This document shows positions 1 to 64,000 of a stretch of 64,000 nucleotides of DNA, in pieces. This stretch comes from Acidaminococcus sp. (GTDB lineage Bacteria > Bacillota > Negativicutes > Acidaminococcales > Acidaminococcaceae). Under the pieces are notes generated by a model, which saw nothing but the letters and a program-made list of their open reading frames with translations, was not told where the DNA came from and did no database searches. The stretch covers positions 1,880,946-1,944,945 of the forward strand of contig JAKVOM010000001.1 of NCBI GenBank assembly GCA_022482815.1, read 5' to 3'. Position 1 is the first letter of the stretch, and each line of letters opens with the position of its first letter. Made by a program: the position numbers and the translations under genes.

Positions 1-780
1 TGTGCCAGATTCATGTAGATGCACTGTATCTCTCTAGGCGACAAAACGATGATTTACCGGGTGTAAGTCAAGTTTTGTCAACAACGAGAGATCAGCGCAG
101 ATGCATGAAGATGGTGCGTTGAATTAGTCATCGGTTCCCTGACATCTGCACCCATCTTCTGTGCCGTTCACAAAAAGAAAATAAAAAGAGGTGTGTTATC
201 ATGGCATACGTTTCTTAATGGAGTGTATGCCTTTTTCTTTTTGAACTAAACGAAAATAAAAGCACCAGCCCTCAGCCCTCTTGTTTTTTGTAAAAAAATA
301 AGAGGGAGGGACCGCTTGCGGTGGGTATTCAGTCGGACAACAGGAATTGGCCCGATAGCAACGCTGTAAAATTCAAACCAACACCCCAATTGAGGCAGTA
401 GAGACCCTCTTCGACGTCGCTTAAGTTAAGCCAAACCGTAAGGTTTGGAATTCCTCTGGGACCTCCTTTCAAGCCGCCATGCGGCTTCGAAAGGAGGAGG
501 GGCCACGAAGTGGCGGAGGATAGCTTCTTTTCCGTCCGTTCGGAAGGAGGAAGGACCACGAAGTGGGGGAGGAAAGTAAGTTAAGGAAAACCGCTTGCGG
601 TGGAGGGATAGCTTCTTTTTTTCCCGTCGCCGAAGGCGGCCACAGCTTCCCAGCTTTCTTTCCGCGCGAAGCGCCAAGGCTTCCCGGCCTCGGCCGGGCC
701 AAACTTCACAAAATCTTCACATCCTCTTTCATTGACAGGGAGTTACTACCGGATGCTACACTGCAGGTAAAGGTGAACGA
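1..780. repeat. intergenic repeat cluster at left edge
   Basis: No convincing gene. Bases 1-150 are a diverged, inverted copy of the ~150-bp sequence found at about 3450-3590 and 23070-23210 (shared block 'ttaccgggtgtaa' and similar flanks). Bases 203-231 are the GGCATAC...GTATGCC hairpin repeat followed by a T tract. Bases 277-306 are a CCCTCTT/AAGAGGG hairpin leading into a ~100-bp repeat (311-408, starting ACCGCTTGCGGTGGGTATTCAG). Bases 465-500 hold a TTTCAAGCCGC/GCGGCTTCGAAA hairpin, and 626-682 a module containing GCCGAAGGCGGC and GCGCGAAGCGC. All of these recur elsewhere in the window. Short open frames here fall across the hairpins and look fortuitous. Confidence 0.7.
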
Positions 781-818
781 AAGGCTTGATTTTATCAGTC
801 TCAAGGGGGTTGTTATTT

Positions 819-1646
819 ATGAGTGAAGTATGGTTTATTACAGGCGCGGGCCGGGGATTCGGCCGTGCTTTTGCAGAGGAAGCAGTCAAAAGGGGCCATC
901 TTGTTATTGCCGGACTGCGCCACATTCCGGAAGATGATGCATTCTTCAAAAATAAAGACGTGCTGCCGGTTCGGATGGATGTCACAAAGCCGGAAGAAGT
1001 AAAGGCTGCGGTGCAGGAAGGCATCAAATTTTTCGGCCGGATTGATGTGCTTGTCAATAATGCCGGCTTCGGCATGACGGGTGCGTTTGAGGAAACGAGT
1101 GATGAAGATCTGCGAAAACTTTTTGAAACGGACTATTTCGGCGTTGTCAATGTGACCCGGGAAGTACTGCCAATCATGAGAAAACAGCAGTCCGGCAAAA
1201 TCTTTAACGTATCTTCCCAGGGCGGCGTCATGGGATTTGCCGGCAGCAGTGCCTATTGTGCCGCTAAATTTGCTGTTGTCGGCCTCTCCGAGGTGCTCCG
1301 TCAGGAACTGGCCCCATTCCACATTGATGTGGCGGCGGTTTGCCCCGGCTCTTTCCGGACGGATTTCCGCAAAGCAAATTCTATGCACGATGTATCCCTC
1401 AAAATTGATGCGTATAACGATACGGCCGTGCGAAAGGCAGGAGACTTCCTGCATGTCAACCGGAGCAATCAGAGCGGAGATCCGAAGAAAGCGGCTGTCT
1501 TCCTCTGTGACATGGCGGCAAAGGATACACTTCCTTCCCGGATCTATATCGGTGAAAGATGCTGCCGCGAAGTAAAGGACATGCTTTATGGACAGATTAA
1601 GGACATCGAATCTTATGAAGAAGCTTCTTCAAAGACCGATTTTTAA
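819..1646 (+). CDS. short-chain dehydrogenase/reductase (SDR)
   Basis: A 275-residue classical SDR. The N-terminal Rossmann nucleotide motif TGAGRGFG lies at about residues 7-14, the NNAG structural motif near residue 85, and the catalytic Ser and YxxxK (YCAAK) near residues 138-155. The family oxidises or reduces alcohols, ketones or sterols with NAD(P)H; the substrate cannot be read from sequence. The ATG at 819 is preferred over an in-frame TTG at 786 because AAGGGGG lies 9 bases upstream and translation from 819 starts exactly at the conserved first strand (SEVWFITGAG). The next gene may start inside its 3' end, so the pair could be translationally coupled. Confidence 0.9.
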   Translation: MSEVWFITGAGRGFGRAFAEEAVKRGHLVIAGLRHIPEDDAFFKNKDVLPVRMDVTKPEEVKAAVQEGIKFFGRIDVLVNNAGFGMTGAFEETSDEDLRKLFETDYFGVVNVTREVLPIMRKQQSGKIFNVSSQGGVMGFAGSSAYCAAKFAVVGLSEVLRQELAPFHIDVAAVCPGSFRTDFRKANSMHDVSLKIDAYNDTAVRKAGDFLHVNRSNQSGDPKKAAVFLCDMAAKDTLPSRIYIGERCCREVKDMLYGQIKDIESYEEASSKTDF

Positions 1647-2643
1647 GGCTGCCTTGAGGCTTTTGATGTTAAGTACATTTATGCTTAGCCTCACTGCCTG
1701 CGCCCAGCAGCCTGCGGGTTTCGGAAATTCACAGGAGGGAAAGAAGGACACGACGATGAATTCAGCAAATCATCCTTATATGGCAGAGACCAAAATCCAG
1801 AATGTCGCGTCCGATCCCGTATTTCAGGGAAAGGGCAGACTGATTTTCCCGCTCTACAGGACGATTCCTTCCGGTGCAGCGCTTTCTGATATGGGAGATT
1901 ACCTGCCCTGGTATTCCAATATCCGTACGGATGTGACCACAGCGGTGCTGAACCGGCTCAAAGAGGATGCTGCCGCAGGCAAGCAGGTCATTTATCCTTT
2001 GTATGATGAGGCGGAAATGCAGCAGGATCCGGAAAAACGCAATACAGGTCTCGTCTTTTTCAGGGGCAAAAAAGGAGCTAAGACGGCGATTGTAAATGCC
2101 GGCGGCGGATTCATGTATGTCGGAGCAATCCATGACAGCTTTCCTCATGCGTTAGCGCTTTCCGAGCTGGGCTACAACGCGTTCTGCCCGATTTACCGGC
2201 CCGATGCGCAGCTGGCTTGTGAGGATTTGTCCCGCGCCATTGTGTTCCTTTTTGCTCATCAAAAAGAGCTTGGCATCGATATGAACCATTATTCCCTGTG
2301 GGGCGGTTCGGCCGGTGCCCGCATGGCCGACTGGGTCGGCATGTACGGCACGGCTGCCTTCGGAGAGCAGGATAAGCCCCGGCCGGCTGCCATTGTCATG
2401 GCGTACACGGGGCTGTCGGAAGTGACGGGCAAGGAACCGCCGACGTACAGCGTCGTCGGAACAAGTGACGGCATCGCAAGCTATCGGGGCATGCAGTACA
2501 GGACGCAGCAGCTCAGTAAGGCCGGCATTGATGCGGAAATTGAAGTCTTTCCGGGCCTTTCCCATGGCTTCGGCACCGGTAAAGGTACCGTAGCCGACGG
2601 TTGGATCAACCGCGCCGTAAAATTCTGGGAAAAGCATAGTTAA
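1615..2643 (+). CDS. lipoprotein alpha/beta hydrolase (esterase-like)
   Basis: A 342-residue predicted exported lipoprotein. From the ATG at 1615 the N-terminus is MKK-rich, then hydrophobic, ending in a lipobox (LTAC) around residues 20-24. The mature part has a BD-FAE/esterase type alpha/beta fold: an oxyanion-like GGGF segment, the nucleophile elbow GGSAG (Ser), and a late Asp and His (VFPGLSHGFG) that could complete a triad. It likely hydrolyses an ester at the cell envelope; the substrate is unknown. An earlier ATG at 1588 is in frame, but it would put nine extra polar residues before the signal peptide. The start overlaps the end of the upstream SDR gene by 32 bases, suggesting co-transcription. 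Confidence 0.82.
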   Translation: MKKLLQRPIFKAALRLLMLSTFMLSLTACAQQPAGFGNSQEGKKDTTMNSANHPYMAETKIQNVASDPVFQGKGRLIFPLYRTIPSGAALSDMGDYLPWYSNIRTDVTTAVLNRLKEDAAAGKQVIYPLYDEAEMQQDPEKRNTGLVFFRGKKGAKTAIVNAGGGFMYVGAIHDSFPHALALSELGYNAFCPIYRPDAQLACEDLSRAIVFLFAHQKELGIDMNHYSLWGGSAGARMADWVGMYGTAAFGEQDKPRPAAIVMAYTGLSEVTGKEPPTYSVVGTSDGIASYRGMQYRTQQLSKAGIDAEIEVFPGLSHGFGTGKGTVADGWINRAVKFWEKHS

Positions 2644-2920
2644 AAGCCGCCGGTCGCGGGTCGTGGGTCGCTACAGGAGAAAGCAAACTGACAAGCAGTT
2701 TACAGCGACTTAAAAAAGCTAACTGCATCTTACATTCTGCCTCAGGAATCCGCCAAAGCAGCTGCCCGCACTAGCGTAATAACCACTCTGCCATAAACTG
2801 GCTAAAAACCAAATGCCAAAAGCGCCTTTATTTTTTTCCCGCCGCCTTTGGCGGCCACGGCGTCACAGCTTTCTTTTCGCGCGTCAGCGCCACAGCTTAT
2901 AATTTACAGGAGGTATTACC
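2644..2920. repeat. intergenic repeats between hydrolase and FMN reductase
   Basis: About 2652-2800 matches a repeat that recurs at 7553-7725 and 55036-55202 (shared 'aagcaaactgacaagcagtt' and 'gcagctgcccgcact'). About 2839-2899 holds the GCCGCCTTTGGCGGC ... GCGCGTCAGCGC module also seen at 10057, 18138 and 21349. A ribosome-binding site (ggaggt) for the next gene lies at about 2909-2914. No gene is seen. Confidence 0.6.
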
Positions 2921-3370
2921 ATGAAATATTTATTTATCAACGGAAGTCCAAATAGAAATGGAAATACGACTGAACTTGCCAATACACTCTTTGGCAGTAA
3001 AGATTATGAGACTCTCATGCTCGTTGATTACCGCATCAATGATTACGGTCAGGAGCTGCCGGGTGATCAATTTGATGAAGTGCTGAGTAAAATCAAAGAA
3101 GCCGATATTGTTGTCATCGGTTCTCCCGTGTACTGGCACAACATCTGCGGCGGAGTCAGGACCCTGCTCGACCGCTTCTATGGACCGGTGCCTTCCGGCA
3201 GCATGAGAGGCAAAAAGCTTTACTTCCTCTTCCAGGGCGCAGCACCCCAGAAATGGATGCTCGAAGCCGGGGAATACACCATGAAACGGTTTGCCAGCAT
3301 GTATGGGTTTAGGTGGGGTGGTATGGCTAATTCCACCGCAGAAGCGGAAAAGTTGGGTAAAGAACTTTAA
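2921..3370 (+). CDS. flavodoxin-fold NAD(P)H-dependent FMN reductase-like protein
   Basis: A 149-residue protein beginning MKYLFINGSPNRNGNT, the phosphate-binding loop of the NADPH-dependent FMN reductase / flavodoxin-like fold. A second flavin-contact segment, VIGSPVYWHNICG, lies near residues 66-78, followed by LLDRFYGP. Members reduce FMN, quinones or nitro compounds in the cytoplasm. It is slightly short for the family (usually about 170-190), the last helix being brief, but the frame is intact. A strong ggaggt precedes the ATG. It sits alone, followed by a hairpin terminator-like element (3388-3442). Confidence 0.85.
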   Translation: MKYLFINGSPNRNGNTTELANTLFGSKDYETLMLVDYRINDYGQELPGDQFDEVLSKIKEADIVVIGSPVYWHNICGGVRTLLDRFYGPVPSGSMRGKKLYFLFQGAAPQKWMLEAGEYTMKRFASMYGFRWGGMANSTAEAEKLGKEL

Positions 3371-3387
3371 GTGTCGCTGAAAGGCAC

Positions 3388-3442
3388 CTGCCCCAATAGA
3401 GTCCTCGACATGTCTCGGGCGTCTATTGGGGCAGAGCTTTTT
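3388..3442 (+). terminator. long hairpin with T tract, covarying copy A
   Basis: A 13-bp stem CTGCCCCAATAGA / TCTATTGGGGCAG extended inward by GTCC/GGGC, then a T run at 3438-3442. It fits an intrinsic terminator for the FMN-reductase gene that stops at 3370. A second copy at 23011-23066 keeps the stem while changing three base pairs by double substitution. Confidence 0.7.
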
Positions 3443-4009
3443 CTAAGGAAGTTTCAGCTGTCCTCTGCAGAATTAGGGAACCATTGATTCATTCGCAGCT
3501 TCATCTACATGTGTCTGCGCCAGTTACGCTGTGTCGACAATTCCTCGAGTTACACCCGGTAACCCTCCGGATTGTCTTCTTGCGTAGCTGACGTATCCGC
3601 ATGTATCTGAAGCCGTTCATTGAATCAATGGCTCCCTACTGCATCTGCTTTGTCAGGGCGCTGCGTGACCCATCGAGGTACTATTTGTGTACATCTTCTG
3701 GGCCCCGCGGCGCCCTTTCGCGCATCTGCGGCTGTCTTGCAGCAGAGTCCATCAGAAACAAATAAAAAATCATATGTGATATCGGGGCATGCGTTCCTAA
3801 ATGGGTCTTCAGTAGGATAACAGGAATTAGTCCGACAGAGCGTTGTTAAATTCTAACTATTCCCCAATTGCTGCAGCAGCCCTCTTGTTTTTTGTCAAAA
3901 AAATAAGAGGGGGAACCGCTTGCGGTGGGTATTCAGTTGGATAACAGGGATTGGTCCGATAGAAACGCTGTTAAATCTACACCAAAACCCCAATCGGGGC
4001 ACTAGAGAC
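3443..4009. repeat. composite repeat region upstream of the IS110 element
   Basis: 3450-3600 is nearly identical to 23070-23215. 3735-3800 (gctgtcttgcagcagagtcc and following) matches 23336-23410. The GGCAT(A/G)CG hairpin repeat starting at 3785 is truncated after its loop, where a partial copy of the ~100-bp repeat begins (3807-3880). A CCCTCTT...AAGAGGG hairpin (3880-3910) then leads into a full copy (3915-4010) that ends exactly at the IS110 left boundary. No gene is supported. Confidence 0.7.
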
Positions 4010-4020
4010 CTTGTATCATA

Positions 4021-4230
4021 TGTATTGGGACTTTAACCCTCTTTTTGGGGGAAAGTGCTACACTGTAAAAGATGCTGTGGATTGGTTTTAGGACCTACCG
4101 ATTAACGGTTTGAAGAAGACTCCAACCACAGCTCTTTGCAGCGATGTTAATTAGTTAGATACCGCCAGACGGTTTATATAGAACAAGGATACATAGCAGA
4201 GAGTCTGTGGTTTCAGCATCATATTTTTTA
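4021..4230 (+). ncRNA. candidate bridge RNA of the IS110 element
   Basis: The non-coding left end folds into two stem-bounded loops. Loop 1 is closed by GCTGTGG(4074-4080)/CCACAGC(4126-4132) plus TTGG/CCAA. Loop 2 is closed by TCTTTGC(4133-4139)/GCAGAGA(4196-4202). Loop 1 contains GACCT (4092-4096), identical to the left target including the CT core, and AAGAAG (4113-4118), complementary to CTTCTT of the right target. Loop 2 contains TAGTTAG (4152-4158), identical to the element's right end, and ACAAG (4183-4187), complementary to its left end CTTGT. This is the four-guide layout reported for IS621 bridge RNAs. Exact RNA ends are not visible. Confidence 0.72.
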
Positions 4231-4244
4231 GGAGGTTTTATATT

Positions 4245-5489
4245 ATGATCTACGTTGGAATTGATGTGTCCAAAGACAAACATGACTGCTGCATTCTTGA
4301 CCCAGAGCATAAGTCCAGGTACAAGCAATTTACTATTACCAATGATTGGGAAGGCTTTGACTTTCTGCTGAAGCAGATATGCTCTTACAAACAACCGGCA
4401 GAAAACATAAAAGTAGGGCTTGAAGCCACCGGACCTTACAGCGAGAATATCACCAGATTCCTGCTGAATAACGGGCTACCAACTTATGTCTTCAATCCCA
4501 TGATGACAGATCAATACAAAAAGAGTCATAGCCTTCGCAAAACTAAAACCGATCGCATTGATGCTCATTTCATAGCCTGTATGTTCATGTCCGATTTGGA
4601 TCTCAAACCCTACGTTCCTAAAGAATACCACAATGAACGTCTCATGTCACTTACCAGATCTCGGTTCAGAATGGTTCAGGCAAGAACAAAGATTAAACAA
4701 GACGTGGATCGGCTTGTGGTTCTCAACTTCCCTGAACTAGGAAAATATATGAACCTGAATTCTGCTACTGCTCACGCTATATTCATGGAATATCCTACTC
4801 CCGAGGAGCTGGCAAACGCCAACTTGAAACACTTGAAAAACATTATTCACAAGGCATCCAGAGGCAGCTTAAATGAGGATTTGGCTGAACAAATTCGTGA
4901 CGAGGCAAAAAAATCTATCGGTAAACACAACAATCTGGGCAATGAACATGAATTGCGGGCGAACATCCGGATTCTTGAGGACTATGATGAAGAAATTCGC
5001 AAAATCGAGGCTGAGGAAAAGGAGCTGCTGAGCGAGCATCCGGAACCTTTACTTACAATTCCTGGGATTGGTGCCGTCACAGGAGCCGCAATTTTAGCGG
5101 AAGTCGGGGATTTTTCCAAGTTCTCTTCTCCTGACAAAGTTCTAGCTTATGCCGGGCTTGCACCGTCCAGGAACCAATCAGGACGCCGAAGTGGGATAGG
5201 TCGAAGCGCCCACATGGAGAAAAGAGGGTCACGTTATCTACGATTTGCGCTCTTTAACGCAGCGATATTCGTCTGCCGGTACGAACCAGCCTACAGGGAA
5301 TATTTAGCTAAGAAACTAAACGAAGGCAAGCATTACTACATAGCAATCTCTCATGCAGCCAAAAAGTTGGTACGGTTAATTTATGCACTTCAGACAACAG
5401 GAAATACATACAAAACATCTGCTCAATTAATGCTTCAAAAGCAGATAAATACTAGCTCCGATTCACAGGACATTGTACTTGACATATGA
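4245..5489 (+). CDS. IS110-family DEDD transposase/recombinase
   Basis: 414 residues. The N-terminal RuvC-like DEDD domain shows D7 (GIDVSKDK), E60 (GLEATGPYSE), D103 and D106 (KTKTDRIDAH). A central helical region follows, then the C-terminal Transposase_20 domain from about residue 270 (LLTIPGIGAVTGAAILAEVGDF, APSRNQSGRRSG), which supplies the catalytic serine in this family. The enzyme recombines DNA through an RNA-guided serine/RuvC mechanism. It looks full length and intact. aggaggt at about 4230-4236 sets the ATG start. Its guide RNA is probably the element's left end just upstream. Confidence 0.95.
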   Translation: MIYVGIDVSKDKHDCCILDPEHKSRYKQFTITNDWEGFDFLLKQICSYKQPAENIKVGLEATGPYSENITRFLLNNGLPTYVFNPMMTDQYKKSHSLRKTKTDRIDAHFIACMFMSDLDLKPYVPKEYHNERLMSLTRSRFRMVQARTKIKQDVDRLVVLNFPELGKYMNLNSATAHAIFMEYPTPEELANANLKHLKNIIHKASRGSLNEDLAEQIRDEAKKSIGKHNNLGNEHELRANIRILEDYDEEIRKIEAEEKELLSEHPEPLLTIPGIGAVTGAAILAEVGDFSKFSSPDKVLAYAGLAPSRNQSGRRSGIGRSAHMEKRGSRYLRFALFNAAIFVCRYEPAYREYLAKKLNEGKHYYIAISHAAKKLVRLIYALQTTGNTYKTSAQLMLQKQINTSSDSQDIVLDI

Positions 5490-5497
5490 TAGTTAGT

Positions 5498-5554
5498 CTT
5501 CTTTCACGCCGCTATGCGGCGTCGAAAGAAGGGGAACCGCTTGCGGTGGATGAT
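5498..5554. repeat. repeat fragment between IS110 element and intron
   Basis: Only 57 bp separate the two mobile elements: the palindrome TCTTTCACGCCGC ... GCGGCGTCGAAAGA followed by GGGGAACCGCTTGCGGTGGATGAT. The same order of modules occurs at 63658-63710 without insertions. Joining the left flank of the IS, this fragment and the 3' exon after 7424 reconstitutes one ordinary repeat unit. Confidence 0.75.
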
Positions 5555-7424
5555 GTGCGCCAGTTCGGCGTGAATAGTGTAGTTCGGTGAAAGTCCGAAT
5601 CCAGTAAAGCCCAGCAAGCAGCTGGTACCGAGTCTTGCATGCAGAGCCGTGAGGTGAGCATGAAGCGTAGGCAGGGAGTGTGAGAGCCGTAATGCCAAAT
5701 GCGATGAGCAAGGCGTGAAGCAGAATCAGCCTCGTTAACCGTAACATGGAAGCCGATACCCTATCATCGGTCGCAGGCAGCAGCGTGCAGTTCGTTAGCA
5801 GGAAACTGCGGCGAGAACTGCACAGAGTTCCATCGGGGTCTAAGTGCACGGCGAGTACACAAACACTATTCATGTACCTGGGAGAACTGACTCAGTCCAA
5901 GGGACAGTGGTATGCTGACTTAAATACTTAACTGTACGGAGGTTGGCAAAAGCTGGGTCAGTAGTCGGATTGCCTCATAGTAGTGATGAAACCTATGAAA
6001 GTAAGCGGAGCGAAGGGGGCAAAGAATAATCGATTTCTGTCTCAAAACAGAAGGTAACACAAGGAGGTTATCATAATGGAAATTGCGACACAGAGATTAA
6101 GGCACCAAGTGCAAGTATTCGGAAGAGTACAGGGAGTCATGCACTACGTAAATGCGGATGCCCTGCATGAAGCCTACAGAAGGCAGAAGAAGGGTAAAGC
6201 AGTGGGTGTAGATGGTGTCAGCAAGGAAAGCTATGGCGCTAACCTTGATGAAAACATCAGCAATCTGCTGGCGCGGATGAAGAGATTCCAATACAAGCCA
6301 AAACCTGTAAGAAGGGTATACATCAAGAAGGACAATGGAAAGCTGCGTCCTCTTGGGATACCCAGCTTTGAGGACAGGCTTGTACAGGGCGCAATGGCTG
6401 AACTGCTGAATGCAATCTATGAACCCAAGTTTCTGGACTGTTCATATGGGTTCAGGCCGGGACGCAGTGCACATGATGCAATACGGGCAATCCAAGGCAC
6501 GATGTACCGTGGGAAATGCCGTTGGGTACTGGAAGCGGACATTAAAGGCTTCTTTGACCATGTCAATCATGAGTACCTGATGGAATTCCTGAAACAGGAC
6601 ATCGATGACAGTGATTTCCTGCGTTACATCAAACGCTTCCTGAGGTCGGGGGTCATGGACAAAGAACAGGTGTATTACACGGAGGAAGGCACGCCGCAGG
6701 GCGGTCTTATCTCTCCTGTTCTTGCGAACGTGTACCTGCATTATGTACTGGATGTCTGGATGGAGAAAGTGGTACGGCCCTGCATGCGCGGCTCAATACG
6801 CTATGTGAGGTATGCCGATGATTTCCTCATCCTGTTCGAGTACAAGGCAGATGCCGAAAAAGTCATGTCGGTGCTCGGAAAGCGCCTGGGCCGTTTCGGT
6901 CTGGAAGTAGCAGTGGAGAAGACGAGAATAATCCCGTTTGACAAGAACAAGGGAACCAAAGATACCTTTGATTTCCTTGGGTTTACCTTCTACATCACGA
7001 AGGACAGGAAGGGAAGAAACCGTCCTGCTGTGAAAACCAGCAAGAAGAAACTGAAGAGCAAACGGCGTAAGATGAGCGAATGGCTGAAAAGCCGAATGGC
7101 CAAACCGATAAAAGAGACGATGCTCATGCTTAGAAGAAAATTGGCAGGGCATGAAGGATACTATGCGGTGAACGGTAATCTTGAGGCCGTAAAAGGGTTC
7201 TGGTACTACACACAGAACAGGTTTTTCGAGGTGATGAATCGCCGCGGCACAAAACACAAACTGACGTGGGAGAAGGTCATGAGAAAATGGAAATACTTCA
7301 TTCCTGACCCACGCATCAGGGTGCAGATATGGTGCTGAAAGATTATTCTAAGAGCCGTATGCGGGAAAACCGCACGTACGGTTCTGTGAGGGGCGGGCGA
7401 GGCAACTCGACCCGTCTACTCGAC
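5555..7424 (+). mobile_element. group II intron (retroelement)
   Basis: The 5' end at 5555 carries the GUGCGCC consensus. Domain V is at 7352-7384 (GAGCCGTATGCGGG-loop-CGCACGTACGGTTC) and domain VI runs to about 7424. Flanks join to GGTGGATGAT|AGCTTCTTTT, a string found uninterrupted in near-identical form in other repeats of the window (for example at about 604-618), which fixes the ends. A candidate EBS1, ATCATC at 5763-5768, is complementary to the last six 5'-exon bases GATGAT, and the T before it could pair with the first 3'-exon base A. The structural RNA occupies 5555-6075 and about 7339-7424 around the intron-encoded protein. Confidence 0.9.
6076..7338 (+). CDS. ltrA: group II intron reverse transcriptase/maturase
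   Basis: 420 residues. The reverse transcriptase domain spans roughly residues 40-310, with the catalytic YADD at about 246-249 (RYVRYADDFLILF) and conserved blocks such as LRPLGIPSFEDRLVQGA and GTPQGGLISPVLANVYLHYVLD. A maturase (GIIM, domain X) region follows (GYYAVNGN...FWYYTQNRFFEVMNRRG). No HNH endonuclease domain is visible after it, since the protein ends at about PRIRVQIWC. The protein would splice the host intron RNA and copy it into DNA. aaggaggt upstream of the ATG is strong. The frame is intact, so the element may be active. Confidence 0.95.
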   Translation: MEIATQRLRHQVQVFGRVQGVMHYVNADALHEAYRRQKKGKAVGVDGVSKESYGANLDENISNLLARMKRFQYKPKPVRRVYIKKDNGKLRPLGIPSFEDRLVQGAMAELLNAIYEPKFLDCSYGFRPGRSAHDAIRAIQGTMYRGKCRWVLEADIKGFFDHVNHEYLMEFLKQDIDDSDFLRYIKRFLRSGVMDKEQVYYTEEGTPQGGLISPVLANVYLHYVLDVWMEKVVRPCMRGSIRYVRYADDFLILFEYKADAEKVMSVLGKRLGRFGLEVAVEKTRIIPFDKNKGTKDTFDFLGFTFYITKDRKGRNRPAVKTSKKKLKSKRRKMSEWLKSRMAKPIKETMLMLRRKLAGHEGYYAVNGNLEAVKGFWYYTQNRFFEVMNRRGTKHKLTWEKVMRKWKYFIPDPRIRVQIWC

Positions 7425-7720
7425 AGCTTCTTTTACCCTAATTTCATCGCTTTTGAAATTTGGGAAGCATCAAAAAATCTACAAAAAACAGGAGCCGTGA
7501 CGAGATACCATTTCGTATCTTCATCACAGCTCCTGTTTTCTTTTCTATTACGCAGGTCGCGGGTCGCTGGTCGCAGGCCGCCACTGAAGGAAGCAAACTG
7601 ACAAGCAGTTTGCAGTGAATTAAAAACCTTCCTGCTGCTTTCTTAAGCTATATTAAGAATCCAAAGCAGCTGCCCGCACTGCGGTACTAGCCACTATCGT
7701 CTAACCACTTACCACTTCAC
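7425..7720. repeat. 3' exon of intron, bidirectional terminator and repeat
   Basis: 7425-7440 is the continuation of the repeat interrupted by the intron. 7483-7545 is a strong hairpin (ACAGGAGC.../...GCTCCTGT) with an A tract on the left and a T tract on the right, so it can stop transcription from either side, including from radA on the minus strand. 7553-7725 is a dispersed repeat (gcaggtcgcgggtcgc ... ctgcccgcactgcggtactagccac) also present at 2652, 19040, 34327, 38722 and 55036. Confidence 0.65.
7483..7545. terminator. bidirectional terminator hairpin
   Basis: A stem of about 20 bp with wobbles, ACAGGAGCCGTGACGAGATAC against GTATCTTCATCACAGCTCCTGT, preceded by AAAAAA and followed by TTTTCTTTTC. 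It lies downstream of radA (minus strand) and of the intron (plus strand). Confidence 0.7.
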
Positions 7721-9085
7721 CTATTCAAACAACGCCGCCAGGGCATCTTCCACCGATCTGACTTCAACGACATCAGCAGGGCGTTTTTTGCCGTCCGTAA
7801 AGCTGCCTTTTGGTACGACGAACTTATGAAAGCCCAGCTGACGGGCTTCTTTGATGCGGCGTTCTACAAGTCCTACGCGGCGCAGCTCACCCGTCAGTCC
7901 GACTTCTCCGATGCAGAGCACGCCCATGGGAACAGGGCGGTCGCGGTAGCTCGAGACGAGGGCTGCCACGATGGCGAGGTCAGCCGCCGGTTCATTGACC
8001 CGGACGCCGCCTACGGCGCAGACGTACGCGTCCTGGTCCCCGAAGTTCATATTCATGCGCTTTTCGAGGATCGCAATGAGCATATTGACACGGTTATAAT
8101 CAAGGCCTACAGCCGTCCTTCTCGGCATCCCGAAAGGAGTGTGGGCGACGAGCGCCTGGATCTCCGTTAGAATCGGCCGGTTGCCTTCCATGGTTGCCGT
8201 GATAGCGGACCCGGAAACGGCATTTTCACGCGGTTCCAGGAACAGCCCTGAGGGATTATCTACTTCCTGCAGGCCTTCGGCTTCCATGGAGAAAATACCG
8301 CACTCGCTCGTGGAGCCGAAACGGTTCTTGAGGGCCCGCAGCACGCGGTACGTAAAGGAACGGTCGCCTTCAAACTGCAGCACCACGTCAACCATGTGTT
8401 CCAAAAGACGCGGCCCTGCAATATTGCCTTCTTTGGTGACGTGACCGATGATGATGACGGCAATATTGGTTTCCTTGGCAAAATTCAGCAGCTTGGCCGT
8501 ACATTCCCGAACCTGTCCGACACTGCCTGCCGCCGTTTCCAGTTCACTGTTGTACATGGTCTGGATGGAGTCGATGACGAGCAGTTTTGGTTTCAGCTGC
8601 CGGGCCTGCACGAGGATGGCACCGAGTTCGGTAGCTGTCATGACTTTCAGTTTGTCCGATGCTTTGCCGAGACGTTCGGCACGCATGGCGGTCTGGGCTT
8701 CCGATTCTTCGCCCGATACATAGAGCACGGGAATGCCCCGGTTGGCCGCCTTCATGGAGACGTCGAGAGTAATCGTCGATTTGCCGATGCCCGGCGCGCC
8801 GCCGAGGAGAATCAGGGAGCCCGGCACAATACCGCCGCCGAGGACGCGGTCAAATTCATGGATGCCCGTCGTCATGCGGACGATACGGACAGTATTGACT
8901 TCGCTCAGCGTCTTAGGCACGGCGTTTTCTTTTGTGTTGAGATAGGAAGGACGATGCTTGTCCACGGGGGCCTGGACTTCTTCTACGAGGGAGTCCCAGG
9001 TGCCGCATTCCGGGCAGCGTCCCAGCCACTTCACAGAGGAGTAGCCGCAATTCTGACATACATACTTCGTCTGGGATTTTGGCAC
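7721..9085 (-). CDS. radA: DNA repair protein RadA
   Basis: 454 residues, the usual length. An N-terminal C4 zinc finger (CQNCG...CPEC, residues 10-27) precedes a RecA-like ATPase with Walker A GGAPGIGKST at 95-104 and the RadA signature KNRFG near residue 250. A C-terminal Lon-protease-like domain begins at about 270 (LPMGV and GEVGLTGELR motifs). RadA is a hexameric branch-migration helicase acting in recombination and natural transformation. It follows ctsR with a one-base gap, so the two genes form an operon, as in many Firmicutes; here they lack the mcsA, mcsB and clpC genes that often lie between them. Confidence 0.97.
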   Translation of the reverse strand: MPKSQTKYVCQNCGYSSVKWLGRCPECGTWDSLVEEVQAPVDKHRPSYLNTKENAVPKTLSEVNTVRIVRMTTGIHEFDRVLGGGIVPGSLILLGGAPGIGKSTITLDVSMKAANRGIPVLYVSGEESEAQTAMRAERLGKASDKLKVMTATELGAILVQARQLKPKLLVIDSIQTMYNSELETAAGSVGQVRECTAKLLNFAKETNIAVIIIGHVTKEGNIAGPRLLEHMVDVVLQFEGDRSFTYRVLRALKNRFGSTSECGIFSMEAEGLQEVDNPSGLFLEPRENAVSGSAITATMEGNRPILTEIQALVAHTPFGMPRRTAVGLDYNRVNMLIAILEKRMNMNFGDQDAYVCAVGGVRVNEPAADLAIVAALVSSYRDRPVPMGVLCIGEVGLTGELRRVGLVERRIKEARQLGFHKFVVPKGSFTDGKKRPADVVEVRSVEDALAALFE

Positions 9086-9086
9086 G

Positions 9087-9524
9087 TCAGTTGCCTCCGT
9101 TCAGCGCCTTGAAAGCCTGGGCAATCATGGCCTGCTTATCCTTTTCCGTGACGTGATCCCCAAGGAAATTGAGAAAGAAAGTCAGCAGCCTGCTCTCACG
9201 GGCCGTGATCATACGCTGATCCGCCAGTGCTTTGACCATTTCTTCGGCCGAATGAATGCTGCTCTTTGCAGGCAGTTCATTCTGGCCCTGGCCCTGCGGA
9301 TGAGGCAGTCGGATAATCCGGATAAAACCTCCGTTGCCCCGCTTGGATTCAACTTCAAAACCTCTTTCCGGTGTAAAACGCGTCGTCAAGGTATATGTAA
9401 TCTGCGAAGGGGCGCAATCTAATTTTTCTGCCAGCTGACTTCTCTTCACATTGATCGAGTCTTCTTCGTTGGCAAAGAGTTCACTGATGATAAACTGTTC
9501 AATCACATCAGCTATATTTCGCAT
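9087..9524 (-). CDS. ctsR: CtsR, repressor of class III stress genes
   Basis: 145 residues. The N-terminal winged helix-turn-helix (IADVIEQFIISELFANEEDSINVKRSQLAEKLDCAPSQ) and the glycine-containing wing (SKRGNGGFIRI) are characteristic of CtsR. The C-terminal helical domain matches the dimerisation/McsB-contact region. CtsR dimers repress clp and other protein quality-control genes until heat stress inactivates them. The gene is first in a two-gene operon with radA and probably represses its own promoter, whose spacer contains paired GTCAAA heptads (9698-9714). No clp gene is adjacent in this window. Confidence 0.95.
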   Translation of the reverse strand: MRNIADVIEQFIISELFANEEDSINVKRSQLAEKLDCAPSQITYTLTTRFTPERGFEVESKRGNGGFIRIIRLPHPQGQGQNELPAKSSIHSAEEMVKALADQRMITARESRLLTFFLNFLGDHVTEKDKQAMIAQAFKALNGGN

Positions 9525-9691
9525 ATTGATCCCTCCTGTGGTTTATCGTATTTCATGCATGGGCTGCCGAAAATCAAAAAGACAAGCAGAAATGAGCCGC
9601 GCCGATTAGGCTTCCTGGTCGCTCATTCCTCAGTTTTTTCCCATTCAGCGGTCCGGCTGATTGGGCGTACATGATTTTTCAACCACATACT

Positions 9692-9720
9692 ATTATATTT
9701 GACTTTTTGACATTTATCAA
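9692..9720 (-). promoter_or_regulatory. ctsR promoter with CtsR-like operator in spacer
   Basis: On the minus strand, TTGATA (9715-9720) and TATAAT (9692-9697) are exactly 17 bases apart. The spacer contains two GTCAAA units. CtsR boxes are tandem (G)GTCAAA heptads, but in the known consensus the units are offset by 10 bases while here the offset is 8. The placement between -35 and -10 is what autorepression would require. Confidence 0.7.
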
Positions 9721-9789
9721 GTGCCACTGAAATGACACCGGAATGAGACTGCGGAAAAGTGATCAATTTTGCACAATTTCAGGGTAGGT

Positions 9790-10140
9790 ACAAAAATTAT
9801 CGCACCCGCCCTCTTATTCGCGCTGCCGCGCGAATAAGAGGGGAGGACCGCTTGCGGTGGGTATTCAGTCAGATAACAAGAATTGGTACGATAGAAACGC
9901 TGTTAAATCCACACTAAAACCCCAATCGGGGCAGTAGTGACCCTCTTCGACGTCGCTGCGCGACATTGAAGAGGGGGAACCGCAGGAAGGCACGATATAA
10001 TCGGGACTTCCGGAAAGCGGTGGGTGATGACCCTCTCTGCCGAAGGCTAACTAATTCGCCGCCTCCGGCGGCCACAGCGTCACAGCGTTCTTTTTGCGCG
10101 ACAGCGCCACAGCTTTCCTCCCTATTTTGCCTCTTTTTTA
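9790..10140. repeat. repeat cluster between ctsR and carD-like gene
   Basis: 9810-9842 is a hairpin CCCTCTTATTCGCGC/GCGCGAATAAGAGGG. 9847-9942 is a copy of the ~100-bp repeat. 9941-9976 is the CCCTCTTCGACGTCGC/GCGACATTGAAGAGGG hairpin, followed by a GGAAGGC...CTTCC hairpin flanked by ACCGCA and AGCGGTGGGTGATGACCC. 10057-10116 is the GCCTCCGGCGGC/GCGCGACAGCGC module. The same order (repeat, CTTCGACG hairpin, inner hairpin) recurs at 17757-17945. No gene is seen. Confidence 0.7.
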
Positions 10141-10179
10141 TCATTTAAACACATTCTCCAATATAATTTGTAATTCCTA

Positions 10180-10247
10180 TTGACATACATATACTGTAAG
10201 TGCTAAAATTATAAATTTTTGACATTTTCAAATATTTGTGTTAAAAT
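10180..10247 (+). promoter_or_regulatory. tandem sigma-A-type promoters of the carD-like gene
   Basis: Upstream promoter: TTGACA (10180-10185), 18-base spacer, TAAAAT (10204-10209). Downstream promoter: TTGACA (10219-10224), 17-base spacer, TAAAAT (10242-10247). Both fit the housekeeping sigma factor; the second would give a leader of about 45 bases before the ATG at 10298. Confidence 0.7.
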
Positions 10248-10297
10248 CTAGCTATATTAGATATAGAACACGTACTCGGGAAAAGGAGGGAGCATGG

Positions 10298-10777
10298 ATG
10301 TTCGAGGTTGGAGACAAGGTACTATACCCAATGCACGGAGCAGCAGTAATTAAAGACGTTGAACAGCGGCAAATTGACGGCCGTCCGGTCAACTATTTCG
10401 TATTTGACATGCTCCTGAGCAACATGAAGGTCATGATTCCGGAGAGCAATGTCGACAAGGTCGGAATTCGCCCGATTGTAGACAAGTCAACCATCGTCAA
10501 AGTGGAGGATGTGCTGAAATCCCGTCCGGAGAACAAAATGAAACGGATCACTTGGAACCGCCGTTATAATCTTTATATCGATAAGATGAAAACAGGCAAT
10601 ATCTTCCAGGTCGCCGATGTGGTTCGCACCCTGGCTGTCCAGGAAACGGACAAGAAGCTTTCCACGGGCGAACGGCGCCTGCTCACGACGGCTAAACAGA
10701 TTTTACTCAGCGAAGTCATGCTCGTGGAATCCTGCGACGAAGAAAAGAGTGAGGAATGGCTCCACCAATTTGTTTAA
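10298..10777 (+). CDS. CarD/CdnL-family transcription regulator
   Basis: 159 residues. The N-terminal RNA-polymerase-interacting Tudor-like domain (FEVGDKVLYPMHGAAVIKDVE) is the CarD/CdnL/TRCF-RID fold, followed by an all-helical DNA-binding domain (NRRYNLYIDKMKTGNIFQVADVVRTL, LSTGERRLLTTAKQILLSEV). Members bind the polymerase beta subunit and stabilise the open promoter complex, often at rRNA promoters. The ATG at 10298 with aaaggaggg 8-16 bases upstream is chosen; a longer frame from 10238 adds 20 residues unrelated to the family. It sits directly before the housekeeping run. Confidence 0.93.
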   Translation: MFEVGDKVLYPMHGAAVIKDVEQRQIDGRPVNYFVFDMLLSNMKVMIPESNVDKVGIRPIVDKSTIVKVEDVLKSRPENKMKRITWNRRYNLYIDKMKTGNIFQVADVVRTLAVQETDKKLSTGERRLLTTAKQILLSEVMLVESCDEEKSEEWLHQFV

Positions 10778-11077
10778 CGTTTTTTTAACATTGTGGCATC
10801 TTTTCATTTCTTTTGTGAAATCGAAGTGAAAAGGTGCTATTTTCGTCTCTGTATAGTGTAGAATGAAAAAGTATTCAATAGCCGTCAATAGGGATGCATA
10901 CAGCGCGATTTTCGGCCGGGCGCATTTTTTTCTCACGGCTTTTTTACCGCATGGCTTTGTGCCATTTTTATCATTGTCATTCCTAAAGTAAATTTTCTCT
11001 TTTTAGAGAGATTTTATGCTTTTCATTAGGTATGTAATATAGTAAAATGAAGGGATAAATCGAAAGGAGGTGAGCAT
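10778..11077. other. AT-rich intergenic region
   Basis: No gene, repeat copy or clear terminator is seen. A T run lies directly after the carD-like stop (10780-10790). Near 11020-11065 are TATAGT-like sequences and the gaaaggaggtg ribosome-binding site of the next gene. The promoter of the yacL-like operon is probably here, but no good -35/-10 pair can be singled out. Confidence 0.4.
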
Positions 11078-12193
11078 ATGTTAGAGAAAATCACAAAAAT
11101 TCTGATTATCCTTGTTTTTGCCGTTTCCGGTCTTCTCCTTATGGAAATGGCGGCTCCAACGCTGGCAGAATTTGTCAGTGTCGATTTTCTGACTTCCGGT
11201 GTACTTGGCATTACGCCGCTGCGGTTCGTACTGGGCTTTGCAGGGTTTGTCATTTTCGGCTATCTTGGTAAAGTCCTGGCACCCATTATCATGTCCTACA
11301 CGCTGCGTTTTTCCGAATGGGTGGCTGCCTCCCTGGGCAATCTCCCGACAGGTGAAATCTTCGTGCTGGCTGTCGGTGTCATTATGGGCCTGATTGTAGC
11401 CGCACTGCTGGGGACTTCCTTCTCCCGGCTGCCGATCATCGGACCGTACATTTCTCTTGTACTGAGTATTATTGGAGCTCTTGTAGGTGCCAAAGTAGCC
11501 CTCGACAAACGGACTGATATCATTTCATTCTTTAATCGGTTCTGGTTTTCTGCGCGCAACAAGGAGGGTGCAAAGAAAACGAACCGGTCTGGTTCCCGCA
11601 ATTATAAATTTCTCGATACCAGTGTGCTGATTGACGGGCGGATTGTGGACGTGATCCATCTTGGATTTTTGGAAGGCACTATCGTGATTCCTCAGTTTGT
11701 ACTGGAAGAACTCCAGAAGATTGCCGATTCGGCCGATACTCTGAAGCGCAACCGCGGCCGCCGCGGCCTCGATATGGTGAAGAAAATCCAGGAGGAACAC
11801 AGTGCCGATATCCAGATCTGGGATACGGATTACGATGATATTACCGAAGTGGATGCCAAATTGGTGCGTCTTGCCATGGCAAAGCACGGCGAGCTGGCTA
11901 CGAACGATTACAACCTGAGCAAGGTGGCAGAAATCAAGGGCATCAAAGTCCTGAACCTCAATGAACTGGCCAATGCCCTGAAGCAGGCCGTACTGCCGGG
12001 AGAATCCCTGCAGGTCTTCCTGACGCGTGAAGGCAAGGAACCGGGTCAGGCCATCGGCTATCTTGAGGACGGCACCATGGTCGTTGTGGAAAACGCCAAG
12101 CGTTCCGTCAACACCTCTGTGACCGTACTGGTAACGTCAGTACTTCAGACTTCCGCCGGCCGCATGATTTTTGCCAAGATGAACAAAGGATAA
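11078..12193 (+). CDS. PIN/TRAM-domain membrane protein (YacL-type)
   Basis: 371 residues. Four hydrophobic helices occupy roughly residues 1-140. A PIN nuclease domain follows at about 175-300, with acidic residues in LDTSVLIDGR, LEELQ, EVDAKL and TNDYNLSK. The C-terminus from about 305 is a TRAM-type beta-barrel (GQAIGYLEDGTMVVVENAKR). The architecture matches B. subtilis YacL, a membrane protein of unknown exact role thought to bind or cleave RNA. Its position just before ispD matches the conserved Firmicute cluster. gaaaggaggtg fixes the start. Confidence 0.92.
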   Translation: MLEKITKILIILVFAVSGLLLMEMAAPTLAEFVSVDFLTSGVLGITPLRFVLGFAGFVIFGYLGKVLAPIIMSYTLRFSEWVAASLGNLPTGEIFVLAVGVIMGLIVAALLGTSFSRLPIIGPYISLVLSIIGALVGAKVALDKRTDIISFFNRFWFSARNKEGAKKTNRSGSRNYKFLDTSVLIDGRIVDVIHLGFLEGTIVIPQFVLEELQKIADSADTLKRNRGRRGLDMVKKIQEEHSADIQIWDTDYDDITEVDAKLVRLAMAKHGELATNDYNLSKVAEIKGIKVLNLNELANALKQAVLPGESLQVFLTREGKEPGQAIGYLEDGTMVVVENAKRSVNTSVTVLVTSVLQTSAGRMIFAKMNKG

Positions 12194-12196
12194 GGA

Positions 12197-13384
12197 ATGG
12201 ATTCACTATTTTGTATTGTTGCTGCCGCCGGCATGGGAAAAAGAGCCCGTTTGGGGTATAATAAAAACTATGCCGCTGTCGGTGGTGTGCCGATCCTTGT
12301 GCGGAACCTTCACCAGCTGTCCTGCGTGGCAGGCATGAAGAAGGTGATTGTGGTCGTCGCACCGCACGAAGTCTCGGAGGCAGAAACACTCCTGAAGCAG
12401 TACGAAGCGGAGTTTTTCCCCGCGCTTTCCTACGTCGTGACGGCGGGGGGCAAAGAGCGCCAGGATTCCGTGGCCCGCGGCCTTGATTTGATTGAGGATG
12501 AAACGGGCTGGGTAGCGGTGCATGACGGTGCCCGTCCCTTTGCCGGACCGGAAATCTTTGAACGGGTCTGGAACAAGGCGCGTGAAACGGGTGCGGCCGT
12601 TGCTGCTGTTCCCAGCAAGGATACTGTCAAGGTAGCGGATGCGGAGGGCCGCGTTAAGTGTACGCCCGATCGGAGCAAATTATGGGCCGTGCAGACGCCG
12701 CAGATATTTGCCCTGCCGCTCCTGCGGGAGAGCTTTGCCTATGTCCGGGCTCATCAGCTTGCCGTCACGGATGACGCAAGCATGGTGGAAGCGCTCGGCA
12801 AGCCGGTTTCCCTTGTCATGGGGGATTACCGCAATTTCAAAATTACCACGCCGGATGATCTGCGTCATGCAGAGTCTCTGGTCAAAGAGGAGAGAGATTC
12901 CATGCTTGATTTGCATGTCGGCAGCGGGTATGATGTACATTGTCTGGTGCCGGGGCGGCCGCTCATTTTGTGCGGCGTTACCGTTCCCTATGAAAAGGGA
13001 CTTGACGGGCATTCTGACGCCGATGTGGCGCTTCATGCCCTGATGGATGCCATTCTGGGCGCTGCCGGTATGGGCGATATCGGACGTCTTTTTCCGGATA
13101 ATGATGACGCCTATCTCGGAGCGGACAGCCGTAAACTGCTGACCCGCGTCCTTACACTTGTCGGAGAAAAAGGCTGGCGCGTCCATAACGCGGACGTGAC
13201 CATCATTGCCCAGAGACCGAAACTCGCGCCCTTTGAACCGCAGATGCTGGAGAACCTCAAAGCCGATCTGCAGCTTTCCGCTGACGCCGTCAACGTCAAA
13301 GCGACGACGACGGAAAAGCTCGGCTTTACGGGCCGGGGAGAAGGCATTGCGGCAGAAGCCGTCGTCACGCTGGAAAAAGCGTAA
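12197..13384 (+). CDS. ispDF: bifunctional IspD/IspF fusion (MEP isoprenoid pathway)
   Basis: 395 residues. Residues 1 to about 230 are IspD, 2-C-methyl-D-erythritol 4-phosphate cytidylyltransferase, with the CTP loop AAAGMGKRA, GGKERQDSV and VHDGARPF. Residues 236-395 are IspF, the cyclodiphosphate synthase, with metal-binding DVH (GSGYDVHCL), GHSDADV and KATTTEKLGFTGRGEGI. The fusion catalyses the third and fifth steps of isoprenoid precursor synthesis. It starts 3 bases after the stop of the PIN/TRAM gene, so the two are coupled. A short hairpin terminator follows. Confidence 0.96.
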   Translation: MDSLFCIVAAAGMGKRARLGYNKNYAAVGGVPILVRNLHQLSCVAGMKKVIVVVAPHEVSEAETLLKQYEAEFFPALSYVVTAGGKERQDSVARGLDLIEDETGWVAVHDGARPFAGPEIFERVWNKARETGAAVAAVPSKDTVKVADAEGRVKCTPDRSKLWAVQTPQIFALPLLRESFAYVRAHQLAVTDDASMVEALGKPVSLVMGDYRNFKITTPDDLRHAESLVKEERDSMLDLHVGSGYDVHCLVPGRPLILCGVTVPYEKGLDGHSDADVALHALMDAILGAAGMGDIGRLFPDNDDAYLGADSRKLLTRVLTLVGEKGWRVHNADVTIIAQRPKLAPFEPQMLENLKADLQLSADAVNVKATTTEKLGFTGRGEGIAAEAVVTLEKA

Positions 13385-13408
13385 AAGCTTACGTTTATTG
13401 TTTTTTTG

Positions 13409-13444
13409 CAGTATGCCTGCACGCTGCGTCAGCATACTGTTTTA
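13409..13444 (+). terminator. hairpin after ispDF
   Basis: CAGTATGC (13409-13416) pairs with GCATACTG (13432-13439), followed by TTTT. It could end or attenuate the yacL-like/ispDF operon before gltX. Confidence 0.6.
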
Positions 13445-13520
13445 CCGGTGCACCGGGCACGTACCGCCGGTCACCAGCTGTTTTTCATATGTTCCATATA
13501 CCATGGGGAGGCTTGTATAG

Positions 13521-14993
13521 ATGGATAAAGAAATGAGAGTACGTTTTGCACCGAGCCCGACGGGCCCGTTCCACATCGGCGGGGCTCGTTCTGCTCTGTT
13601 CAACTGGCTGCTTGCCAAGAAGATGGGGGGCAAGTTTGTCCTGCGTATTGAAGATACGGACCGGAAACGTTCCACGCCGGAATCCGAAGAAAACATCAAG
13701 GCAGCGCTCAAATGGCTGGGCATTACCTGGGATGAAGGCGTTGATGTAGGCGGCCCTTACGGCCCTTACCATCAGATGGAACGCCTGGATATCTATAAGA
13801 AATATACGGATAAGCTCCTTGCGGAAGGCAAGGCTTATTACTGTTACTGCACGCCGGAAGAACTGGAAGCGGAACGCCAGGCTGACCTCAAAGCCGGCAA
13901 GATGCCGAAATACAGCGGCAAGTGCCGCAATCTGACACCGGAACAGCGCGCCAAGTACGAAGCCGAAGGCCGCAAACCTTCCATTCGTCTCAAGGTGCCT
14001 GCCGACCAGAAAATCGTGGTGCACGACATGGTCCGCGGCGACGTGGAATTTGATTCCAACGGCATCGGCGATTTCGTTATCGTAAAGAGCGACGGCATCC
14101 CGACCTACAACTATGCTGTCGTCATCGATGACTATCTGATGCATATTACCCACGTCATCCGCGCGGAAGAGCATCTTTCCAATACGCCGCGCCAGCTCGT
14201 CGTCTATGATGCCCTGGGCTTTGAAAAACCGGTCTTCGGTCATATTTCCCTGATCCTCGGCACGGACCATACGAAGATGAGTAAGCGCCATGGTGCAACC
14301 TCCGTGGATGCCTATCGTCAGAAGGGTTATATCCCCGAAGGCATCGACAACTTTCTGGCTCTCCTCGGCTGGGCTCCGGAAGGTGAAAAAGAAATCTTCA
14401 CCATGGAAGAAGCTGCCAGGGAATTTTCCATGGAACGCGTAGCCAAGAACCCGGCTGTATTTGATATCAAGAAACTGAACTGGATCAACGGACAGCATAT
14501 CCACAAGATGGCTCCGGAAGCCTTCTTTGAACTGGCTGAACCGTTCATGGTGCAGGCTGGCTATATGACGGGCAATGAAACCGGTGAGAAACTGGATTGG
14601 CTGAAACGCGTCGTAGCTACGGCCCAGACCCAGGTGGAATATGGTGCCCAGGTACCGGAAAAGGTTGCCATGTACTTCTCCGATGACTTTGACTTCGAAA
14701 ATGACGAAGCCAAGGCCGTACTCAGCGAACCGACGGCTCCTATGGTTTTGAAGGCTCTCCTTGCTGAATTCAAGGCTTTGACCGAAGTCAATCACGACAG
14801 CGTCAAAGGCTGTTTCAAGAAAGTGCAGAAGGGCAATAAACTGAAAGGCCAGCAGGTCTACATGCCGTTCCGTGTGGCCCTTACGGGCAACCAGCACGGT
14901 CCGGAACTCGCTGAAATGATTCCGCTCATGGGCGTTGAAAGAGTCGAGAAACGTGTGCTCTCCAGCCTTGCCAAAGCCGGAATCACCCTCTAA
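13521..14993 (+). CDS. gltX: glutamyl-tRNA synthetase
   Basis: 490 residues, full length. Class I aminoacyl-tRNA synthetase signatures are present: the HIGH-type PFHIGGARSALFNWL near residue 15 and KMSKRHGA near residue 252. The zinc/acceptor insertion carries CYCTPEELEAER and KYSGKCRN. The C-terminal anticodon-binding domain follows. It charges tRNA-Glu in the cytoplasm, and in organisms lacking GlnRS also tRNA-Gln. ggggagg lies 9-15 bases upstream of the ATG. It is followed after 15 bases by cysS, the usual gltX-cysS arrangement. Confidence 0.98.
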   Translation: MDKEMRVRFAPSPTGPFHIGGARSALFNWLLAKKMGGKFVLRIEDTDRKRSTPESEENIKAALKWLGITWDEGVDVGGPYGPYHQMERLDIYKKYTDKLLAEGKAYYCYCTPEELEAERQADLKAGKMPKYSGKCRNLTPEQRAKYEAEGRKPSIRLKVPADQKIVVHDMVRGDVEFDSNGIGDFVIVKSDGIPTYNYAVVIDDYLMHITHVIRAEEHLSNTPRQLVVYDALGFEKPVFGHISLILGTDHTKMSKRHGATSVDAYRQKGYIPEGIDNFLALLGWAPEGEKEIFTMEEAAREFSMERVAKNPAVFDIKKLNWINGQHIHKMAPEAFFELAEPFMVQAGYMTGNETGEKLDWLKRVVATAQTQVEYGAQVPEKVAMYFSDDFDFENDEAKAVLSEPTAPMVLKALLAEFKALTEVNHDSVKGCFKKVQKGNKLKGQQVYMPFRVALTGNQHGPELAEMIPLMGVERVEKRVLSSLAKAGITL

Positions 14994-15008
14994 GGAAAGG
15001 AGAAAGTT

Positions 15009-16457
15009 ATGAGTACGATTCGCGTCTTTAATACGATGACCCGCAAAAAAGAAGAGTTTGTTCCGCTTCATCCCGGCAAAGTCAATATCTACGTCTGCGG
15101 CGTTACTCCTTATAACCATCCCCATATCGGCAACGCTCGTCCGTTTGTCGTCTGGGATACGATCCATCGTTTCCTTGAACACGAAGGCTACGATGTGACC
15201 CATGTACAGAACTTTACCGACGTGGACGACAAGATTATCCGCGCCGCTAACCAGGAAGGCGTGACCTGGGATGTCATCGCCAACCGTTATATCAAGGCTT
15301 ATTTCGACGTGATGGATAAGCTCCATGTTCGCCGCTGCCACGTATATCCGCGCGTGTCCGAACATATTCCCGACATCATCCACACCGTGCAGCAGCTCAT
15401 TGATAACGGCTACGGCTATGTCGTGGACGGCGATGTTTACTATCGCGTGGAAAAGTTCAAGCACTACGGCGAATTGTCCGGCCGTACCCTCGATGATATG
15501 ATGGCAGGCGCCCGTGTCGAAGTCGATGAACGCAAGGAAAATCCGATGGACTTCGCACTGTGGAAGGCTGCCAAGCCGGGCGAACCCTATTGGGAAAGCC
15601 CGTGGGGCAAAGGCCGTCCGGGCTGGCACATCGAATGCTCGACCATGAGCACGAAGTACCTTGGCCCCTCCTTTGATATGCACGGCGGCGGATCCGACCT
15701 GATCTTCCCGCATCATGAAAACGAAATTGCCCAGTCTGAAGGCGCAACGGGCGTACGTCCCTTTGTCCGCTACTGGATTCATAACGGATTCATTACGATC
15801 AACGAAGAAAAGATGTCCAAATCCCTGGGCAATTTCTTCACGGTCGCTGAAATCCTCGATAAATACGAACCGGAAGTGCTCCGCCTCTTCATCCTGAACA
15901 CGCATTACCGCAGCCCGTTGGACTTCAGCGATGCGCGTCTTGAAGAAGCAAAGCGCAGTCTGGAACGTCTCCGCACGGCTCAGCAGAACCTGCTGGAAAT
16001 CATGAAAGTGATTTCCGTCGGTCCTGACGACGAAAGCATGGCACTGCGCAAGAAGGTTGCTGACATGCGTGAAGCCTTCATGGAAGCGATGCGCGATGAC
16101 TTCAATACGTCCCTTGCCATCAGCTATCTCTTTGCCCTGGCCAAGGAAATCAACGTATATCATCAGGCCATCATGAGCGGCAGCAAGAAGCCCGACGGCA
16201 AACTGATGGACCAGATCATCAAGACCTGGAAAGAAATGAAATCCATTATCGGTATCCTGGAAGACGAACCGGCAGGCACGAAGGAACCTGCCGAAGGCGC
16301 TTCCGACGATGCCGAAATCGAAGCGAAGATTGCCGAACGTCAGGCTGCCCGCAAGGCAAAGGATTATGCCAAGGCAGACGCTATTCGTGACGAACTGGCA
16401 AAGAAGGGAATCATCCTGGAAGATACGCCTCAGGGTGTACGGTGGAAGAGACAGTGA
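15009..16457 (+). CDS. cysS: cysteinyl-tRNA synthetase
   Basis: 482 residues. HIGH-type motif PHIGNARPFVVWD near residue 37, first zinc-ligand Cys at CGVTPYNH, zinc ligands WHIECS and HHENE, and KMSKS (EEKMSKSLGNF) near residue 266. It charges tRNA-Cys. The start is set by aaggaaaggag. The stop overlaps the start of mrnC, so the genes are coupled. cysE, which often separates gltX and cysS in Bacilli, is absent here. Confidence 0.98.
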   Translation: MSTIRVFNTMTRKKEEFVPLHPGKVNIYVCGVTPYNHPHIGNARPFVVWDTIHRFLEHEGYDVTHVQNFTDVDDKIIRAANQEGVTWDVIANRYIKAYFDVMDKLHVRRCHVYPRVSEHIPDIIHTVQQLIDNGYGYVVDGDVYYRVEKFKHYGELSGRTLDDMMAGARVEVDERKENPMDFALWKAAKPGEPYWESPWGKGRPGWHIECSTMSTKYLGPSFDMHGGGSDLIFPHHENEIAQSEGATGVRPFVRYWIHNGFITINEEKMSKSLGNFFTVAEILDKYEPEVLRLFILNTHYRSPLDFSDARLEEAKRSLERLRTAQQNLLEIMKVISVGPDDESMALRKKVADMREAFMEAMRDDFNTSLAISYLFALAKEINVYHQAIMSGSKKPDGKLMDQIIKTWKEMKSIIGILEDEPAGTKEPAEGASDDAEIEAKIAERQAARKAKDYAKADAIRDELAKKGIILEDTPQGVRWKRQ

Positions 16458-16927
16458 GATTCGAAGAATACTGCCGAATCAGGGATTTCGCGCTGCGTGC
16501 CTGCGGGGAAGAGCTTGAGGCCAAAGAACCCAAACTTCTTCATCCGATTATCCTCGCTTACGTCGGGGATGCGGTTTTTTCCCTCTACGTGCGGATGCGC
16601 CTTGTTCCCGTTTCCACGCATGTGCAGGTCCTGCATAACATGGCGGCCCGTATGGTGTCGGCCGTAATGCAGGCCAGGGCGATGGAAGCCCTCGAACCGG
16701 AACTTACGGAAGAAGAAGCGGCCATGGAGCGCCGGGGACGCAATACGAAGTCCACAGTGCCTAAAAGCGCCAGCGTCCGGGAGTACCGCATGAGTACGGC
16801 TTTTGAAACCCTCATGGGATACCTGTATCTCAGTCACCAGGACGAACGGCTTGAAGAACTGCTGCGAAAGTCGTTTGAAATTGTACGCAAGGCGGCAGAA
16901 GCAGAAAGGGGAGGTCGTAAAAGATGA
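16442..16927 (+). CDS. mrnC: mini-ribonuclease III (23S rRNA maturation)
   Basis: 161 residues. It is an RNase III catalytic domain without a dsRNA-binding domain: [18 protein letters not shown] carries the conserved Asp, and [13 protein letters not shown] the conserved Glu. MrnC trims the ends of 23S rRNA precursor. The GTG at 16442 overlaps cysS by 16 bases; a second GTG at 16454 would give a GTGA overlap with the cysS stop and a 157-residue protein, and cannot be excluded. The gene ends in an ATGA overlap with thyX. Confidence 0.93.
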
Positions 16928-17628
16928 TGCAAGTCAAATTGATTCGTTATACACCGGATCCGGACAAGACGGTCGCCATGAGCGCCCATCTGTGCTATTC
17001 TCCGATCGGTGCCGCTGAAATTGAAGAAAACCTGACCGATGATAAAGTGGCCGGCCTTGTAAAAATGCTTGGCCGCATGGGACATACTTCTACGTTTGAA
17101 CACGTATACTTTACCTTCGCTATCGAAGGCGTGTCCCGCGTGCTGACTCACCAGCTGGTGCGTCATCGTATTGCTTCCTATTCCCAGCAGTCCCAGCGCT
17201 ATGTGAAGGAACACAATTTTGAACGCATTGTGCCGCCTACGATTGCCGCTAATCCGGAAATGAAAGCTAAATTTGAAGGCCTCTGCGATGAAATCCAGAA
17301 GCTTTACAACGAAATGACGGACGCCGGCATTCCGGCCGAAGATGCCCGTTACATCCTGCCGAATGCCACGGAAACGAAGATTGTTGTGACCATGAACGCC
17401 CGCAGCCTGCTGCACTTCTTTGAACTGCGCTGCTGCAACCGCGCTCAGTGGGAAATCCGTGAACTGGCTAATAAGATGCTTGAGGAAGTCCGCAAAGTCG
17501 CTCCTGTTATTTTTGCTAAAGCAGGCCCGACCTGCGTGACCCAGCGCGTCTGCCACGAAGGCAAGATGAGCTGCGGCAGACTGCAGAAACTGCTCGCCGA
17601 AGACGCCGCCAAAAAAGCAAATAAATAA
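16924..17628 (+). CDS. thyX: FAD-dependent thymidylate synthase ThyX
   Basis: 234 residues. The ThyX signature RHRxxSxxxxSxRY appears as [14 protein letters not shown] near residue 80, with [15 protein letters not shown] before it and [14 protein letters not shown] later. It makes dTMP from dUMP using methylene-tetrahydrofolate and FADH2. The ATG at 16924 overlaps the mrnC stop (ATGA), and ggagg lies upstream. It is the last gene of the gltX-cysS-mrnC-thyX run; a GC-rich hairpin follows at 17642-17669. The rlmB and yacP genes that often continue this cluster are not here. Confidence 0.97.
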
Positions 17629-17641
17629 CTAATTAGCAGCC

Positions 17642-17670
17642 AAGGCTGCCGCCACGGCGGCAGCCTTTTG
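17642..17670 (+). terminator. terminator after thyX
   Basis: A perfect 12-bp stem AAGGCTGCCGCC / GGCGGCAGCCTT with a two-base loop, followed by TTG. It ends the gltX-thyX operon. Confidence 0.65.
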
Positions 17671-17679
17671 TTGAATATC

Positions 17680-18229
17680 GCAGGTCGCATGTCGCTTGTT
17701 GAAACTAAGATGAAAGCACCAGCCCTCTTGTTTTTTGTAAAAAAATAAGAGGGGGGACCGCTTGCGGTGGGTATTCAGTACGACAACAGGAATTGGTACG
17801 ACGAAGACGCCGTAAAATCCAAACCCAAACCCCAATCGAGGCAGTAGTGACCCTCTTCGACGTCGCTGCGCGACATTGAAGAGGGGGGACCGCAGGAAGG
17901 CCTGGTGATACCAGGCCTTCCGGAAAGCGGTGGGTGATGACCCTTAGTATTTATTCTTAAACCATTTGTAACATTACGCTATAGCAAAAATGCAGAATCG
18001 CTGCGGTTAATTTCCGAAGCTCTTTTTTAATTAATTTGGCAATGCGAAGCATTGCTTCTCTGGGATCTTCTTTCAAGCCGCCTCGCGGCTTCGAAAGAAG
18101 GGGGGCCCGCTTTTCGGGGGAAGATAGCTTTTTTCCTTCGCCGCCCCCGGCGGCCCCAGCTTTCTTCTTGCGCGTCAGCGCCACAGCTTTACACTGCAAT
18201 ATATACAATTTACAACAAGGAGTACAACC
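17680..18229. repeat. repeat cluster after thyX
   Basis: Modules in order: fragment 'gcaggtcgcatgtcgct' (17680); CCCTCTTG...AAGAGGG hairpin (17723-17754); the ~100-bp repeat (17757-17852); CTTCGACGTCGC/GCGACATTGAAG hairpin (17851-17886); a perfect AAGGCCTGG...CCAGGCCTT hairpin (about 17897-17924) flanked by ACCGCAGG and AGCGGTGGGTGATGACCC; TTTCAAGCCGC/GCGGCTTCGAAA hairpin (18070-18102); and the GCCGCCCCCGGCGGC / GCGCGTCAGCGC module (18138-18189). No gene is supported. Confidence 0.7.
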
Positions 18230-18913
18230 ATGTCTTATCCTCCTATCGAAACCATCCAGCAGGAAGTGCAGGATTGGGATCTCATTCGTGATCTGCCCGA
18301 TAAAATGGGCGCCTTCACGAAAAAAATTACAAACCATATCGAAGGACAGGTTCTTTATATCTGCCGCTACGAATGCGAGCCCCTTCGTGCCAGCATTGAT
18401 ATCACATACACGGCAGAGACCTTTGACTATATTCTCGTCCGTACCATGGGAATGAATTCCTATCGTGATATCCGTCTCATTTACAAGGAGCGGGATCTTT
18501 TCGCCGAAAAAGCGCGCCATTACATTCCCGAAATCTTAAAAAGCATGGAAGATCCGGCGAGCGTCAATCTCGGAGAAATGGTAGAAGCGAAAGGACTCAA
18601 AGATTGGGAGTACGGAAAGAACCTCCCCAAGAAAATTGGTCCATTTGAGCTCTATATTTCCCCTGACAAGGCGATTGAGCACATTAACGGGTCAATCATC
18701 ATGATTGACTATACGGACTTCACACGCAAAGATCAGCTCATTATCATGTATAACAGACTGCGGAACGAATTCTTTGGAGAAATGAAAATCAATTCCGTAT
18801 TCCATGCAAGTATGGACTTTGACAGCAAGACCCTGCAGGAACTGGAAAAGCGCCTCGACGAACATCTCGAAAGTACCCTGAAACAAATCACCGAAGCTGA
18901 TCACGAAATTTAA
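18230..18913 (+). CDS. conserved-looking protein of unknown function
   Basis: 227 residues, soluble, acidic, with no signal peptide or membrane segment. I do not recognise the family. The protein may consist of two similar halves: residues ~15-110 (DLPDKMGAFTKKI...) and ~120-215 (NLPKKIGPFELYI...) share an [N/D]LPxKxGxF start followed by a mixed beta/alpha pattern. The start is set by caaggag 10 bases before the ATG. It stands alone between repeats; the next repeat begins 3 bases after its stop codon. Confidence 0.8.
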   Translation: MSYPPIETIQQEVQDWDLIRDLPDKMGAFTKKITNHIEGQVLYICRYECEPLRASIDITYTAETFDYILVRTMGMNSYRDIRLIYKERDLFAEKARHYIPEILKSMEDPASVNLGEMVEAKGLKDWEYGKNLPKKIGPFELYISPDKAIEHINGSIIMIDYTDFTRKDQLIIMYNRLRNEFFGEMKINSVFHASMDFDSKTLQELEKRLDEHLESTLKQITEADHEI

Positions 18914-19170
18914 AGGGCCGCTTGCGGTGGATATTCAGTAGGATAACAGGAATTGGTCCGACGAAGACGCCGTAAAATCCACACCAACACCCCAATCGGT
19001 GCATTAGAGACCCTCTCTGTCGAAGACGAGGCTAAAAGACCAAAGCGCATTTTTTCGGCTAACTGCAGCTATCTGCTGACTGCTATTTGCTATCTGCCTT
19101 TAGGCTTTTAGCCAACAACCTGCCCGCACTACGGTACTATCCACTAATCACTACCCACTTACCACTGTTT
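18914..19170. repeat. two dispersed repeats upstream of the tRNA operon
   Basis: 18916-19013 is a copy of the ~100-bp repeat, starting directly after the stop of the preceding gene. 19040-19168 is a copy of the 'taactgc..ctatctgc ... ctgcccgcactacggtactatccacta' repeat. Confidence 0.7.
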
Positions 19171-19192
19171 TTCATTAATTTCAGAAAAACCC

Positions 19193-19221
19193 TTGACAGA
19201 GAGGGGGGTCTGCCGTATAAT
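19193..19221 (+). promoter_or_regulatory. strong promoter of the tRNA operon
   Basis: TTGACA (19193-19198), 17-base spacer, TATAAT (19216-19221), a perfect consensus match placed 32 bases before the first tRNA. The G-rich segment around the expected start is compatible with a stable-RNA promoter. Confidence 0.85.
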
Positions 19222-19253
19222 GAGGAAGTCGGTTGCGAGAGCGACTGATGAAC

Positions 19254-19331
19254 GGCCCAGTAGTTCAGTTGGTTTAGAATGCCGCCCTGTCACGGCGGAG
19301 ATCGTCGGTTCAAGTCCGTCCTGGGTCGCCA
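19254..19331 (+). tRNA. tRNA-Asp (GTC)
   Basis: Cloverleaf with 7-bp acceptor (GGCCCAG/CTGGGTC), anticodon loop CTGTCAC giving GTC, T-loop GGTTCAAGTCC, and encoded CCA. First of five tandem tRNAs. Confidence 0.95.
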
Positions 19332-19337
19332 CTTTTT

Positions 19338-19413
19338 GCCTCGGTAGCTCAGTTGGTAGAGCAAGGGACTGAAAATCCCTGTGTCCGCAGTTCGATTCTG
19401 CGCTGAGGCACCA
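19338..19413 (+). tRNA. tRNA-Phe (GAA)
   Basis: 76 nt. Acceptor GCCTCGG/CTGAGGC, anticodon stem-loop GGGACTGAAAATCCC with anticodon GAA, T-loop AGTTCGATTCT, encoded CCA. Confidence 0.95.
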
Positions 19414-19421
19414 ATTATGAT

Positions 19422-19496
19422 GCGGAAGTAGCTCAGTGGTAGAGCATCACCTTGCCAAGGTGGGGGTCGCGAGTTCGAATCTCGTTTTCCGCTCCA
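19422..19496 (+). tRNA. tRNA-Gly (GCC)
   Basis: 75 nt. Acceptor GCGGAAG/TTTCCGC, anticodon loop CTTGCCAAG with anticodon GCC, T-loop AGTTCGAATCT, encoded CCA. Confidence 0.95.
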
Positions 19497-19502
19497 ATTG
19501 TT

Positions 19503-19576
19503 GGCGACATAGCCAAGCGGTAAGGCAGAGGTCTGCAAAACCTTTATCCCCAGTTCGATTCTGGGTGTCGCCTCCA
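19503..19576 (+). tRNA. tRNA-Cys (GCA)
   Basis: 74 nt. Acceptor GGCGACA/TGTCGCC, anticodon loop TCTGCAAAA with anticodon GCA, T-loop AGTTCGATTCT, encoded CCA. Confidence 0.95.
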
Positions 19577-19600
19577 ATTTTTTTTTATCTGCTTAAACCT

Positions 19601-19689
19601 GCCGAGGTGGCGGAACTGGCAGACGCAAGGGACTTAAAATCCCTCGGAGAGCGATCTCCGTACCGGTTCGATTCCGGTCCCCGGCACCA
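19601..19689 (+). tRNA. tRNA-Leu (TAA)
   Basis: 89 nt with the long variable arm of class II tRNAs (CGGAGAGCGATCTCCG). Acceptor GCCGAGG/CCCCGGC, anticodon loop ACTTAAAAT with anticodon TAA, encoded CCA. Last tRNA of the operon. Confidence 0.95.
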
Positions 19690-19717
19690 TTTTATTTTTG
19701 CCGAATTTAACATTGTA

Positions 19718-19750
19718 AGACGAATCTGGTTTCCAGGTTCGTCTTTTTTT
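19718..19750 (+). terminator. terminator of the tRNA operon
   Basis: AGACGAATCTGG pairs with CCAGGTTCGTCT (one G-T wobble), followed by TTTTTTTG. The TATAAT immediately after (about 19752) may be the -10 of the next gene. Confidence 0.85.
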
Positions 19751-19789
19751 GTATAATAGGGGAAAGAAATGAAAGAAGGTGGAATTCCT

Positions 19790-20269
19790 ATGTTTCGTGC
19801 TATGAGAAGAATCAAGCAGCAGCTGTCAGAAGCTGAGTGTATCAAAGTGCTGAAGGAAGGCAAGAGAGGCACCCTGGCAGTCTGCGGTGATGATGGATAC
19901 CCTTATGCCATTCCCATCGATTATCATTACGATGCAGAGCGCGGATCCGTCTTTTTCCACGGAGCCGGTGAAGGTCATAAAATTGATTCCATTCGCCGCT
20001 CGGATAAAGTCACATTCAACGTGTTGAGCGAAGGCTGGAAAGAGAATCCGGACAACTGGTGGCTGAAATTTAACAGCGTCACCCTGTTCGGAAGAATTCA
20101 TATCGTAGAAGACGAAGCCCTGAAGAAGCAGGAGCTCTATGCCATCGGCCTGAAATACTATCCAACTAAAGAAGCCGTCGACGCCATCGTACAGCGGACA
20201 ATCGACCACGTGTGCATCTTAGAATTAAAGATAGAGCATATGAGCGGGAAGCAAGTGAACGAAAAATAA
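19790..20269 (+). CDS. NimA-like pyridoxamine 5'-phosphate oxidase-family flavoprotein
   Basis: 159 residues with the FMN-binding split-barrel fold: GTLAVCGDDGYPYAIPIDYHYD, then VFFHGAGEGHKIDSIRRSDKVTFNV, the pattern of Pyridox_ox_2 / NimA proteins. Relatives bind FMN or haem and some reduce 5-nitroimidazoles; actual resistance cannot be predicted. The ATG at 19790 with aaggtgg 8-14 bases upstream is preferred to the in-frame ATG at 19769, which overlaps the ribosome-binding site. A single-gene unit. Confidence 0.87.
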   Translation: MFRAMRRIKQQLSEAECIKVLKEGKRGTLAVCGDDGYPYAIPIDYHYDAERGSVFFHGAGEGHKIDSIRRSDKVTFNVLSEGWKENPDNWWLKFNSVTLFGRIHIVEDEALKKQELYAIGLKYYPTKEAVDAIVQRTIDHVCILELKIEHMSGKQVNEK

Positions 20270-20600
20270 AAGATTTGAAAAGCGTGTGTGAAGTCGGGAA
20301 ATTACGTTTCTTACCCGGGCCATGCATTGTTTTTTATTAAAAGAAGCTATCATCCCCCGCACTCGTCAGCGCTGCACTGGCGTCAGCGCTGACTGCGGTC
20401 CCTCCTTCTTTCGAAGCCGCGATGGGCGGCTTGAAAGAAGGCAGCAGAGAAATCAAATTTCTTTAGGGACCCTCTTCGACGTCGCTGCGCGACATTGAAG
20501 AGGGGGGACCGCTTGCGGTGGGTGATGTCCCTTAAAATTCTTTTTTTGTATCGGTCAGCAGCTACAAAAATCTAGAAAACCACCGGTTAATTCTCACACT
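20270..20600. repeat. repeat cluster
   Basis: 20341-20443 is the 'gaagctatcatcccccgcactcgtcagcg' module, with a TCAGCGC/GCGCTGA hairpin and a CTTCTTTCGAAGCCGC/GCGGCTTGAAAGAAG hairpin; its best match is 32591-32688. 20468-20505 is the CTTCGACGTCGC/GCGACATTGAAG hairpin plus 'gaccgcttgcggtgggtgatg'. No gene is seen. Confidence 0.65.
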
Positions 20601-20604
20601 TCTT

Positions 20605-21005
20605 TTAAACTTCTTTCCCCAATCTCTTTTCCAATACTTTCTTTATTCTTTCTTCAACCCCATATAAATCATGCGCAATCTCAGAATTAGAAAACCTGAT
20701 TACTTTATAGCCCCTGTTCTTAAGAAACGCGGTTTTTTTAGCATCATATTCCTCAATTTCTTTTTCTGTGTGTTGGATCCCATCAACCTCTACAATCAAT
20801 TTAGCTTTAGCACAGTAAAAATCAACGATATAGTAAAAAATAATTTTTGCCTTAAAATTCGTACGGGGAGTTTTTTAAGTACCTGATACCATAAAATTTT
20901 TTCGACTACGGTCATGTTTTTACGCATCATTCTGGCATTTTTTCGTAGTTCATCATATTCTGCGAATGAAACTGCATTTTTTCCTCTGTCCTTGAGTACC
21001 TCCAA
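20605..21005 (-). pseudogene. frameshifted DUF559-type (endonuclease-like fold) protein
   Basis: Two overlapping minus-strand frames join into one DUF559 protein. The N-terminal part (MRKNMTVVEKILWYQVLKK and PVRILRQK) is in one frame and the C-terminal part (FYCAKAKLIVEVDG, FLKNRGYKVIRFSNSEI) in another. Restoring a single A in the AAAAA run near 20849-20853 yields a continuous reading through RQK-IIFYYIVDFYC. The fold is related to very-short-patch repair and restriction endonucleases; relatives are common single genes of unclear function. The start is uncertain: a TTG at 21005 overlaps ggaggt, and no ATG has a good site. Confidence 0.75.
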
Positions 21006-21582
21006 ATTTTATTTTGTAGATACAACTACTATACATGAAAGTAAGGTAGAAATGTGCAGTTGAAGGTGTGAATGAACCAAAAGTGGAAGCGAAGGGGATA
21101 AAAAGAAATCTTCCGCCATAAATGGCCCTCCTTCTTTCTACTTCACTGCGTGAAGTAGAAAAAAGGTAATAAGGGTCATCATCCCCCGCAAAGCGGGCCC
21201 CCTTCTTCAATGCCGCAAAGCGGCGTCGAAGAAGGTCCCTGTGATGGATGATAAAATCTTAAATCTTCATCCCACACCTTATCTTTCTCTCGCACGCCTG
21301 GCTAAATACCGAAAGCGCTTTTTATTTTATTACCACGCAGCCGCAGGCCCGCCGCCTTCGGCGGCCACAGCGTCCCAGCTTTCTTTTTGCGCGAAGCGCC
21401 ACAGCGTCTAATCAGCCGCCTTTGGCGGCTAATTATTTTTTATTTCCCTTCTTTCCCCAAAAGTTCTATAATAAAAGGGCACGTAAAATCTGAGGAAGCA
21501 CTGGTAGGATAGATAGTTCAGATTTCACGATCAATTGAATATCGAATCATCAGAGCTTCCCGTACAGGGAGTTGTAAGATTC
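21006..21582. repeat. hairpin repeats upstream of the symporter
   Basis: 21130-21166 is a CTTCTTTCTACTTCAC/GTGAAGTAGAAAAAAGG hairpin, 21201-21238 a CTTCTTCAATGCCGC/GCGGCGTCGAAGAAG hairpin, and 21349-21407 the GCCGCCTTCGGCGGC/GCGCGAAGCGC module. TATAAT at 21467-21472 may be the -10 of the symporter promoter. No gene is seen. Confidence 0.6.
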
Positions 21583-22998
21583 ATGTCCATTCAATTTTTT
21601 ATTGTCCTCATTTATGTGATTTTGTTGTTTGGCGTTTCTTTTTACATGAAACGTCGCGCTGACAAGAATCCGGCAGAGTATCTTTTTGCAGGAAGGCAGT
21701 TCGGACCTTGTCTGGTTGCGTTTGCCATCACCGGTATGGCGGTCGGTGCCGCTTCTACGGTCGGCGTAGCGGAAAGTGCCACGAAGCTCGGTCTTTCAGC
21801 CGGCTGGTACAACGGGGCTTGGGCCATCGGGGCCATTATCATGGGCCTTGTGGCGGCGGGGAAGTACCGCAGCCTCGAATGCACGACTGTCCCGGAACTT
21901 TTTGAGCGTTCCTATGATAAGAAAGCACGTATTATCAGCGTCATCGGGCTTTCAATCATCATGATCTGCATCACCTCGCTGCAGTATGTGGCCGGCGGTT
22001 CCATCCTGTCGTCCCTCATGCCTGACGTCTTTACCATGAGAAGCGGCATGATTGCGAGCGCTGTAGTGTTTATCGGCATTACGGCCATCGGCGGCCTCTG
22101 GTCGAGCGGCGTATCGAACCTTGTCAGTGTCACCATCATTTATATCGGTCTTATTTATTCTGTCGTCCGGGTCCTTACGCGGGACGGCGGGCTTGCCGGC
22201 ATCGCTGCCAAGCTGCCCGTTGTGCCTGGCCTTGACTGGACGAGTCCTTTCGGCGGGCTGACAGCTGCCATGATGATCGGTTGGATCATCGTCATGACAA
22301 CGCAGGCCATTACCGCTCAGGGGCCTGTACAGATTGCCTGCGGTGCCCGCGATGTGCAGTCTGCACGCAAAGGCTTTATTCTCGGCGGCTTCCTGATTTT
22401 CCCGATAGGCTTTCTTTCCGCCATCCTCGGCATGGCAGCCCTTGCCGAATTCCCGAATATCAACCCGACCAAAGCACTGCCGCAGATTGTCATGAGCCTT
22501 GACCCGGTCGCCTCGGGCCTTACCCTGGCTGCACTCTGGGCTGCAGACGTATCGACGGCCTGCACGATTCTGCTTGGCGCCGGGACCCTTGTTTCGCAGG
22601 ACATCTATAAGCGTTTTATCAATCCCAACATTTCCGAATCGGATTATGTCAAAGCAAACCGAATCATCATTCTCATCATCGGCGTCATTACGCTGTGGAT
22701 GGCCTTCAATATGGTGGGCATCGTCAAGATGATGATGATCGGCCTGAGCCTCACGACAGCCTTCACCCTTGTATTTCTGTGCACCATGTTTGCACCGGGC
22801 CTCTGCCGGAAAAATACGGCTTTCTGGACGACCTTAGTTGGTATCCTCGGCCTTGTCGCCTGGACCTTTATCCCGTCCATCCGCATCTTCCCGCACGTTA
22901 TTTACTTCGAATGGCTGATTTGCATCATTACCTTGTTGATTGTCAGACTTATCGACAAAGAGCCTATCAAACAGCCTACGCTGAAAAAAGCAATGTAA
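21583..22998 (+). CDS. sodium:solute symporter family permease
   Basis: 471 residues with about 12-13 hydrophobic helices. The SSF pattern is visible: early Na+-site helix with FAGRQFGPCLVAFAITGMAVGAASTVGVAE, then RSLECTTVPELFERSYDKKARI, and the later helix-8 region AADVSTACTILLGAGTLVSQDIYK. It imports an organic solute with Na+; the substrate is not predictable. The ATG at 21583 with gggag 12 bases upstream is preferred to an in-frame TTG at 21535, which adds 16 polar residues. A covarying hairpin terminator (23011-23066) follows. Confidence 0.9.
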   Translation: MSIQFFIVLIYVILLFGVSFYMKRRADKNPAEYLFAGRQFGPCLVAFAITGMAVGAASTVGVAESATKLGLSAGWYNGAWAIGAIIMGLVAAGKYRSLECTTVPELFERSYDKKARIISVIGLSIIMICITSLQYVAGGSILSSLMPDVFTMRSGMIASAVVFIGITAIGGLWSSGVSNLVSVTIIYIGLIYSVVRVLTRDGGLAGIAAKLPVVPGLDWTSPFGGLTAAMMIGWIIVMTTQAITAQGPVQIACGARDVQSARKGFILGGFLIFPIGFLSAILGMAALAEFPNINPTKALPQIVMSLDPVASGLTLAALWAADVSTACTILLGAGTLVSQDIYKRFINPNISESDYVKANRIIILIIGVITLWMAFNMVGIVKMMMIGLSLTTAFTLVFLCTMFAPGLCRKNTAFWTTLVGILGLVAWTFIPSIRIFPHVIYFEWLICIITLLIVRLIDKEPIKQPTLKKAM

Positions 22999-23010
22999 AT
23001 ATAAAAGCAC

Positions 23011-23066
23011 CTGGTCAAATAGAGTTCTCGACTTGTCTCGGACGTCTATTTGACCAGAGTTTTTTC
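23011..23066 (+). terminator. long hairpin with T tract, covarying copy B
   Basis: CTGGTCAAATAGA / TCTATTTGACCAG stem with inner GTTC/GGAC extension, followed by TTTTTT. It starts 12 bases after the symporter stop. Relative to copy A (3388-3442), three stem positions change on both arms so that pairing is kept. Confidence 0.7.
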
Positions 23067-24040
23067 TAAGGAAGTTTCGGCTGTCCTCTGCAGAATTAGG
23101 GAGCCAGTGATTCATTCGCAGCTTCATCTACATGTGTCTGCGCCAGTTACGCTGTGTCGACAATTCCTCGAGTTACTCCCGGTAACCCTCCGGATTGTCT
23201 TCTTGCGTAGCATAGATGTGCGAAGATGGAATGTTGACTGAGTCAGTGGCTCCTCTGACTCCCACAGCGCTTCGCTCGTGGATCGTTGGCGCTCAGTTCC
23301 GCCTTCGTGGCCCAATCCGGTCTTTCGCGTTCCTGAGGCTGTCTTGCAGCAGAGTCCATCAGAAACAAATAAAAAAGCATATGTGATATCGGGGCATACG
23401 TTCCTAAATTGGAGTATGCTCTTTATTTTTTATTAAAAGAAGCTATCTTCCCCCGCACTCGTCAACGCCTTCTCGCGTCAGCGTTGACAGAGACCCTCTT
23501 CGACGTCGCCTAAGTTAAGCCAAACCGTAAGGTTTGGAATTCCTCTGCCACCTCCGTCCGTAGGAAGGAAGGACCACGAAGTGGGGGAGGAAAGTTGATT
23601 AGGGGGGACCGCTTTTGCGGTGGGTAATGACCCTTAAGTTTTCTTTTAACCTTTTGCATCAATCAGTAGAAACAAAGATATAGCAACGTAGCAGCAAATA
23701 CTTCCTGCTCTTTTAAATTAATTTGGCAATGCGAAGCATTGCTTCTCTGGGATCTTCTTTCAAGCCGCTTCGCGGCTTCGAAAGAAGGGGGGCCCGCTTT
23801 TCGGGGGAAGATAGCTTCTTTTTCCTTCGCCGCCTTTGACGGCCATAGCTTTAATTCAGTCAAACCGAAGGTTTGGCTATCATCTACAATCTCCTTCCAC
23901 GCAGTCGGAAGGAGGGGCCACGAAGTGGCGGAGGATAGTTTTCTTCTTTTCGCGCGCCAGCGCCAAAACTTTCCTTCGCTAAAATCCGTCCCATCAACCC
24001 TCATTCCGTTGTATACTATACTTATCACGAAACTACTGCA
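23067..24040. repeat. long composite repeat region
   Basis: 23070-23215 is near-identical to 3450-3600. 23336-23420 matches 3735-3806 and ends in the GGCATAC...GTATGC hairpin. 23437-23490 is the 'agaagctatcttcccccgcactcgtca' module. 23493-23640 is a mosaic of CTTCGACG and 'gaccgcttttgcggtgggt' fragments. 23725-23830 is nearly identical to 18040-18125 (shared 'aatttggcaatgcgaagcat' and TTTCAAGCCGC hairpin). 23826-23970 is the CGCC..GGCG / GCGCGCCAGCGC module interrupted by another hairpin insert. No gene is supported. Confidence 0.7.
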
Positions 24041-24055
24041 AAAGGGGGGAAGAAC

Positions 24056-24199
24056 ATGTCTCAAAAGCCTATTGTCATAGGTGTGATTGTGATGGCAATT
24101 CTCCTCTTTATCGGAGCTTCTTCGCACAATCTGGTATCGCTCGGTACGGCGGCTTTTGTGGCTGTTTTTCTTGCCAGCCGTTCCCATCACAATATTTAA
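24056..24199 (+). CDS. small hydrophobic membrane protein (47 residues)
   Basis: An open frame of 47 codons from ATG at 24056, preceded by aaaggggggaag. The product has two hydrophobic stretches (PIVIGVIVMAILLFIGA and LVSLGTAAFVAVFLA) separated by SSHN and ends in a basic SRSHHNI tail, so it reads as a two-helix membrane peptide. I recognise no family. The strong ribosome-binding site and clean hydrophobic periodicity argue it is real despite its size. It lies alone between repeats and the pyridoxamine kinase gene. Confidence 0.65.
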   Translation: MSQKPIVIGVIVMAILLFIGASSHNLVSLGTAAFVAVFLASRSHHNI

Positions 24200-24313
24200 A
24201 TGGGCGGTAGTGTGCTGTCAGATAGAATTAAAACTGGGTGTTTCCGATTTTATACGCATAAGGTACAATAAGCAGTACAATATAAAGTAAGATCCCTCAA
24301 GGAGGTTATTCAA

Positions 24314-25177
24314 ATGAAAATAAATCGCGTTCTCGCTATCCATGACCTTTGTTCTTTTGGCCGCTGCTCCCTGACGGCTGCCATGCCTGTGCTTTCCGCT
24401 ATGGGAAACCAGGTCTGTCCGTTCCCGACGGCTCTTTACAGCAACAATCTGACCTACGGCAACTATGTTTCCAAAGATTTAACCGACGTCATGGGCTCTT
24501 ATATGGACAAATGGGAAGAACTGGGCCTCGAATTTGATGCGATTTACAGCGGCTTCCTTGCTAGTGGTGCCCAGGCAGAAGCCGTGGCATCCTGTATTGA
24601 CCGTTTTGGAAAGTATAAGCTTGTCGTCGTCGATCCGGCCATGGGTGACGGCGGTATGTTGTATCCTGTTTTTGGCGCCGACATGGTAGAAGCCATGAAG
24701 AAACTTGTCGCCAAAGCAACCGTTATTACGCCGAACTATACGGAAGCCTGCCTCCTTACAGGCACGCCGTATGCCGATAAAATACCGGATGAAGATGCGC
24801 TGGGTGAGATCTGCGAAAAACTTCTTGCCATGGGTCCGCAATTTGTTGTCATTACGAGTGTGCCCAGCGATGACGAGCATATTTCCACCGCCTGCATGGA
24901 AACTACGCAGGTATTCCCGGAAATCTACCGCGTGGACAGACTGCCCTTTGCCACCAGCGGCATCGGCGATATCTTTACGAGTGCACTCACCGGTTACCTG
25001 CTGAAGCATAAGGATCTCGACCAGTGCGTACAGGGCGCGGCCGACTTCGTAAGTTACGTCATTCAGGCCACAGTTGACGCCGGCACTGATCCTAAAGAAG
25101 GCGTCTTGCTCGAAGGCTGCCTGTGGCAGCTCTTAATGCCCCAGACCAAAAACTGCACCACCTGCACGGCAAGATAA
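24314..25177 (+). CDS. pdxY: pyridoxamine/pyridoxal kinase
   Basis: 287 residues of the PfkB/ribokinase-like pyridoxal kinase family. It starts RVLAIHDLCSFGRCSLTAAMPVLSAMG, followed by YSGFLASGAQA, VVVDPAMGD, ITPNYTEACLLTG and the C-terminal anion-hole/catalytic segment LPFATSGIGDIFTSALTGYLL, where the usual GTGD is SGIGD with the catalytic Asp kept. It phosphorylates B6 vitamers in the salvage pathway. caaggagg precedes the ATG. A strong terminator at 25216 follows, so it is monocistronic. Confidence 0.92.
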   Translation: MKINRVLAIHDLCSFGRCSLTAAMPVLSAMGNQVCPFPTALYSNNLTYGNYVSKDLTDVMGSYMDKWEELGLEFDAIYSGFLASGAQAEAVASCIDRFGKYKLVVVDPAMGDGGMLYPVFGADMVEAMKKLVAKATVITPNYTEACLLTGTPYADKIPDEDALGEICEKLLAMGPQFVVITSVPSDDEHISTACMETTQVFPEIYRVDRLPFATSGIGDIFTSALTGYLLKHKDLDQCVQGAADFVSYVIQATVDAGTDPKEGVLLEGCLWQLLMPQTKNCTTCTAR

Positions 25178-25215
25178 TCACTTTTCTGAAAATTTCATGC
25201 CAGTTAGGATCTATC

Positions 25216-25256
25216 ATCGGGACTTTGGTGAGTCATCACCGAAGTCCCGATTTTTT
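25216..25256 (+). terminator. terminator after pyridoxamine kinase
   Basis: A 16-bp stem ATCGGGACTTTGGTGA / TCACCGAAGTCCCGAT with a short loop, then TTTTTT. Confidence 0.88.
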
Positions 25257-25562
25257 GGTACACCGAAAAGAAAGGGAGGAGGAATATGTTATGCGCAGAT
25301 TCATACTCATCCTTTTCTAATGTACAAAATTTTACATTATATTGTATTGCATCCAACGAATTCATGCCAATTTTTTAATTTTTGTAAAATATTCGAAAAA
25401 ATACTATATCTTTCTGTTTATTCGGACTATAATAAAAATAAATTGATAGCAATAAAATAAACTTATTTCTATACTTAATAGCCGATAATCATTCTTACTA
25501 TAAATATTAATAGAATGAAAAAATACATCCGTTGTCTGTTTCTTTCAAAGGGGATGGGGATT
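25257..25562. other. AT-rich region upstream of autotransporter 1
   Basis: Strongly AT-rich, no repeat module and no gene. A possible longer start of the autotransporter frame lies at 25515. The promoter of that gene must lie here, but many A/T hexamers make any -35/-10 choice arbitrary. Confidence 0.4.
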
Positions 25563-28500
25563 ATGAGGAGTAGAAACGACAGACAATATCGACAGCTGCG
25601 GCGTAATGTGATGCTAGTATTGGCATCTCTGTTTGTATTCGGAGGCAGCAGTACTGTATGTGCTGGAGAGAATCGGTTTTCTGTTACTTCTGGCGATAAA
25701 ACTGTCAGAGGTGATTGCTTTGATTTCACTGGAACCAACAAGCCGGCAATCAGTATTTCAGGTTCAGGTGCTACTGGATTGATAGAAAGTTTAAATGGCG
25801 GTATTTCAGCAACCAATAATTGGTCAGGTAGTAAGAGTAATGATGCTTCTACTTCTTCTGCCATTGTTGCCAGTAATGGCGGTAATTTGAAACTTCAGGC
25901 AGATCAGGGTGACATTTCTGTGACCGGTCCGTACGGCATGCATGCCGAATCTGGCGCTTCAATAACGCTAGAAGCTGTGGAAGGAAACAATGTCATTAAA
26001 GGTTATACAAACGCCGTTAGTGCTTTCATGGAATATCCTTATCAAAAGGGGAGAGGTACTGTTACTATTCAAAATGAACTGGGGGACAATGAAATTTCTG
26101 CTTCTTACGACGGGGATTTGTATGCCAATTATGTTGAATTTGGCAATTCTCCATTTTACGACATGCATGGCAATGGTATTTACGCAGATTTTTTACTTGG
26201 CCCAAGGTATTTAGAGTCAGTTCATGCTGATTTAGGAGAAGCAACTGATATTTCTGTTGTTGCAGGTCACAATAATAAAATTACCGGTACTCAAACTGCA
26301 ATCAGGAGTAGGTACTTGAATATTAATGTAGCTGCCGGTGGTGAAACGGATGCAGAAGGAAAACTGGCCGGTGTGTCAACGCTGGGCGGAAAGATTGAAA
26401 TTCATTCCAACCGGAATGTCATCCATGGTTCAGGCGTAGAGTTAATGTCTTACATAACGGGAACAAAAACTCCTGAGACCGGATATGGTATTGAAGCTGC
26501 ATCGGATTATTACCAGACTTCGCAGCATAATATATGTGAGCAGGAAGGGCTTGTCAATGTTCAGGCATCGGGAGACAATGACATTTACGGATATACATAT
26601 GGGGTTTATTCGCATGAGAGCAATGCGAATGTCAATGTTGAATCTTCAAGTGGTGTAAATAAAATCTCCGGTGGTGAAGCCGGGGCAAAAGCTTCTGAAG
26701 GCGGCCGCATTCAGATAAGCGGGACGACTCAAGTCACCGGCGGAAACGGTACCGGAACAGCCCTTGCAGCGTCGCATCCTATTGCTCCCTATCTTGACCT
26801 CAATATCTGGGTACCTTCTGGGGCAAAATCGCATGATTTTGGCATGGAAGATTGGGATGATAATGTTTGGGATGATGATGGGGATGCGGCACCAGCATCA
26901 CGAAATGTACGGAAAGCTGCAGCAGTAAAGAGTACCGCTCTGCGAAGGAGTCCGGCAAATCAAAATACGGAGACAAATCAGCTTGTTTATCCGTCTATCG
27001 ATTTGCAGTATGGGGCGGGAAGTGAAGTCAAAGGGAGTGTAGAAGCCCTCGATGGCGGGACTATTACCATCTCGCCGCAAACCAAGGGAACAATTGCCAT
27101 TTACGGGAATATCGCCTCCTATACGCCGTACAAGGAATATTCAAAATGGCGTGAAACCTATTATAATGAGAAGTATTACTTTAAAGATATGCTTCCCGAT
27201 TATCCGGAAAAAGCGGCCGTAAATTTAACGCTTTCAAACGGCAGTACGCTGACAGGAACCGTCGATACGGGTCTTATGTATGCCGAAAACAGTGCAAACA
27301 ATGCTGTTCTTATCGAAGATTCGGACGAGGCCGTTTCTTACAAAGAGGCACCGGAAGGCGCCGTGCTTCTCGGTGATGTCAATCTGGAGCTGAACGACAC
27401 GAGCGTATGGAATATGACCGGTCCCAGCGCTGTGACGAAACTCGGCGGCAGCGGCGGTACGGTAGCTTTTGTCCATGGCGGCCATGGCCTCCAGATTGAT
27501 GAACTGGAAGGCAGTCACACTTTCGCGATGGATCTTTCGATGAACGGCGCCGACAGCGATATGCTTTATATCCGTGAAGGAGCGAGCGATGAACAGACGC
27601 TGAAGGTCAAAAACTCCGCAGCGCTGAATCAGGAGATGCAGTCTGGAGATGTCGTCCGTTTTGCTGTGGTTTCTTCTTCCTACGATGGGTTCCGCAACAA
27701 TAAAGTGTATGTGCCCGACGGGATTACGAACGCCACGCTGAGTGTTCAATATCGCAGCGTTGCTTCCGATCCGCTCAATACGCAGGCCTACAATGACTCC
27801 TATAACGGGGACGGGACCAACAAGCCGACAACGGCTGAAGTGCAGGCCAGTTACATCGATGGTTACGACGATCCGCAGTACGTCTATCTCGTCAAACAGG
27901 ATGAAGAAGTAATTACGTCAGACGAACAGTCTCATGAATATATCAATGACGGAGCTAAGACACCGGGTAGGGCGCGGAATATCATCTGGCGTTATGTCAC
28001 GGATCTCGATACTTTCACCAATCGTACCGGTGAGGCCCAGTACTTCACGCCAGGTGCGGATCAGGGCGGCTGGGTTCGCCTGAGATACCGTAACTTCGGT
28101 GTTGACGGAACAGGTGAGGTCGACGGCAATACTTATGAAATCGGGTATACGACGGTCGTCAAGGATACGGATGAAGAAAAACACCGTTTCAGCGTATCCG
28201 GTGCCTATGGCAAGGAGACCGGTCATTTCGAAGGGTACGGCGGCAGCCTGGAGGTACGCGATGCTTCCTTTAACCTGTACGATACGCATGAATACTTCCC
28301 GGCAGCGGAAGAAATGGCCGCAAAGCCGGCCTGGAAAAAGGGCACGCACAGCTATTGGGATACGTATCTAAAATACCATCATGTGAAGACCGATTACTCC
28401 GCAGTGGATCACCAGACAGAAGCCAGGTATGACGGCAACTATGACCAGGATATCATCAGTCTGTCGACGGAATACGGCCGTGAGAACAAGCTGAGTGACA

Positions 28501-28904
28501 AGTGGAGCATCGTGCCGCAGGCTCAGCTGCAGCTTTCCTATGTGGGCGGCTATGACTACTATGATTCGCAGGATCTCCATGTCGACGCCGATCATGATTG
28601 GAGCCTCATCGGCCGCCTGGGCTTTGACCTCGTGCGTGAACTTGATCCGAAACTGGACAGCAAGCTCTACTTCAAGGCCAGCGTGCTGCATGAATTCCTG
28701 GACGGCAGCGATGTGACCGTCAGCGCTAACGGAGATTATTATAACGATAACGGTGACCTGTCCGGCACCTGGGGCGTCCTGGGTCTCGGCTACAGCGCTA
28801 AAATTGGTGAGCAGCAGTATATGTACCTTGACGCAGAAAGGTACTTCGGCAATGATTTTGCCAGAACGTATAGTATACGCGCTGGTGTAAACTGGAAATT
28901 CTGA
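25563..28904 (+). CDS. autotransporter adhesin-like protein 1 (type Va)
   Basis: 1113 residues from ATG 25563. An N-terminal signal peptide (RRNVMLVLASLFVFGGSSTVCAG) precedes a long repetitive beta-helix-like passenger rich in G, S, T and N (for example NNKITGTQTAIRS, SGVNKISGGEAGAKASEGG), a junction region, and a C-terminal beta-barrel from about residue 820 (GGWVRLRYRNFGVDGTGEVDG) ending in GVNWKF with the terminal aromatic residue of outer-membrane barrels. It would be exported by Sec and displayed on the outer membrane. In-frame starts at 25515 and 25554 are possible. Paralogue of the next gene; the passenger differs, the barrel is almost the same. Confidence 0.9.
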   Translation: MRSRNDRQYRQLRRNVMLVLASLFVFGGSSTVCAGENRFSVTSGDKTVRGDCFDFTGTNKPAISISGSGATGLIESLNGGISATNNWSGSKSNDASTSSAIVASNGGNLKLQADQGDISVTGPYGMHAESGASITLEAVEGNNVIKGYTNAVSAFMEYPYQKGRGTVTIQNELGDNEISASYDGDLYANYVEFGNSPFYDMHGNGIYADFLLGPRYLESVHADLGEATDISVVAGHNNKITGTQTAIRSRYLNINVAAGGETDAEGKLAGVSTLGGKIEIHSNRNVIHGSGVELMSYITGTKTPETGYGIEAASDYYQTSQHNICEQEGLVNVQASGDNDIYGYTYGVYSHESNANVNVESSSGVNKISGGEAGAKASEGGRIQISGTTQVTGGNGTGTALAASHPIAPYLDLNIWVPSGAKSHDFGMEDWDDNVWDDDGDAAPASRNVRKAAAVKSTALRRSPANQNTETNQLVYPSIDLQYGAGSEVKGSVEALDGGTITISPQTKGTIAIYGNIASYTPYKEYSKWRETYYNEKYYFKDMLPDYPEKAAVNLTLSNGSTLTGTVDTGLMYAENSANNAVLIEDSDEAVSYKEAPEGAVLLGDVNLELNDTSVWNMTGPSAVTKLGGSGGTVAFVHGGHGLQIDELEGSHTFAMDLSMNGADSDMLYIREGASDEQTLKVKNSAALNQEMQSGDVVRFAVVSSSYDGFRNNKVYVPDGITNATLSVQYRSVASDPLNTQAYNDSYNGDGTNKPTTAEVQASYIDGYDDPQYVYLVKQDEEVITSDEQSHEYINDGAKTPGRARNIIWRYVTDLDTFTNRTGEAQYFTPGADQGGWVRLRYRNFGVDGTGEVDGNTYEIGYTTVVKDTDEEKHRFSVSGAYGKETGHFEGYGGSLEVRDASFNLYDTHEYFPAAEEMAAKPAWKKGTHSYWDTYLKYHHVKTDYSAVDHQTEARYDGNYDQDIISLSTEYGRENKLSDKWSIVPQAQLQLSYVGGYDYYDSQDLHVDADHDWSLIGRLGFDLVRELDPKLDSKLYFKASVLHEFLDGSDVTVSANGDYYNDNGDLSGTWGVLGLGYSAKIGEQQYMYLDAERYFGNDFARTYSIRAGVNWKF

Positions 28905-29442
28905 TAAACGCTGTGGCGCTTCGCGCAAAAAGAAGGCTGTGACGCCGCCTTTGGCGGCTAGCTATGGCTGCCTTCGGCAGCTGAAAGTTGACAATTAGGT
29001 CAGAGAATAGAATTAACAAAACAAAAGAGATATGACATCAGGGCATACGTTTCTAAATGGAGCGTATGCCTTACTTTTATTTAAAAGAAGCTATCTTCCA
29101 CCGCACTAGTTAGCACTTTCTGCGATGCTCCTTCTTACCAGCAAGAAAATAAACAATCAACTAGCCCCGATTTTTGCTGTCTGCAACTTTTGTAATAATA
29201 ATTTTAATGAGCAATATAAATTAATTGATTATTTCGTCAACTTATATTGAAAATTAATATAGAATTGCTTAAAATAAAAACAGATAATTATCAGTAAATT
29301 TAAAAAGCGTTAATTAATTTAGTTTATGACAGAGTTCCGGCATACTGGAGGCGATGAGAGGAGTAAGGCAGCATTAATCGGATTACAATTTCGCATACGT
29401 CGGGAGAGCACATTGTTTTGCTTAGGGGAAAAGGTGATAGCA
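28905..29442. repeat. repeats and AT-rich promoter region between autotransporters
   Basis: 28910-28960 is the GCGCTTCGCGC / GCCGCCTTTGGCGGC module in inverted orientation, 29042-29070 the GGCATACG...CGTATGCC hairpin with following T-rich bases (terminator-like), and 29085-29130 the 'agaagctatcttccaccgcact' module. This downstream block is copied at 32419-32600 after the second autotransporter. 29140-29330 is AT-rich without a gene. Confidence 0.65.
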
Positions 29443-32418
29443 ATGAGGACATCTTTAAAAAAGAGTGTGCTGTTGGCGCTGGCTGGATTTACTGTATTCG
29501 GGCTTGCTGGGAATGCTTATGCATATGATGAGTCGGGAACGGATGACCCTAAAGTCTATTCGGACGTCCGTTTTCACTCGTACCCCCCAGAAACGTATCA
29601 TTTTACATTTCCAAGTATTGAGATGACTGCTCCAAATACTAATGGATATTATTCCACTCCTGTGCCTGTCTGGGTTACGGATGGTAACCAGGTTTATCTT
29701 GAAGCAACGACGGGAAATGTCACTGTAGGAAAGCCTCTTTCTGATGGAGGTTGTAAATGGGGTGCCTATGTCGATAGTAGGGGTACCAATAGTGTACTCA
29801 CTAAACTCACCATAGATGCAAAGCAGGATGTTATAGTCATGGGGGAAGGTATCCATCATTTTGGAATTTCGGCCTATAACAATGCCGAAACCAAAGTTAT
29901 TGCTGGCGGCAATACGGAGATGTATGGCGGATATTCTACCATATATGCTTGCGATGCCGACGGTGAAAATGCTACAGGCAATACGCTTCTCACTGTTACA
30001 TCAGAAGGAAGCAACAACATTTATGCAGCGGATGATACCAGTAAAAATTACGGTGCTGGCTGCGTTTCTGCAAACAATGGTGCCGAAATCCAGATTGAAG
30101 CTAAAAATGGTGATAATAACTTTATTGCGACTGGCAATCGTTATAAGCTCTGTGCTATTGATTCGAACGTCATTTACCAAACCGGATATGGAACTCCAGT
30201 GAAACAGTCATTGGTAGAAGTTACTGCGGACAAGGGTTCCAACCATGTATCTCATCCTTACATGGGGATGAGAGCTAGAATTTGGGGTAAAATTGATTTC
30301 ACTGCCTACCAGGATAATACCGTTACAACGACGTTGCCAAACTATACCATGGGCGTCGATTCCAGAGGAAACGGAGCTGAAATACAACTAACCTCACAGC
30401 ATGGGAATAATGAAGTGACGGCGGATTATGCCGTTATTGGAGCTTATGGGGGTACCGTTACCTTCGATGCCCCGGGAGGAACCACGAAGATTACGGGTAC
30501 TACAGCAGGTATTCTCTCATCCGCGGGCGGTACTGTGACCGTGAATGACGCGTCCGATATTTCTGGCAGCACGGTGCTTCAGGCGGAAAGTTACCAACAA
30601 GATAGTACGGGTGCGAACGTCGGAGATCCGGCCAGCATTACTGTCAATTATGCCGGTGACAGTAAGATTACAGGCGACGCTATGCAGGCCTATAACAACG
30701 GCACAATCACGATTGCTCCCAGCGAAGACAGTGCTAAGGAAACAATTGTAAGCGACGTTGTGGCATTTGGAACGAATGATGCGGCTGTCGAATATGTCGG
30801 CGGGACAGTCGATATTCAATTGACAAATGGCAGCAGCCTGACGGGGCAAACGGCTGTGGCTGATAATGTGACGGAAGATTACGGAACGGTACGCGGCGGT
30901 ACCATTAACCTGGACCTGCCGAGTGGTTCTAATTGGTATATGACGGGTTCAAGCAGTGTGACGAACCTCAGCGGCGACGGCGGTACCGTTCATTTCCAAA
31001 ATGGCGGGCATTCTCTCCAGATTACGAATCAGCTCAGCGGGTCGCATACGTTCGTGCTTGACCTTTCAAAAGACGGTTCCCAGAGCGATATGATCTATAT
31101 GCGTCAGGGAACCAGCGATGAACAGACCCTGAATATCAGGAACCTCCAGGAACTGAGCGATTCCATGGAGGAAGGAGACGCGGTTCGTTTTGCCGTTGTT
31201 TCCGAATCGCAGAACGAATTCCGTGATGGCAAGGTGTATACCGCTGACGGTATCAACAACAAAGCCCTTAAAGTAGAATATCGTGATGTAGCTACGGATC
31301 CCCTCAATACGGATGCCTATAACGATGCCTATAACGGCGACGGTACGAATAAACCGACGACCGCACAGGTCAAGGCTTTCTATATCGATCCCTTTGAAGA
31401 TCCACAGTACGTTTATCTGGTACTCCCTGAGACCGAAGAGGAGCAAGAACCTGTGGTGAACGATGGTGCAAAGTCCCCAGGCAATTTTGAGGGCCTCTTG
31501 TGGCGCTACGTGACCGACATCGATACTTTTACCAAACGTGACGGCCAGTCGCTGTACTTCACGCCGGGCGCGGACCAGGGCGGCTGGATTCGTCTGGGCT
31601 ACCGTAACTTCGGCGTTGACGGTGTCGGCGAATTGGACGGCAACAGTTACGAACTCGGTTATACCGATGTGACGAAACAGACGGACGAAGCAAAGCATCG
31701 GCTCAGTTTGTCCGCAGCCTATTCCGATCCTTCCGGCCGGTGGGAAGGCCTTGACGGTGATATTGATCTCGAGGATTTCACCGTGGCACTTTATGATACC
31801 CACGAGTATTATCCGAGTGCCGAAAAGCGTGCGGCCATGCCCGAATGGAAGCAGGATTCCCACGCTTACTGGGATAACTATTTGAAGTACCATCATGTAA
31901 GATCCGACTACAGCGTCCGCGACCGCCAGACCGATACGCGGTATGCCGGTGATTTCAGCCGGGACGTCTGGAACCTGAGCACCGAATACGGCCATCGGCT
32001 GTACCTTGACAAAGGCTGGTTCTGGGTACCGCAGGTCCAGCTGCAGCTTTCCTACGTAGGCGGCTATGACTATTATGATTCGCAGGATCTTCATGTCGAT
32101 GCTGACCACGATTGGAGCCTTATCGGACGTCTGGGCTTTGACCTTGTGCGCGAACTTGATCCGAAACTGGACAGCAAGCTGTACTTCAAAGCCAGCGTAC
32201 TGCACGAATTCCTGGATGGTTCTGACGTGACTGTCGGAGCCAACGGAGAGTATTACACCGATGACGGTGATTATTCCGGTACGTGGGGCGTCGTCGGCCT
32301 TGGTTACAGCGCCAAGATTGGCGAGCAGCAGTATATGTACCTTGACGCAGAACGGTACTTTGGCAACGATTTTTCCAGGACGTATGGCATTCGCGCAGGG
32401 GTTAACTGGAAATTCTGA
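29443..32418 (+). CDS. autotransporter adhesin-like protein 2 (type Va)
   Basis: 991 residues from ATG 29443, where aggggaaaaggtg lies just upstream and the signal peptide RTSLKKSVLLALAGFTVFGLAGNAYA begins; the frame is open from 29326 but that adds 39 unlikely residues. Beta-helix-like passenger (about residues 30-640, with repeated NNxIxGxx and GGTVxxxxxG patterns), then the barrel (GGWIRLGYRNFGVDGVGELDG ... GIRAGVNWKF). The last ~110 residues are almost identical to autotransporter 1 while the codons differ often. It is surface displayed; no protease or known adhesin motif was recognised. Confidence 0.9.
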   Translation: MRTSLKKSVLLALAGFTVFGLAGNAYAYDESGTDDPKVYSDVRFHSYPPETYHFTFPSIEMTAPNTNGYYSTPVPVWVTDGNQVYLEATTGNVTVGKPLSDGGCKWGAYVDSRGTNSVLTKLTIDAKQDVIVMGEGIHHFGISAYNNAETKVIAGGNTEMYGGYSTIYACDADGENATGNTLLTVTSEGSNNIYAADDTSKNYGAGCVSANNGAEIQIEAKNGDNNFIATGNRYKLCAIDSNVIYQTGYGTPVKQSLVEVTADKGSNHVSHPYMGMRARIWGKIDFTAYQDNTVTTTLPNYTMGVDSRGNGAEIQLTSQHGNNEVTADYAVIGAYGGTVTFDAPGGTTKITGTTAGILSSAGGTVTVNDASDISGSTVLQAESYQQDSTGANVGDPASITVNYAGDSKITGDAMQAYNNGTITIAPSEDSAKETIVSDVVAFGTNDAAVEYVGGTVDIQLTNGSSLTGQTAVADNVTEDYGTVRGGTINLDLPSGSNWYMTGSSSVTNLSGDGGTVHFQNGGHSLQITNQLSGSHTFVLDLSKDGSQSDMIYMRQGTSDEQTLNIRNLQELSDSMEEGDAVRFAVVSESQNEFRDGKVYTADGINNKALKVEYRDVATDPLNTDAYNDAYNGDGTNKPTTAQVKAFYIDPFEDPQYVYLVLPETEEEQEPVVNDGAKSPGNFEGLLWRYVTDIDTFTKRDGQSLYFTPGADQGGWIRLGYRNFGVDGVGELDGNSYELGYTDVTKQTDEAKHRLSLSAAYSDPSGRWEGLDGDIDLEDFTVALYDTHEYYPSAEKRAAMPEWKQDSHAYWDNYLKYHHVRSDYSVRDRQTDTRYAGDFSRDVWNLSTEYGHRLYLDKGWFWVPQVQLQLSYVGGYDYYDSQDLHVDADHDWSLIGRLGFDLVRELDPKLDSKLYFKASVLHEFLDGSDVTVGANGEYYTDDGDYSGTWGVVGLGYSAKIGEQQYMYLDAERYFGNDFSRTYGIRAGVNWKF

Positions 32419-33009
32419 TAAACGCTGTGGCGCTTCGCGCACAAAGAAAGCTGTATCGCCGCCTTTGGCGGCTGGCTATGGCTGCCTTCGGCAGCTGGCA
32501 ATTGACGTCCAGGTTAGAGAATAGAATTAACAAAAAAGATATGACATCAGGGCATACGTTTCTTAATAGAGCGTATGCCTTATTTTTATAAAAGAAGCTA
32601 TCATCCCCCGCACTCGTCAGCGCTTCCTCGCGTCAGCGCTGACTGCGGTCCCTCCTTCTTTCGAAGCCACGGAGCGGCTTGAAAGAAGATCCCAAAGCAG
32701 CAAACCTCCTTCGTCGGTTTGATCTAATGAAAATGTAAAAGAGCTGCTGAAAATTTTTGCCGCTGTTTTTATAGGAATCAGGCAAGGCGTAGCCTTGCAA
32801 CATAAAGATCTTCTTTCATTTCACTTCGTGAAATCGAAAGAAGGGGGGCCCGCTTTTCGGGGGAAGATAGCTTCTTTTTCCACGCCGCCTCCGGCGGCCA
32901 TAGCTTCACAGCTTTCCTTATGCGATCACCGACACTATTTCTCTGCCCACAATCTCCCAAACGTGGTACAATGAGGAGAACTAATTCTACAACAAGGGAG
33001 AAAAACTTA
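32419..33009. repeat. repeats downstream of autotransporter 2
   Basis: 32424-32474 is the inverted GCGCTTCGCGC module. 32551-32579 is the GGCATACG...CGTATGCC hairpin followed by a T-rich stretch. 32591-32688 is the 'agaagctatcatcccccgcactcgtcagcg' module with its two hairpins. 32812-32850 is a CTTCTTTCATTTCAC/GTGAAATCGAAAGAAG hairpin. 32883-32930 is the CGCCTCCGGCG module. A short gap then carries the promoter and agggag site of the permease. No gene is seen. Confidence 0.65.
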
Positions 33010-34278
33010 ATGAAACAACGACGTATCATTCAAGTGGACGAAAAACTGCCTCTATTGGAAACGCTGCCCCTGAGCCTGCAGCACCTCTTTGCCATGTTCG
33101 GTGCCACAGTGCTGGTACCGTTCCTGCTCAATGTCGATCCATCGACGGCGCTCTTCATGAACGGGGTAGGGACGCTGGTCTATTTGACCATCTGCAAATG
33201 GCGGCTGCCTTCTTATCTGGGCTCCAGCTTTGCCTTCATTTCGCCGGTACTTGCCGTCTGCAAGACTCCGGGCCTGACCTATGGCGATGCCCAGGGAGGC
33301 TTCATTGCTTTCGGTCTCTGCTTCATCCTTATTGGTCTCCTGGTCCGCAAAGTAGGCACCAAGTGGATTGATGTGCTTTTCCCGCCGGCCGCCATGGGCG
33401 CCATTGTAGCTATCATCGGTCTGGAACTCGCACCGATGGCCATGAATATGGCTGGCTTCATGGAACCTGTCAAAGGGATGACTAACGTGCAGGCCATGGA
33501 AATTTCTTCGGCTACGCTCATCATCACCATCCTTGCTACCATTCTGGGCAAGGGATTCATCAGCATCATCCCGATCCTGATTGGTGTCGTGAGCGGCTAT
33601 GTCATTGCATACGCACTCGGCGTTGTTTCATTTGCTTCGGTCGCACAGGCAGCCTGGTTTTCTGCCCCGACCTTCTATCGTCCCAGCTTCCATATCAATG
33701 CCATTATGATGATTCTTCCGGCACTTTTCGTCGTGCTGGCTGAACACCTGGGACACCTCTTTGTAACGAGTGATATCGTAGGCCGCGACCTCATCAAAGA
33801 TCCGGGCCTTCATCGTTCCCTGATTGCTGACGGTATTTCCAACGTCCTGTCCGGTCTCGTCGGTTCTACGCCGAACACGACATACGGCGAAAACATGGGC
33901 GTCATGGCCATTACCGGCGTCTACAGCACCTGGGTTATCGGTGGCGCTGCCGTACTTGCCATCATCTTCTCCTTTGTCGGCAAGATTGCCGCGCTGATTC
34001 ACAATATCCCGGGTCCTGTCATGGGCGGCGTCAGCATCCTGCTCTTTGGCTTCATTGCTGCTTCCGGTCTCCGCATGATGGTGGAGCGCAAAGTCGACTA
34101 CACGAAACCGAAGAACCTCATTCTTACGTCTGTCACTTTGATTTCCGGTCTTTCCGGTGCCTCCGTCATCATCGGCCCCGTACAGCTCAAAGGCATGGGC
34201 CTTGCCACAGTTGTGGCCATCATCACGAGCCTTGCCTTCCTGATTTTTGAAAGACTGGGCTGGGTAGAAAAAGAATAA
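33010..34278 (+). CDS. uraA: uracil/xanthine permease (NCS2 family)
   Basis: 422 residues with about 12-14 hydrophobic helices. NCS2 hallmarks: PLSLQHLFAMFGATVLVPFLL near the N-terminus, AEHLGHLFVTSDIVGRDL in the substrate-site helix, and the signature NTTYGENMGVMAITGVYS. The C-terminal VVAIITSLAFLIFERLG end is family-like. Short N-terminus and QHLFAMFGA suggest uracil rather than purine transport, but specificity is inferred. The start at 33010 is set by caagggag; a longer frame from 32920 overlaps a repeat. It neighbours guaA, so nucleobase metabolism is grouped. Confidence 0.88.
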   Translation: MKQRRIIQVDEKLPLLETLPLSLQHLFAMFGATVLVPFLLNVDPSTALFMNGVGTLVYLTICKWRLPSYLGSSFAFISPVLAVCKTPGLTYGDAQGGFIAFGLCFILIGLLVRKVGTKWIDVLFPPAAMGAIVAIIGLELAPMAMNMAGFMEPVKGMTNVQAMEISSATLIITILATILGKGFISIIPILIGVVSGYVIAYALGVVSFASVAQAAWFSAPTFYRPSFHINAIMMILPALFVVLAEHLGHLFVTSDIVGRDLIKDPGLHRSLIADGISNVLSGLVGSTPNTTYGENMGVMAITGVYSTWVIGGAAVLAIIFSFVGKIAALIHNIPGPVMGGVSILLFGFIAASGLRMMVERKVDYTKPKNLILTSVTLISGLSGASVIIGPVQLKGMGLATVVAIITSLAFLIFERLGWVEKE

Positions 34279-34284
34279 TCTAAA

Positions 34285-34325
34285 AAGGGACTGCGAAAAC
34301 TTAATTTTTTCACAGTCCCTTTTTC
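34285..34325 (+). terminator. terminator after the permease
   Basis: AAAGGGACTG... pairs with ...CAGTCCCTTT around an A/T-rich loop, followed by TTTTC. Confidence 0.8.
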
Positions 34326-34326
34326 G

Positions 34327-34372
34327 CTGCCCGCACTACTGTACTATCCACTTGCCACTAATCACTTTTCAT
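34327..34372. repeat. short copy of the 'ctgcccgcact' repeat
   Basis: gctgcccgcactactgtact followed by atccacttgccactaatcac matches the 3' half of the repeats at 7660-7720 and 19110-19168. Confidence 0.6.
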
Positions 34373-34428
34373 CTCTCATACCTTTCCCGAATCTTTCCAG
34401 CACTATAACACTCAATCTAAATTATACG

Positions 34429-34457
34429 TAAACAGATTGCGTGCTGCGGTGTATAAT
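34429..34457 (+). promoter_or_regulatory. probable guaA promoter with ~110-nt leader
   Basis: TAAACA (34429-34434), 17-base spacer, TATAAT (34452-34457). The start codon of guaA is at 34575, so the transcript would have a leader of about 110 bases that contains a possible long-range GAAGAG...CTCTTC pairing (around 34470 and 34525-34531). It does not match the purine riboswitch consensus. Confidence 0.5.
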
Positions 34458-34574
34458 GGGAGCGTAGGAAGAGTTTTATACTCGGAAGGGAATAGCGGAA
34501 GGCGTTTTGATAGCGTTGAAAATTCTCTTCTTATATGTTATATTCAATGAATACCTATGAATGGGAGGAAGAAC

Positions 34575-36122
34575 ATGGAAAACTTACAGCATGAGTTGGT
34601 CCTGGTCATCGACTTCGGCGCCCAGTACGCTCAGTTGATTGCCAGACGTGTCCGTGAATGCGGGGTATACTGCGAAATCATTCCGTACACCTATACCCTG
34701 GAACAGATCAAAGCCAAGAACCCGAAAGCTATTATTTTCTCCGGCGGCCCGAGCAGCGTGTACGCTGAAAATACCCCGACTGTCGATGATGGAGTCTTTA
34801 AGCTGGGGATTCCGCTCTTAGGTCTCTGCTATGGTCATCAGCTCATGGCCAAGAAACTCGGCGGCGTCGTAGCCCATGCCGGTACGGCCGGTGAATACGG
34901 CAAGACGGCTGTCGTGCTCGATACGGAAACGCGCCTGTTCTCCGGCATCGAAAAGAACAACATCTGCTGGATGAGCCATCAAGATTATGTCGAAAAGGTA
35001 CCGGAAGGCTTTGTCGTAGCCGGCCATACCTCCGAATGCCCTGTGGCTGCCATGATTAACGAAGATAAAAAATTCTATGGTGTTCAGTTCCATCCGGAAG
35101 TTATGCATACGCCTTTTGGCAAAAAGATGTTCAGCAACTTCCTGTTTGACATCTGCGGACTGTCCGGCGACTGGACCATGTCTTCCTTTGCCCAGACTCA
35201 GATTGAAGCTATCCGCAAGAAGGTCGGCAACAAGAACGTGCTGTGCGCCATGAGCGGCGGCGTCGATTCTTCCGTAGCTGCCGTACTGGTTCATAAGGCT
35301 GTCGGCAACCAGCTGACCTGCATTTTCGTAGACCATGGTCTGCTACGCAAAAACGAAGGCGACCAGGTCGAAAAAGTCTTCAAGAAAGACTTTGATATGA
35401 ATATCATCCGCGTGAACGCTAAAGACCGTTTCCTGGGGAAATTGAAGGGCGTCAGCGATCCTGAAAAGAAACGTAAGATCATCGGGGAAGAATTTATCCG
35501 CGTCTTCGAAGAAGAATCCAAGAAGATCGGCCATGTCGATTACCTGGTACAGGGCACCATTTATCCGGATGTTGTGGAATCCGGCGGTACCGGCACCAGC
35601 GCTACCATCAAGAGCCATCATAACGTAGGTGGTCTTCCTAAAGACATGAACCTCGGCCTCATCGAACCGCTGCGCACGCTCTTTAAGGATGAAGTTCGTG
35701 CCGTCGGTGAAGAACTCGGTATCCCGAGCGAGCTCGTATGGCGTCAGCCGTTCCCGGGACCGGGCCTTGCGATCCGCGTCCTCGGCGAAGTCACCGAAGA
35801 AAAACTGGCCATCGTGCGTGAAGCCGATGCCATCTTCCGCGAAGAAATTGCCAAAGCCGGTCTTGACCGCAGCATCTGGCAGTATTTCGCCTGCCTGCCT
35901 AATATCCGCAGCGTCGGCGTTATGGGCGACTTCAGAACCTATACCAATACCATAGCCCTTCGTGCCGTCAATAGCACCGACGGGATGACCAGTGACTGGG
36001 CCCATATCCCGTACCATGTACTCGATATCGTGTCCCGCCGCATCGTCAACGAAGTGCCGGGCGTTAACAGAGTGGTATACGATATCACGAGCAAACCGCC
36101 TGCGACAATAGAGTGGGAGTGA
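34575..36122 (+). CDS. guaA: GMP synthase (glutamine-hydrolysing)
   Basis: 515 residues. Class I glutamine amidotransferase domain (residues 1 to about 190) with the nucleophile in [11 protein letters not shown] and the triad His/Glu in [10 protein letters not shown]. The ATP-pyrophosphatase domain has the PP-loop [13 protein letters not shown], and the dimerisation domain ends KPPATIEWE as in other GuaA. It converts XMP to GMP using glutamine and ATP. The ATG at 34575 with ggaggaag upstream is preferred over 34557. A strong terminator follows, so it is monocistronic. Confidence 0.98.
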
Positions 36123-36131
36123 CGCTTAAAT

Positions 36132-36179
36132 AAAAATCCCTGCAAGTCTTGATTTTATGAGGCTTGCAGGGATTTTTTC
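36132..36179 (+). terminator. terminator after guaA
   Basis: AAAATCCCTGCAAGtCTT pairs with AGGCTTGCAGGGATTTT, followed by a T run. 36180-36409 holds no gene; GAGACGTCTC, a perfect palindrome, occurs at about 36333-36342 upstream of the aldehyde dehydrogenase. Confidence 0.85.
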
Positions 36180-36409
36180 TATTTAGCAAAAATCGCAGAA
36201 TCTTCATAACTTTTGAGAATCTCGACATAGAGTAACGGAATTAGATTTTCGGCCTTTCCGTTGCTATGATAATGACAACACAGAAAAAATAACTTTGCTG
36301 CTGTTTCAGCAAGATGCTGGACGGCACGATGACGAGACGTCTCATGTACCAATGACGTGCAGCAAGTTTGTCTTTGATTGGCAGGAATTAAAGCAGGGAG
36401 GTCATTATC

Positions 36410-37843
36410 ATGCAAATGCTGATTGGCGGAAAAGAAACAGGAGCTTCTGACGGAAAAACATTTGAAGTACTAAATCCGACGACTCATGAGGTCATTGATA
36501 CGTTTCCGGCTGCCACAAAAGAGGACATTGATACGATCCTTGAAAATGCCCGCAAAGGCAGTCGTGAATGGGCCGCCGTTCCTCTCTGGAAAAGAATCGA
36601 CATTTTGAAGGAGTGTATTCATGCTATTGAAGAACACCGTGATGAACTGGGAAAGAGTATTGTAAGGGAACTCGGAGTCCCCATTTCCCAGGTACAGGGT
36701 GAAATCAATACGGCAGCTGCAAGAGCCACGGCCAGCACGGAAGGCGCCAGATTCATCAATGGGGAGTGCTATCCTCCTTCGAACTGTTCCGCGTCTGAAG
36801 AGGATTTGATCGTCACTGTGCGGGAACCACTTGGCGTAGTGCTTGCAATCATACCCTTTAATTTTCCGGTAGCGACCTTCTGCACGAAGGTATGGCCGGC
36901 ACTTTTGATGGGAAATGCGGTCGTCGCCAAACTTCCTTCTGATGATCCTCTCACGATTATCAAGGTGACAAAGCTCATGCTTTCCTGCGGCGTACCGGGA
37001 AATGCGCTGCAGGTCGTTACCGGCAGCGGTTCTGTTCTGGGCAGATGGCTGAATACGGATAGTCGGATTGATGCCATTTCCATGACAGGGAGTACGCAGG
37101 TTGGCGCGTCAGTCGCCGTAGATGCAGGGAAAAATCTTGCAAGCTGCGCCCTTGAACTTGGCGGCAATGATCCGCTGATTATTCTGCCGGATGCCGACAT
37201 CGACTATGCTGTAAGCCAGGCCATCGCCAACAGAAGTAATCGCTCCGGTCAGATCTGCCATTCTTCTAAGCGCTTTATCGTACACAGTTCGCTGAAGGAC
37301 GAATTTACGCGCAGATTGGTAGAAGAGCTTCGTAAGAAAAAAGTCGGAGATCCGATGGATCCAGACACCGTATTTGGCCCTGTTGTATCGGAGAGGGCTG
37401 CCGCAAATATAGAAAAGCAGATTAATCTCAATGTGGAAGAGGGGGCTAAAGTTCTCCTTGGGGGGAAACGGTTTAACAAAACCTTTATTGAACCGACCGT
37501 GCTCGATTGTCCTCATGAGGCAGAAGCCGCACATAGTATGGAAATCTTTGGCCCGGTATGGACCGTGCTGAGCTACGACACTGTGGAAGAGGCCATTGAA
37601 CTGGCCAACGATACCATGTACGGACTTAGCTCCGGTGTCATCGGAAAAGATATGGGCACCATGCTTCACATTGCCCAAAATATCCAGGCAGGAACTTGTG
37701 TCCTGAATGGCGGCGGTTCTTATGCGGCTCCTTACTCTCCGTTTGGTGGGTATAAGAAAAGTGGATTGGGAAGACAGTCTGCAATGGAAAATCTCAAGGA
37801 ATTCAGTCAGATTAAAACGATTGTCTTCAGGCATTCATTTTGA
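36410..37843 (+). CDS. NAD(P)-dependent aldehyde dehydrogenase
   Basis: 477 residues, full length for the ALDH superfamily. The catalytic Glu lies in CALELGGNDP (about residue 248) and the catalytic Cys in RSGQICHSSKRF (about 285). The cofactor region SMTGSTQVG and the C-terminal NGGGSYAAPYSPFGGYKKSGLGR motif are typical. It oxidises an aldehyde to the acid; resemblance to the lactaldehyde / GapN-like branch is an impression only. The ATG follows gggaggtc by 7 bases. It is a single-gene unit ended by the bidirectional hairpin at 37912. Confidence 0.93.
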   Translation: MQMLIGGKETGASDGKTFEVLNPTTHEVIDTFPAATKEDIDTILENARKGSREWAAVPLWKRIDILKECIHAIEEHRDELGKSIVRELGVPISQVQGEINTAAARATASTEGARFINGECYPPSNCSASEEDLIVTVREPLGVVLAIIPFNFPVATFCTKVWPALLMGNAVVAKLPSDDPLTIIKVTKLMLSCGVPGNALQVVTGSGSVLGRWLNTDSRIDAISMTGSTQVGASVAVDAGKNLASCALELGGNDPLIILPDADIDYAVSQAIANRSNRSGQICHSSKRFIVHSSLKDEFTRRLVEELRKKKVGDPMDPDTVFGPVVSERAAANIEKQINLNVEEGAKVLLGGKRFNKTFIEPTVLDCPHEAEAAHSMEIFGPVWTVLSYDTVEEAIELANDTMYGLSSGVIGKDMGTMLHIAQNIQAGTCVLNGGGSYAAPYSPFGGYKKSGLGRQSAMENLKEFSQIKTIVFRHSF

Positions 37844-37911
37844 AATCGCATGATTGGTGCATAATACTATTGTCCTCTGCAGAATCAACTAAAAACTAAT
37901 AAAAATTGGCG

Positions 37912-37958
37912 AAAATCAGGGTACCCATTCCAAAAGGAGCGAGTACCCTGATTTTTGT
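37912..37958. terminator. bidirectional terminator
   Basis: AAAATCAGGGTAC (37912-37924) pairs with GTACCCTGATTTT (37943-37955), with A-rich left and T-rich right flanks. It lies between the convergent aldehyde dehydrogenase and UDG-like genes. Confidence 0.8.
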
Positions 37959-37970
37959 TGGTTGAACTAA

Positions 37971-38678
37971 TCAATTGTCTTTAATCCACTTAGATACTTC
38001 ATTGACGAAATCAATTCTTTTCTTAAACTGCGGATGGCCGGTACGAAGGATATGGAATGATTGATTGTCTATGTCAGCGGTGGCTTCCTGCCAACACATA
38101 GTATTATGGCTTCCTATCTGCTTTCTATCGTCATTGTAAAGAATCTTATAGCTGTTAGTGTCGAAGACTTTAAGAATATAAGCATCATAATTCCGGGCTG
38201 TATAAAAAATGATATGTGTAGGGTTGATTATCTTTATCTCATTTTGTAGAATCTTAAACTTCAAGATGCAATTCTCTTTAACCAAATCCGGAGTCGTATC
38301 ATTTCCTGACGAATTGTTGCATTTAATAATGTTTGTAAATGCGATGTGCTCTACTGAATCGTCGCCAAATATGGTTTGAGTAATTTCCCGGGTATAACTC
38401 CAGTATGGCCAGCTTTCATCCCAAAGGTAGTTACGAGTAGCTTGAAAAGTATTACGAAAACCGTTTTCTTTCGTACCTGGATTACCTCTTGCATTTTTAC
38501 CGACAAACAAAATTCTTTTGGGATTCTTATAAAAATCCTTACCTACACACCAACAACTAATCGGATCGGATAGGTTATTGATATTATCATGACAATCTTT
38601 GCATTCGTCGCGTGTGCCGATGCTCATATCATGATACAGCTTGAGCAATTTTTGCTCTGCCTCATTGCAGTCGTGCAT
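37971..38678 (-). CDS. uracil-DNA-glycosylase-like fold protein (tentative)
   Basis: 235 residues. The central part resembles the UDG-like superfamily: RILFVGKNARGNPG in place of the GxAPG loop, FTNIIKCNN like the TN(V/I)VKC segment, and a late HP (RTGHPQFKKR). An N-terminal Cys cluster (CKDCHDN, CWC) might bind metal. If correct, it could recognise modified bases, but catalytic residues cannot be confirmed. The ATG at 38678 with aaaaggag is preferred to 38729. It is clearly more AT-rich than its neighbours and stands alone, which suggests horizontal transfer. Confidence 0.65.
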   Translation of the reverse strand: MHDCNEAEQKLLKLYHDMSIGTRDECKDCHDNINNLSDPISCWCVGKDFYKNPKRILFVGKNARGNPGTKENGFRNTFQATRNYLWDESWPYWSYTREITQTIFGDDSVEHIAFTNIIKCNNSSGNDTTPDLVKENCILKFKILQNEIKIINPTHIIFYTARNYDAYILKVFDTNSYKILYNDDRKQIGSHNTMCWQEATADIDNQSFHILRTGHPQFKKRIDFVNEVSKWIKDN

Positions 38679-38721
38679 TGTGTTTTCTCCTTTTCTTTTT
38701 AAACAACTTCCTTTTGTCATA

Positions 38722-38825
38722 TGCTTCACTATCTGCAGCTATCGGCTATCTGCTAACTGCTATCTGCCATGGGTTTTGTATGGCAAACTGCCCGCACTAT
38801 GGTACTAGCCACTAATTTTTATCCA
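38722..38825. repeat. copy of the 'taactgctatctgcc ... ctgcccgcactatgg' repeat
   Basis: Matches 19060-19168 closely. Its right end runs into the last codons and stop of the HxlR gene, so the repeat has probably supplied that gene's C-terminal end. Confidence 0.6.
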
Positions 38826-39162
38826 CTTTTTTCACTCTATGGCGATCTCCCCACTCACACATCTGATCCAAGATGGGCATCAGACTTTTGCCCCGTTCCG
38901 TAAGGGAGTATTCCACTTTGGGAGGAATCTGCGGATATTCCTCGCGGTGGACCAACCCGTCACGTTCCAGCTCTTTTAACGTGGAACTCAGCGTCTTGAA
39001 CGAGATACCGCCGATATAGCGCTGCATCTCATTGAAACGTACGACGCCGAATTCCATCAGCGTGTATAAGATGGTCATTTTATATTTCCCGTTAATCAAA
39101 GAGAGAGTATAGCTGAAACCGGTCGTCTCCAGCTTTTCCTTTGAAATGCATCTTTCATCCAT
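38812..39162 (-). CDS. HxlR-family transcriptional regulator
   Basis: 116 residues: KCMDERC..., the winged helix with GKYKMTILYTLMEFGVVRFNEMQRYIGGISFKTLSSTLKELERDGLVHREEYPQIPPKVEYSLTERG. The ATG at 39162 follows ggaggtaagtgt; upstream in-frame Met codons extend into the divergent promoter and are unlikely. HxlR regulators typically respond to electrophiles or redox state and control the divergent gene, here a flavin reductase. The C-terminus is encoded within a dispersed repeat. Confidence 0.92.
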   Translation of the reverse strand: MDERCISKEKLETTGFSYTLSLINGKYKMTILYTLMEFGVVRFNEMQRYIGGISFKTLSSTLKELERDGLVHREEYPQIPPKVEYSLTERGKSLMPILDQMCEWGDRHRVKKVDKN

Positions 39163-39292
39163 ACACTTACCTCCGGTATAGTACATTACGTCAATGTGCG
39201 TACTTGTTATCATTACCATTACTAGGTATAGTATAAATACAGGTGAAATTTCTGTCAAACTGATGCATGAAATGAAGAAGGAGTGACCCATA
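39163..39292. promoter_or_regulatory. divergent promoter region with candidate HxlR operator
   Basis: The inverted repeat GTACATT (39181-39187) - acgtc - AATGT (39193-39197) gc GTAC (39200-39203) lies between the divergent starts. A possible -10, TATAAA, lies at about 39233-39238 for the flavin reductase operon. Autoregulation and control of the reductase genes from this site is inference from the divergent layout. Confidence 0.5.
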
Positions 39293-39874
39293 ATGACAAA
39301 AGATTTGGGCGTGAAACCCTATCTGTTTCCGATGCCGACTTATATGATCGGTACGTACAATGAAGATGATACAGTCGACGTCATGATGATGGCCTGGGGC
39401 GGTATCTGTGCAGAAGATATGGTGGCGCTGAACCTTGAAGAAGATCACAAAACGACCGCCAATATCAGAAAGAGAAAAGCCTTTACGCTCGCTATCCCGG
39501 GGACGGATACGCTGAAAGAATCTGACTTTTTCGGCATTGCCACGAGTAATAAAATGGCTGATAAGTTTGAACGCAGCGGCCTGCATGCCGTGAAAAGTAC
39601 ACGCGTCGATGCTCCGATTATTACGGAATATCCGGTAACGCTGGAATGCGAAGCCGTAGAATTTCAGGACCAGCCCTACGGCCTCCGCATCCTCGGCAAA
39701 ATCGTCAATGTTATTGCCGATGAGAAGGTTCTCGATGAGAAAGGGCGCATTGATGCCGGTAAGATCAATGCCTTTGCCTTTGACCAGATGCAGAACGGCT
39801 ATTATGCCATCGGCGAAAAAGTCGGGCAGGCATGGCACAGCGGTGTCGAATTCATGAAGAAGGTGTCTAAGTGA
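39293..39874 (+). CDS. flavin reductase family protein (FMN-binding split barrel)
   Basis: 193 residues. PMPTYMIGTYNEDDTVDVMMMAWGGICAEDMVAL, FTLAIPGTDTLKESDFFGIATSN and the later CEAVEFQDQPYGLRILGKIVNVIAD are the pattern of flavin reductase-like / flavoredoxin proteins. It likely binds FMN and transfers electrons from NAD(P)H or a partner. gaaggagtg precedes the ATG. It overlaps the next gene (GTGA) and is divergent from an HxlR regulator, so this is a two-gene redox operon. Confidence 0.9.
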   Translation: MTKDLGVKPYLFPMPTYMIGTYNEDDTVDVMMMAWGGICAEDMVALNLEEDHKTTANIRKRKAFTLAIPGTDTLKESDFFGIATSNKMADKFERSGLHAVKSTRVDAPIITEYPVTLECEAVEFQDQPYGLRILGKIVNVIADEKVLDEKGRIDAGKINAFAFDQMQNGYYAIGEKVGQAWHSGVEFMKKVSK

Positions 39875-40422
39875 GCAAGAAAATCGTCATCCTGAACGGA
39901 AGTCCTCGCAAAAGGGGAAACACCGCGGGGCTCATCGCTTCATTTACCGAAGGCGCAAAAAGTGCCGGCCATGAAGTGACAGAGTTCTTCCTGAATGGCA
40001 TGAACATCCATGGCTGCCTGGGCTGCTTCGGCGGGCACAGCGATAAAGAATGCCCGTGCGTTCAGAAAGACGATATGGCGGCTATTTATCCTAAAGTAAA
40101 AGAAGCGGATATCATTGTGCTCGCATCGCCGCTTTATTACTGGACCCTCAGCGGACAGCTCAAAACCGTGATTGACCGCCTGTTTGCCCTGGAGGAAGGC
40201 GACGGCCAGAAACTGCGCGGCAACGGTAAGGCTGGCATTCTCCTCATGGCGGCCGAAGGATTCGGCTTTGAGGACAGCCTTACGTATTTCAATCACCTCA
40301 TGAACCACCTGCAGTGGAAAAACCTCGGGTATGTGCTGGCCGGAGGGAATATGGCTGTGGGTGATATTGCAGGGAAACCTGAATTGAAAAAGGCTTACGA
40401 ATTAGGTGAATCCATTCGTTAA
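39871..40422 (+). CDS. flavodoxin-fold NAD(P)H-dependent oxidoreductase
   Basis: 183 residues. KKIVILNGSPRKRGNTAGLIASF is the flavin phosphate loop; GCLGCFGG..CPCVQKDDM is a Cys-rich insertion common in the iron-sulfur flavoprotein-like branch; ASPLYYWTLSGQLKTVIDRLFAL is the second flavin-binding stretch. The GTG start at 39871 overlaps the stop of the flavin reductase by four bases (GTGA), implying translational coupling. Likely acts with its neighbour. The hairpin repeat at 40443-40471 lies 20 bases after the stop and probably terminates the operon. Confidence 0.9.
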   Translation: MSKKIVILNGSPRKRGNTAGLIASFTEGAKSAGHEVTEFFLNGMNIHGCLGCFGGHSDKECPCVQKDDMAAIYPKVKEADIIVLASPLYYWTLSGQLKTVIDRLFALEEGDGQKLRGNGKAGILLMAAEGFGFEDSLTYFNHLMNHLQWKNLGYVLAGGNMAVGDIAGKPELKKAYELGESIR

Positions 40423-41397
40423 AAAAGCATTCTTAATATTAAGGCATACGTTCCTTAACAGAGCGTATGCCTTATTTTATATTAGAAGAAGCTATCATCC
40501 ACCGCACTCGTATTTTTTATCAAAAAACAAGAGGGCGAAAGAGCTGTTGATAGGCCCATTAGTGCTTTTATAATAAGAGAAAGACTAAAATATCGTAAAA
40601 AATAATAAGAGGGTCATCATCCACCGCAAGCGATCCCCCTTCCTCAATGTCGCATAGCGACGTCGAGGAAGGTCCCTGAAGAATTTACCGCAGCGGCATT
40701 TAATATTTTATTTGGCAAACCGACGTCAGGAGGTTTGGCTACGGAGAACCTTGTTCCAAGCCGCCCCGCTCGCCCAAGTTAAACCAAACCGTAAGGTTTG
40801 GAATTCCTTTGCCACCTCCGTCCAGAGGAAGGAGGATGGGCCACGAAGTGGCGGAGAAAAGTAAGTTAAGGAGAATCGCTTGCGATGGAGGGATAGCTAC
40901 TTTTATTATTTTTTTTGCCAAGGCGAAGCCTTGGCGACTATATCCGGCCTTCTTCGAGCGTTAGCGAGGAAGAGGGAGGACCGCAGTGGGCGTCGATTGA
41001 CTTGGCAATCGCACCCACGACCGCGGTGGATATTCAGTTAGATAACAGGTAAGGGTAAATAAGAGAGAATTGAAAATAGCAGCCCCTGTTTTATATTGTT
41101 TTCCTACCTGCTAATCAGCATATTCAGCCTACATTTCCGTACTTCTTTTATGACATAATTTTGAATAGGGTTTATAACCACGGCTAAATAAGTAAATTAA
41201 TGGAAAAAAATGAAAATTTTATCCTTACGCGGTATAATGGCTGAAAAGGCAGTTATTTCAAAAGTGTTCTTATTTTAATTTTTCGGCGGTGCGGCTGCCG
41301 GATGGTGGGATATTTTTAATTTAGTCTATCATGAACCGCATCATGCGTATCGGCATTGTGAATGATGCGTGAAGCAGGATTGGGGAGAGGTTTGATT
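40423..41397. repeat. repeat-rich gap before the zinc-ribbon island
   Basis: 40443-40471 is the GGCATACG...CGTATGCC hairpin with T-rich tail. 40485-40515 is part of the 'agaagctatcatccaccgcactcg' module. 40640-40676 is a CTTCCTCAATGTCGC/GCGACGTCGAGGAAG hairpin. 40780-40900 is a mosaic matching 420-620 ('aagttaaaccaaaccgtaaggtttggaattcc' type). 41021-41050 is the start of the ~100-bp repeat. 41090-41397 is AT-rich, with the shared motif at 41114-41175 and TATAAT at about 41233-41238. No gene is supported. Confidence 0.6.
41114..41175 (+). promoter_or_regulatory. conserved upstream motif, copy 1
   Basis: The stretch from 'agcatattcagcct' to 'tttatgacataattttgaatagg' is matched at 45431-45485 with the same spacing ('agcgtattcagtcga' to 'tttatggcataattttgcatagg'). 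Each copy lies 200-280 bases upstream of a zinc-ribbon gene. It may be a promoter (CATAAT as -10) or a shared operator. Confidence 0.5.
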
Positions 41398-44300
41398 ATG
41401 TTTTGTATGAAATGCGGCACAAAGCTGCCGGACGATGCAAAGTTTTGTTATAAATGCGGCGCTAAGGTGCCGGAGGGGCTTTCCGGCGGGGCCGAGACTC
41501 CACCAGAGCCTACAGTCGGGAAAGAGACTTCGGCAGCGGCAGACACTCCGGCAAAAAACGGGGCACCGAAACCGATTACGGAAGAAGCGGCTGTTCCAGA
41601 CGAAGGTCCGTCTGAAGTTTCCGGAGAATCGGAAGCAAACCTGCCGGACATACCGGGCGAACATGCACTCATTTCTTCAAAATACCATATTGATTTTCCG
41701 CGACCCCTGGCCCTGCGGCGGGAGCTTTGGGCTCCTTTTAACCGGGAGGGCTATCGTCAGCAGTGGTTCGTGGCCCAGCATATCAGAAAGAATATCAATG
41801 TAGAGGATTATCAGGATCCGAACGAACTCTTAAAGGCGCTTGCGGTTATTATCTTCGGGGGCTGCCGAAGCTCCATTGAAGAAGCGGTGGAAGTCCTGAT
41901 TGACCATGGTGTTGATTTTGTCAGCAGCAATGACCTGATGGACAAGCTTTTTGACCATTTTAATCAGACAGATCTGGCCCGCGGACTCGCACAGGATGCG
42001 GAGGCAATCGACAAGTACCTGCAGCAGCTCGGCGTGGAAAAAGAAATGAACAAGGCCAACTGGCAGGGCGGCGGGTTCGGTATTACCGGTGCCATTAAGG
42101 GTGCCGTCGAAGCCAGCATGCTTAACATGGCCCAGGACGGCTTGAGCTCCCTGGGACGGGCCATTACCGGCAATACGTATGAGGGCCGGGCCAAGAAATT
42201 TATCCGTCAGCGCCTGGATCATCGTGATTACGCCACCATGGGCGGCAACATCGCCAATAACATTATCTCGGTCTGGCTTGTCAATGAAATCGTAGATGTG
42301 CTGGTACAAAATCATAAACTTCCTCCTTTTTCTTTCCATACGAGGGAAGTCAAAAGCCGGATGGACAATATCAACGCCATGCTGGAAAAAGGGCGGTACA
42401 CCAAGGATATGGCGATGCAGGCCCTTTGTGACTGTCTTGCCTCGACTGGTTCCAGCTTCAGTGTCTATCTCGCCATGGCGAAACTTGAGCCGGAAGCGAT
42501 TCCGGATATCCTGAAGGTCGCCGACTCCGAAGGGGATGCCCTGGCTCTGGCTGATATACTGTGGGACAAGATGCATCAGAGCGGGAGTATTGCTTTCCCG
42601 AAATGGGTCGAAAGTATGGGCATTGAGGAAGGGTATAATATCACGTCTGCTGCAGAAATGAGCGTGGTTCGTTATCTCTTTGAGCAATTTCCGGAACAAT
42701 ACCGGGATCGGGTTTTCTTTATCAATGGAGATAACCTGACGGTTCCATTTTATCCGGACCTGGAAGAAGCTAACTATTATGGATTTGGCGACAATGTGAA
42801 GTTTGCTTACGATGGTACGGAACCCCTTGATTTTTCAGCCCATGCTATCAGCTTTTTTAATATCCATTTTGAGCCGCCCTACGCAGCGGTGGAAGCTGCC
42901 CGGGTGGAAAAACTGAGAGAAGAGGCAAGGCTGGCTCAGGAGCAGGGCAACTTTGAAGAGGCGGAAGACGCTTATTTGGCCGGTGCCAATATGGGTGATC
43001 CGGAGTGTATGTACCGCCTGGGCCTTTTGCTTCAGGGCGATGATGAGTCTGAAGATGCTGATACGTGGCTGCAGACAGCGGCGGATCTGGGGCATCCCGA
43101 GGCGTCATGGGAATATTTCCAGCAAAGTGTCAGGGAAGATGAAACGCCGGACTATGACTACCTGTTTAAGGCCGCTAAGGCAGGTCATGGCATGGCCAAT
43201 TTCAAGGCCGGAGAAATCTATGAGAATGGTACGGATCTGGAAGACGGAAAAGATTTCGATAAGGCTGTAACGTATTATAAAAGGGCGGCTGAACTCGGTG
43301 TAGAGGGCGCTGCCGAAGCAATGCAGCGGGCAAAGAAGGCGCTTTATACGCCGGAATTCCAGGAGGCTCTTTTCAAAAACTACCGGAAATATCAGGGGAG
43401 CGATGAGGAAAAGGCGCTGGACTACCTCCGCCGCTCCGCTGCCTTAGGATATGAAGAAGCGCGCAGCGAGCTTTCCGCCTGGGATCTGAAAAAGGCTGCA
43501 GAAGCAAGACAAGATGGCAGCGAGACCGATTGGGAGAGCGTCTGCGCTCTTTATGAAGAAGCTGCGAAATATAACAGTCCCCAGGGCTGCTACGAATTCG
43601 CCCTTTTAAAGGAAAAGGGGTTGGGAAAGCCGATCGACCAGGAGGGCGCAGCAGCGCTCATTTTGCAGTCCGCCCAATACGGTTACGGCCCGGCCTGCGT
43701 CCGGATGGGACAAAAGGAGGCGGGTTCAGGGCACGCCGAAGAGGCTTTTCAATGGTATCAAAAAGGCGCCGCGGCTGATGACCTGGAGGCATATATTCAA
43801 TTGGGGTTCTGCTATCAAACGGGCAGCGGCTGCGACCTAAATCTGAAAAAGGCACTGACTTGTTTCCGCAAAGCCTATGCAGGCGGTGTGAACGAAGCGG
43901 AAGCTTCCATGGTGAGAGCGGATCTTGAATGGGGCGATGAATGTCAGGCCGTCAGCCGGTTCAGTGAAGCCCTGGCGTGCTATGAAGAGGCAGCTTCCTG
44001 CAAGAACGTGGATGGCATGCTGAAAGCCGCGAAGCTGAGAGGCAATGCGGAACTGCAGGATTGCTACGATTATATCCGGGCCATGAGCTGGTATGACAAT
44101 GCGGCAGTGCTTCGGCCGGAAACAAAGGAAACGAAAGAAGCACGCATTTGCTTGAAGGCTTCCGGATCCTTTGAGGAAAGCATGGCTTATTTCGCACGCC
44201 GGTATGGTTCGTCCCTGCAGGGAAGCCATTACCATCTGGGGCAGGAAATCACCGAAGGTATTCTGAATAATGCCATGGATGCGTATGGCAGCAGAATGGG

Positions 44301-45237
44301 CGTGGAGCGGTCCGATGTCTTCATCGTCTGTGACGCTTCCAATGCGCTTTTGTGGGGCAAAGCCAAGGACGGATTCATACTCACAAAAAGTGGATACGTC
44401 TACAATTCTCAAGGAATGACGGCCTCCTTGAATGATTTTTCCAAGATTTATCTGAGCGACCAGCATGTCCTTTACAGCAATACGGGTTTTGTCTTCTGCA
44501 CTTTCAAGAGCGGCGACTGCGGCAGCCTGGATGAAATGTTCGCGTCGTGGCTGTCAGAGACAACGATTCTTTCGGACGAAGAATACAATATTGCCTGTGC
44601 TTACGGTATTTTTAAAGATGATGAGGAGACTTCCGGCGAAGCACGTCCTGAAGCTCAGAAAGCGGTGGACGGTGAAACGCGAACAACCGAACCCGCTGCT
44701 TCAGGCACACAGACTGCCGGAGGCTTCTGTCCCCAGTGCGGGGCGCCTGTGATTCCCGGCGACCGTTTCTGCTGTAACTGCGGGGCTCCTCTGGCAGCTC
44801 AGGAAAATCCAGTAGCAGGCGGGAGCGCGGGGCCCAGTGAGGAAAGTCTCCGCGCCTTTGTAGAACAGCTGTCTCAGCAGGTTGGCAGTGATCCTACTTA
44901 CGTCCACTGTGCTCCCCATATTCCGGAGGAAAAACTGCAGAATGTACTGACGAGCTACGCTCAGAACATGTCCCTTGCTCCGGAAGACATTCTTGTCCTC
45001 TGTGACAGTACGATCAGGGGAAGCGCTCGCGATGGATTTATTCTGACTAAGGACTATTTGATATCCTCAGAGAAGGGGCCTTTTGCCCTGAAAGATATTG
45101 AGTGGCTGGAAACTCCCGAGAGCCTATTTCATGCACATATGTATGTACATCCCGGGAAGAGAGAGTTTCTGTCCATCCCTCCGGACAAAGAATTGAGAGC
45201 TTTTTGTGAGGGTATGAACAAACTTTTGAAAAAATAA
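41398..45237 (+). CDS. large double zinc-ribbon, Sel1-repeat protein of unknown function
   Basis: 1279 residues. Residues 3-22 are a CxxC...CxxC zinc ribbon, followed by a low-complexity linker to about 95. A helical region of about 100-500 contains the glycine-rich hydrophobic GGGFGITGAIKGA at about 224-236. Residues ~500-920 are Sel1/TPR-like repeats (AYLAGANMGDPECMYRLGLLL, YKRAAELGVEGAAEAM and others). Residues 935-1060 form a domain with VCDASNALLWGKAKDGFILT; a second zinc ribbon is at ~1111-1131 (CPQCG...CCNCG); residues 1150-1279 repeat the same domain (LCDSTIRGSARDGFILT). The ATG at 41398 follows ggggagagg. No signal peptide. Probably a cytoplasmic scaffold; function unknown. Confidence 0.88.
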   Translation: MFCMKCGTKLPDDAKFCYKCGAKVPEGLSGGAETPPEPTVGKETSAAADTPAKNGAPKPITEEAAVPDEGPSEVSGESEANLPDIPGEHALISSKYHIDFPRPLALRRELWAPFNREGYRQQWFVAQHIRKNINVEDYQDPNELLKALAVIIFGGCRSSIEEAVEVLIDHGVDFVSSNDLMDKLFDHFNQTDLARGLAQDAEAIDKYLQQLGVEKEMNKANWQGGGFGITGAIKGAVEASMLNMAQDGLSSLGRAITGNTYEGRAKKFIRQRLDHRDYATMGGNIANNIISVWLVNEIVDVLVQNHKLPPFSFHTREVKSRMDNINAMLEKGRYTKDMAMQALCDCLASTGSSFSVYLAMAKLEPEAIPDILKVADSEGDALALADILWDKMHQSGSIAFPKWVESMGIEEGYNITSAAEMSVVRYLFEQFPEQYRDRVFFINGDNLTVPFYPDLEEANYYGFGDNVKFAYDGTEPLDFSAHAISFFNIHFEPPYAAVEAARVEKLREEARLAQEQGNFEEAEDAYLAGANMGDPECMYRLGLLLQGDDESEDADTWLQTAADLGHPEASWEYFQQSVREDETPDYDYLFKAAKAGHGMANFKAGEIYENGTDLEDGKDFDKAVTYYKRAAELGVEGAAEAMQRAKKALYTPEFQEALFKNYRKYQGSDEEKALDYLRRSAALGYEEARSELSAWDLKKAAEARQDGSETDWESVCALYEEAAKYNSPQGCYEFALLKEKGLGKPIDQEGAAALILQSAQYGYGPACVRMGQKEAGSGHAEEAFQWYQKGAAADDLEAYIQLGFCYQTGSGCDLNLKKALTCFRKAYAGGVNEAEASMVRADLEWGDECQAVSRFSEALACYEEAASCKNVDGMLKAAKLRGNAELQDCYDYIRAMSWYDNAAVLRPETKETKEARICLKASGSFEESMAYFARRYGSSLQGSHYHLGQEITEGILNNAMDAYGSRMGVERSDVFIVCDASNALLWGKAKDGFILTKSGYVYNSQGMTASLNDFSKIYLSDQHVLYSNTGFVFCTFKSGDCGSLDEMFASWLSETTILSDEEYNIACAYGIFKDDEETSGEARPEAQKAVDGETRTTEPAASGTQTAGGFCPQCGAPVIPGDRFCCNCGAPLAAQENPVAGGSAGPSEESLRAFVEQLSQQVGSDPTYVHCAPHIPEEKLQNVLTSYAQNMSLAPEDILVLCDSTIRGSARDGFILTKDYLISSEKGPFALKDIEWLETPESLFHAHMYVHPGKREFLSIPPDKELRAFCEGMNKLLKK

Positions 45238-45664
45238 AAAGGTGCTTTTGGCTTGCAGCTGTGTGAAAGCTTTTGATTCAAATAAAATATGATATAAAAG
45301 CTGAAATTTAGCAGTTACCCTGAATTTCAGCTTTTATTTTTTATAAGTTTGTAGAAAAATAACAAGGGGAATGTGAAATAACGCATGTGCTATTTCACAT
45401 TCCCTTTTTCTGCTTTTGTACCTGTTATTCAGCGTATTCAGTCGATTTTTCCATGTACCTTTTATGGCATAATTTTGCATAGGATTGTGTCTGGGACTAC
45501 CCGGGACAATAAACGAAGTAAACAGGGAGAGATTTTGCTCTGAAAGCAGAAAAACGGCTGGAATTGGAAGATCATACGGCATCGGGCTGGAAATCAATTG
45601 ATTTATATTATAGAATAATAAGACAAAGTATTATTTTAACTAACAGAAACAGGGAAGTGTATTC
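45238..45664. other. double terminator and shared upstream motif
   Basis: 45297-45343 is a hairpin AAAAGCTGAAATT/AATTTCAGCTTTT with T tract, and 45366-45409 a second hairpin GGGAATGTGAAATA/TATTTCACATTCCC with T tract. 45431-45485 carries the motif shared with 41114-41175. The rest is AT-rich with no gene; agggaag at about 45651 serves the next gene. Confidence 0.65.
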
Positions 45665-46543
45665 ATGTCTAAATTTTGTACGCACTGCGGAGCGCCGCTG
45701 AAGGAAGGCGCGAAATTCTGTTCTCACTGCGGTGCCGGTGTGCAAGATGTGAAGAATGGGGAAAATTCCTCTGCTAGGACTCAAAATCAGGTACCGCCGC
45801 TGCAGGGCACGAAACCGGTTTCTTCCGGAGGTTCAAACGGGAGTATGGCCCTTAAGATTGGTGCTGCCTTTGTGGTTGCCGTGGCTATCGGCTTTGGTAC
45901 GATTCAATTTATGGATTCCAGAAATAAGCCTGCAGAAACGCCCGCTCCTGCTGTACAGACAGAACAAGCTGCCGAGACGCCAAAAGAAGCACCTGAAACT
46001 GAACCTGCAAAACCGGTTCCTCAGGGCCCGATGGAAATTTCCAGGCAGATTGCCAGGGAATACGGCGTCAAGGGCACGGTTGAAGCTACGACGTACGGAC
46101 ACAACGATAATGGGTTCCTTATCGTCGAGGGCGGAAAGGGCAGAAGGATTACCCTTATTGATACGAAAAATCACAGAGTGGCTTATGTTGGTTTTCGCCA
46201 TCAGGATGAGTTAAGGGATTTTTACAGTATGTTTCAATCAGGTGTCAATGAGCCAAATGGCATGATTACTGTAGACTTCACCATCGATCATGATACCCAT
46301 GACAAGGATGAGAAAAACGGCGATTGGATTGGGGATACCCATAGAATCTCTGTATTTTGTGATTACAAATACCAAGATGGGGTAGTGGAGCCAGGTATGC
46401 TGTATTCGGGCGTCGGATTTCGTCCCGGCCACTATCATGGCTACTTGTATGAACAGAAGAACGTAGATATGTGTAACCTGCTTCTTGAAGATTTGCCTGC
46501 ATTATTTGTTGATGCGGATAAACACAAGGTATCGTTCTACTAA
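45665..46543 (+). CDS. zinc-ribbon, single-pass membrane protein
   Basis: 292 residues. Residues 1-24 are a zinc ribbon (FCTHCGAPL...FCSHCG). A polar linker leads to one transmembrane helix at about 60-82 (ALKIGAAFVVAVAIGFGTI), then a proline-rich stretch, then a globular C-terminal domain of about 170 residues with mostly beta character (GFLIVEGGKGRRITLIDTKNHRVAYVGF). With no signal peptide, the ribbon should be cytoplasmic and the C-domain outside. I do not recognise the C-domain. 36 bases separate it from the next zinc-ribbon gene, so the two form an operon. Confidence 0.85.
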   Translation: MSKFCTHCGAPLKEGAKFCSHCGAGVQDVKNGENSSARTQNQVPPLQGTKPVSSGGSNGSMALKIGAAFVVAVAIGFGTIQFMDSRNKPAETPAPAVQTEQAAETPKEAPETEPAKPVPQGPMEISRQIAREYGVKGTVEATTYGHNDNGFLIVEGGKGRRITLIDTKNHRVAYVGFRHQDELRDFYSMFQSGVNEPNGMITVDFTIDHDTHDKDEKNGDWIGDTHRISVFCDYKYQDGVVEPGMLYSGVGFRPGHYHGYLYEQKNVDMCNLLLEDLPALFVDADKHKVSFY

Positions 46544-46579
46544 CATAATGAATAATCCATCCGGAAAGGAGAAACATAG

Positions 46580-47317
46580 ATGAGTAAAAAATGTATCAAG
46601 TGCGGAGCCATGATTGCCGACGATGCAGAGTTCTGCCCTGAATGCGGAACCAAACAGGCCAAAGAAGCGGCTGAGGGGAAACCTGCTGAGAGACATTGCC
46701 CTTACTGCGGGGCTAAACTCAGTGCGGACGCCGCTTTTTGCGGAGAATGCGGAAAACCTGTAGGAGCAGGAAATCAGGCTGTCGGAAACGGCCAAACTGC
46801 ACAGGGTGCTTCTCCAGCCGGCCAGCAGGGAACGTCTGCAGGGAATCGTTCGTATCAGGCTGCTCCACAGACGGAACAAAGTTCACCTATGCCTATCAAA
46901 AAGTTAATGATTGCCTTGATTGCCGTTGCGGTTGCAGTCGTTGGTTATTTCGTCTACTCTATGGCTGGTCCACCCTCTATCAGCGTAAAGGCCAAGGATA
47001 TGGTGAACGACTATGTTCGCGACCAGGCAGGGGCTGAGAAAAAGTATAAGGGTAAAAGAATAGAAATTACCGGAACTGTGATTCATAAATCTCAGTTTAC
47101 GAATACCCAGAACTACAATGTCACAATCGCATACCGAGGAGTGGGCGGCAAAGATTATAGCATAGTCCTCGATGTCGACAACAAAAATGTGGCAAAAGTC
47201 AATGCCGTGAAAGTGGGTGATTTCGTAAGTGCTCAGGGTACCTGCGTGGGCATTGTAGCCCAGGAAGAACCCACGGATATTTCTGTGCAGATCAAGGCCG
47301 ATAAACTTAATGAGTAG
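46580..47317 (+). CDS. double zinc-ribbon membrane protein with OB-fold-like C-domain
   Basis: 245 residues. Two zinc ribbons (CIKCG...CPECG at 4-24; CPYCG...CGECG at ~38-57), a Gln/Ser/Gly-rich linker, and one transmembrane helix at about 109-130 (LMIALIAVAVAVVGYFVYSM). The C-terminal ~110 residues (DMVNDYVRDQAGAEKKYKGKRIEITGTVIHK...IVLDV...VGDFVSAQGTCVGI) resemble the tRNA_anti-like OB-fold domain of exported proteins. aaaggag precedes the ATG. Second gene of the zinc-ribbon operon, ended by the hairpin at 47361. Confidence 0.86.
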   Translation: MSKKCIKCGAMIADDAEFCPECGTKQAKEAAEGKPAERHCPYCGAKLSADAAFCGECGKPVGAGNQAVGNGQTAQGASPAGQQGTSAGNRSYQAAPQTEQSSPMPIKKLMIALIAVAVAVVGYFVYSMAGPPSISVKAKDMVNDYVRDQAGAEKKYKGKRIEITGTVIHKSQFTNTQNYNVTIAYRGVGGKDYSIVLDVDNKNVAKVNAVKVGDFVSAQGTCVGIVAQEEPTDISVQIKADKLNE

Positions 47318-47360
47318 ACAAGACAGGACGCGGTATATCCTGCAGACGAATTCGTAGTTA

Positions 47361-47403
47361 AAGAAGACCCAAAGTGATGAAAATCGCTTTGGGTCTTCTT
47401 TTG
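47361..47403 (+). terminator. terminator of the zinc-ribbon operon
   Basis: An 18-bp stem AAGAAGACCCAAAGTGAT / ATCGCTTTGGGTCTTCTT (one wobble) with a short A-rich loop and T's after. 47404-47696 is AT-rich and carries no recognisable gene; the next ribosome-binding site ggggtggg ends at about 47691. Confidence 0.88.
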
Positions 47404-47696
47404 CAATTGGTCCCGATGGGCCTAATTTCGCGTACGGATATATACAGCGGGAAAAAGAATTCGAAGAAATACATTCATGAGGAAAATCGACAGACTATTC
47501 CGCATAATAAGGCGACTTTGCACGTGAAAAAATGTGCAATAATAAAAATAATAATAATTTATACGTCGAAACTTTTTAAAACAAAATTTTAACCTAGGTG
47601 GAATGCAGCTAAACATTTGCCGCCATTTTAAAATTCAAGCGTGCTGATAGGGCGTAAAAGTAAAATAAACGGAAAACTTCGAACGGGGTGGGAAAG

Positions 47697-50294
47697 ATGA
47701 AAGAATACCATATTGCTGAAAGAACAATTGCTGTTCCTGATGAGTTTTTGGAATATGTTGCGTATAAAAGAAAGTGTTTAGCGTACGCATTTGACGGCCA
47801 GCTCGATATGTTTTGGACAGTTCGTTCTATTGAAACCTTAGATAATATTATTATGGGGTTTCGCCCGTACAATAGTGACATAAAAAATACATTCTTTTAC
47901 AATACTATTCAACGAGTAATTTTTTATACTGTACAAAAGTGTATTGAAAAAAAGATATATGATTATGATAAATCAGCTCTTTATAACAAACTGTTAGAAG
48001 CACATATTTTTGACCAAATTGATGAAGATTGTGAAGAGTTATTTAATATTTATGACAAAATTGAGGCTTCGATAGATGAAAATGAGCGGGCCCGAGAGAT
48101 GCGTAAGGAAACAAGAAGCCGGGTCTCAGGCGGTGGATTTGGCTTAACAGGTGCCATTAAGGGCATGCTTTTGGCTGAAGGAATGAATTTAGCCACAGGT
48201 TTAGCCCATGATTTCATCAACTTTGTCGGGAACGCCAGTGATGAATACAAGGGAGAACAACTCAAGAAAGCTATTGTCGATTCCGGGATACCGCTGCTTA
48301 TCCTTCAGAATGCGTTATATAATACCGTATTTCGTATTATGTATTATTTTTCAAGCGAACTTTTTCATTTTCCGACTTTTATCAATCCTGTTAATTACGA
48401 TAAGTCTGAAGGGCGCCTGAATAATATTGAAGAAAATCTTCTCCCTGACAATGTGGCGAGAGAATCAATCCTTGATTTAATTCAAGCTGATCCTGAATAT
48501 ATAAAGCCCTATAAACTGAAAAGATACTTTGCCAAGGAAGAGCAAAAAGAAATAGACAGGCTCGCCGATGATATGGATGTCTTTCATAATCAAGCCCTCT
48601 ATGATGGCTACGCATCTTATTTCTCATTTGACACGATGCCTGAAGAGGTCATGAAAAATATAACCATCGACCGGTTAAGAGCTGTACATGACGGTGACTA
48701 TAATACCTGTTTATCGCTGGGGATGCTGACCATTGATAAAAAGAAACAAATGGATATAGGTTCCCTGATGAACAACTTTGGTTACTATCTGCTGGAAAGT
48801 ATTCGAAAACGAGATAAAACAGGCAAGATAGCTTATAAAATTATGTATTGGCTCAAATCCGTGGAACAAAACAGTGGAAGCACCAGTAATATTATTATTA
48901 AGGACATCAAAGAATTAAAGCAGGAAGCCTTGGACAAGGGATGCATTTTTGCACAGGCAGAGTCAGTTATCACTTTATACAATGAGGGAAAAGAAGATAA
49001 AGCAAAAGAGACAGTGGAGAAACTGGCTGAAAAGTATCTTGAGGATAAAGAGACGACTCTTTTTATAGCTGATTTTTATTTGAATGGCTCACACAATATC
49101 CATCATGATTATAAAAAGTTCGAGCAAATTCTCCTCAACAACGAAAGTATTCCTGAGGTGCAATCGTTTATCAATCAAATAAAGGCGAAAAATTTATGGG
49201 GAGATCCGGATACACAAAGTAAATTGGCCTACGAATTAGCTCGGCTTTATCTTATTGGACATCAGGGTGATTTCAGAGTTAAGAGAAATATTTCCACAGG
49301 CCTTTTCTACTTTAAGAAAGCTATTCATACAGGTTTTACGCTAACGATTGAAGATTTAGGGTTAATTGAAAATGTTATAGTGGATGAGCCGCTTACAGCA
49401 AATGAGGTGGAATCATTCATTGCAATACTCCAATCTCTTAACAAGAAACAAGACTGGAGAATAGACCGCCTTCTCGCCATCCTTTATGAAAGAAAAAAAT
49501 CATATGCTAAAGCCGAAGAAATGATTTATTCTTTGCTTGGTACCCACTATGAAGATGCGATAGAATTATTGAAAAAATACTGTGTTGGTCAGGATGGAAA
49601 AGTTAGCCTGCACCTTACAGACCAAGCAAAGTGTCTAAAAATATATCAGGTGTTAGCGGCGTGTGGAAACAAAGATGCCCAGAATTTTAATCAAATTTAC
49701 TGCATACGCATGAATTTAGATTGGAATAAAGCGGAGGCACTTCCCTTACTACGGCAAAGGGCAACATATGATTCTCGAGCCCAATTTGTCTTACGAGGGG
49801 AGGAAATTCTTTCCTGGGAAGGCCAGTATGATGACAGATTAGCTAAGGAAATGGAGTCATATCTGGGTGAGTGCCCGGAAATTGCATATTACCTGGCTTC
49901 TTATTTTTGGAAACATCAAAATGAAAACCCACAATTTCCGGAATTTGCTTTGAGTTACATTGGCAAATTGGGGCAAGGCCTTGAAAATAACCCGAGCCCG
50001 TATCTTCCCAACAGCTATTTCGCGAGATGTTGGTATTATGTAGGAAAGTATACTCTCGATCATAACGATAGTCTCGATAAGCTGAAGGAAGGCTTACAGG
50101 ATATGCAGACAGCGGCTCGTGGTGGGATAAAGGAAGCTCAGAAATTTCTCAATCAATACGGCAAAGAACTTGATAGGCGCATAGCTGCCGCAGAGGCAAG
50201 AAGAAAACAGGACGAACAGGATAGTAGTCTGGGACCCACTTTGGCTGCTATTGTTTTGCTTTTGATTATTTTTTATTTTATTATTGGCGGATGA
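47697..50294 (+). CDS. large GGGFG/TPR-like protein with C-terminal membrane helix
   Basis: 865 residues. An N-terminal helical region precedes the segment SGGGFGLTGAIKGMLLAEGMNLATGLAHDF... (about residues 145-170), which matches the GGGFGITGAIKGA segment of the 1279-residue protein. Residues ~400-800 are helical-repeat (Sel1/TPR-like) sequence, and a single C-terminal hydrophobic helix (LAAIVLLLIIFYFIIGG) would anchor it as a tail-anchored protein. It has no zinc ribbon. Much more AT-rich than its island neighbours, hinting at separate acquisition. The ATG at 47697 with ggggtggg upstream is chosen. Function unknown. Confidence 0.86.
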   Translation: MKEYHIAERTIAVPDEFLEYVAYKRKCLAYAFDGQLDMFWTVRSIETLDNIIMGFRPYNSDIKNTFFYNTIQRVIFYTVQKCIEKKIYDYDKSALYNKLLEAHIFDQIDEDCEELFNIYDKIEASIDENERAREMRKETRSRVSGGGFGLTGAIKGMLLAEGMNLATGLAHDFINFVGNASDEYKGEQLKKAIVDSGIPLLILQNALYNTVFRIMYYFSSELFHFPTFINPVNYDKSEGRLNNIEENLLPDNVARESILDLIQADPEYIKPYKLKRYFAKEEQKEIDRLADDMDVFHNQALYDGYASYFSFDTMPEEVMKNITIDRLRAVHDGDYNTCLSLGMLTIDKKKQMDIGSLMNNFGYYLLESIRKRDKTGKIAYKIMYWLKSVEQNSGSTSNIIIKDIKELKQEALDKGCIFAQAESVITLYNEGKEDKAKETVEKLAEKYLEDKETTLFIADFYLNGSHNIHHDYKKFEQILLNNESIPEVQSFINQIKAKNLWGDPDTQSKLAYELARLYLIGHQGDFRVKRNISTGLFYFKKAIHTGFTLTIEDLGLIENVIVDEPLTANEVESFIAILQSLNKKQDWRIDRLLAILYERKKSYAKAEEMIYSLLGTHYEDAIELLKKYCVGQDGKVSLHLTDQAKCLKIYQVLAACGNKDAQNFNQIYCIRMNLDWNKAEALPLLRQRATYDSRAQFVLRGEEILSWEGQYDDRLAKEMESYLGECPEIAYYLASYFWKHQNENPQFPEFALSYIGKLGQGLENNPSPYLPNSYFARCWYYVGKYTLDHNDSLDKLKEGLQDMQTAARGGIKEAQKFLNQYGKELDRRIAAAEARRKQDEQDSSLGPTLAAIVLLLIIFYFIIGG

Positions 50295-50384
50295 GATATA
50301 ATTGCCGGAGCTTTATGGCTGTTTGTCCTTTATAGTTTCGTTGTTGGGAGTTCGTACAAGATTTTACTAACTTTAAAGTCTGAA

Positions 50385-50430
50385 AGAAGATTCGAAGTAA
50401 TGCCCAAATACTTCGGGTCTTCTTTTTTAT
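50385..50430 (+). terminator. terminator after the 865-residue gene
   Basis: AGAAGATTCGAAGTA pairs with TACTTCGGGTCTTCT, followed by TTTTTT. The remaining 50431-50652 is AT-rich, with no gene beyond a 14-codon open frame at 50587 that I cannot support. Confidence 0.75.
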
Positions 50431-50652
50431 ATCACAATACAGCACCGGCAGAAAGTATTTCATTGCAGGCAGGAATCTCTAAATCGCGTAAAAGTAGAAT
50501 AATAATACTTATATTTAGCCGAATTGGTAAAAGATGAGTTGTGTCATAATAAAAATAGAACGGAAATGATAAAGGGATGGAAGCCTATGGGGGTATTTCA
50601 GCAGCCAATTAAGGTAAGCAGTTTTAGATGAAACAATAAAGGGGAGAGTGTA

Positions 50653-51048
50653 ATGATCAAAGAAATTGTTTCGGTTATATTTGTGTTAGGCGCCATTGAT
50701 TGGATCACTTCAAGTGAAGGCGAGTATGTATTTCATTCCGGGGATTCCAAGAAGCCTGAATTTGCCTGTGTGGATTTTGTACCTGTGAATAGTATTTCAA
50801 CTCCGAAACTGGGAAATGAACTTTATGTCTATATTACCAATCAAACAGGAAAAAAATTGAAATCGGCCGAGGTGGAATGCAAATTACTCAACCAGAATGG
50901 AGCTACGATAAAAACTGTAAAATCCACAATAGATGACGAACGAATTATGCCCGGCGAATCTTTCAGGGCGACCTTTAGTACAAGTCAGGATTTGACCCCG
51001 ATTAACTATGATTATATTAAAGTCACCAAGGTCAAATATACGTACTAA
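50653..51048 (+). CDS. small exported protein, FxLYD-like
   Basis: 131 residues with an N-terminal hydrophobic helix (IVSVIFVLGAIDWI) that could be a signal or anchor. The rest has an immunoglobulin-like pattern (LGNELYVYITNQTGKKLKSAEVECKLLNQNGATIKTV...MPGESFRATF) resembling FxLYD domains. It aligns weakly along its length with the next gene product (YxFxxxxxKxPxF near the start, a late GESF/GESIGF). ggggagag precedes the ATG. Function unknown. Confidence 0.72.
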   Translation: MIKEIVSVIFVLGAIDWITSSEGEYVFHSGDSKKPEFACVDFVPVNSISTPKLGNELYVYITNQTGKKLKSAEVECKLLNQNGATIKTVKSTIDDERIMPGESFRATFSTSQDLTPINYDYIKVTKVKYTY

Positions 51049-51081
51049 AAAAATTTTATTTATTCTGGAGGCAGTGCTCAT

Positions 51082-51507
51082 ATGATCGCTCATATAAAAA
51101 AAGGCCGCATCATCTGGATTTTGCTTACTATATTGTTTTCCGTGCTATTGGTGTCCGGATGCGGAGATTCTAAGAAAGCTCAATTACCGAATCGGGGATA
51201 CTATCGCTTTAATGCAGCGAGTACAAAAAGTCCGGCTTTTACCATACAGGATTCAAGATTTACAGATCTCCTTAATGGGACAATCGATATAACGCTTAGA
51301 AATAATGTAGGCCCGTTAAAAGAAGTCAATCTCATCCTGGAAAGACAGGATGTCTGGGGACAGCACATCGACAATGTGGTTCTGACAAAGAAAGGAAAAT
51401 TTGCCAAAGGAGAATCCATCGGATTTGCCGACAATATATCCGCTCTTGATTTTGCCGTAGGCGGATTTAGAATTTGGGGAGTCGATTATAAATTTGACAG
51501 AGACTAG
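51082..51507 (+). CDS. small lipoprotein, paralogue-like of preceding gene
   Basis: 141 residues. A lipoprotein signal peptide with lipobox VSGC at about residue 30 (ILLTILFSVLLVSGCGD). The mature domain has the same beta-rich layout as the preceding protein (NRGYYRFNAASTKSPAFTIQD; DITLRNNVGPLKEVNLILERQ; KGESIGFADN). It lies 33 bases after the previous stop, with ggaggcag upstream, so the two are one operon. A hairpin terminator at 51548-51582 follows. Confidence 0.78.
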   Translation: MIAHIKKGRIIWILLTILFSVLLVSGCGDSKKAQLPNRGYYRFNAASTKSPAFTIQDSRFTDLLNGTIDITLRNNVGPLKEVNLILERQDVWGQHIDNVVLTKKGKFAKGESIGFADNISALDFAVGGFRIWGVDYKFDRD

Positions 51508-51547
51508 AACTTTTGCATTGAAATGATAGATGCAGTTTCTTGAATTT

Positions 51548-51582
51548 AAGCCCGGAACTGAACGTGTTTTGGGCTTTTTTTA
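51548..51582 (+). terminator. terminator after small lipoprotein gene
   Basis: AAGCCC (51548-51553) pairs with GGGCTT (51571-51576), followed by TTTTT; the loop is 17 bases. Confidence 0.6.
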
Positions 51583-51672
51583 TTCCAAGCCGTTAGACGA
51601 CTGTGGTGTTCAAAGTAAGAGCATTTAAGCCTAGAAATTTGATTTAGATGCTCATTTCAGAGGTGCTGAAAT

Positions 51673-52236
51673 ATGAAAAAATTGGCAACGCTTCTTTTGT
51701 GTATTTCTTTACTTTTTGTTGCGTCGATTACATATGCAAACGATATTACATTAAAAGATTGTAGAATTGGACCTATCGGATGTGGGGATGCTTTTGATAT
51801 GGGACAGATGAACGATTTGTTCGGAAATCTTATCAAACCTGCCGGAGCAGCTAATGAGTATGGAAGTCGCCTGATGTTTTTGCTCTTTCACAAAAGTTTC
51901 GTGGAAGTATGTGATAATCGATTGCATGAGATTTATGTGTACAGTGGCTATGCAAATAATGGTGTTGTTCTTAGTACTCCGCGTGGTATTGTTGTCGGTG
52001 ATAATTTGGATAAGGTGCTTCGTTTGTATGGACAGCCCACATTTGCATCACATTATAAAAAAGATAAAGATTATGATCACGCTCGCGACTCCTATGTTTA
52101 CACTTCCTCAGATTTTAGAAATAGGTTATCTTTTACAGTTAATTCTGATACAAATCAGGTTGAGTATATTTCCACTAAGCAGAAAATATCTGTAGTTGTT
52201 AAAGAGAACGGGAAGACACACAAAATTATATTCTAA
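51673..52236 (+). CDS. secreted protein of unknown function
   Basis: 187 residues with a clear Sec signal peptide ending ...ISLLFVASITYA-ND at about residue 22. The mature part has an internal Cys pair (CRIGPIGCGD) and a segment GIVVGDNLDKVLRLYGQPTF, similar in style to exported proteins in which a 'G.s..evl..yG.P' motif marks a SmpA/OmlA-like fold; that is a weak impression. AT-rich like its neighbours. Ribosome-binding site agaggtg before the ATG. Terminator at 52271. Confidence 0.78.
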   Translation: MKKLATLLLCISLLFVASITYANDITLKDCRIGPIGCGDAFDMGQMNDLFGNLIKPAGAANEYGSRLMFLLFHKSFVEVCDNRLHEIYVYSGYANNGVVLSTPRGIVVGDNLDKVLRLYGQPTFASHYKKDKDYDHARDSYVYTSSDFRNRLSFTVNSDTNQVEYISTKQKISVVVKENGKTHKIIF

Positions 52237-52270
52237 AGATGATTAGTGCAATTCTTCATGCCACATTTTT

Positions 52271-52318
52271 CTCTTGCTTCCATTTTGTTTTTCAGGTGTG
52301 GAGGCAAGAGATTTTTTT
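52271..52318 (+). terminator. terminator after secreted protein gene
   Basis: CTCTTGCTTCCA pairs with TGGAGGCAAGAG (one wobble), followed by ATTTTTTT. 52319-52430 is featureless. Confidence 0.8.
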
Positions 52319-52437
52319 AGCTTGTTTTATAATATGAATTTCATTTGCGTCAATGTACTTTTCAGGCGTTGGTACATTCCCAGTCTTGAGAGGCAAGCGC
52401 TCAACTTTATCTTACCTACTCAGAAAAAATTGCGTCG

Positions 52438-52466
52438 TTGACAGGGTCTTTCAGCGCTATTATAGT
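52438..52466 (+). promoter_or_regulatory. promoter of the flavin reductase gene
   Basis: TTGACA (52438-52443), 17-base spacer, TATAGT (52461-52466). The start codon is at 52590, so the leader would be about 115 bases. The downstream 'gtaaaaggagc' is the ribosome-binding site. Confidence 0.6.
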
Positions 52467-52589
52467 AAGTGCAGGTAGCAAAATAAGAGCTGTAAATAAA
52501 ATAAGAGTTAAGGGAGCAGAGGACGCGAGTGAACCGGTGAGATTTATGGTTTTTCCTGCTCTCTGCAAGGTAAAAGGAGCGTTTGATTC

Positions 52590-53111
52590 ATGAAGGAAAA
52601 GATTGAAGTTTTTGATTATGCGTCTGAAATTCTGAAGGCCCTCAAAACGGGCTGCCTTCTTACGACGAAAGCGGACGGTAAGGTCAACACCATGACTATC
52701 GGCTGGGGTCTTCTGGGGATTGAATTTGCCAAACCGACTTTCCTGACCCTCGTGCGCAAGAGCCGTTATACCTATGAAATGCTGCAGAAGAATCCTGAAT
52801 TTACCGTCAATGTCCCCATGGGTAATTTTAATCGGAAAATCCTCGGCATCTGCGGTACAAAGAGCGGACGCGACGTCGACAAGATTGCCGCCTGCGGACT
52901 CCACCTGGAAGAACCTGAAATCATTTCTGTGCCCGGCATCAAAGAACTCCCTTTGACGCTGGAATGCAAGATCCGTTATGCCCAGCCCCAGGACGGCAGC
53001 AAGATTCCGGAAGATATCCGTGAACGTTTCTGGCCGGCAAAGTATGGCGAAGGGGAAAATTTCCACAAGGAATGGTTTGGTGAAATCGTTTCCGCTTACA
53101 TCATCCGCTGA
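52590..53111 (+). CDS. flavin reductase family protein
   Basis: 173 residues with the FMN-binding split barrel: GCLLTTKADGKVNTMTIGWGLLGIEFAKPTFLTLVRKSRYTYEML, FTVNVPMGNFNRKILGICGTKSGRDVDK and LECKIRYAQP. Likely a flavoredoxin/flavin reductase; it is not closely similar to the 39293 protein, which shares only the fold. aaaaggag lies 9 bases before the ATG. An HxlR regulator follows 98 bases downstream on the same strand. Confidence 0.9.
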   Translation: MKEKIEVFDYASEILKALKTGCLLTTKADGKVNTMTIGWGLLGIEFAKPTFLTLVRKSRYTYEMLQKNPEFTVNVPMGNFNRKILGICGTKSGRDVDKIAACGLHLEEPEIISVPGIKELPLTLECKIRYAQPQDGSKIPEDIRERFWPAKYGEGENFHKEWFGEIVSAYIIR

Positions 53112-53209
53112 GGAAAATTGACAGGGAAGAGTATCTTCGCTCGTGATTCCCGGCGTTTTGGTTTTGCGTTATAATAAGGAAAAATACATTCCGAAGAAAT
53201 GGTGATACC

Positions 53210-53581
53210 ATGAGAAAAAAAGACCCGAACTGCCTGGCCAGGCAGAAAGAATATGGATGCCCCTGCAAGGACCCATGCCCCGTGGCAAGAGCCATGTCGG
53301 TTATCGGCGGACGGTGGAAGATTCCGATTCTCTGCGTGCTTCACGTCAATGGACCGACCCGATACAATGAGCTGAAGCGCAAGACCCACGGCATTTCCAA
53401 CACGATGCTCGCCAAATGCCTCAAAGAGCTGGAAGAAGACGGCATGGTGACCCGCAAGGAATACCTGGAAATCCCGGTTCGTGTGGAATATGAAGCCACA
53501 GAACGCGTGCAGGCCCTGTCAAAAATCATGGATGAACTCGTCGAATGGGGCGAGTCGCTGGATAGCGGGAAGAAGAAATAG
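53210..53581 (+). CDS. HxlR-family transcriptional regulator
   Basis: 123 residues. Cys-rich N-terminus (CLARQKEYGCPCKDPCPVARAMSVIGGRWKIPILCVL), then the winged helix GPTRYNELKRKTHGISNTMLAKCLKELEEDGMVTRKEYLEIPVRVEYEATERV. The extra cysteines could sense oxidants or electrophiles. TATAAT at 53170-53175 may be its own -10. It probably regulates the flavin reductase gene before it. Confidence 0.93.
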   Translation: MRKKDPNCLARQKEYGCPCKDPCPVARAMSVIGGRWKIPILCVLHVNGPTRYNELKRKTHGISNTMLAKCLKELEEDGMVTRKEYLEIPVRVEYEATERVQALSKIMDELVEWGESLDSGKKK

Positions 53582-53906
53582 AATCTTTTGTAATCAAAAA
53601 ATCGCCTTTGGTTTATAGAATAGGGTATTTAGCCATGTCTGCAGCATAAAGTGGCTAGTGATTAGACGAGAGTGGTTAGCACTCTAGTGCGGTCAGCGAC
53701 CCGACACCAGCGAAAAAGAGGCTGTGAAAAATGGATTTATTTTTCACAGTCTCTTTTTTATGTGTAAAAATCTGTACTTACAGCCTTTTTCACACGTATT
53801 TTTTGCTCAAAAACCTTCCATCACGCCAATCTTTCTTTTATAATAGAAAGTAGAAATTATCGATACTTTAAAAGTATCGAAAAAATATAATCTTGAGGAG
53901 AAACCA
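53582..53906. other. gap with inverted repeat copy and terminator
   Basis: 53650-53712 is the 'agtgctaaccact...' repeat in reverse orientation ('agtggctagtgattag ... tagtgcggtcagcgacccgac'). 53714-53760 is a strong terminator (AAAGAGGCTGTGAAAAA / TTTTTCACAGTCTCTTT). A promoter for the TMEM175-like gene probably lies at 53790-53890; 'cgataacttt'-like inverted half-sites ATCGATACTTTAAAAGTATCGA (about 53857-53880) form a palindrome upstream of its ribosome-binding site. Confidence 0.55.
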
Positions 53907-54482
53907 ATGAGCAAAGGCAGACTGGAAGCATTCAGTGATGGTGTCCTTGCTATCATCATCACGATTATGGTTCTTGAAATGAAGGCTCCTGAAGGCAAGG
54001 AATGGGAGGACCTGATTTCGATTATCCCTACGTTTATCGGATACATCATCAGCTATACTTATGTAGGCATCTATTGGGTCAATCATCATCGTCTCCTTGT
54101 GGGCGCGAAAAAAATCAATGGCAAGACGCTCTGGGCCAATCTTTTGTGGATGTTCTTTGTGTCCCTCGTGCCCTTTGCGACGGCCTGGGCTTCCAACACG
54201 GGATATTCCTGTGTCCCGGTCTTCCTTTACGGCGCCATCCTCTTTTTGAGTGCTCTCAGTTACCAGGTTCTTTATGTGACGATTCACTGTGCGCAGGGAC
54301 AGGATGAAACACTCCTGAATGTCATGATCGGTGATAAACGGAACCTCATGACGCTGATCTGCTATGGGGCGACGATGCCTCTTGCCTATATTTACGTGCC
54401 GGCCGCCTATGTGATTTACATTGTTGTGGCCGCGCTGTGGATCATGCCGGAAGTGGGAAACCGGGGGCCGGAAGAGCCTTGA
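53907..54482 (+). CDS. TMEM175-family potassium-channel-like membrane protein
   Basis: 191 residues, about six hydrophobic helices. It starts KGRLEAFSDGVLAIIITIMVLEMKAPEG, the FSD...AI signature of the TMEM175/DUF1211 family, followed by FIGYIISYTYVGIYWVNHHRL. Bacterial TMEM175 proteins are tetrameric K+-leak channels. Ribosome-binding site 'tgaggag' precedes the ATG. A single-gene unit. Confidence 0.9.
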   Translation: MSKGRLEAFSDGVLAIIITIMVLEMKAPEGKEWEDLISIIPTFIGYIISYTYVGIYWVNHHRLLVGAKKINGKTLWANLLWMFFVSLVPFATAWASNTGYSCVPVFLYGAILFLSALSYQVLYVTIHCAQGQDETLLNVMIGDKRNLMTLICYGATMPLAYIYVPAAYVIYIVVAALWIMPEVGNRGPEEP

Positions 54483-54654
54483 AACTCTCTGAAATGGCTT
54501 TACAGCAGGGTTTTCTGGAGTTAAGTAATACCCTGATTAGCCATAGTTCAACGGATTTTTAGGTCAATAACAGGCATATTTAGACGAGTTGTCATTGTTA
54601 TATTTTGTTTCAATTGTGCCATAATTAAGGCATTGGGGAAAAAGGAGATTAAAA

Positions 54655-54936
54655 ATGGGAGTAGACACAAGAAAACAGGTTTTTTGCAAGATTATTGGGG
54701 CAAAAATCCGGTATTATCGTACGCTGCGCGGAATTCCGGAAGGTGGGCTGAGCCAGATGGATGTAGCCAAAAAGGCTAACCTTCACCCGGATACGGTGTC
54801 CCGACTGGAGAGAGGCGCCTACAACGACAGCATTCCGCTTTCCACACTGATGGATGTGGCCGATGCATTAGGCATCGACGTGTCCCTGTTGCTCACCATC
54901 AGTGACACGGAAAAGAAACTGATTCAGTGGGAGTAA
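54655..54936 (+). CDS. XRE-family helix-turn-helix regulator
   Basis: 93 residues. A Cro/C1-type HTH at about residues 14-70: IIGAKIRYYRTLRGIPEGGLSQMDVAKKANLHPDTVSRLERG, then LSTLMDVADALGIDVSLLLT. No extra domain. Preceded by a T/A-rich promoter region with CATAAT at about 54620-54625 and 'aaaaaggag'. The target is unknown; the flanking genes are a channel and a nitroreductase. Terminator at 54989-55030. Confidence 0.9.
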   Translation: MGVDTRKQVFCKIIGAKIRYYRTLRGIPEGGLSQMDVAKKANLHPDTVSRLERGAYNDSIPLSTLMDVADALGIDVSLLLTISDTEKKLIQWE

Positions 54937-54988
54937 GGATAGACTCTGAAAGGTTAACTAAATAAGATATTTGTGGTTTGCAGCATGA

Positions 54989-55030
54989 ATACCCTCTTTA
55001 CTGATGGAGCAGTAGAGAGGGTATTTTTTA
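54989..55030 (+). terminator. terminator after the XRE gene
   Basis: ATACCCTCT pairs with AGAGGGTAT (54990-54998 and about 55015-55023), followed by TTTTTTATT. Confidence 0.8.
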
Positions 55031-55035
55031 TTTCG

Positions 55036-55571
55036 CAGGTCGCTGGTCGCTGGACGCCGGCCGCCGCTTAAGGAAGCAAACTGACGAGCAGTTTGCAGTG
55101 ACTTAAAAAGCTAACTGCCTCTTACATTCTTTCTCTAAAATCCGCCAAAGCAGCTGCCCGCACTGGAGTGCTAACCACTATCGACTATCCACTAACCACT
55201 TTGTCGGAGGCGAAGCTAAGAGCTATATGCCAAATACCATAAGCGTTTTTATCGGCATTCCGCTAACTTCAGCACTTACTTTTAGGGTACTAACTGACCT
55301 TAAAGTGTGTACTTCCATTTTGGTAAAAAACTGGGTAAACTTTATATGTAAAGAAAAAGGGGAAAGAACTTTCTCCTCAGGTTCTTACCTTCTTTCTTTG
55401 CACACACTCCCTCACAAGAACCCCTTTGTGATGATTGGCATGGTGTGTTTTACGGTGTCCATACTTGTTAGTCGAATGAAAAAGAACCTCATGATGCTCC
55501 GTGTAAGAGCGTTATTGAGGTTCCTTTTCTGTTACGCTCCTGGTACGCTGAATGATTTTATTGTGGAAAAG
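55036..55571. other. repeat and unusual long region before nitroreductase
   Basis: 55036-55202 is a full copy of the repeat at 7553-7725. 55205-55480 is non-repeat sequence in which the nitroreductase frame stays open but encodes nothing family-like. It contains 'acttacttttagggtact' and 'gtacttccattttggtaa', reminiscent of HxlR-type operators. 55480-55530 is a terminator-like hairpin (AAAGAACCTCATGATGCTC/GAGCGTTATTGAGGTTCCTTT) placed about 45 bases before the start codon, which could attenuate or end a short transcript. Confidence 0.5.
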
Positions 55572-56102
55572 ATGGAAAACACCATGAAAAATTTTTTGAC
55601 ACTGGCAAAAGAGAGATATTCGGTCAGAGAATATCTGGATAAGCCCATTGAACCGGAAAAGATGGAAAAGATCCTGACGGCAGCGAAGGTGGCTCCGACG
55701 GCCGCTAACCATCAGCCTTTCCGGATCTATATTTTAAAGAGTGAAAAGGCCCTCGAAACCATCAGAAGTCTTACGCCTTGCGCCTTTAATGCGCCTGTTG
55801 TCCTGATGATGACGTACAGCCAATCAGAGCAATGGAAACATCCGCAGGAACAAGAAGTTGTTGCCGGACAGGAAGACGTGAGCATTGTCGCAACTCATAT
55901 TATGCTCCAAGCCTGGGACCTCGGCATTGCTTCCTGCTGGGTCAATGCTTTTCCTCACAAGAAGACTGAAGAAGTCTTCCATATTCCGGAGGATGAAAAA
56001 GTTGTCCTCCTGATGCCTTTGGGCTATGGGAATCCTGAGTATCGTCCGACTCCGAAGCATACAATCTTTCGCGATAAGGACGAGCTGGTTAAGGTACTGT
56101 AA
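55572..56102 (+). CDS. nitroreductase family protein
   Basis: 176 residues. FLTLAKERYSVREYLDKPIEPEKMEKILTAAKVAPTAANHQPFRIYIL is the FMN-binding N-terminal nitroreductase pattern; AWDLGIASCWVNAF and LMPLGYGNPEYRPTPKHT complete the fold. It likely reduces nitro-compounds or quinones with NAD(P)H. Start choice: ATG 55572 (weak gtggaaaag) or ATG 55584; the open frame back to 55227 is not family-like and crosses a hairpin. The next nitroreductase gene starts 18 bases after its stop. Confidence 0.87.
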   Translation: MENTMKNFLTLAKERYSVREYLDKPIEPEKMEKILTAAKVAPTAANHQPFRIYILKSEKALETIRSLTPCAFNAPVVLMMTYSQSEQWKHPQEQEVVAGQEDVSIVATHIMLQAWDLGIASCWVNAFPHKKTEEVFHIPEDEKVVLLMPLGYGNPEYRPTPKHTIFRDKDELVKVL

Positions 56103-56120
56103 AGGAAAGGAAGACTGCAG

Positions 56121-56618
56121 ATGTCGAGTATCGATCATCGGATTAGTGTACGTAAATATAAGAAACGTCCCGTCGAACGGGAGAAAATCAAGGAAATTAT
56201 CCGGGCCGGCATGCAGGCGCCGAGCGCGGGGAACCAGCAGCCCTGGGAATTTTATGTGGTTCTCGACCCGGAAAAAATCAAGGCCCTTGCTTCGGCAAGC
56301 GAGTACGCGGGAAGTGCTGCAGGAGCAAGCGTAGTCATTGTTCCGGTATATCGGAAAAAGGGCCTGTTATTCCCGGACTTTGCCCAGATTGATATGGCTA
56401 TCTGCCAGGAAAATATGTGGCTCAAGACGGATGAACTGGGCCTTGGCGGAGTATGGCTCGGCATTGCGCCTCTTAAAGAGCGCATTGACTATGTCCGCAA
56501 AGTGCTGAATTTGCCGGATACGCTGGAAGCATTTTCCCTGTTTCCTGTCGGCTATCCTGACGAAAGCCGCCCGCAGGAAAATCGCTTCCATGAAGAACGT
56601 ATTCATTGGGTGCCTTGA
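56121..56618 (+). CDS. nitroreductase family protein (second)
   Basis: 165 residues. MSSIDHRISVRKYKKRPVEREKIKEIIRAGMQAPSAGNQQPWEFYVVLD, DMAICQENMWLKTDELGLGGVWLGIAPL and FPVGYPDES are standard nitroreductase segments. It shares the fold but not close identity with the preceding product; the two form an operon with an 18-base gap and ggaaaggaag upstream. It could act as an FMN-dependent enzyme on different substrates, or the two could pair as a heterodimer. Terminator at 56648. Confidence 0.92.
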   Translation: MSSIDHRISVRKYKKRPVEREKIKEIIRAGMQAPSAGNQQPWEFYVVLDPEKIKALASASEYAGSAAGASVVIVPVYRKKGLLFPDFAQIDMAICQENMWLKTDELGLGGVWLGIAPLKERIDYVRKVLNLPDTLEAFSLFPVGYPDESRPQENRFHEERIHWVP

Positions 56619-56647
56619 GTTGTGAAGTTGTTCGTTCATTGTATATA

Positions 56648-56694
56648 CAAAATGGCTGTGAAGAAATAACAATCATTCTTCACAGCCATTTTTG
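56648..56694 (+). terminator. terminator of the nitroreductase operon
   Basis: AAAATGGCTGTGAAGAA pairs with TTCTTCACAGCCATTTT, followed by T's. 56695-57008 holds no recognisable gene or repeat; an AT-rich stretch at 56880-56960 probably carries the LysR promoter. Confidence 0.88.
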
Positions 56695-57029
56695 TTCCCT
56701 CATTTGCTGCAAATCGGGTTTTCAGCAGGAAAAACTCATCCCCCCTGTCGAACCCATTCTTGTTGACGAGGAGCAAATGGGGTCGTGTCCCTGAAAGGGT
56801 CGTAATGAAAAGCATTGTTCATCGTGAGGAAGGTGTATCACGGTGAACTGAATGGATGCAGGGGGATAAAAAGGTGGGTTACCTTATTATTACAATTTTA
56901 GCATTCGTTATTGAAAGTTTCAGTGGTAAATATTAACATAATAGGTATCAAATTTTAACTTTTTGTGAGAACGAAATGATCAGGGCAGGCTTGCATATTT
57001 TTTCTTGTCAGGAAAGGGGGAATCCGGCC

Positions 57030-57929
57030 GTGTATGATCCTCGTCTGGAGACCTTTCTCCATGTAGCGCGGTGCGGAAGTTTTTCGAAAGCTTCGGAGAC
57101 GCTTTATATCTCACCGACTGCAGTCATCAAACAAATCAACGGACTTGAGGACCGTCTGGGTTTCAAGCTTTTTACGAGGACCCACCGTGGTCTTGTGCTG
57201 ACCCCTGCAGGGCAGTCCCTGGAAAGGGACGCTCGTTACGTTATCCAATATTGCAAAGACTCTATCCGGAGAGCGGAGCAGGCGATGCAGCAAACGGAAG
57301 ATGTAGTGCGTATCGGGTCTTCGCCCATGACGCCGGCACAGGTGCTGGTCGATCTTTGGCCCAAGCTGGAAAAGCTGGATTCCCAAATCAAGTTCCGGAT
57401 TATCCCTTTTGAAAATACGCCGGAAAACGCACGGGAAATCCTTGCTCACCTTGGCCGCAACATTGACGTCGTCGCAGGCATTTTTGATGAAACCATGCTG
57501 AACTTGCGAAAATGCCAGGGAATCGAACTCACAAAGGCACCGATTTGCTGCGCCCTTTCCCTCCATCACCCGCTGGCACACAGGGAGTTTCTTACGCTTG
57601 AAGACATGGCGGGGGAACGTCTTATGCTCATCCGTAAAGGCTGGAACCACTATGTGGATCAGCTGCGTCAGGATCTTGAGAAACATCATCCGGAAATTAA
57701 AATCGTTGACTTTGATTTCTACGATACGGAGATTTTTAATCAATGTGACCGGAACAATGCTCTTCTCATGGCTGTGCCTCAATGGGAAAATGTACATCCC
57801 ATGCTGAAGATTGTCCCTGTAAAATGGGATTACACTGTTCCTTACGGACTTCTGTATGGCTTCCATCCTTCCCGGTCTGTCAAAAGATTTCTTCAGGCAG
57901 CCCGGAAGATAACGGATGGGTTCAAATAA
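57030..57929 (+). CDS. LysR-family transcriptional regulator
   Basis: 299 residues from GTG 57030, which follows aggaaaggggg by 10 bases; the in-frame ATG at 56976 would add 18 residues before the conserved DPRLETFLHVARCGSFSKASETLYISPTAVIKQINGLEDRLGFKLFTRTHRGLVLTPAG helix-turn-helix. The effector domain follows from about residue 90 (VVRIGSSPMTPAQ). LysR regulators usually control adjacent genes in response to a small molecule; candidates are the aldo/keto reductase downstream or the nitroreductases upstream. Terminator at 57966. Confidence 0.93.
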   Translation: MYDPRLETFLHVARCGSFSKASETLYISPTAVIKQINGLEDRLGFKLFTRTHRGLVLTPAGQSLERDARYVIQYCKDSIRRAEQAMQQTEDVVRIGSSPMTPAQVLVDLWPKLEKLDSQIKFRIIPFENTPENAREILAHLGRNIDVVAGIFDETMLNLRKCQGIELTKAPICCALSLHHPLAHREFLTLEDMAGERLMLIRKGWNHYVDQLRQDLEKHHPEIKIVDFDFYDTEIFNQCDRNNALLMAVPQWENVHPMLKIVPVKWDYTVPYGLLYGFHPSRSVKRFLQAARKITDGFK

Positions 57930-57965
57930 GAGAGCGTGAACGAAAAGGTTTAAACTGAGTAATGA

Positions 57966-57998
57966 ATCGAGACTTCTGCGGAGGTCTCGATTTTTTTA
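57966..57998 (+). terminator. terminator after lysR gene
   Basis: ATCGAGACTTC pairs with GAGGTCTCGAT around a short loop, followed by TTTTTTT. Confidence 0.85.
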
Positions 57999-58081
57999 TA
58001 ATGAGAAAAGAAATGGCGGGAGTGGGGTAAAGCCGAAATTGCCTGTGCACCGCCTGTAAAAACTCAGACTATGACCTGTGA

Positions 58082-59098
<1,017 letters not shown>

Positions 59099-59162
59099 AA
59101 TAATGGGCAGCAGAAAATCAATTTTGTAATTCTCTTGTGTTATAAATAGCGGAGGTTTTTAA

Positions 59163-59885
59163 ATGAACAAAAAACCTTTTGTAGTCTGCCATATGCTGAC
59201 GAGCCTTAACGGCAAAATCGATGGCAGTTTTTTCGGAAATTCGGCGACCAGTGCCGGTCTTGGGCAGTTTGGCAAGATTCGCCGGGAATATAAGTGTGAT
59301 GCCGTAGTCTTTGGAACCAAAACAATGCAGGGATTTGCCCGGGGCCTCATTCAACCGTCTCAGCTGAAAGGGCGGAAACCGGCAGCCGTGGAAGATTGGG
59401 CCGGCCCTGAAGGGGAGAAAGGTCAATCTTACCTCGTAGCTCTGGATGCCATGGGAACGCTTGCCTACGAATCCCATTTTGTGCAAAGAGGCAGCGACCC
59501 TGCGCAGCACGTCATCGAAGTCGTTTCCGAAAAAGTGAGCGGTGCCTATCTGAACTATTTGCAGGAAATTGGCATCTCTTACATCGTAGCTGGTAAATCA
59601 GAACTTGACGGCAAGGTGATTCTTGAGAAACTGAACCGCCTTTTTGGCATTGAGCGCGTTGCCCTTTGCGGCGGCGGAATTACGAATGGGACTTTCCTGA
59701 AAGACGGCCTTATCGATGAAATCAGTCTTGTCGTCGTACCTGTCATCGAAGGAAGTGCTGCCGGCACTGCTTTTGATGAGCTTCCGGGACACGTCTTGAG
59801 TGGAGAAACCGCATTTTCGCTGAAGAGTGTGGATGTCCTTTCTAAGGATACCCTCTGGCTGCGGTACGCAGCGAGAAAGTCATAA
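59163..59885 (+). CDS. RibD C-terminal domain / dihydrofolate-reductase-like protein
   Basis: 240 residues with only the reductase part of RibD. It starts PFVVCHMLTSLNGKIDGSFFG, has FGTKTMQGFARG for cofactor binding, and ends with a VALCGGGITNGTFLKDGLIDEISLVVVPVIEG segment typical of the domain. No deaminase domain, so a role in riboflavin synthesis is doubtful; stand-alone members are NADPH-dependent reductases of unclear substrate. gcggaggt lies upstream. It follows the aldo/keto reductase after 64 bases and may share its transcript. Confidence 0.9.
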   Translation: MNKKPFVVCHMLTSLNGKIDGSFFGNSATSAGLGQFGKIRREYKCDAVVFGTKTMQGFARGLIQPSQLKGRKPAAVEDWAGPEGEKGQSYLVALDAMGTLAYESHFVQRGSDPAQHVIEVVSEKVSGAYLNYLQEIGISYIVAGKSELDGKVILEKLNRLFGIERVALCGGGITNGTFLKDGLIDEISLVVVPVIEGSAAGTAFDELPGHVLSGETAFSLKSVDVLSKDTLWLRYAARKS

Positions 59886-59944
59886 ATAAATTGGGGCACG
59901 GGTAAAGAAAAAGTCTGTGCCGCCTTTTAAGGGAGGTTACACTT

Positions 59945-61048
59945 ATGCTGAAAAAATTCCGCATTCTGGCGGCAGTTCTGCTGAGTGCTGCGGTTGTCTC
60001 TGCGTCGCCTGTACCTGTTTCGCTGGCTGCCTCTATGAAGCAGGGGGAAACTGCGGAAAGTCCGCTGCTTATCAAGGAGCAGGGTATCTTTTCTGCCGGC
60101 GGTACCGTTGTGAATTCTGAAGGTACTTTTGATGTTTCTCATTATTACACGTCGCGCACGGGTTCCACAGCACACGTCGATCATGCGAATGTTCTCTATC
60201 AGGTGCCGCAGGAGGAAAAGGGTCTCCCCATGGTCTTTCTCCATGGGTACGGACAGTCCCGCATGGGCTGGATGACGACGCCCGACGGGAGACCTGGCTG
60301 GTCAGACTTCTTCCTGCGCAAGGGTCACAGCGTATGGCTCATTGATGAACCACATCGCGGTGAAGCCGGCGGCACTTCCAAAGCGGGTACCATTACGGCG
60401 GAACCGGCGGATCAGGCGTGGTATACACAGTTTCGCATCGGAACCTATATTAATGGTCATTTTACTTATAATAAGGGGTCGCAGTTTCCTGAGGGAGAAG
60501 AGGCACTTGATCAATTTTTTCGGCAGATGACACCAGATACGGGTATGGATAATGCCCATGGGGACCAGTCCATCGATACGACGCTCGTGGCCAAGGCCGT
60601 AGCTGCGACCGTTGATGAAGTATATCGGCGCACGGGAAAATCGTCCATTCTTGTGACGCATTCCCAGGGTGGGGACCCCGGCTGGGAAGCAACCCGTTAT
60701 ACGTCCCATGTGAAAGCTATCGTTGCCATCGAGCCGGGCGGTGCGGCACGCCCCCAGAGCGAAGCCTATGAAGCCATGCTGAAGCAAAAAATCCCTGTTC
60801 TCTTTTATTACGGAGATTTTATTGGGGACAATGTGGAAGGTGTTCCCGCTGCTGCTATGTGGTCGGCCATGGCGAAGACGGCCGATGTCTTTACCGATGC
60901 ATATCGGAGAGAAGGCGGACAAAGTACGGTTGTCCACCTCCCCGACGTGGGTATCCATGGCAATTCCCATTTTATGTTCCAGGAAAAGAACAGCGACGAG
61001 ATTGCACAGCGGATTGAGGACTGGATTGCGCAGCATGCTTCTGAGTAA
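59945..61048 (+). CDS. secreted alpha/beta hydrolase (esterase-like)
   Basis: 367 residues. A Sec signal peptide (KKFRILAAVLLSAAVVSASPVPVSLAA) ends at about residue 29. The mature enzyme has VFLHGYGQSRMGW (oxyanion region), the nucleophile elbow THSQGGDPGW, and a late VGIHGNSHFMFQEKN that carries the probable catalytic His. Similar exported proteins are annotated as esterases; substrate unknown. aagggagg precedes the ATG by 9 bases. Terminator at 61106. Confidence 0.88.
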   Translation: MLKKFRILAAVLLSAAVVSASPVPVSLAASMKQGETAESPLLIKEQGIFSAGGTVVNSEGTFDVSHYYTSRTGSTAHVDHANVLYQVPQEEKGLPMVFLHGYGQSRMGWMTTPDGRPGWSDFFLRKGHSVWLIDEPHRGEAGGTSKAGTITAEPADQAWYTQFRIGTYINGHFTYNKGSQFPEGEEALDQFFRQMTPDTGMDNAHGDQSIDTTLVAKAVAATVDEVYRRTGKSSILVTHSQGGDPGWEATRYTSHVKAIVAIEPGGAARPQSEAYEAMLKQKIPVLFYYGDFIGDNVEGVPAAAMWSAMAKTADVFTDAYRREGGQSTVVHLPDVGIHGNSHFMFQEKNSDEIAQRIEDWIAQHASE

Positions 61049-61105
61049 GCAAGTATGACTCGCTTTTTGACAACCGACCTTCCTATATGTGTCAATCCAT
61101 ATCAG

Positions 61106-61151
61106 AAAAGCGCTGTCTGATTTACGTTATGTAAGTCAGGCAGCGCTTTTT
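61106..61151 (+). terminator. terminator after secreted hydrolase
   Basis: AAAAGCGCTGTCTGATTTAC pairs with GTAAGTCAGGCAGCGCTTTT (G-T wobbles), ending in TTTT. Confidence 0.85.
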
Positions 61152-61192
61152 GCGTGTGAAGAGGGTAGTCGCTGTGTAACTTCACAGGGGTA

Positions 61193-61221
61193 TTGACAAT
61201 ATATCTAATTAGATGTATTAT
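61193..61221 (+). promoter_or_regulatory. marR promoter with palindromic operator in spacer
   Basis: TTGACA (61193-61198), 17-base spacer, TATTAT (61216-61221). The spacer contains the perfect 12-bp palindrome ATCTAATTAGAT (61203-61214). A related half (CAGTTAGAGAT) follows at about 61227-61237. The placement suggests autorepression by the MarR protein. Confidence 0.75.
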
Positions 61222-61255
61222 ATATCCAGTTAGAGATAACGGAGGCGAAAATCAC

Positions 61256-61675
61256 ATGAAAGAAGATAACTATATACTGATTAAAATGCATCGGATTCTC
61301 AATCAAATTGACCGCGAGACCGCTCATATCGCAGCAAAATATGACCTGACACTCAGTCAGTTCGGAGTACTTGAGGCATTGTACCATATCGGTGATCTTA
61401 CGGTAGGCGAGGTAAAGGAAAAAATCCTTTCTTCCGACGGGACGATTCCTGTGGTTGTGAAGAATCTGGAAAAGCGCGGACTTCTGTTTCGGACAGTGGA
61501 TCCTAATGACAGAAGGAGAAGCATCCTGTCCCTGACTGAAGAAGGAAAGCAAGTCATTTCTGAAGCGTACCCTGTCAATGAGACGATGATTCACGAGCAG
61601 ATGTCCGTATGGACCAAAGAGGAAAAAGAGCAGCTTACAGTACTCCTCAAGAAATTCCGGCAGGACGAAAAATAG
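61256..61675 (+). CDS. MarR-family transcriptional regulator
   Basis: 139 residues. The winged helix (LTLSQFGVLEALYHIGDLTVGEVKEKILSSDGTIPVVVKNLEKRGLLFRTVDPNDRRRSILSLTEEG) includes the D.RR wing of MarR proteins. The ATG at 61256 follows ggaggcg; the longer open frame from 61193 starts inside the promoter. It heads a probable three-gene operon with a methyltransferase and a DsbA-like protein, and likely represses it through the palindrome at 61203. Confidence 0.93.
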   Translation: MKEDNYILIKMHRILNQIDRETAHIAAKYDLTLSQFGVLEALYHIGDLTVGEVKEKILSSDGTIPVVVKNLEKRGLLFRTVDPNDRRRSILSLTEEGKQVISEAYPVNETMIHEQMSVWTKEEKEQLTVLLKKFRQDEK

Positions 61676-61713
61676 CCGATTTTGCCGGCATAAAGAGAAA
61701 GGTGGTGATTCCC

Positions 61714-62310
61714 ATGCTGGACTTTGCTGCGCTGTTTCAAAAGAAAGGAAAATATCCTCATAGTCTTCTCGATATCGGCTGTGGACCGTGCCTTGAGGGA
61801 GAGCAGCTGCTGGCTCGCGGAATCACTCTTACCGGTATTGACCAGGACGGGGAAACGATAGAGAAAGTGCGGGAACGACTTCCTGAAGGAAAATTTATCA
61901 CGGCGGATGCGGCATTCTGGCTGGACAAAACGCAAAGCCGGTATGACGCCATCCTGATTCGGCGGCCCGACTTAATCTTTCGGTCAGAGAACTGGAAACG
62001 CGTCTTTGAGCTGCTCCCGTCGGTGCTGAAGCCCGGAGGCAGCGTCATTGTGACGACGCCCGGACAGAGTGAAGCCACGCTGTGCGCCAAATGGCTGCGG
62101 AACGCGGCCGAAGATGTCAGAATGATACTGACCGGGATTTCGGAGGAGAGTTTTATGGTAAAAGCCAATCATTTTAAAAAGGTTGAAAAGCAGGATAACA
62201 GTAAAAATAAACTGATACAGGAATTGCCCTGGGAGGACGACCAGCCGGCTCTGGTTTGTGATCTTCGCACGGGACGCTGTACAGTCGTTACGAATAAGGA
62301 GGACGAGTAA
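61714..62310 (+). CDS. class I SAM-dependent methyltransferase
   Basis: 198 residues. Motif I SLLDIGCGPCLEGEQLLARG at about residue 20, motif II-like TGIDQD, and KPGGSVIVTTPG in the later strand. The substrate is unknown. The N-terminal region is short, so it may need a partner or lack a lid. The ATG at 61714 follows aaggtggtg; the open frame from 61609 overlaps the marR gene in another frame. It lies 38 bases after marR and 1 base before the DsbA-like gene. Confidence 0.85.
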   Translation: MLDFAALFQKKGKYPHSLLDIGCGPCLEGEQLLARGITLTGIDQDGETIEKVRERLPEGKFITADAAFWLDKTQSRYDAILIRRPDLIFRSENWKRVFELLPSVLKPGGSVIVTTPGQSEATLCAKWLRNAAEDVRMILTGISEESFMVKANHFKKVEKQDNSKNKLIQELPWEDDQPALVCDLRTGRCTVVTNKEDE

Positions 62311-62311
62311 A

Positions 62312-63193
62312 ATGGATAAGAATGTACAGGAAAAGAAACAAGCTAAGCTTGAAGTAATGGTGTTTACGGATCCGTACTGCTCCTGGTGCTGGGCTACGGA
62401 ACCGATGATTTTGACGATGATGGAAAAATACAGGAACCAGCTGCATTTCCGCTATATCTTCGGCGGACTCATCAAGGATTTTGATAATTTCTATGATGGT
62501 CTGAACAACATTCGCGACGCGGCTGCGACAGAACCTCACTGGAAGATGGTTTCCGAAAGAACCGGCCAGCCTATCGACGAAAAACTTTGGGAAGATATTG
62601 CCCCGATTAAGCATTTTTCCACCTGGCCGGCCAACGTGGCGGCAAAGGCAGCATTCCTGCAGTCTGAAGAAGTCGGTTTCAGGTATCTGAGACGGCTTCG
62701 CCGGGCAGCTCTGACGGAACGTAAGATTATCTCCAAGCCGGAAATCTATGAAGCACTTGCTAAGGAGACGGAAGGCCTTGATTTTGACCAGTTCCAAAAG
62801 GATATGGAAAACGGCAGAGCACGCAATGCATTCCTTGACGATCAGGAAATCTGCATGCAGTGGCAGACCTTCGGATTCCCGACCATGCTCTTTTATAAGG
62901 AAGGTGCGGATGTGAACCATCTGACGCGGGAAGACGGCGCTTACGTCGGCGGACATCGTGACATGGCAACGTACGACAGAGTTATTCATTCCCTGTGCCC
63001 GGACATCAAGGAATATCCGGTTCGCAGCGAAAAAGAAGTCATCGAGACCTATGGTCCTATGACGGAGCGCGAACTTGGACAGATGCATGACAGATCGAAG
63101 GAAGCAGAACTGGATGTGCTGGAGAAGTTGGAAGTAGCTGGCACGGTTCAGAAAACCGAAAGAATCCGTGGGAATGTGTGGAGCATAGCGTAA
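62312..63193 (+). CDS. DsbA-family (FrnE-like) thioredoxin-fold protein
   Basis: 293 residues. A thioredoxin-fold CxxC in TDPYCSWCWATEP near residue 30 (C-S-W-C), an inserted helical domain, and the cis-proline strand near GFPTMLF. It resembles the FrnE/DsbA-like oxidoreductases of the cytoplasm, as no signal peptide is present. MarR-DsbA pairs often act in electrophile (for example quinone or bacillithiol-related) stress; that role here is inference. aaggagga precedes the ATG, which starts 1 base after the methyltransferase stop. Confidence 0.88.
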   Translation: MDKNVQEKKQAKLEVMVFTDPYCSWCWATEPMILTMMEKYRNQLHFRYIFGGLIKDFDNFYDGLNNIRDAAATEPHWKMVSERTGQPIDEKLWEDIAPIKHFSTWPANVAAKAAFLQSEEVGFRYLRRLRRAALTERKIISKPEIYEALAKETEGLDFDQFQKDMENGRARNAFLDDQEICMQWQTFGFPTMLFYKEGADVNHLTREDGAYVGGHRDMATYDRVIHSLCPDIKEYPVRSEKEVIETYGPMTERELGQMHDRSKEAELDVLEKLEVAGTVQKTERIRGNVWSIA

Positions 63194-63730
63194 AAAAAGG
63201 CACCAGCAGAGTAGGGTAGAAATAAATAAAAAAGCATATTTGATATTGGGCATACGTCTCTAAATGGGGCGTATGCCTTTTGTGTTAGTTAAAAGAAGCT
63301 ATCATCCCCCGCACTCGTCAGCCCCTCCTTTCGTCGGCGCTGACTGCGGTCCCTCCTTCTTCCGAAGCCGCGACAAGTGGAGCGGCTTGGAAGAAGGTCT
63401 TTTTGAAGCAAACCTCCTTCGTCGGTTTGCCTTGAAGAAAATATAAAAAATTATCGGCAGGACTTTCATATAGAGACCCTCTTCGACGCCGCTGTGCGGC
63501 ATTGAAGAGGGGGAACCGCTTGCGGTGGGTGATGACCCTTATTATTTTTTTAACTTTAGTATCGGTTAGTAGAAATAAAATATAGAATTGCTACGGCAAA
63601 ATTTCCGCACCTCTTTTATTTTCATTTGGCAATGCGAAGCATTGGCTACGGGTAACCTTCTTTCACGCCGCAGAGCGGCGTCGAAAGAAGGAGAATCGCT
63701 TGCGATGGAGGATAGAATCTTTTATCTTTT
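63194..63730. repeat. repeat cluster at right side
   Basis: 63249-63277 is the GGCATACG...CGTATGCC hairpin followed by TTTTG, likely the operon terminator. 63292-63396 is the 'agaagctatcatcccccgcactcgtcagc' module with its hairpins. 63477-63512 is a CTTCGACGCCGC/GCGGCATTGAAG hairpin, continuing 'gaaccgcttgcggtgggtgatgaccc'. 63658-63690 is a CTTTCACGCCGC/GCGGCGTCGAAAG hairpin, followed by 'gaatcgcttgcgatggaggatag', close to the sequence that flanks the IS110 element and the intron. No gene is seen. Confidence 0.7.
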
Positions 63731-63756
63731 TTGTCCACTTAGATGTAATAAAATTA

Positions 63757-63788
63757 TTGACAACAAAGCTGTAATATGATACATTACA
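63757..63788 (+). promoter_or_regulatory. promoter with TGTAAT-N7-ATTACA operator
   Basis: TTGACA (63757-63762), 17-base spacer, TACATT (63780-63785). The inverted pair TGTAAT ... ATTACA (63770-63788) covers the -10 element, so a repressor bound here would block the following gene. Confidence 0.6.
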
Positions 63789-63850
63789 TTCACAAGATGA
63801 AATATAACTTCTTACATCAACACTAACCATGCTTCAGGGAGGACAATCCG

Positions 63851-64000
63851 ATGCAATCTGCCGGTCGTTATTTATCAATTCTTGCCAATGATATCCATTC
63901 CGTCGTTTGTGCGACCGTCGATGAAAAAGGGCTGCCTGTCACGCGGGCCATGGACGTCATGCTGGCAGATGATCACACGTTTTATTTTCTTACAGCAAAA
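63851..64000 (+). CDS. pyridoxamine 5'-phosphate oxidase-family protein (5' part)
   Basis: The window ends after 50 codons. The visible part (AGRYLSILANDIHSVVCATVDEKGLPVTRAMDVMLADDHTFYFLTAK) is the start of an FMN-binding split-barrel protein of the pyridoxamine-phosphate-oxidase-like group. agggagg lies 10-16 bases before the ATG. Such proteins bind FMN or F420-type flavins or serve as redox sensors; more cannot be said from the fragment. Confidence 0.8.
   Translation, partial: MQSAGRYLSILANDIHSVVCATVDEKGLPVTRAMDVMLADDHTFYFLTAK

Follow-up and report, generated by a model that had tools for sequence, protein, structure and literature searches.

A GGGFG domain shared by two genes of an Acidaminococcus island of zinc-ribbon and membrane proteins

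RESULTS

Two nearby genes share a domain with a glycine-rich loop

Seven genes, here called P1 to P7, lie on the plus strand at positions 41398 to 52236 of a 64,000-nucleotide stretch of Acidaminococcus DNA (the window), and two of them, P1 and P4, share an entire protein domain. Profiles of the P1 family and the P4 family aligned with each other in hhalign over 268 columns, with a probability of 99 and an E value of 3.9e-18. The domain occupies residues 83 to 382 of P1 (positions 41644 to 42543) and residues 1 to 303 of P4 (positions 47697 to 48605), and it encloses the segments GGGFGITGAIKG of P1 (residues 224 to 235, positions 42067 to 42102) and GGGFGLTGAIKG of P4 (residues 145 to 156, positions 48129 to 48164), which the initial annotation had already recognized as common to both proteins. 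Judged by the profile comparison, the segment is the core of a homologous domain of about 270 residues, and the similarity is not due to chance; the domain is predicted to be mostly helical and to surround a Gly-rich GGGFGxxGAxxG loop, its hallmark. Since the whole domain is shared, P1 and P4 are two members of one uncommon family only 2.5 kb apart. It is reasonable to treat them as one so far undescribed family. We tentatively read the pair as two modules of one kind standing side by side in a membrane-tethered scaffold of a stress- or phage-response type, a reading to which we give somewhat less than an even chance.

The profile search of the GGGFG region that had been proposed as a check recovered the whole domain of P1 and P4, in 29 of 380 Negativicutes genomes with the window's own genome counted. 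A narrower profile found 4 of 398 in a phylum sample. With the queries used, relatives of the domain were present in only 2 of 72,556 plasmids and 3 of 50,697 phage records; scans of IMG/VR with four single proteins returned no relative, and the relative from Acinetobacter had no DNA-level match in E. coli genomes. Among the matches listed, none from Pfam, NCBIfam, PADLOC, or PHROGs fell on the domain, and a sequence search of solved structures with the GGGFG profile gave only nonsignificant matches. Among the papers listed in literature searches, none is recognizable as a description of the family. The family profile excluded locus L033, in which P1 is split into two open reading frames, and L045, which shares a contig with L031; near-duplicates such as L032 and L042 were omitted from the domain alignments.

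Domain architecture of P1 and P4

P1 (positions 41398 to 45237, 1,279 amino acids) has no clear transmembrane segment and runs in the order zinc ribbon, GGGFG domain, Sel1 array, PH-like repeat a, zinc ribbon, and PH-like repeat b. The first ribbon (residues 2 to 24, positions 41401 to 41469; PF13240) and the second (residues 1111 to 1132, positions 44728 to 44793) both score over Pfam cut-offs. P1 had been described as carrying ribbons at both ends of its Sel1 array; two ribbons are indeed present, but the second lies between two further repeats and not at the end of the protein. The Sel1/TPR-like array (about residues 495 to 925, positions 42880 to 44172) scores 41.8 bits with PF08238 against a cut-off of 30.7, and by structure it compares best with a solved Sel1 protein at a Z score of 17.4 and an rmsd of 1.9 over 129 aligned residues. 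Sel1 arrays generally are partner-binding repeats. In the P1 structure model, the helices of the GGGFG domain are predicted at high pLDDT except for the Gly-rich loop, which falls under 50. Foldseek and VIA-align searches with the model return Sel1, TPR, and other helical-repeat chains, and these fill the result lists; no PH or GGGFG match is among them, and the lists are uninformative on those parts.

The two C-terminal repeats, a (about residues 953 to 1055, positions 44254 to 44562; seven strands and a closing helix, predicted) and b (about residues 1177 to 1278, positions 44926 to 45231; predicted secondary structure and a BnzA profile match), are called PH-like here from the order of their strands and helix. 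Seven fragments had no match to a Pfam bPH profile, and only the strand and helix order fits. Residues 1155 to 1226 match the PADLOC profile of BnzA with an E value of 4.6e-10, covering only the stretch from position 7 or 8 to position 75 of its 544. This N-terminal BnzA match is present in 8 of 11 members of the P1 family, the outcome of the profile search suggested for the C-terminal repeat. A sequence search of solved structures with the last 130 residues of P1 found no relative.

P4 (positions 47697 to 50294) conforms to its first description as an 865-residue tail-anchored protein. Its GGGFG domain is followed by a helical region and a C-terminal membrane anchor (residues 845 to 863, positions 50229 to 50285) with a mean hydropathy of 2.68 over 19 residues. 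It scores 15.5 bits with the Sel1 family, below the Pfam cut-off of 30.7. The P4 structure model has a mean pLDDT of 41 and is too poor for use. Strands and helices follow one another in it much as in the N-terminal domain of P1, a likeness that is not counted as evidence here.

Zinc-ribbon membrane anchors and putative exported proteins

P2 (positions 45665 to 46543, 292 amino acids) and P3 (positions 46580 to 47317, 245 amino acids) carry one and two zinc ribbons, respectively, all over Pfam cut-offs, so that the ribbons first reported for P1, P2, and P3, like the Sel1 repeats of P1, are borne out. P2, P3, and P4 each have a single clear hydrophobic segment, beginning at residues 62, 109, and 845, respectively. 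From these features, P2 and P3 are probably membrane anchors that bear ribbons on one side and an exported domain on the other, with a topology predicted from sequence; the putative exported domain of P3 is OB-like (tRNA_anti-like; PF12869, 43.6 bits, cut-off 23.5). The plan of TcaA is likewise ribbon, transmembrane segment, and exported domain. The NCBIfam equivalog of TcaA, however, scores only 16.9 bits with P3 and 11.1 bits with P2 against a cut-off of 550, and P2 and P3 thus resemble TcaA-type proteins in plan only.

Three small proteins downstream had been considered exported. P5 (positions 50653 to 51048, 131 amino acids) is an FxLYD-domain protein (NCBIfam NF038353, 25.7 bits, cut-off 23), P6 (positions 51082 to 51507, 141 amino acids) is a probable lipoprotein with an LVSGC motif, read by eye, closing its signal, and P7 (positions 51673 to 52236, 187 amino acids) is probably exported. 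The N-terminal starts of P6 and P7 are hydrophobic (mean hydropathy of 2.46 and 2.23), whereas that of P5 is weak (1.67). P6 and P7, and perhaps P5, may therefore act outside the cell, as read from their N termini. A P7-like domain is fused to a ribbon-transmembrane anchor in genome G110; P5 and P6 have no relative among the other loci examined.

Gene order and composition of the island

The intergenic gaps from P1 to P7 are, in order, 427, 36, 379, 358, 33, and 165 bp, and terminator-like stems lie 3' of P1 and P6. The region has 12 stems of this kind, whereas shuffled sequence has 12.2 on average, and the stems are therefore weak evidence for the borders of transcription units. Gaps and stems together suggest several transcription units across P1 to P7 rather than one operon. 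GC content is 48 to 52% in P1 to P3 and 36 to 41% in P4 to P7, a difference that makes one seven-gene machine unlikely. Of two flanking genes, one was present in 1 and the other in none of the 8 other genomes of the genus, the second search having had no positive control.

These figures, together with the full set of seven genes being found at no other locus among those listed, speak for an alternative in which the genes form no common system at all. A variable chromosomal region would have gathered a native ribbon-Sel1 protein (P1), a ribbon pair (P2 and P3), and later-acquired low-GC genes (P4 to P7), each with a separate role. We consider this unlikely. Against it stand the whole domain common to P1 and P4 and the distribution of the ribbon genes. 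PF13240 gave 15 matches, assigned to 11 genes, across the 3.06-Mb genome, and at least 3 of 11 random positions fell inside 6 kb in 0.19% of simulations, under a model without tandem duplication. The clustering of ribbon genes here exceeds chance, and the pairs P2-P1 and P3-P2 recur elsewhere.

Gene neighborhoods in other genomes

Conservation of the neighborhood across Negativicutes had been put forward as a check. The pairs recur, but P1 to P7 occur together nowhere else among the loci examined and listed, and one conserved seven-gene system was rejected for want of a second case there. What stands of the undescribed, membrane-assembled system first envisaged is the family itself and a membrane-linked assembly, both reasonable in view of the common domain, the recurring pairs, and the small proteins with signal-like N termini behind two relatives of P4. 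Full-length P2 and P3 were found in an identical 7 of 120 genomes, the window's own counted. P2 adjoins P1 at only 2 of 10 other P1 loci, in two Acidaminococcus genomes (G002 and G004) that have the same gene order, and the recurrence therefore amounts to about one lineage. At two of the other eight loci, those of G041 and G050, the contig has under 1 kb of sequence before P1, but a genome search lists no P2 match in either genome. The P3-P2 pair occurs twice in G099, and near its second copy are an XRE gene and genes for ribbon proteins and for one protein whose start is signal-like. Gene calls at the compared loci used codon usage trained on the window; the P2 gene in L083 was missed by them and seen by whole-genome search and in a plain list of open reading frames. 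The window and G020 have guaA and P1 in the same order. In Acidaminococcaceae, P1 has the look of a gene long established in the chromosome.

An XRE regulator gene lies in the window at positions 54655 to 54936, 4.4 kb behind P4; its link to the island is uncertain, and no member of this regulator family lies within 4 kb of P1 or P4 there. Relatives of this regulator precede P4-type genes elsewhere. With it as the sole query and an E value of 1e-6, 7 of 19 other Negativicutes loci had a relative in the 1 kb that precedes the GGGFG gene, and 12 of 19 had none. The same search gave one match in the remaining 270.6 kb of those loci and one in 471.9 kb of 29 control loci, the latter at the P2-type locus L094. 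At 1e-4 the counts were 8 of 19 loci (nine matches), one elsewhere in the loci, and three in the controls. A count with five queries (8 of 19 loci, nine matches) was set aside as partly circular, four of the queries having been drawn from the same loci. The 19 loci omit the window, the P1-clade loci, L046, L102, L103, L105, and L109 to L111. Four of the seven regulator-positive loci come from one genus (g16), two of these four from one genome (G038), and they are therefore not independent. The XRE family is absent within 4 kb at the 10 P1-clade loci (L029 to L038), of which L030 and L034 have less than 1 kb of upstream sequence.

One mobile-element backbone is present at 7 of the 19 GGGFG loci and absent from 12; the P2-type locus L094 has it as well. 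L042 and L044 were the source of its nine marker proteins, none of which has a match in the window. Searches of plasmids with P1 and with P4 gave no match, and a phage-collection search with P4 gave two records, both labeled UNVERIFIED and without annotation; on these searches, the idea that the window copy came from a plasmid or a phage was rejected. Some GGGFG genes have other companions. In L146 an LRAT gene directly precedes the GGGFG gene, in L152 it follows at a distance of 1.5 kb, and a gene for a ribbon-TerD protein, the only TerD among these loci, lies directly behind the GGGFG gene in L153 (E value of 7.2e-45). Small proteins with signal-like N termini follow the P4 relatives in L146 and L148. 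Further GGGFG proteins in L153 and L154 match BnzA; those of L040 and L145 do not. CBASS-like genes adjoin some relatives, and a reverse transcriptase gene is also found near relatives.

Comparison with known systems

The Bunzi anti-phage system is approached through P1, whose C-terminal repeat, like seven other P1-family members, matches the N-terminal part of BnzA in PADLOC. A table in PMC10952713 gives TerB for Bunzi. In contrast, there is no TerB among the Pfam matches listed for the seven proteins at E values up to 1 (for P3, the best 25 of 30), a PADLOC scan of the seven proteins gave no BnzB or other Bunzi match, and the GGGFG domain, ribbons, and Sel1 array are extras of P1. The Ter stress and anti-phage systems (TerB, TerC, TerD, and TelA) may be compared by analogy, as they bring together sub-membrane structural, ligand-binding, and membrane parts (PMC7824862), and a ribbon-TerD protein stands beside the GGGFG relative in L153. 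They differ in that no Ter protein, TerB, TerC, and TerD included, is among the Pfam matches listed for the seven genes (for P3, the best 25 of 30). P1 resembles Sel1-repeat proteins in passing the Pfam cut-off and in matching solved members structurally, while its GGGFG domain, ribbons, and PH-like repeats are foreign to that family.

In the PspA-YdjGHI system of Bacillus subtilis, too, ribbon-bearing and membrane proteins bring a cytoplasmic complex to the membrane. Two ribbons, an NTF2-like domain, and a transmembrane segment make up YdjG (PMC11237479), and without ydjG or ydjH, foci and the membrane recruitment of PspA and YdjI are lost (PMC8581546). P2 and P3 are built as ribbon, transmembrane segment, and exported domain. 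The island could be a Negativicutes counterpart of the ribbon-containing Psp partners YdjG, YdjH, and YdjI that keeps the inner membrane stable when alkali, antibiotics, or solvents stress it and has no role in defense, and the seeming long residence of P1 in the chromosome, its order with guaA being kept in G020, would suit such envelope homeostasis. We think this improbable, at roughly one chance in four. PspA/IM30 had no match in the whole genome in a search that was positive in 9 of 14 control genomes, on which ground a Psp system was rejected, and no SPFH match is listed among the seven proteins (for P3, the best 25 of 30). Housekeeping genes would also rarely have relatives on mobile backbones or in the vicinity of TerD, a reverse transcriptase gene, and genes of CBASS-like type.

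Two large open reading frames with signal-like starts lie upstream of the island, at positions 25515 to 32418. They and the partner-binding Sel1 array, with its Z score to a solved Sel1 protein, are what could be said for an inner-membrane quality-control scaffold of Sel1/TPR arrays and ribbon anchors that assembles exported or cell-surface proteins, with P5 to P7 as clients, but this is very improbable, as the seven proteins have no protease, chaperone, or secretion domain over Pfam or NCBIfam cut-offs and the regulator, LRAT, and TerD contexts would be left unexplained.

DISCUSSION

The reading that we tentatively prefer is a membrane-tethered scaffold that would work like the Ter and Psp systems, by analogy, although the island fails the tests for membership in either. 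The GGGFG domain comes with repeat arrays, which are potential binding sites for partners. Sequence features suggest that P4 would contact the membrane through its C-terminal tail and P1 through its BnzA-like repeats, with the Gly-rich loop and the PH-like repeats possibly doing the binding. Exported parts would detect harm to the envelope or an invader there, the ribbon anchors P2 and P3 would relay the signal across the membrane, and the GGGFG proteins would build a sub-membrane complex that protects the cell or shuts it down, as in the Ter proposal and in the PspA-YdjGHI assembly of B. subtilis. The recurrence of relatives beside an XRE regulator and, in places, beside LRAT-type, ribbon-TerD, and mobile-element genes fits a stress or anti-phage response better than housekeeping. 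No defense role had been claimed in the initial annotation, a caution that may be eased slightly, though no further than to a lead, because the end of P1 resembles BnzA and relatives stand beside CBASS-like genes, TerD, and mobile-element genes.

A bolder proposal, which we regard as unlikely, is that GGGFG proteins define a new modular class of membrane-tethered immune scaffold, carried as XRE-controlled cargo by mobile elements of Negativicutes. A ribbon, GGGFG, and repeat scaffold would there join exchangeable sensor-effectors (an LRAT lipid enzyme, TerD, a BnzA-type repeat, or exported domains) so that phages or rival elements are halted at the envelope, and the window would hold a chromosomal double copy.

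These genomes repeatedly encode proteins that combine ribbons, repeats, and membrane segments and to which no role is assigned. The GGGFG domain family links such proteins with a single regulator family and, at some loci, with mobile elements and parts of Ter or Bunzi type, and it may thereby offer a point of entry to them.

The domain shared by P1 and P4

The initial annotation had noticed a GGGFG segment in both P1 (41398-45237) and P4 (47697-50294), two of the seven plus-strand genes (P1 to P7) of the island at 41398-52236. The segment proved to be real and to belong to a whole domain. By BLAST, the two proteins matched significantly only around GGGFG, with 38% over 60 columns, and profiles built from the P1 group and the P4 group (10 and 12 sequences) aligned over 268 columns (probability 99, E 3.9e-18). 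We use GGGFG domain, a name coined in this analysis, for this homologous region of about 270 residues. None of the matches listed from Pfam, NCBIfam, PADLOC, and PHROGs had its best stretch in the domain of P1 or P4, and a comparison of the domain profile with solved structures gave no significant match. In the structure model of P1 (1200 residues; mean pLDDT, 83.1; pTM, 0.45), the domain forms long helices in series, with a low-confidence Gly-rich loop mid-domain.

The C terminus of the modeled P1 consists of two repeats, each with seven strands and a closing helix, and the second ribbon lies between them. From the order of strands and helix, we infer that the repeats may be PH-like; Pfam gave no PH match for them, and the structure lists were filled by helical-repeat chains and so are uninformative for a PH fold. 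Residues 1155 to 1226, in the region of the second repeat, match the N-terminal part of the PADLOC profile for BnzA, a Bunzi anti-phage protein (E 4.6e-10). The BnzA match is shared by 8 of the 11 P1-family members in alignment A4 (best E 9.8e-15). Among GGGFG proteins from other loci, the BnzA profile matches those of L153 and L154 and gives no match to those of L040 and L145; P1's own repeat, used as a query, also finds L040 and L150.

Distribution of the family

A search of 150 relatives, the source genome included, found a P1-like protein in 10 other genomes. Six of these proteins match over nearly their whole length, as one or two pieces, and four over the N- and C-terminal parts; the rest of the matches are to ribbon or Sel1 stretches. 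In genome G007, the P1 relative is split over two overlapping ORFs (L033:9381-13201) and is therefore either a disrupted gene or the product of a sequencing error. The GGGFG-domain profile was positive in 29 of 380 Negativicutes genomes, again including the source genome, and an earlier, narrower profile was positive in 4 of 398 genomes sampled across the phylum.

With the queries used, relatives were found on 2 of 72,556 plasmids, both from Acinetobacter. On one, from Acinetobacter pittii (L109:1269-9419), the GGGFG-type gene adjoins a recombinase gene and genes for SAVED, Mov34, ThiF, and nucleotidyltransferase proteins, which we read as CBASS; the other plasmid has a reverse transcriptase gene about 3 kb away. 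For phages, the queries used found 3 of 50,697 collection records (L102, L103, and L111; MT835879, MT839628, and MT839723), all from fecal samples, labeled "UNVERIFIED: Bacteriophage sp.," and without annotation. By eye, their neighboring genes are presumably recombinase-, comF-, or amidoligase-like. No structural phage gene was recognized by eye in these records, and for this reason they may be bacterial DNA.

Layout and neighborhoods of the seven genes

The ORFs of the window (positions 1880946-1944945 of a genome that is one contig of 3,057,042 bases) agree with the seven gene positions first annotated. P1 carries ribbons at residues 2 to 24 and 1111 to 1132 plus a Sel1 array, P2 (45665-46543) has one ribbon and one transmembrane (TM) segment, P3 (46580-47317) combines an OB-like domain (PF12869) with two ribbons and one TM segment, and P4 has a single TM segment at its C-terminal end. 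P5 (50653-51048) matches the FxLYD model, and the N termini of P6 (51082-51507) and P7 (51673-52236) are lipoprotein-like and signal-like, respectively. Gaps and terminator-like stems, the latter no more frequent in the region than in shuffled sequence, suggest the transcription units P1, P2-P3, P4, P5-P6, and P7. The GC content is 0.52, 0.48, and 0.49 for P1 to P3 versus 0.38, 0.38, 0.41, and 0.36 for P4 to P7. Given this contrast, the gaps, and the stems, the island appears to be a ribbon block to which a P4-type block of different history was added. Elsewhere in the window are two large consecutive ORFs (25515-32418; 1,129 and 1,030 amino acids) whose N termini resemble exported surface proteins, and two adjoining ORFs (4245-7338; 414 and 420 amino acids) that we take to be transposase-like and reverse-transcriptase-like.

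The seven genes occur together at none of the other loci read, and the proposal of one contiguous seven-gene system was not upheld. Full-length P2 and full-length P3 are found in the identical 7 of 120 genomes (G000, the source genome, and G002, G004, G005, G006, G007, and G099). Six of the seven are from one genus, in which both genes are present in six of nine genomes and both absent in three. In G002 and G004, P2 immediately precedes P1; these two genomes have a common gene order and thus represent about one lineage. In G006 and G007, P2 is located away from P1, and in all four genomes P3 adjoins a different ribbon protein. G099, from another family, has P3-P2 adjacent twice, the second pair surrounded by an XRE regulator, two more ribbon proteins, and one protein whose N terminus is signal-like. 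Its three P2 and two P3 copies, with further ribbon proteins and the XRE regulator (L083:9047-11208 and 15724-20000; L084:1-1103), are a ribbon-protein expansion. In G110, a P7-like domain forms one protein with a ribbon-TM anchor (E 6e-9); in G007, such a domain is found unfused (E 3e-8). In G020, guaA lies upstream of P1, as it does in the window, 5 kb away. The source genome has a second ribbon cluster (L086, G000:C1:264001-281000), with ribbon-TM proteins and a lipoprotein-like gene between them at 270 to 274 kb and one more ribbon protein at 264 kb.

Regulator and mobile backbone near relatives of P4

Nineteen Negativicutes loci outside the P1 clade (L039 to L044 and L142 to L154) were compared; the protein of one of them, L154, is built like P1 and ends in a BnzA-type region. 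A first count of regulators used partly circular queries, and the link holds with the XRE protein of the window (54655-54936, plus strand) as the sole, independent query. At a threshold of E 1e-6, 7 of the 19 loci encode a relative of this protein no more than 1 kb upstream of their GGGFG gene. Outside these upstream stretches, the 19 loci gave one match in 270.6 kb (at L145, upstream of the GGGFG gene by 3.2 kb), and 29 control loci gave one in 471.9 kb (L094, at a P2-type gene). Fisher's test at this threshold gives 4e-8, a value to be read with the nonindependence of the loci in mind, four of the seven being from genus g16 and two of these from one genome. At E 1e-4, there are nine matches at eight loci, one in the rest of the loci, and three in controls. 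No member of the XRE family was found within 4 kb at the ten P1-clade loci scanned (L029 to L038) or within 4 kb of P1 or P4 in the window, where the regulator gene follows P4 at a distance of 4.4 kb.

A common mobile-element backbone, identified with markers drawn from L042 and L044, is represented at 7 of the 19 loci and also at L094. Its genes encode DUF932-like, CL63, and ERF-like proteins, the DUF932 and ERF names being our presumption. This backbone (L041 to L044, L094, L145, L146, and L152) extends across several Negativicutes families with variable cargo, a GGGFG or P2-type protein that is mostly preceded by an XRE regulator; at L094, the cargo behind the regulator is a P2-type domain. 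A gene for an LRAT protein (PF04970) immediately precedes the GGGFG gene at L146 and follows it at a distance of 1.5 kb at L152. At L153, a ribbon-TerD gene comes immediately after the GGGFG gene; SHOCT and DUF4352 proteins are encoded nearby at L148, and small proteins with signal-like starts are encoded behind the GGGFG gene at L146 and L148.

Comparison with known systems and possible function

The island lacks the TerB and BnzB features tested for Bunzi membership, as well as the features tested for membership in Ter and in Psp. Ter is described as combining TerB/TerD, which bind ligands, with TerC in the membrane and with structures beneath the membrane that prevent entry (PMC7824862), and PspA-YdjGHI as having membrane proteins, one with ribbons, that recruit a cytoplasmic complex (PMC8581546, PMC11237479). 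At best, the island would work like these two systems by analogy.

The proteins and loci display a shared domain, ribbons, repeats, hydrophobic segments, and recurring neighbors, and the original observation as such stands. P1 and P4 may be cytoplasmic scaffolds that are tethered at the inner membrane, P2 and P3 would link these scaffolds with exported domains, and the module might sense envelope damage or an intruder. The remaining result is an undescribed domain family in a patterned genomic context, and a function of the GGGFG family in defense or stress response is a testable lead.
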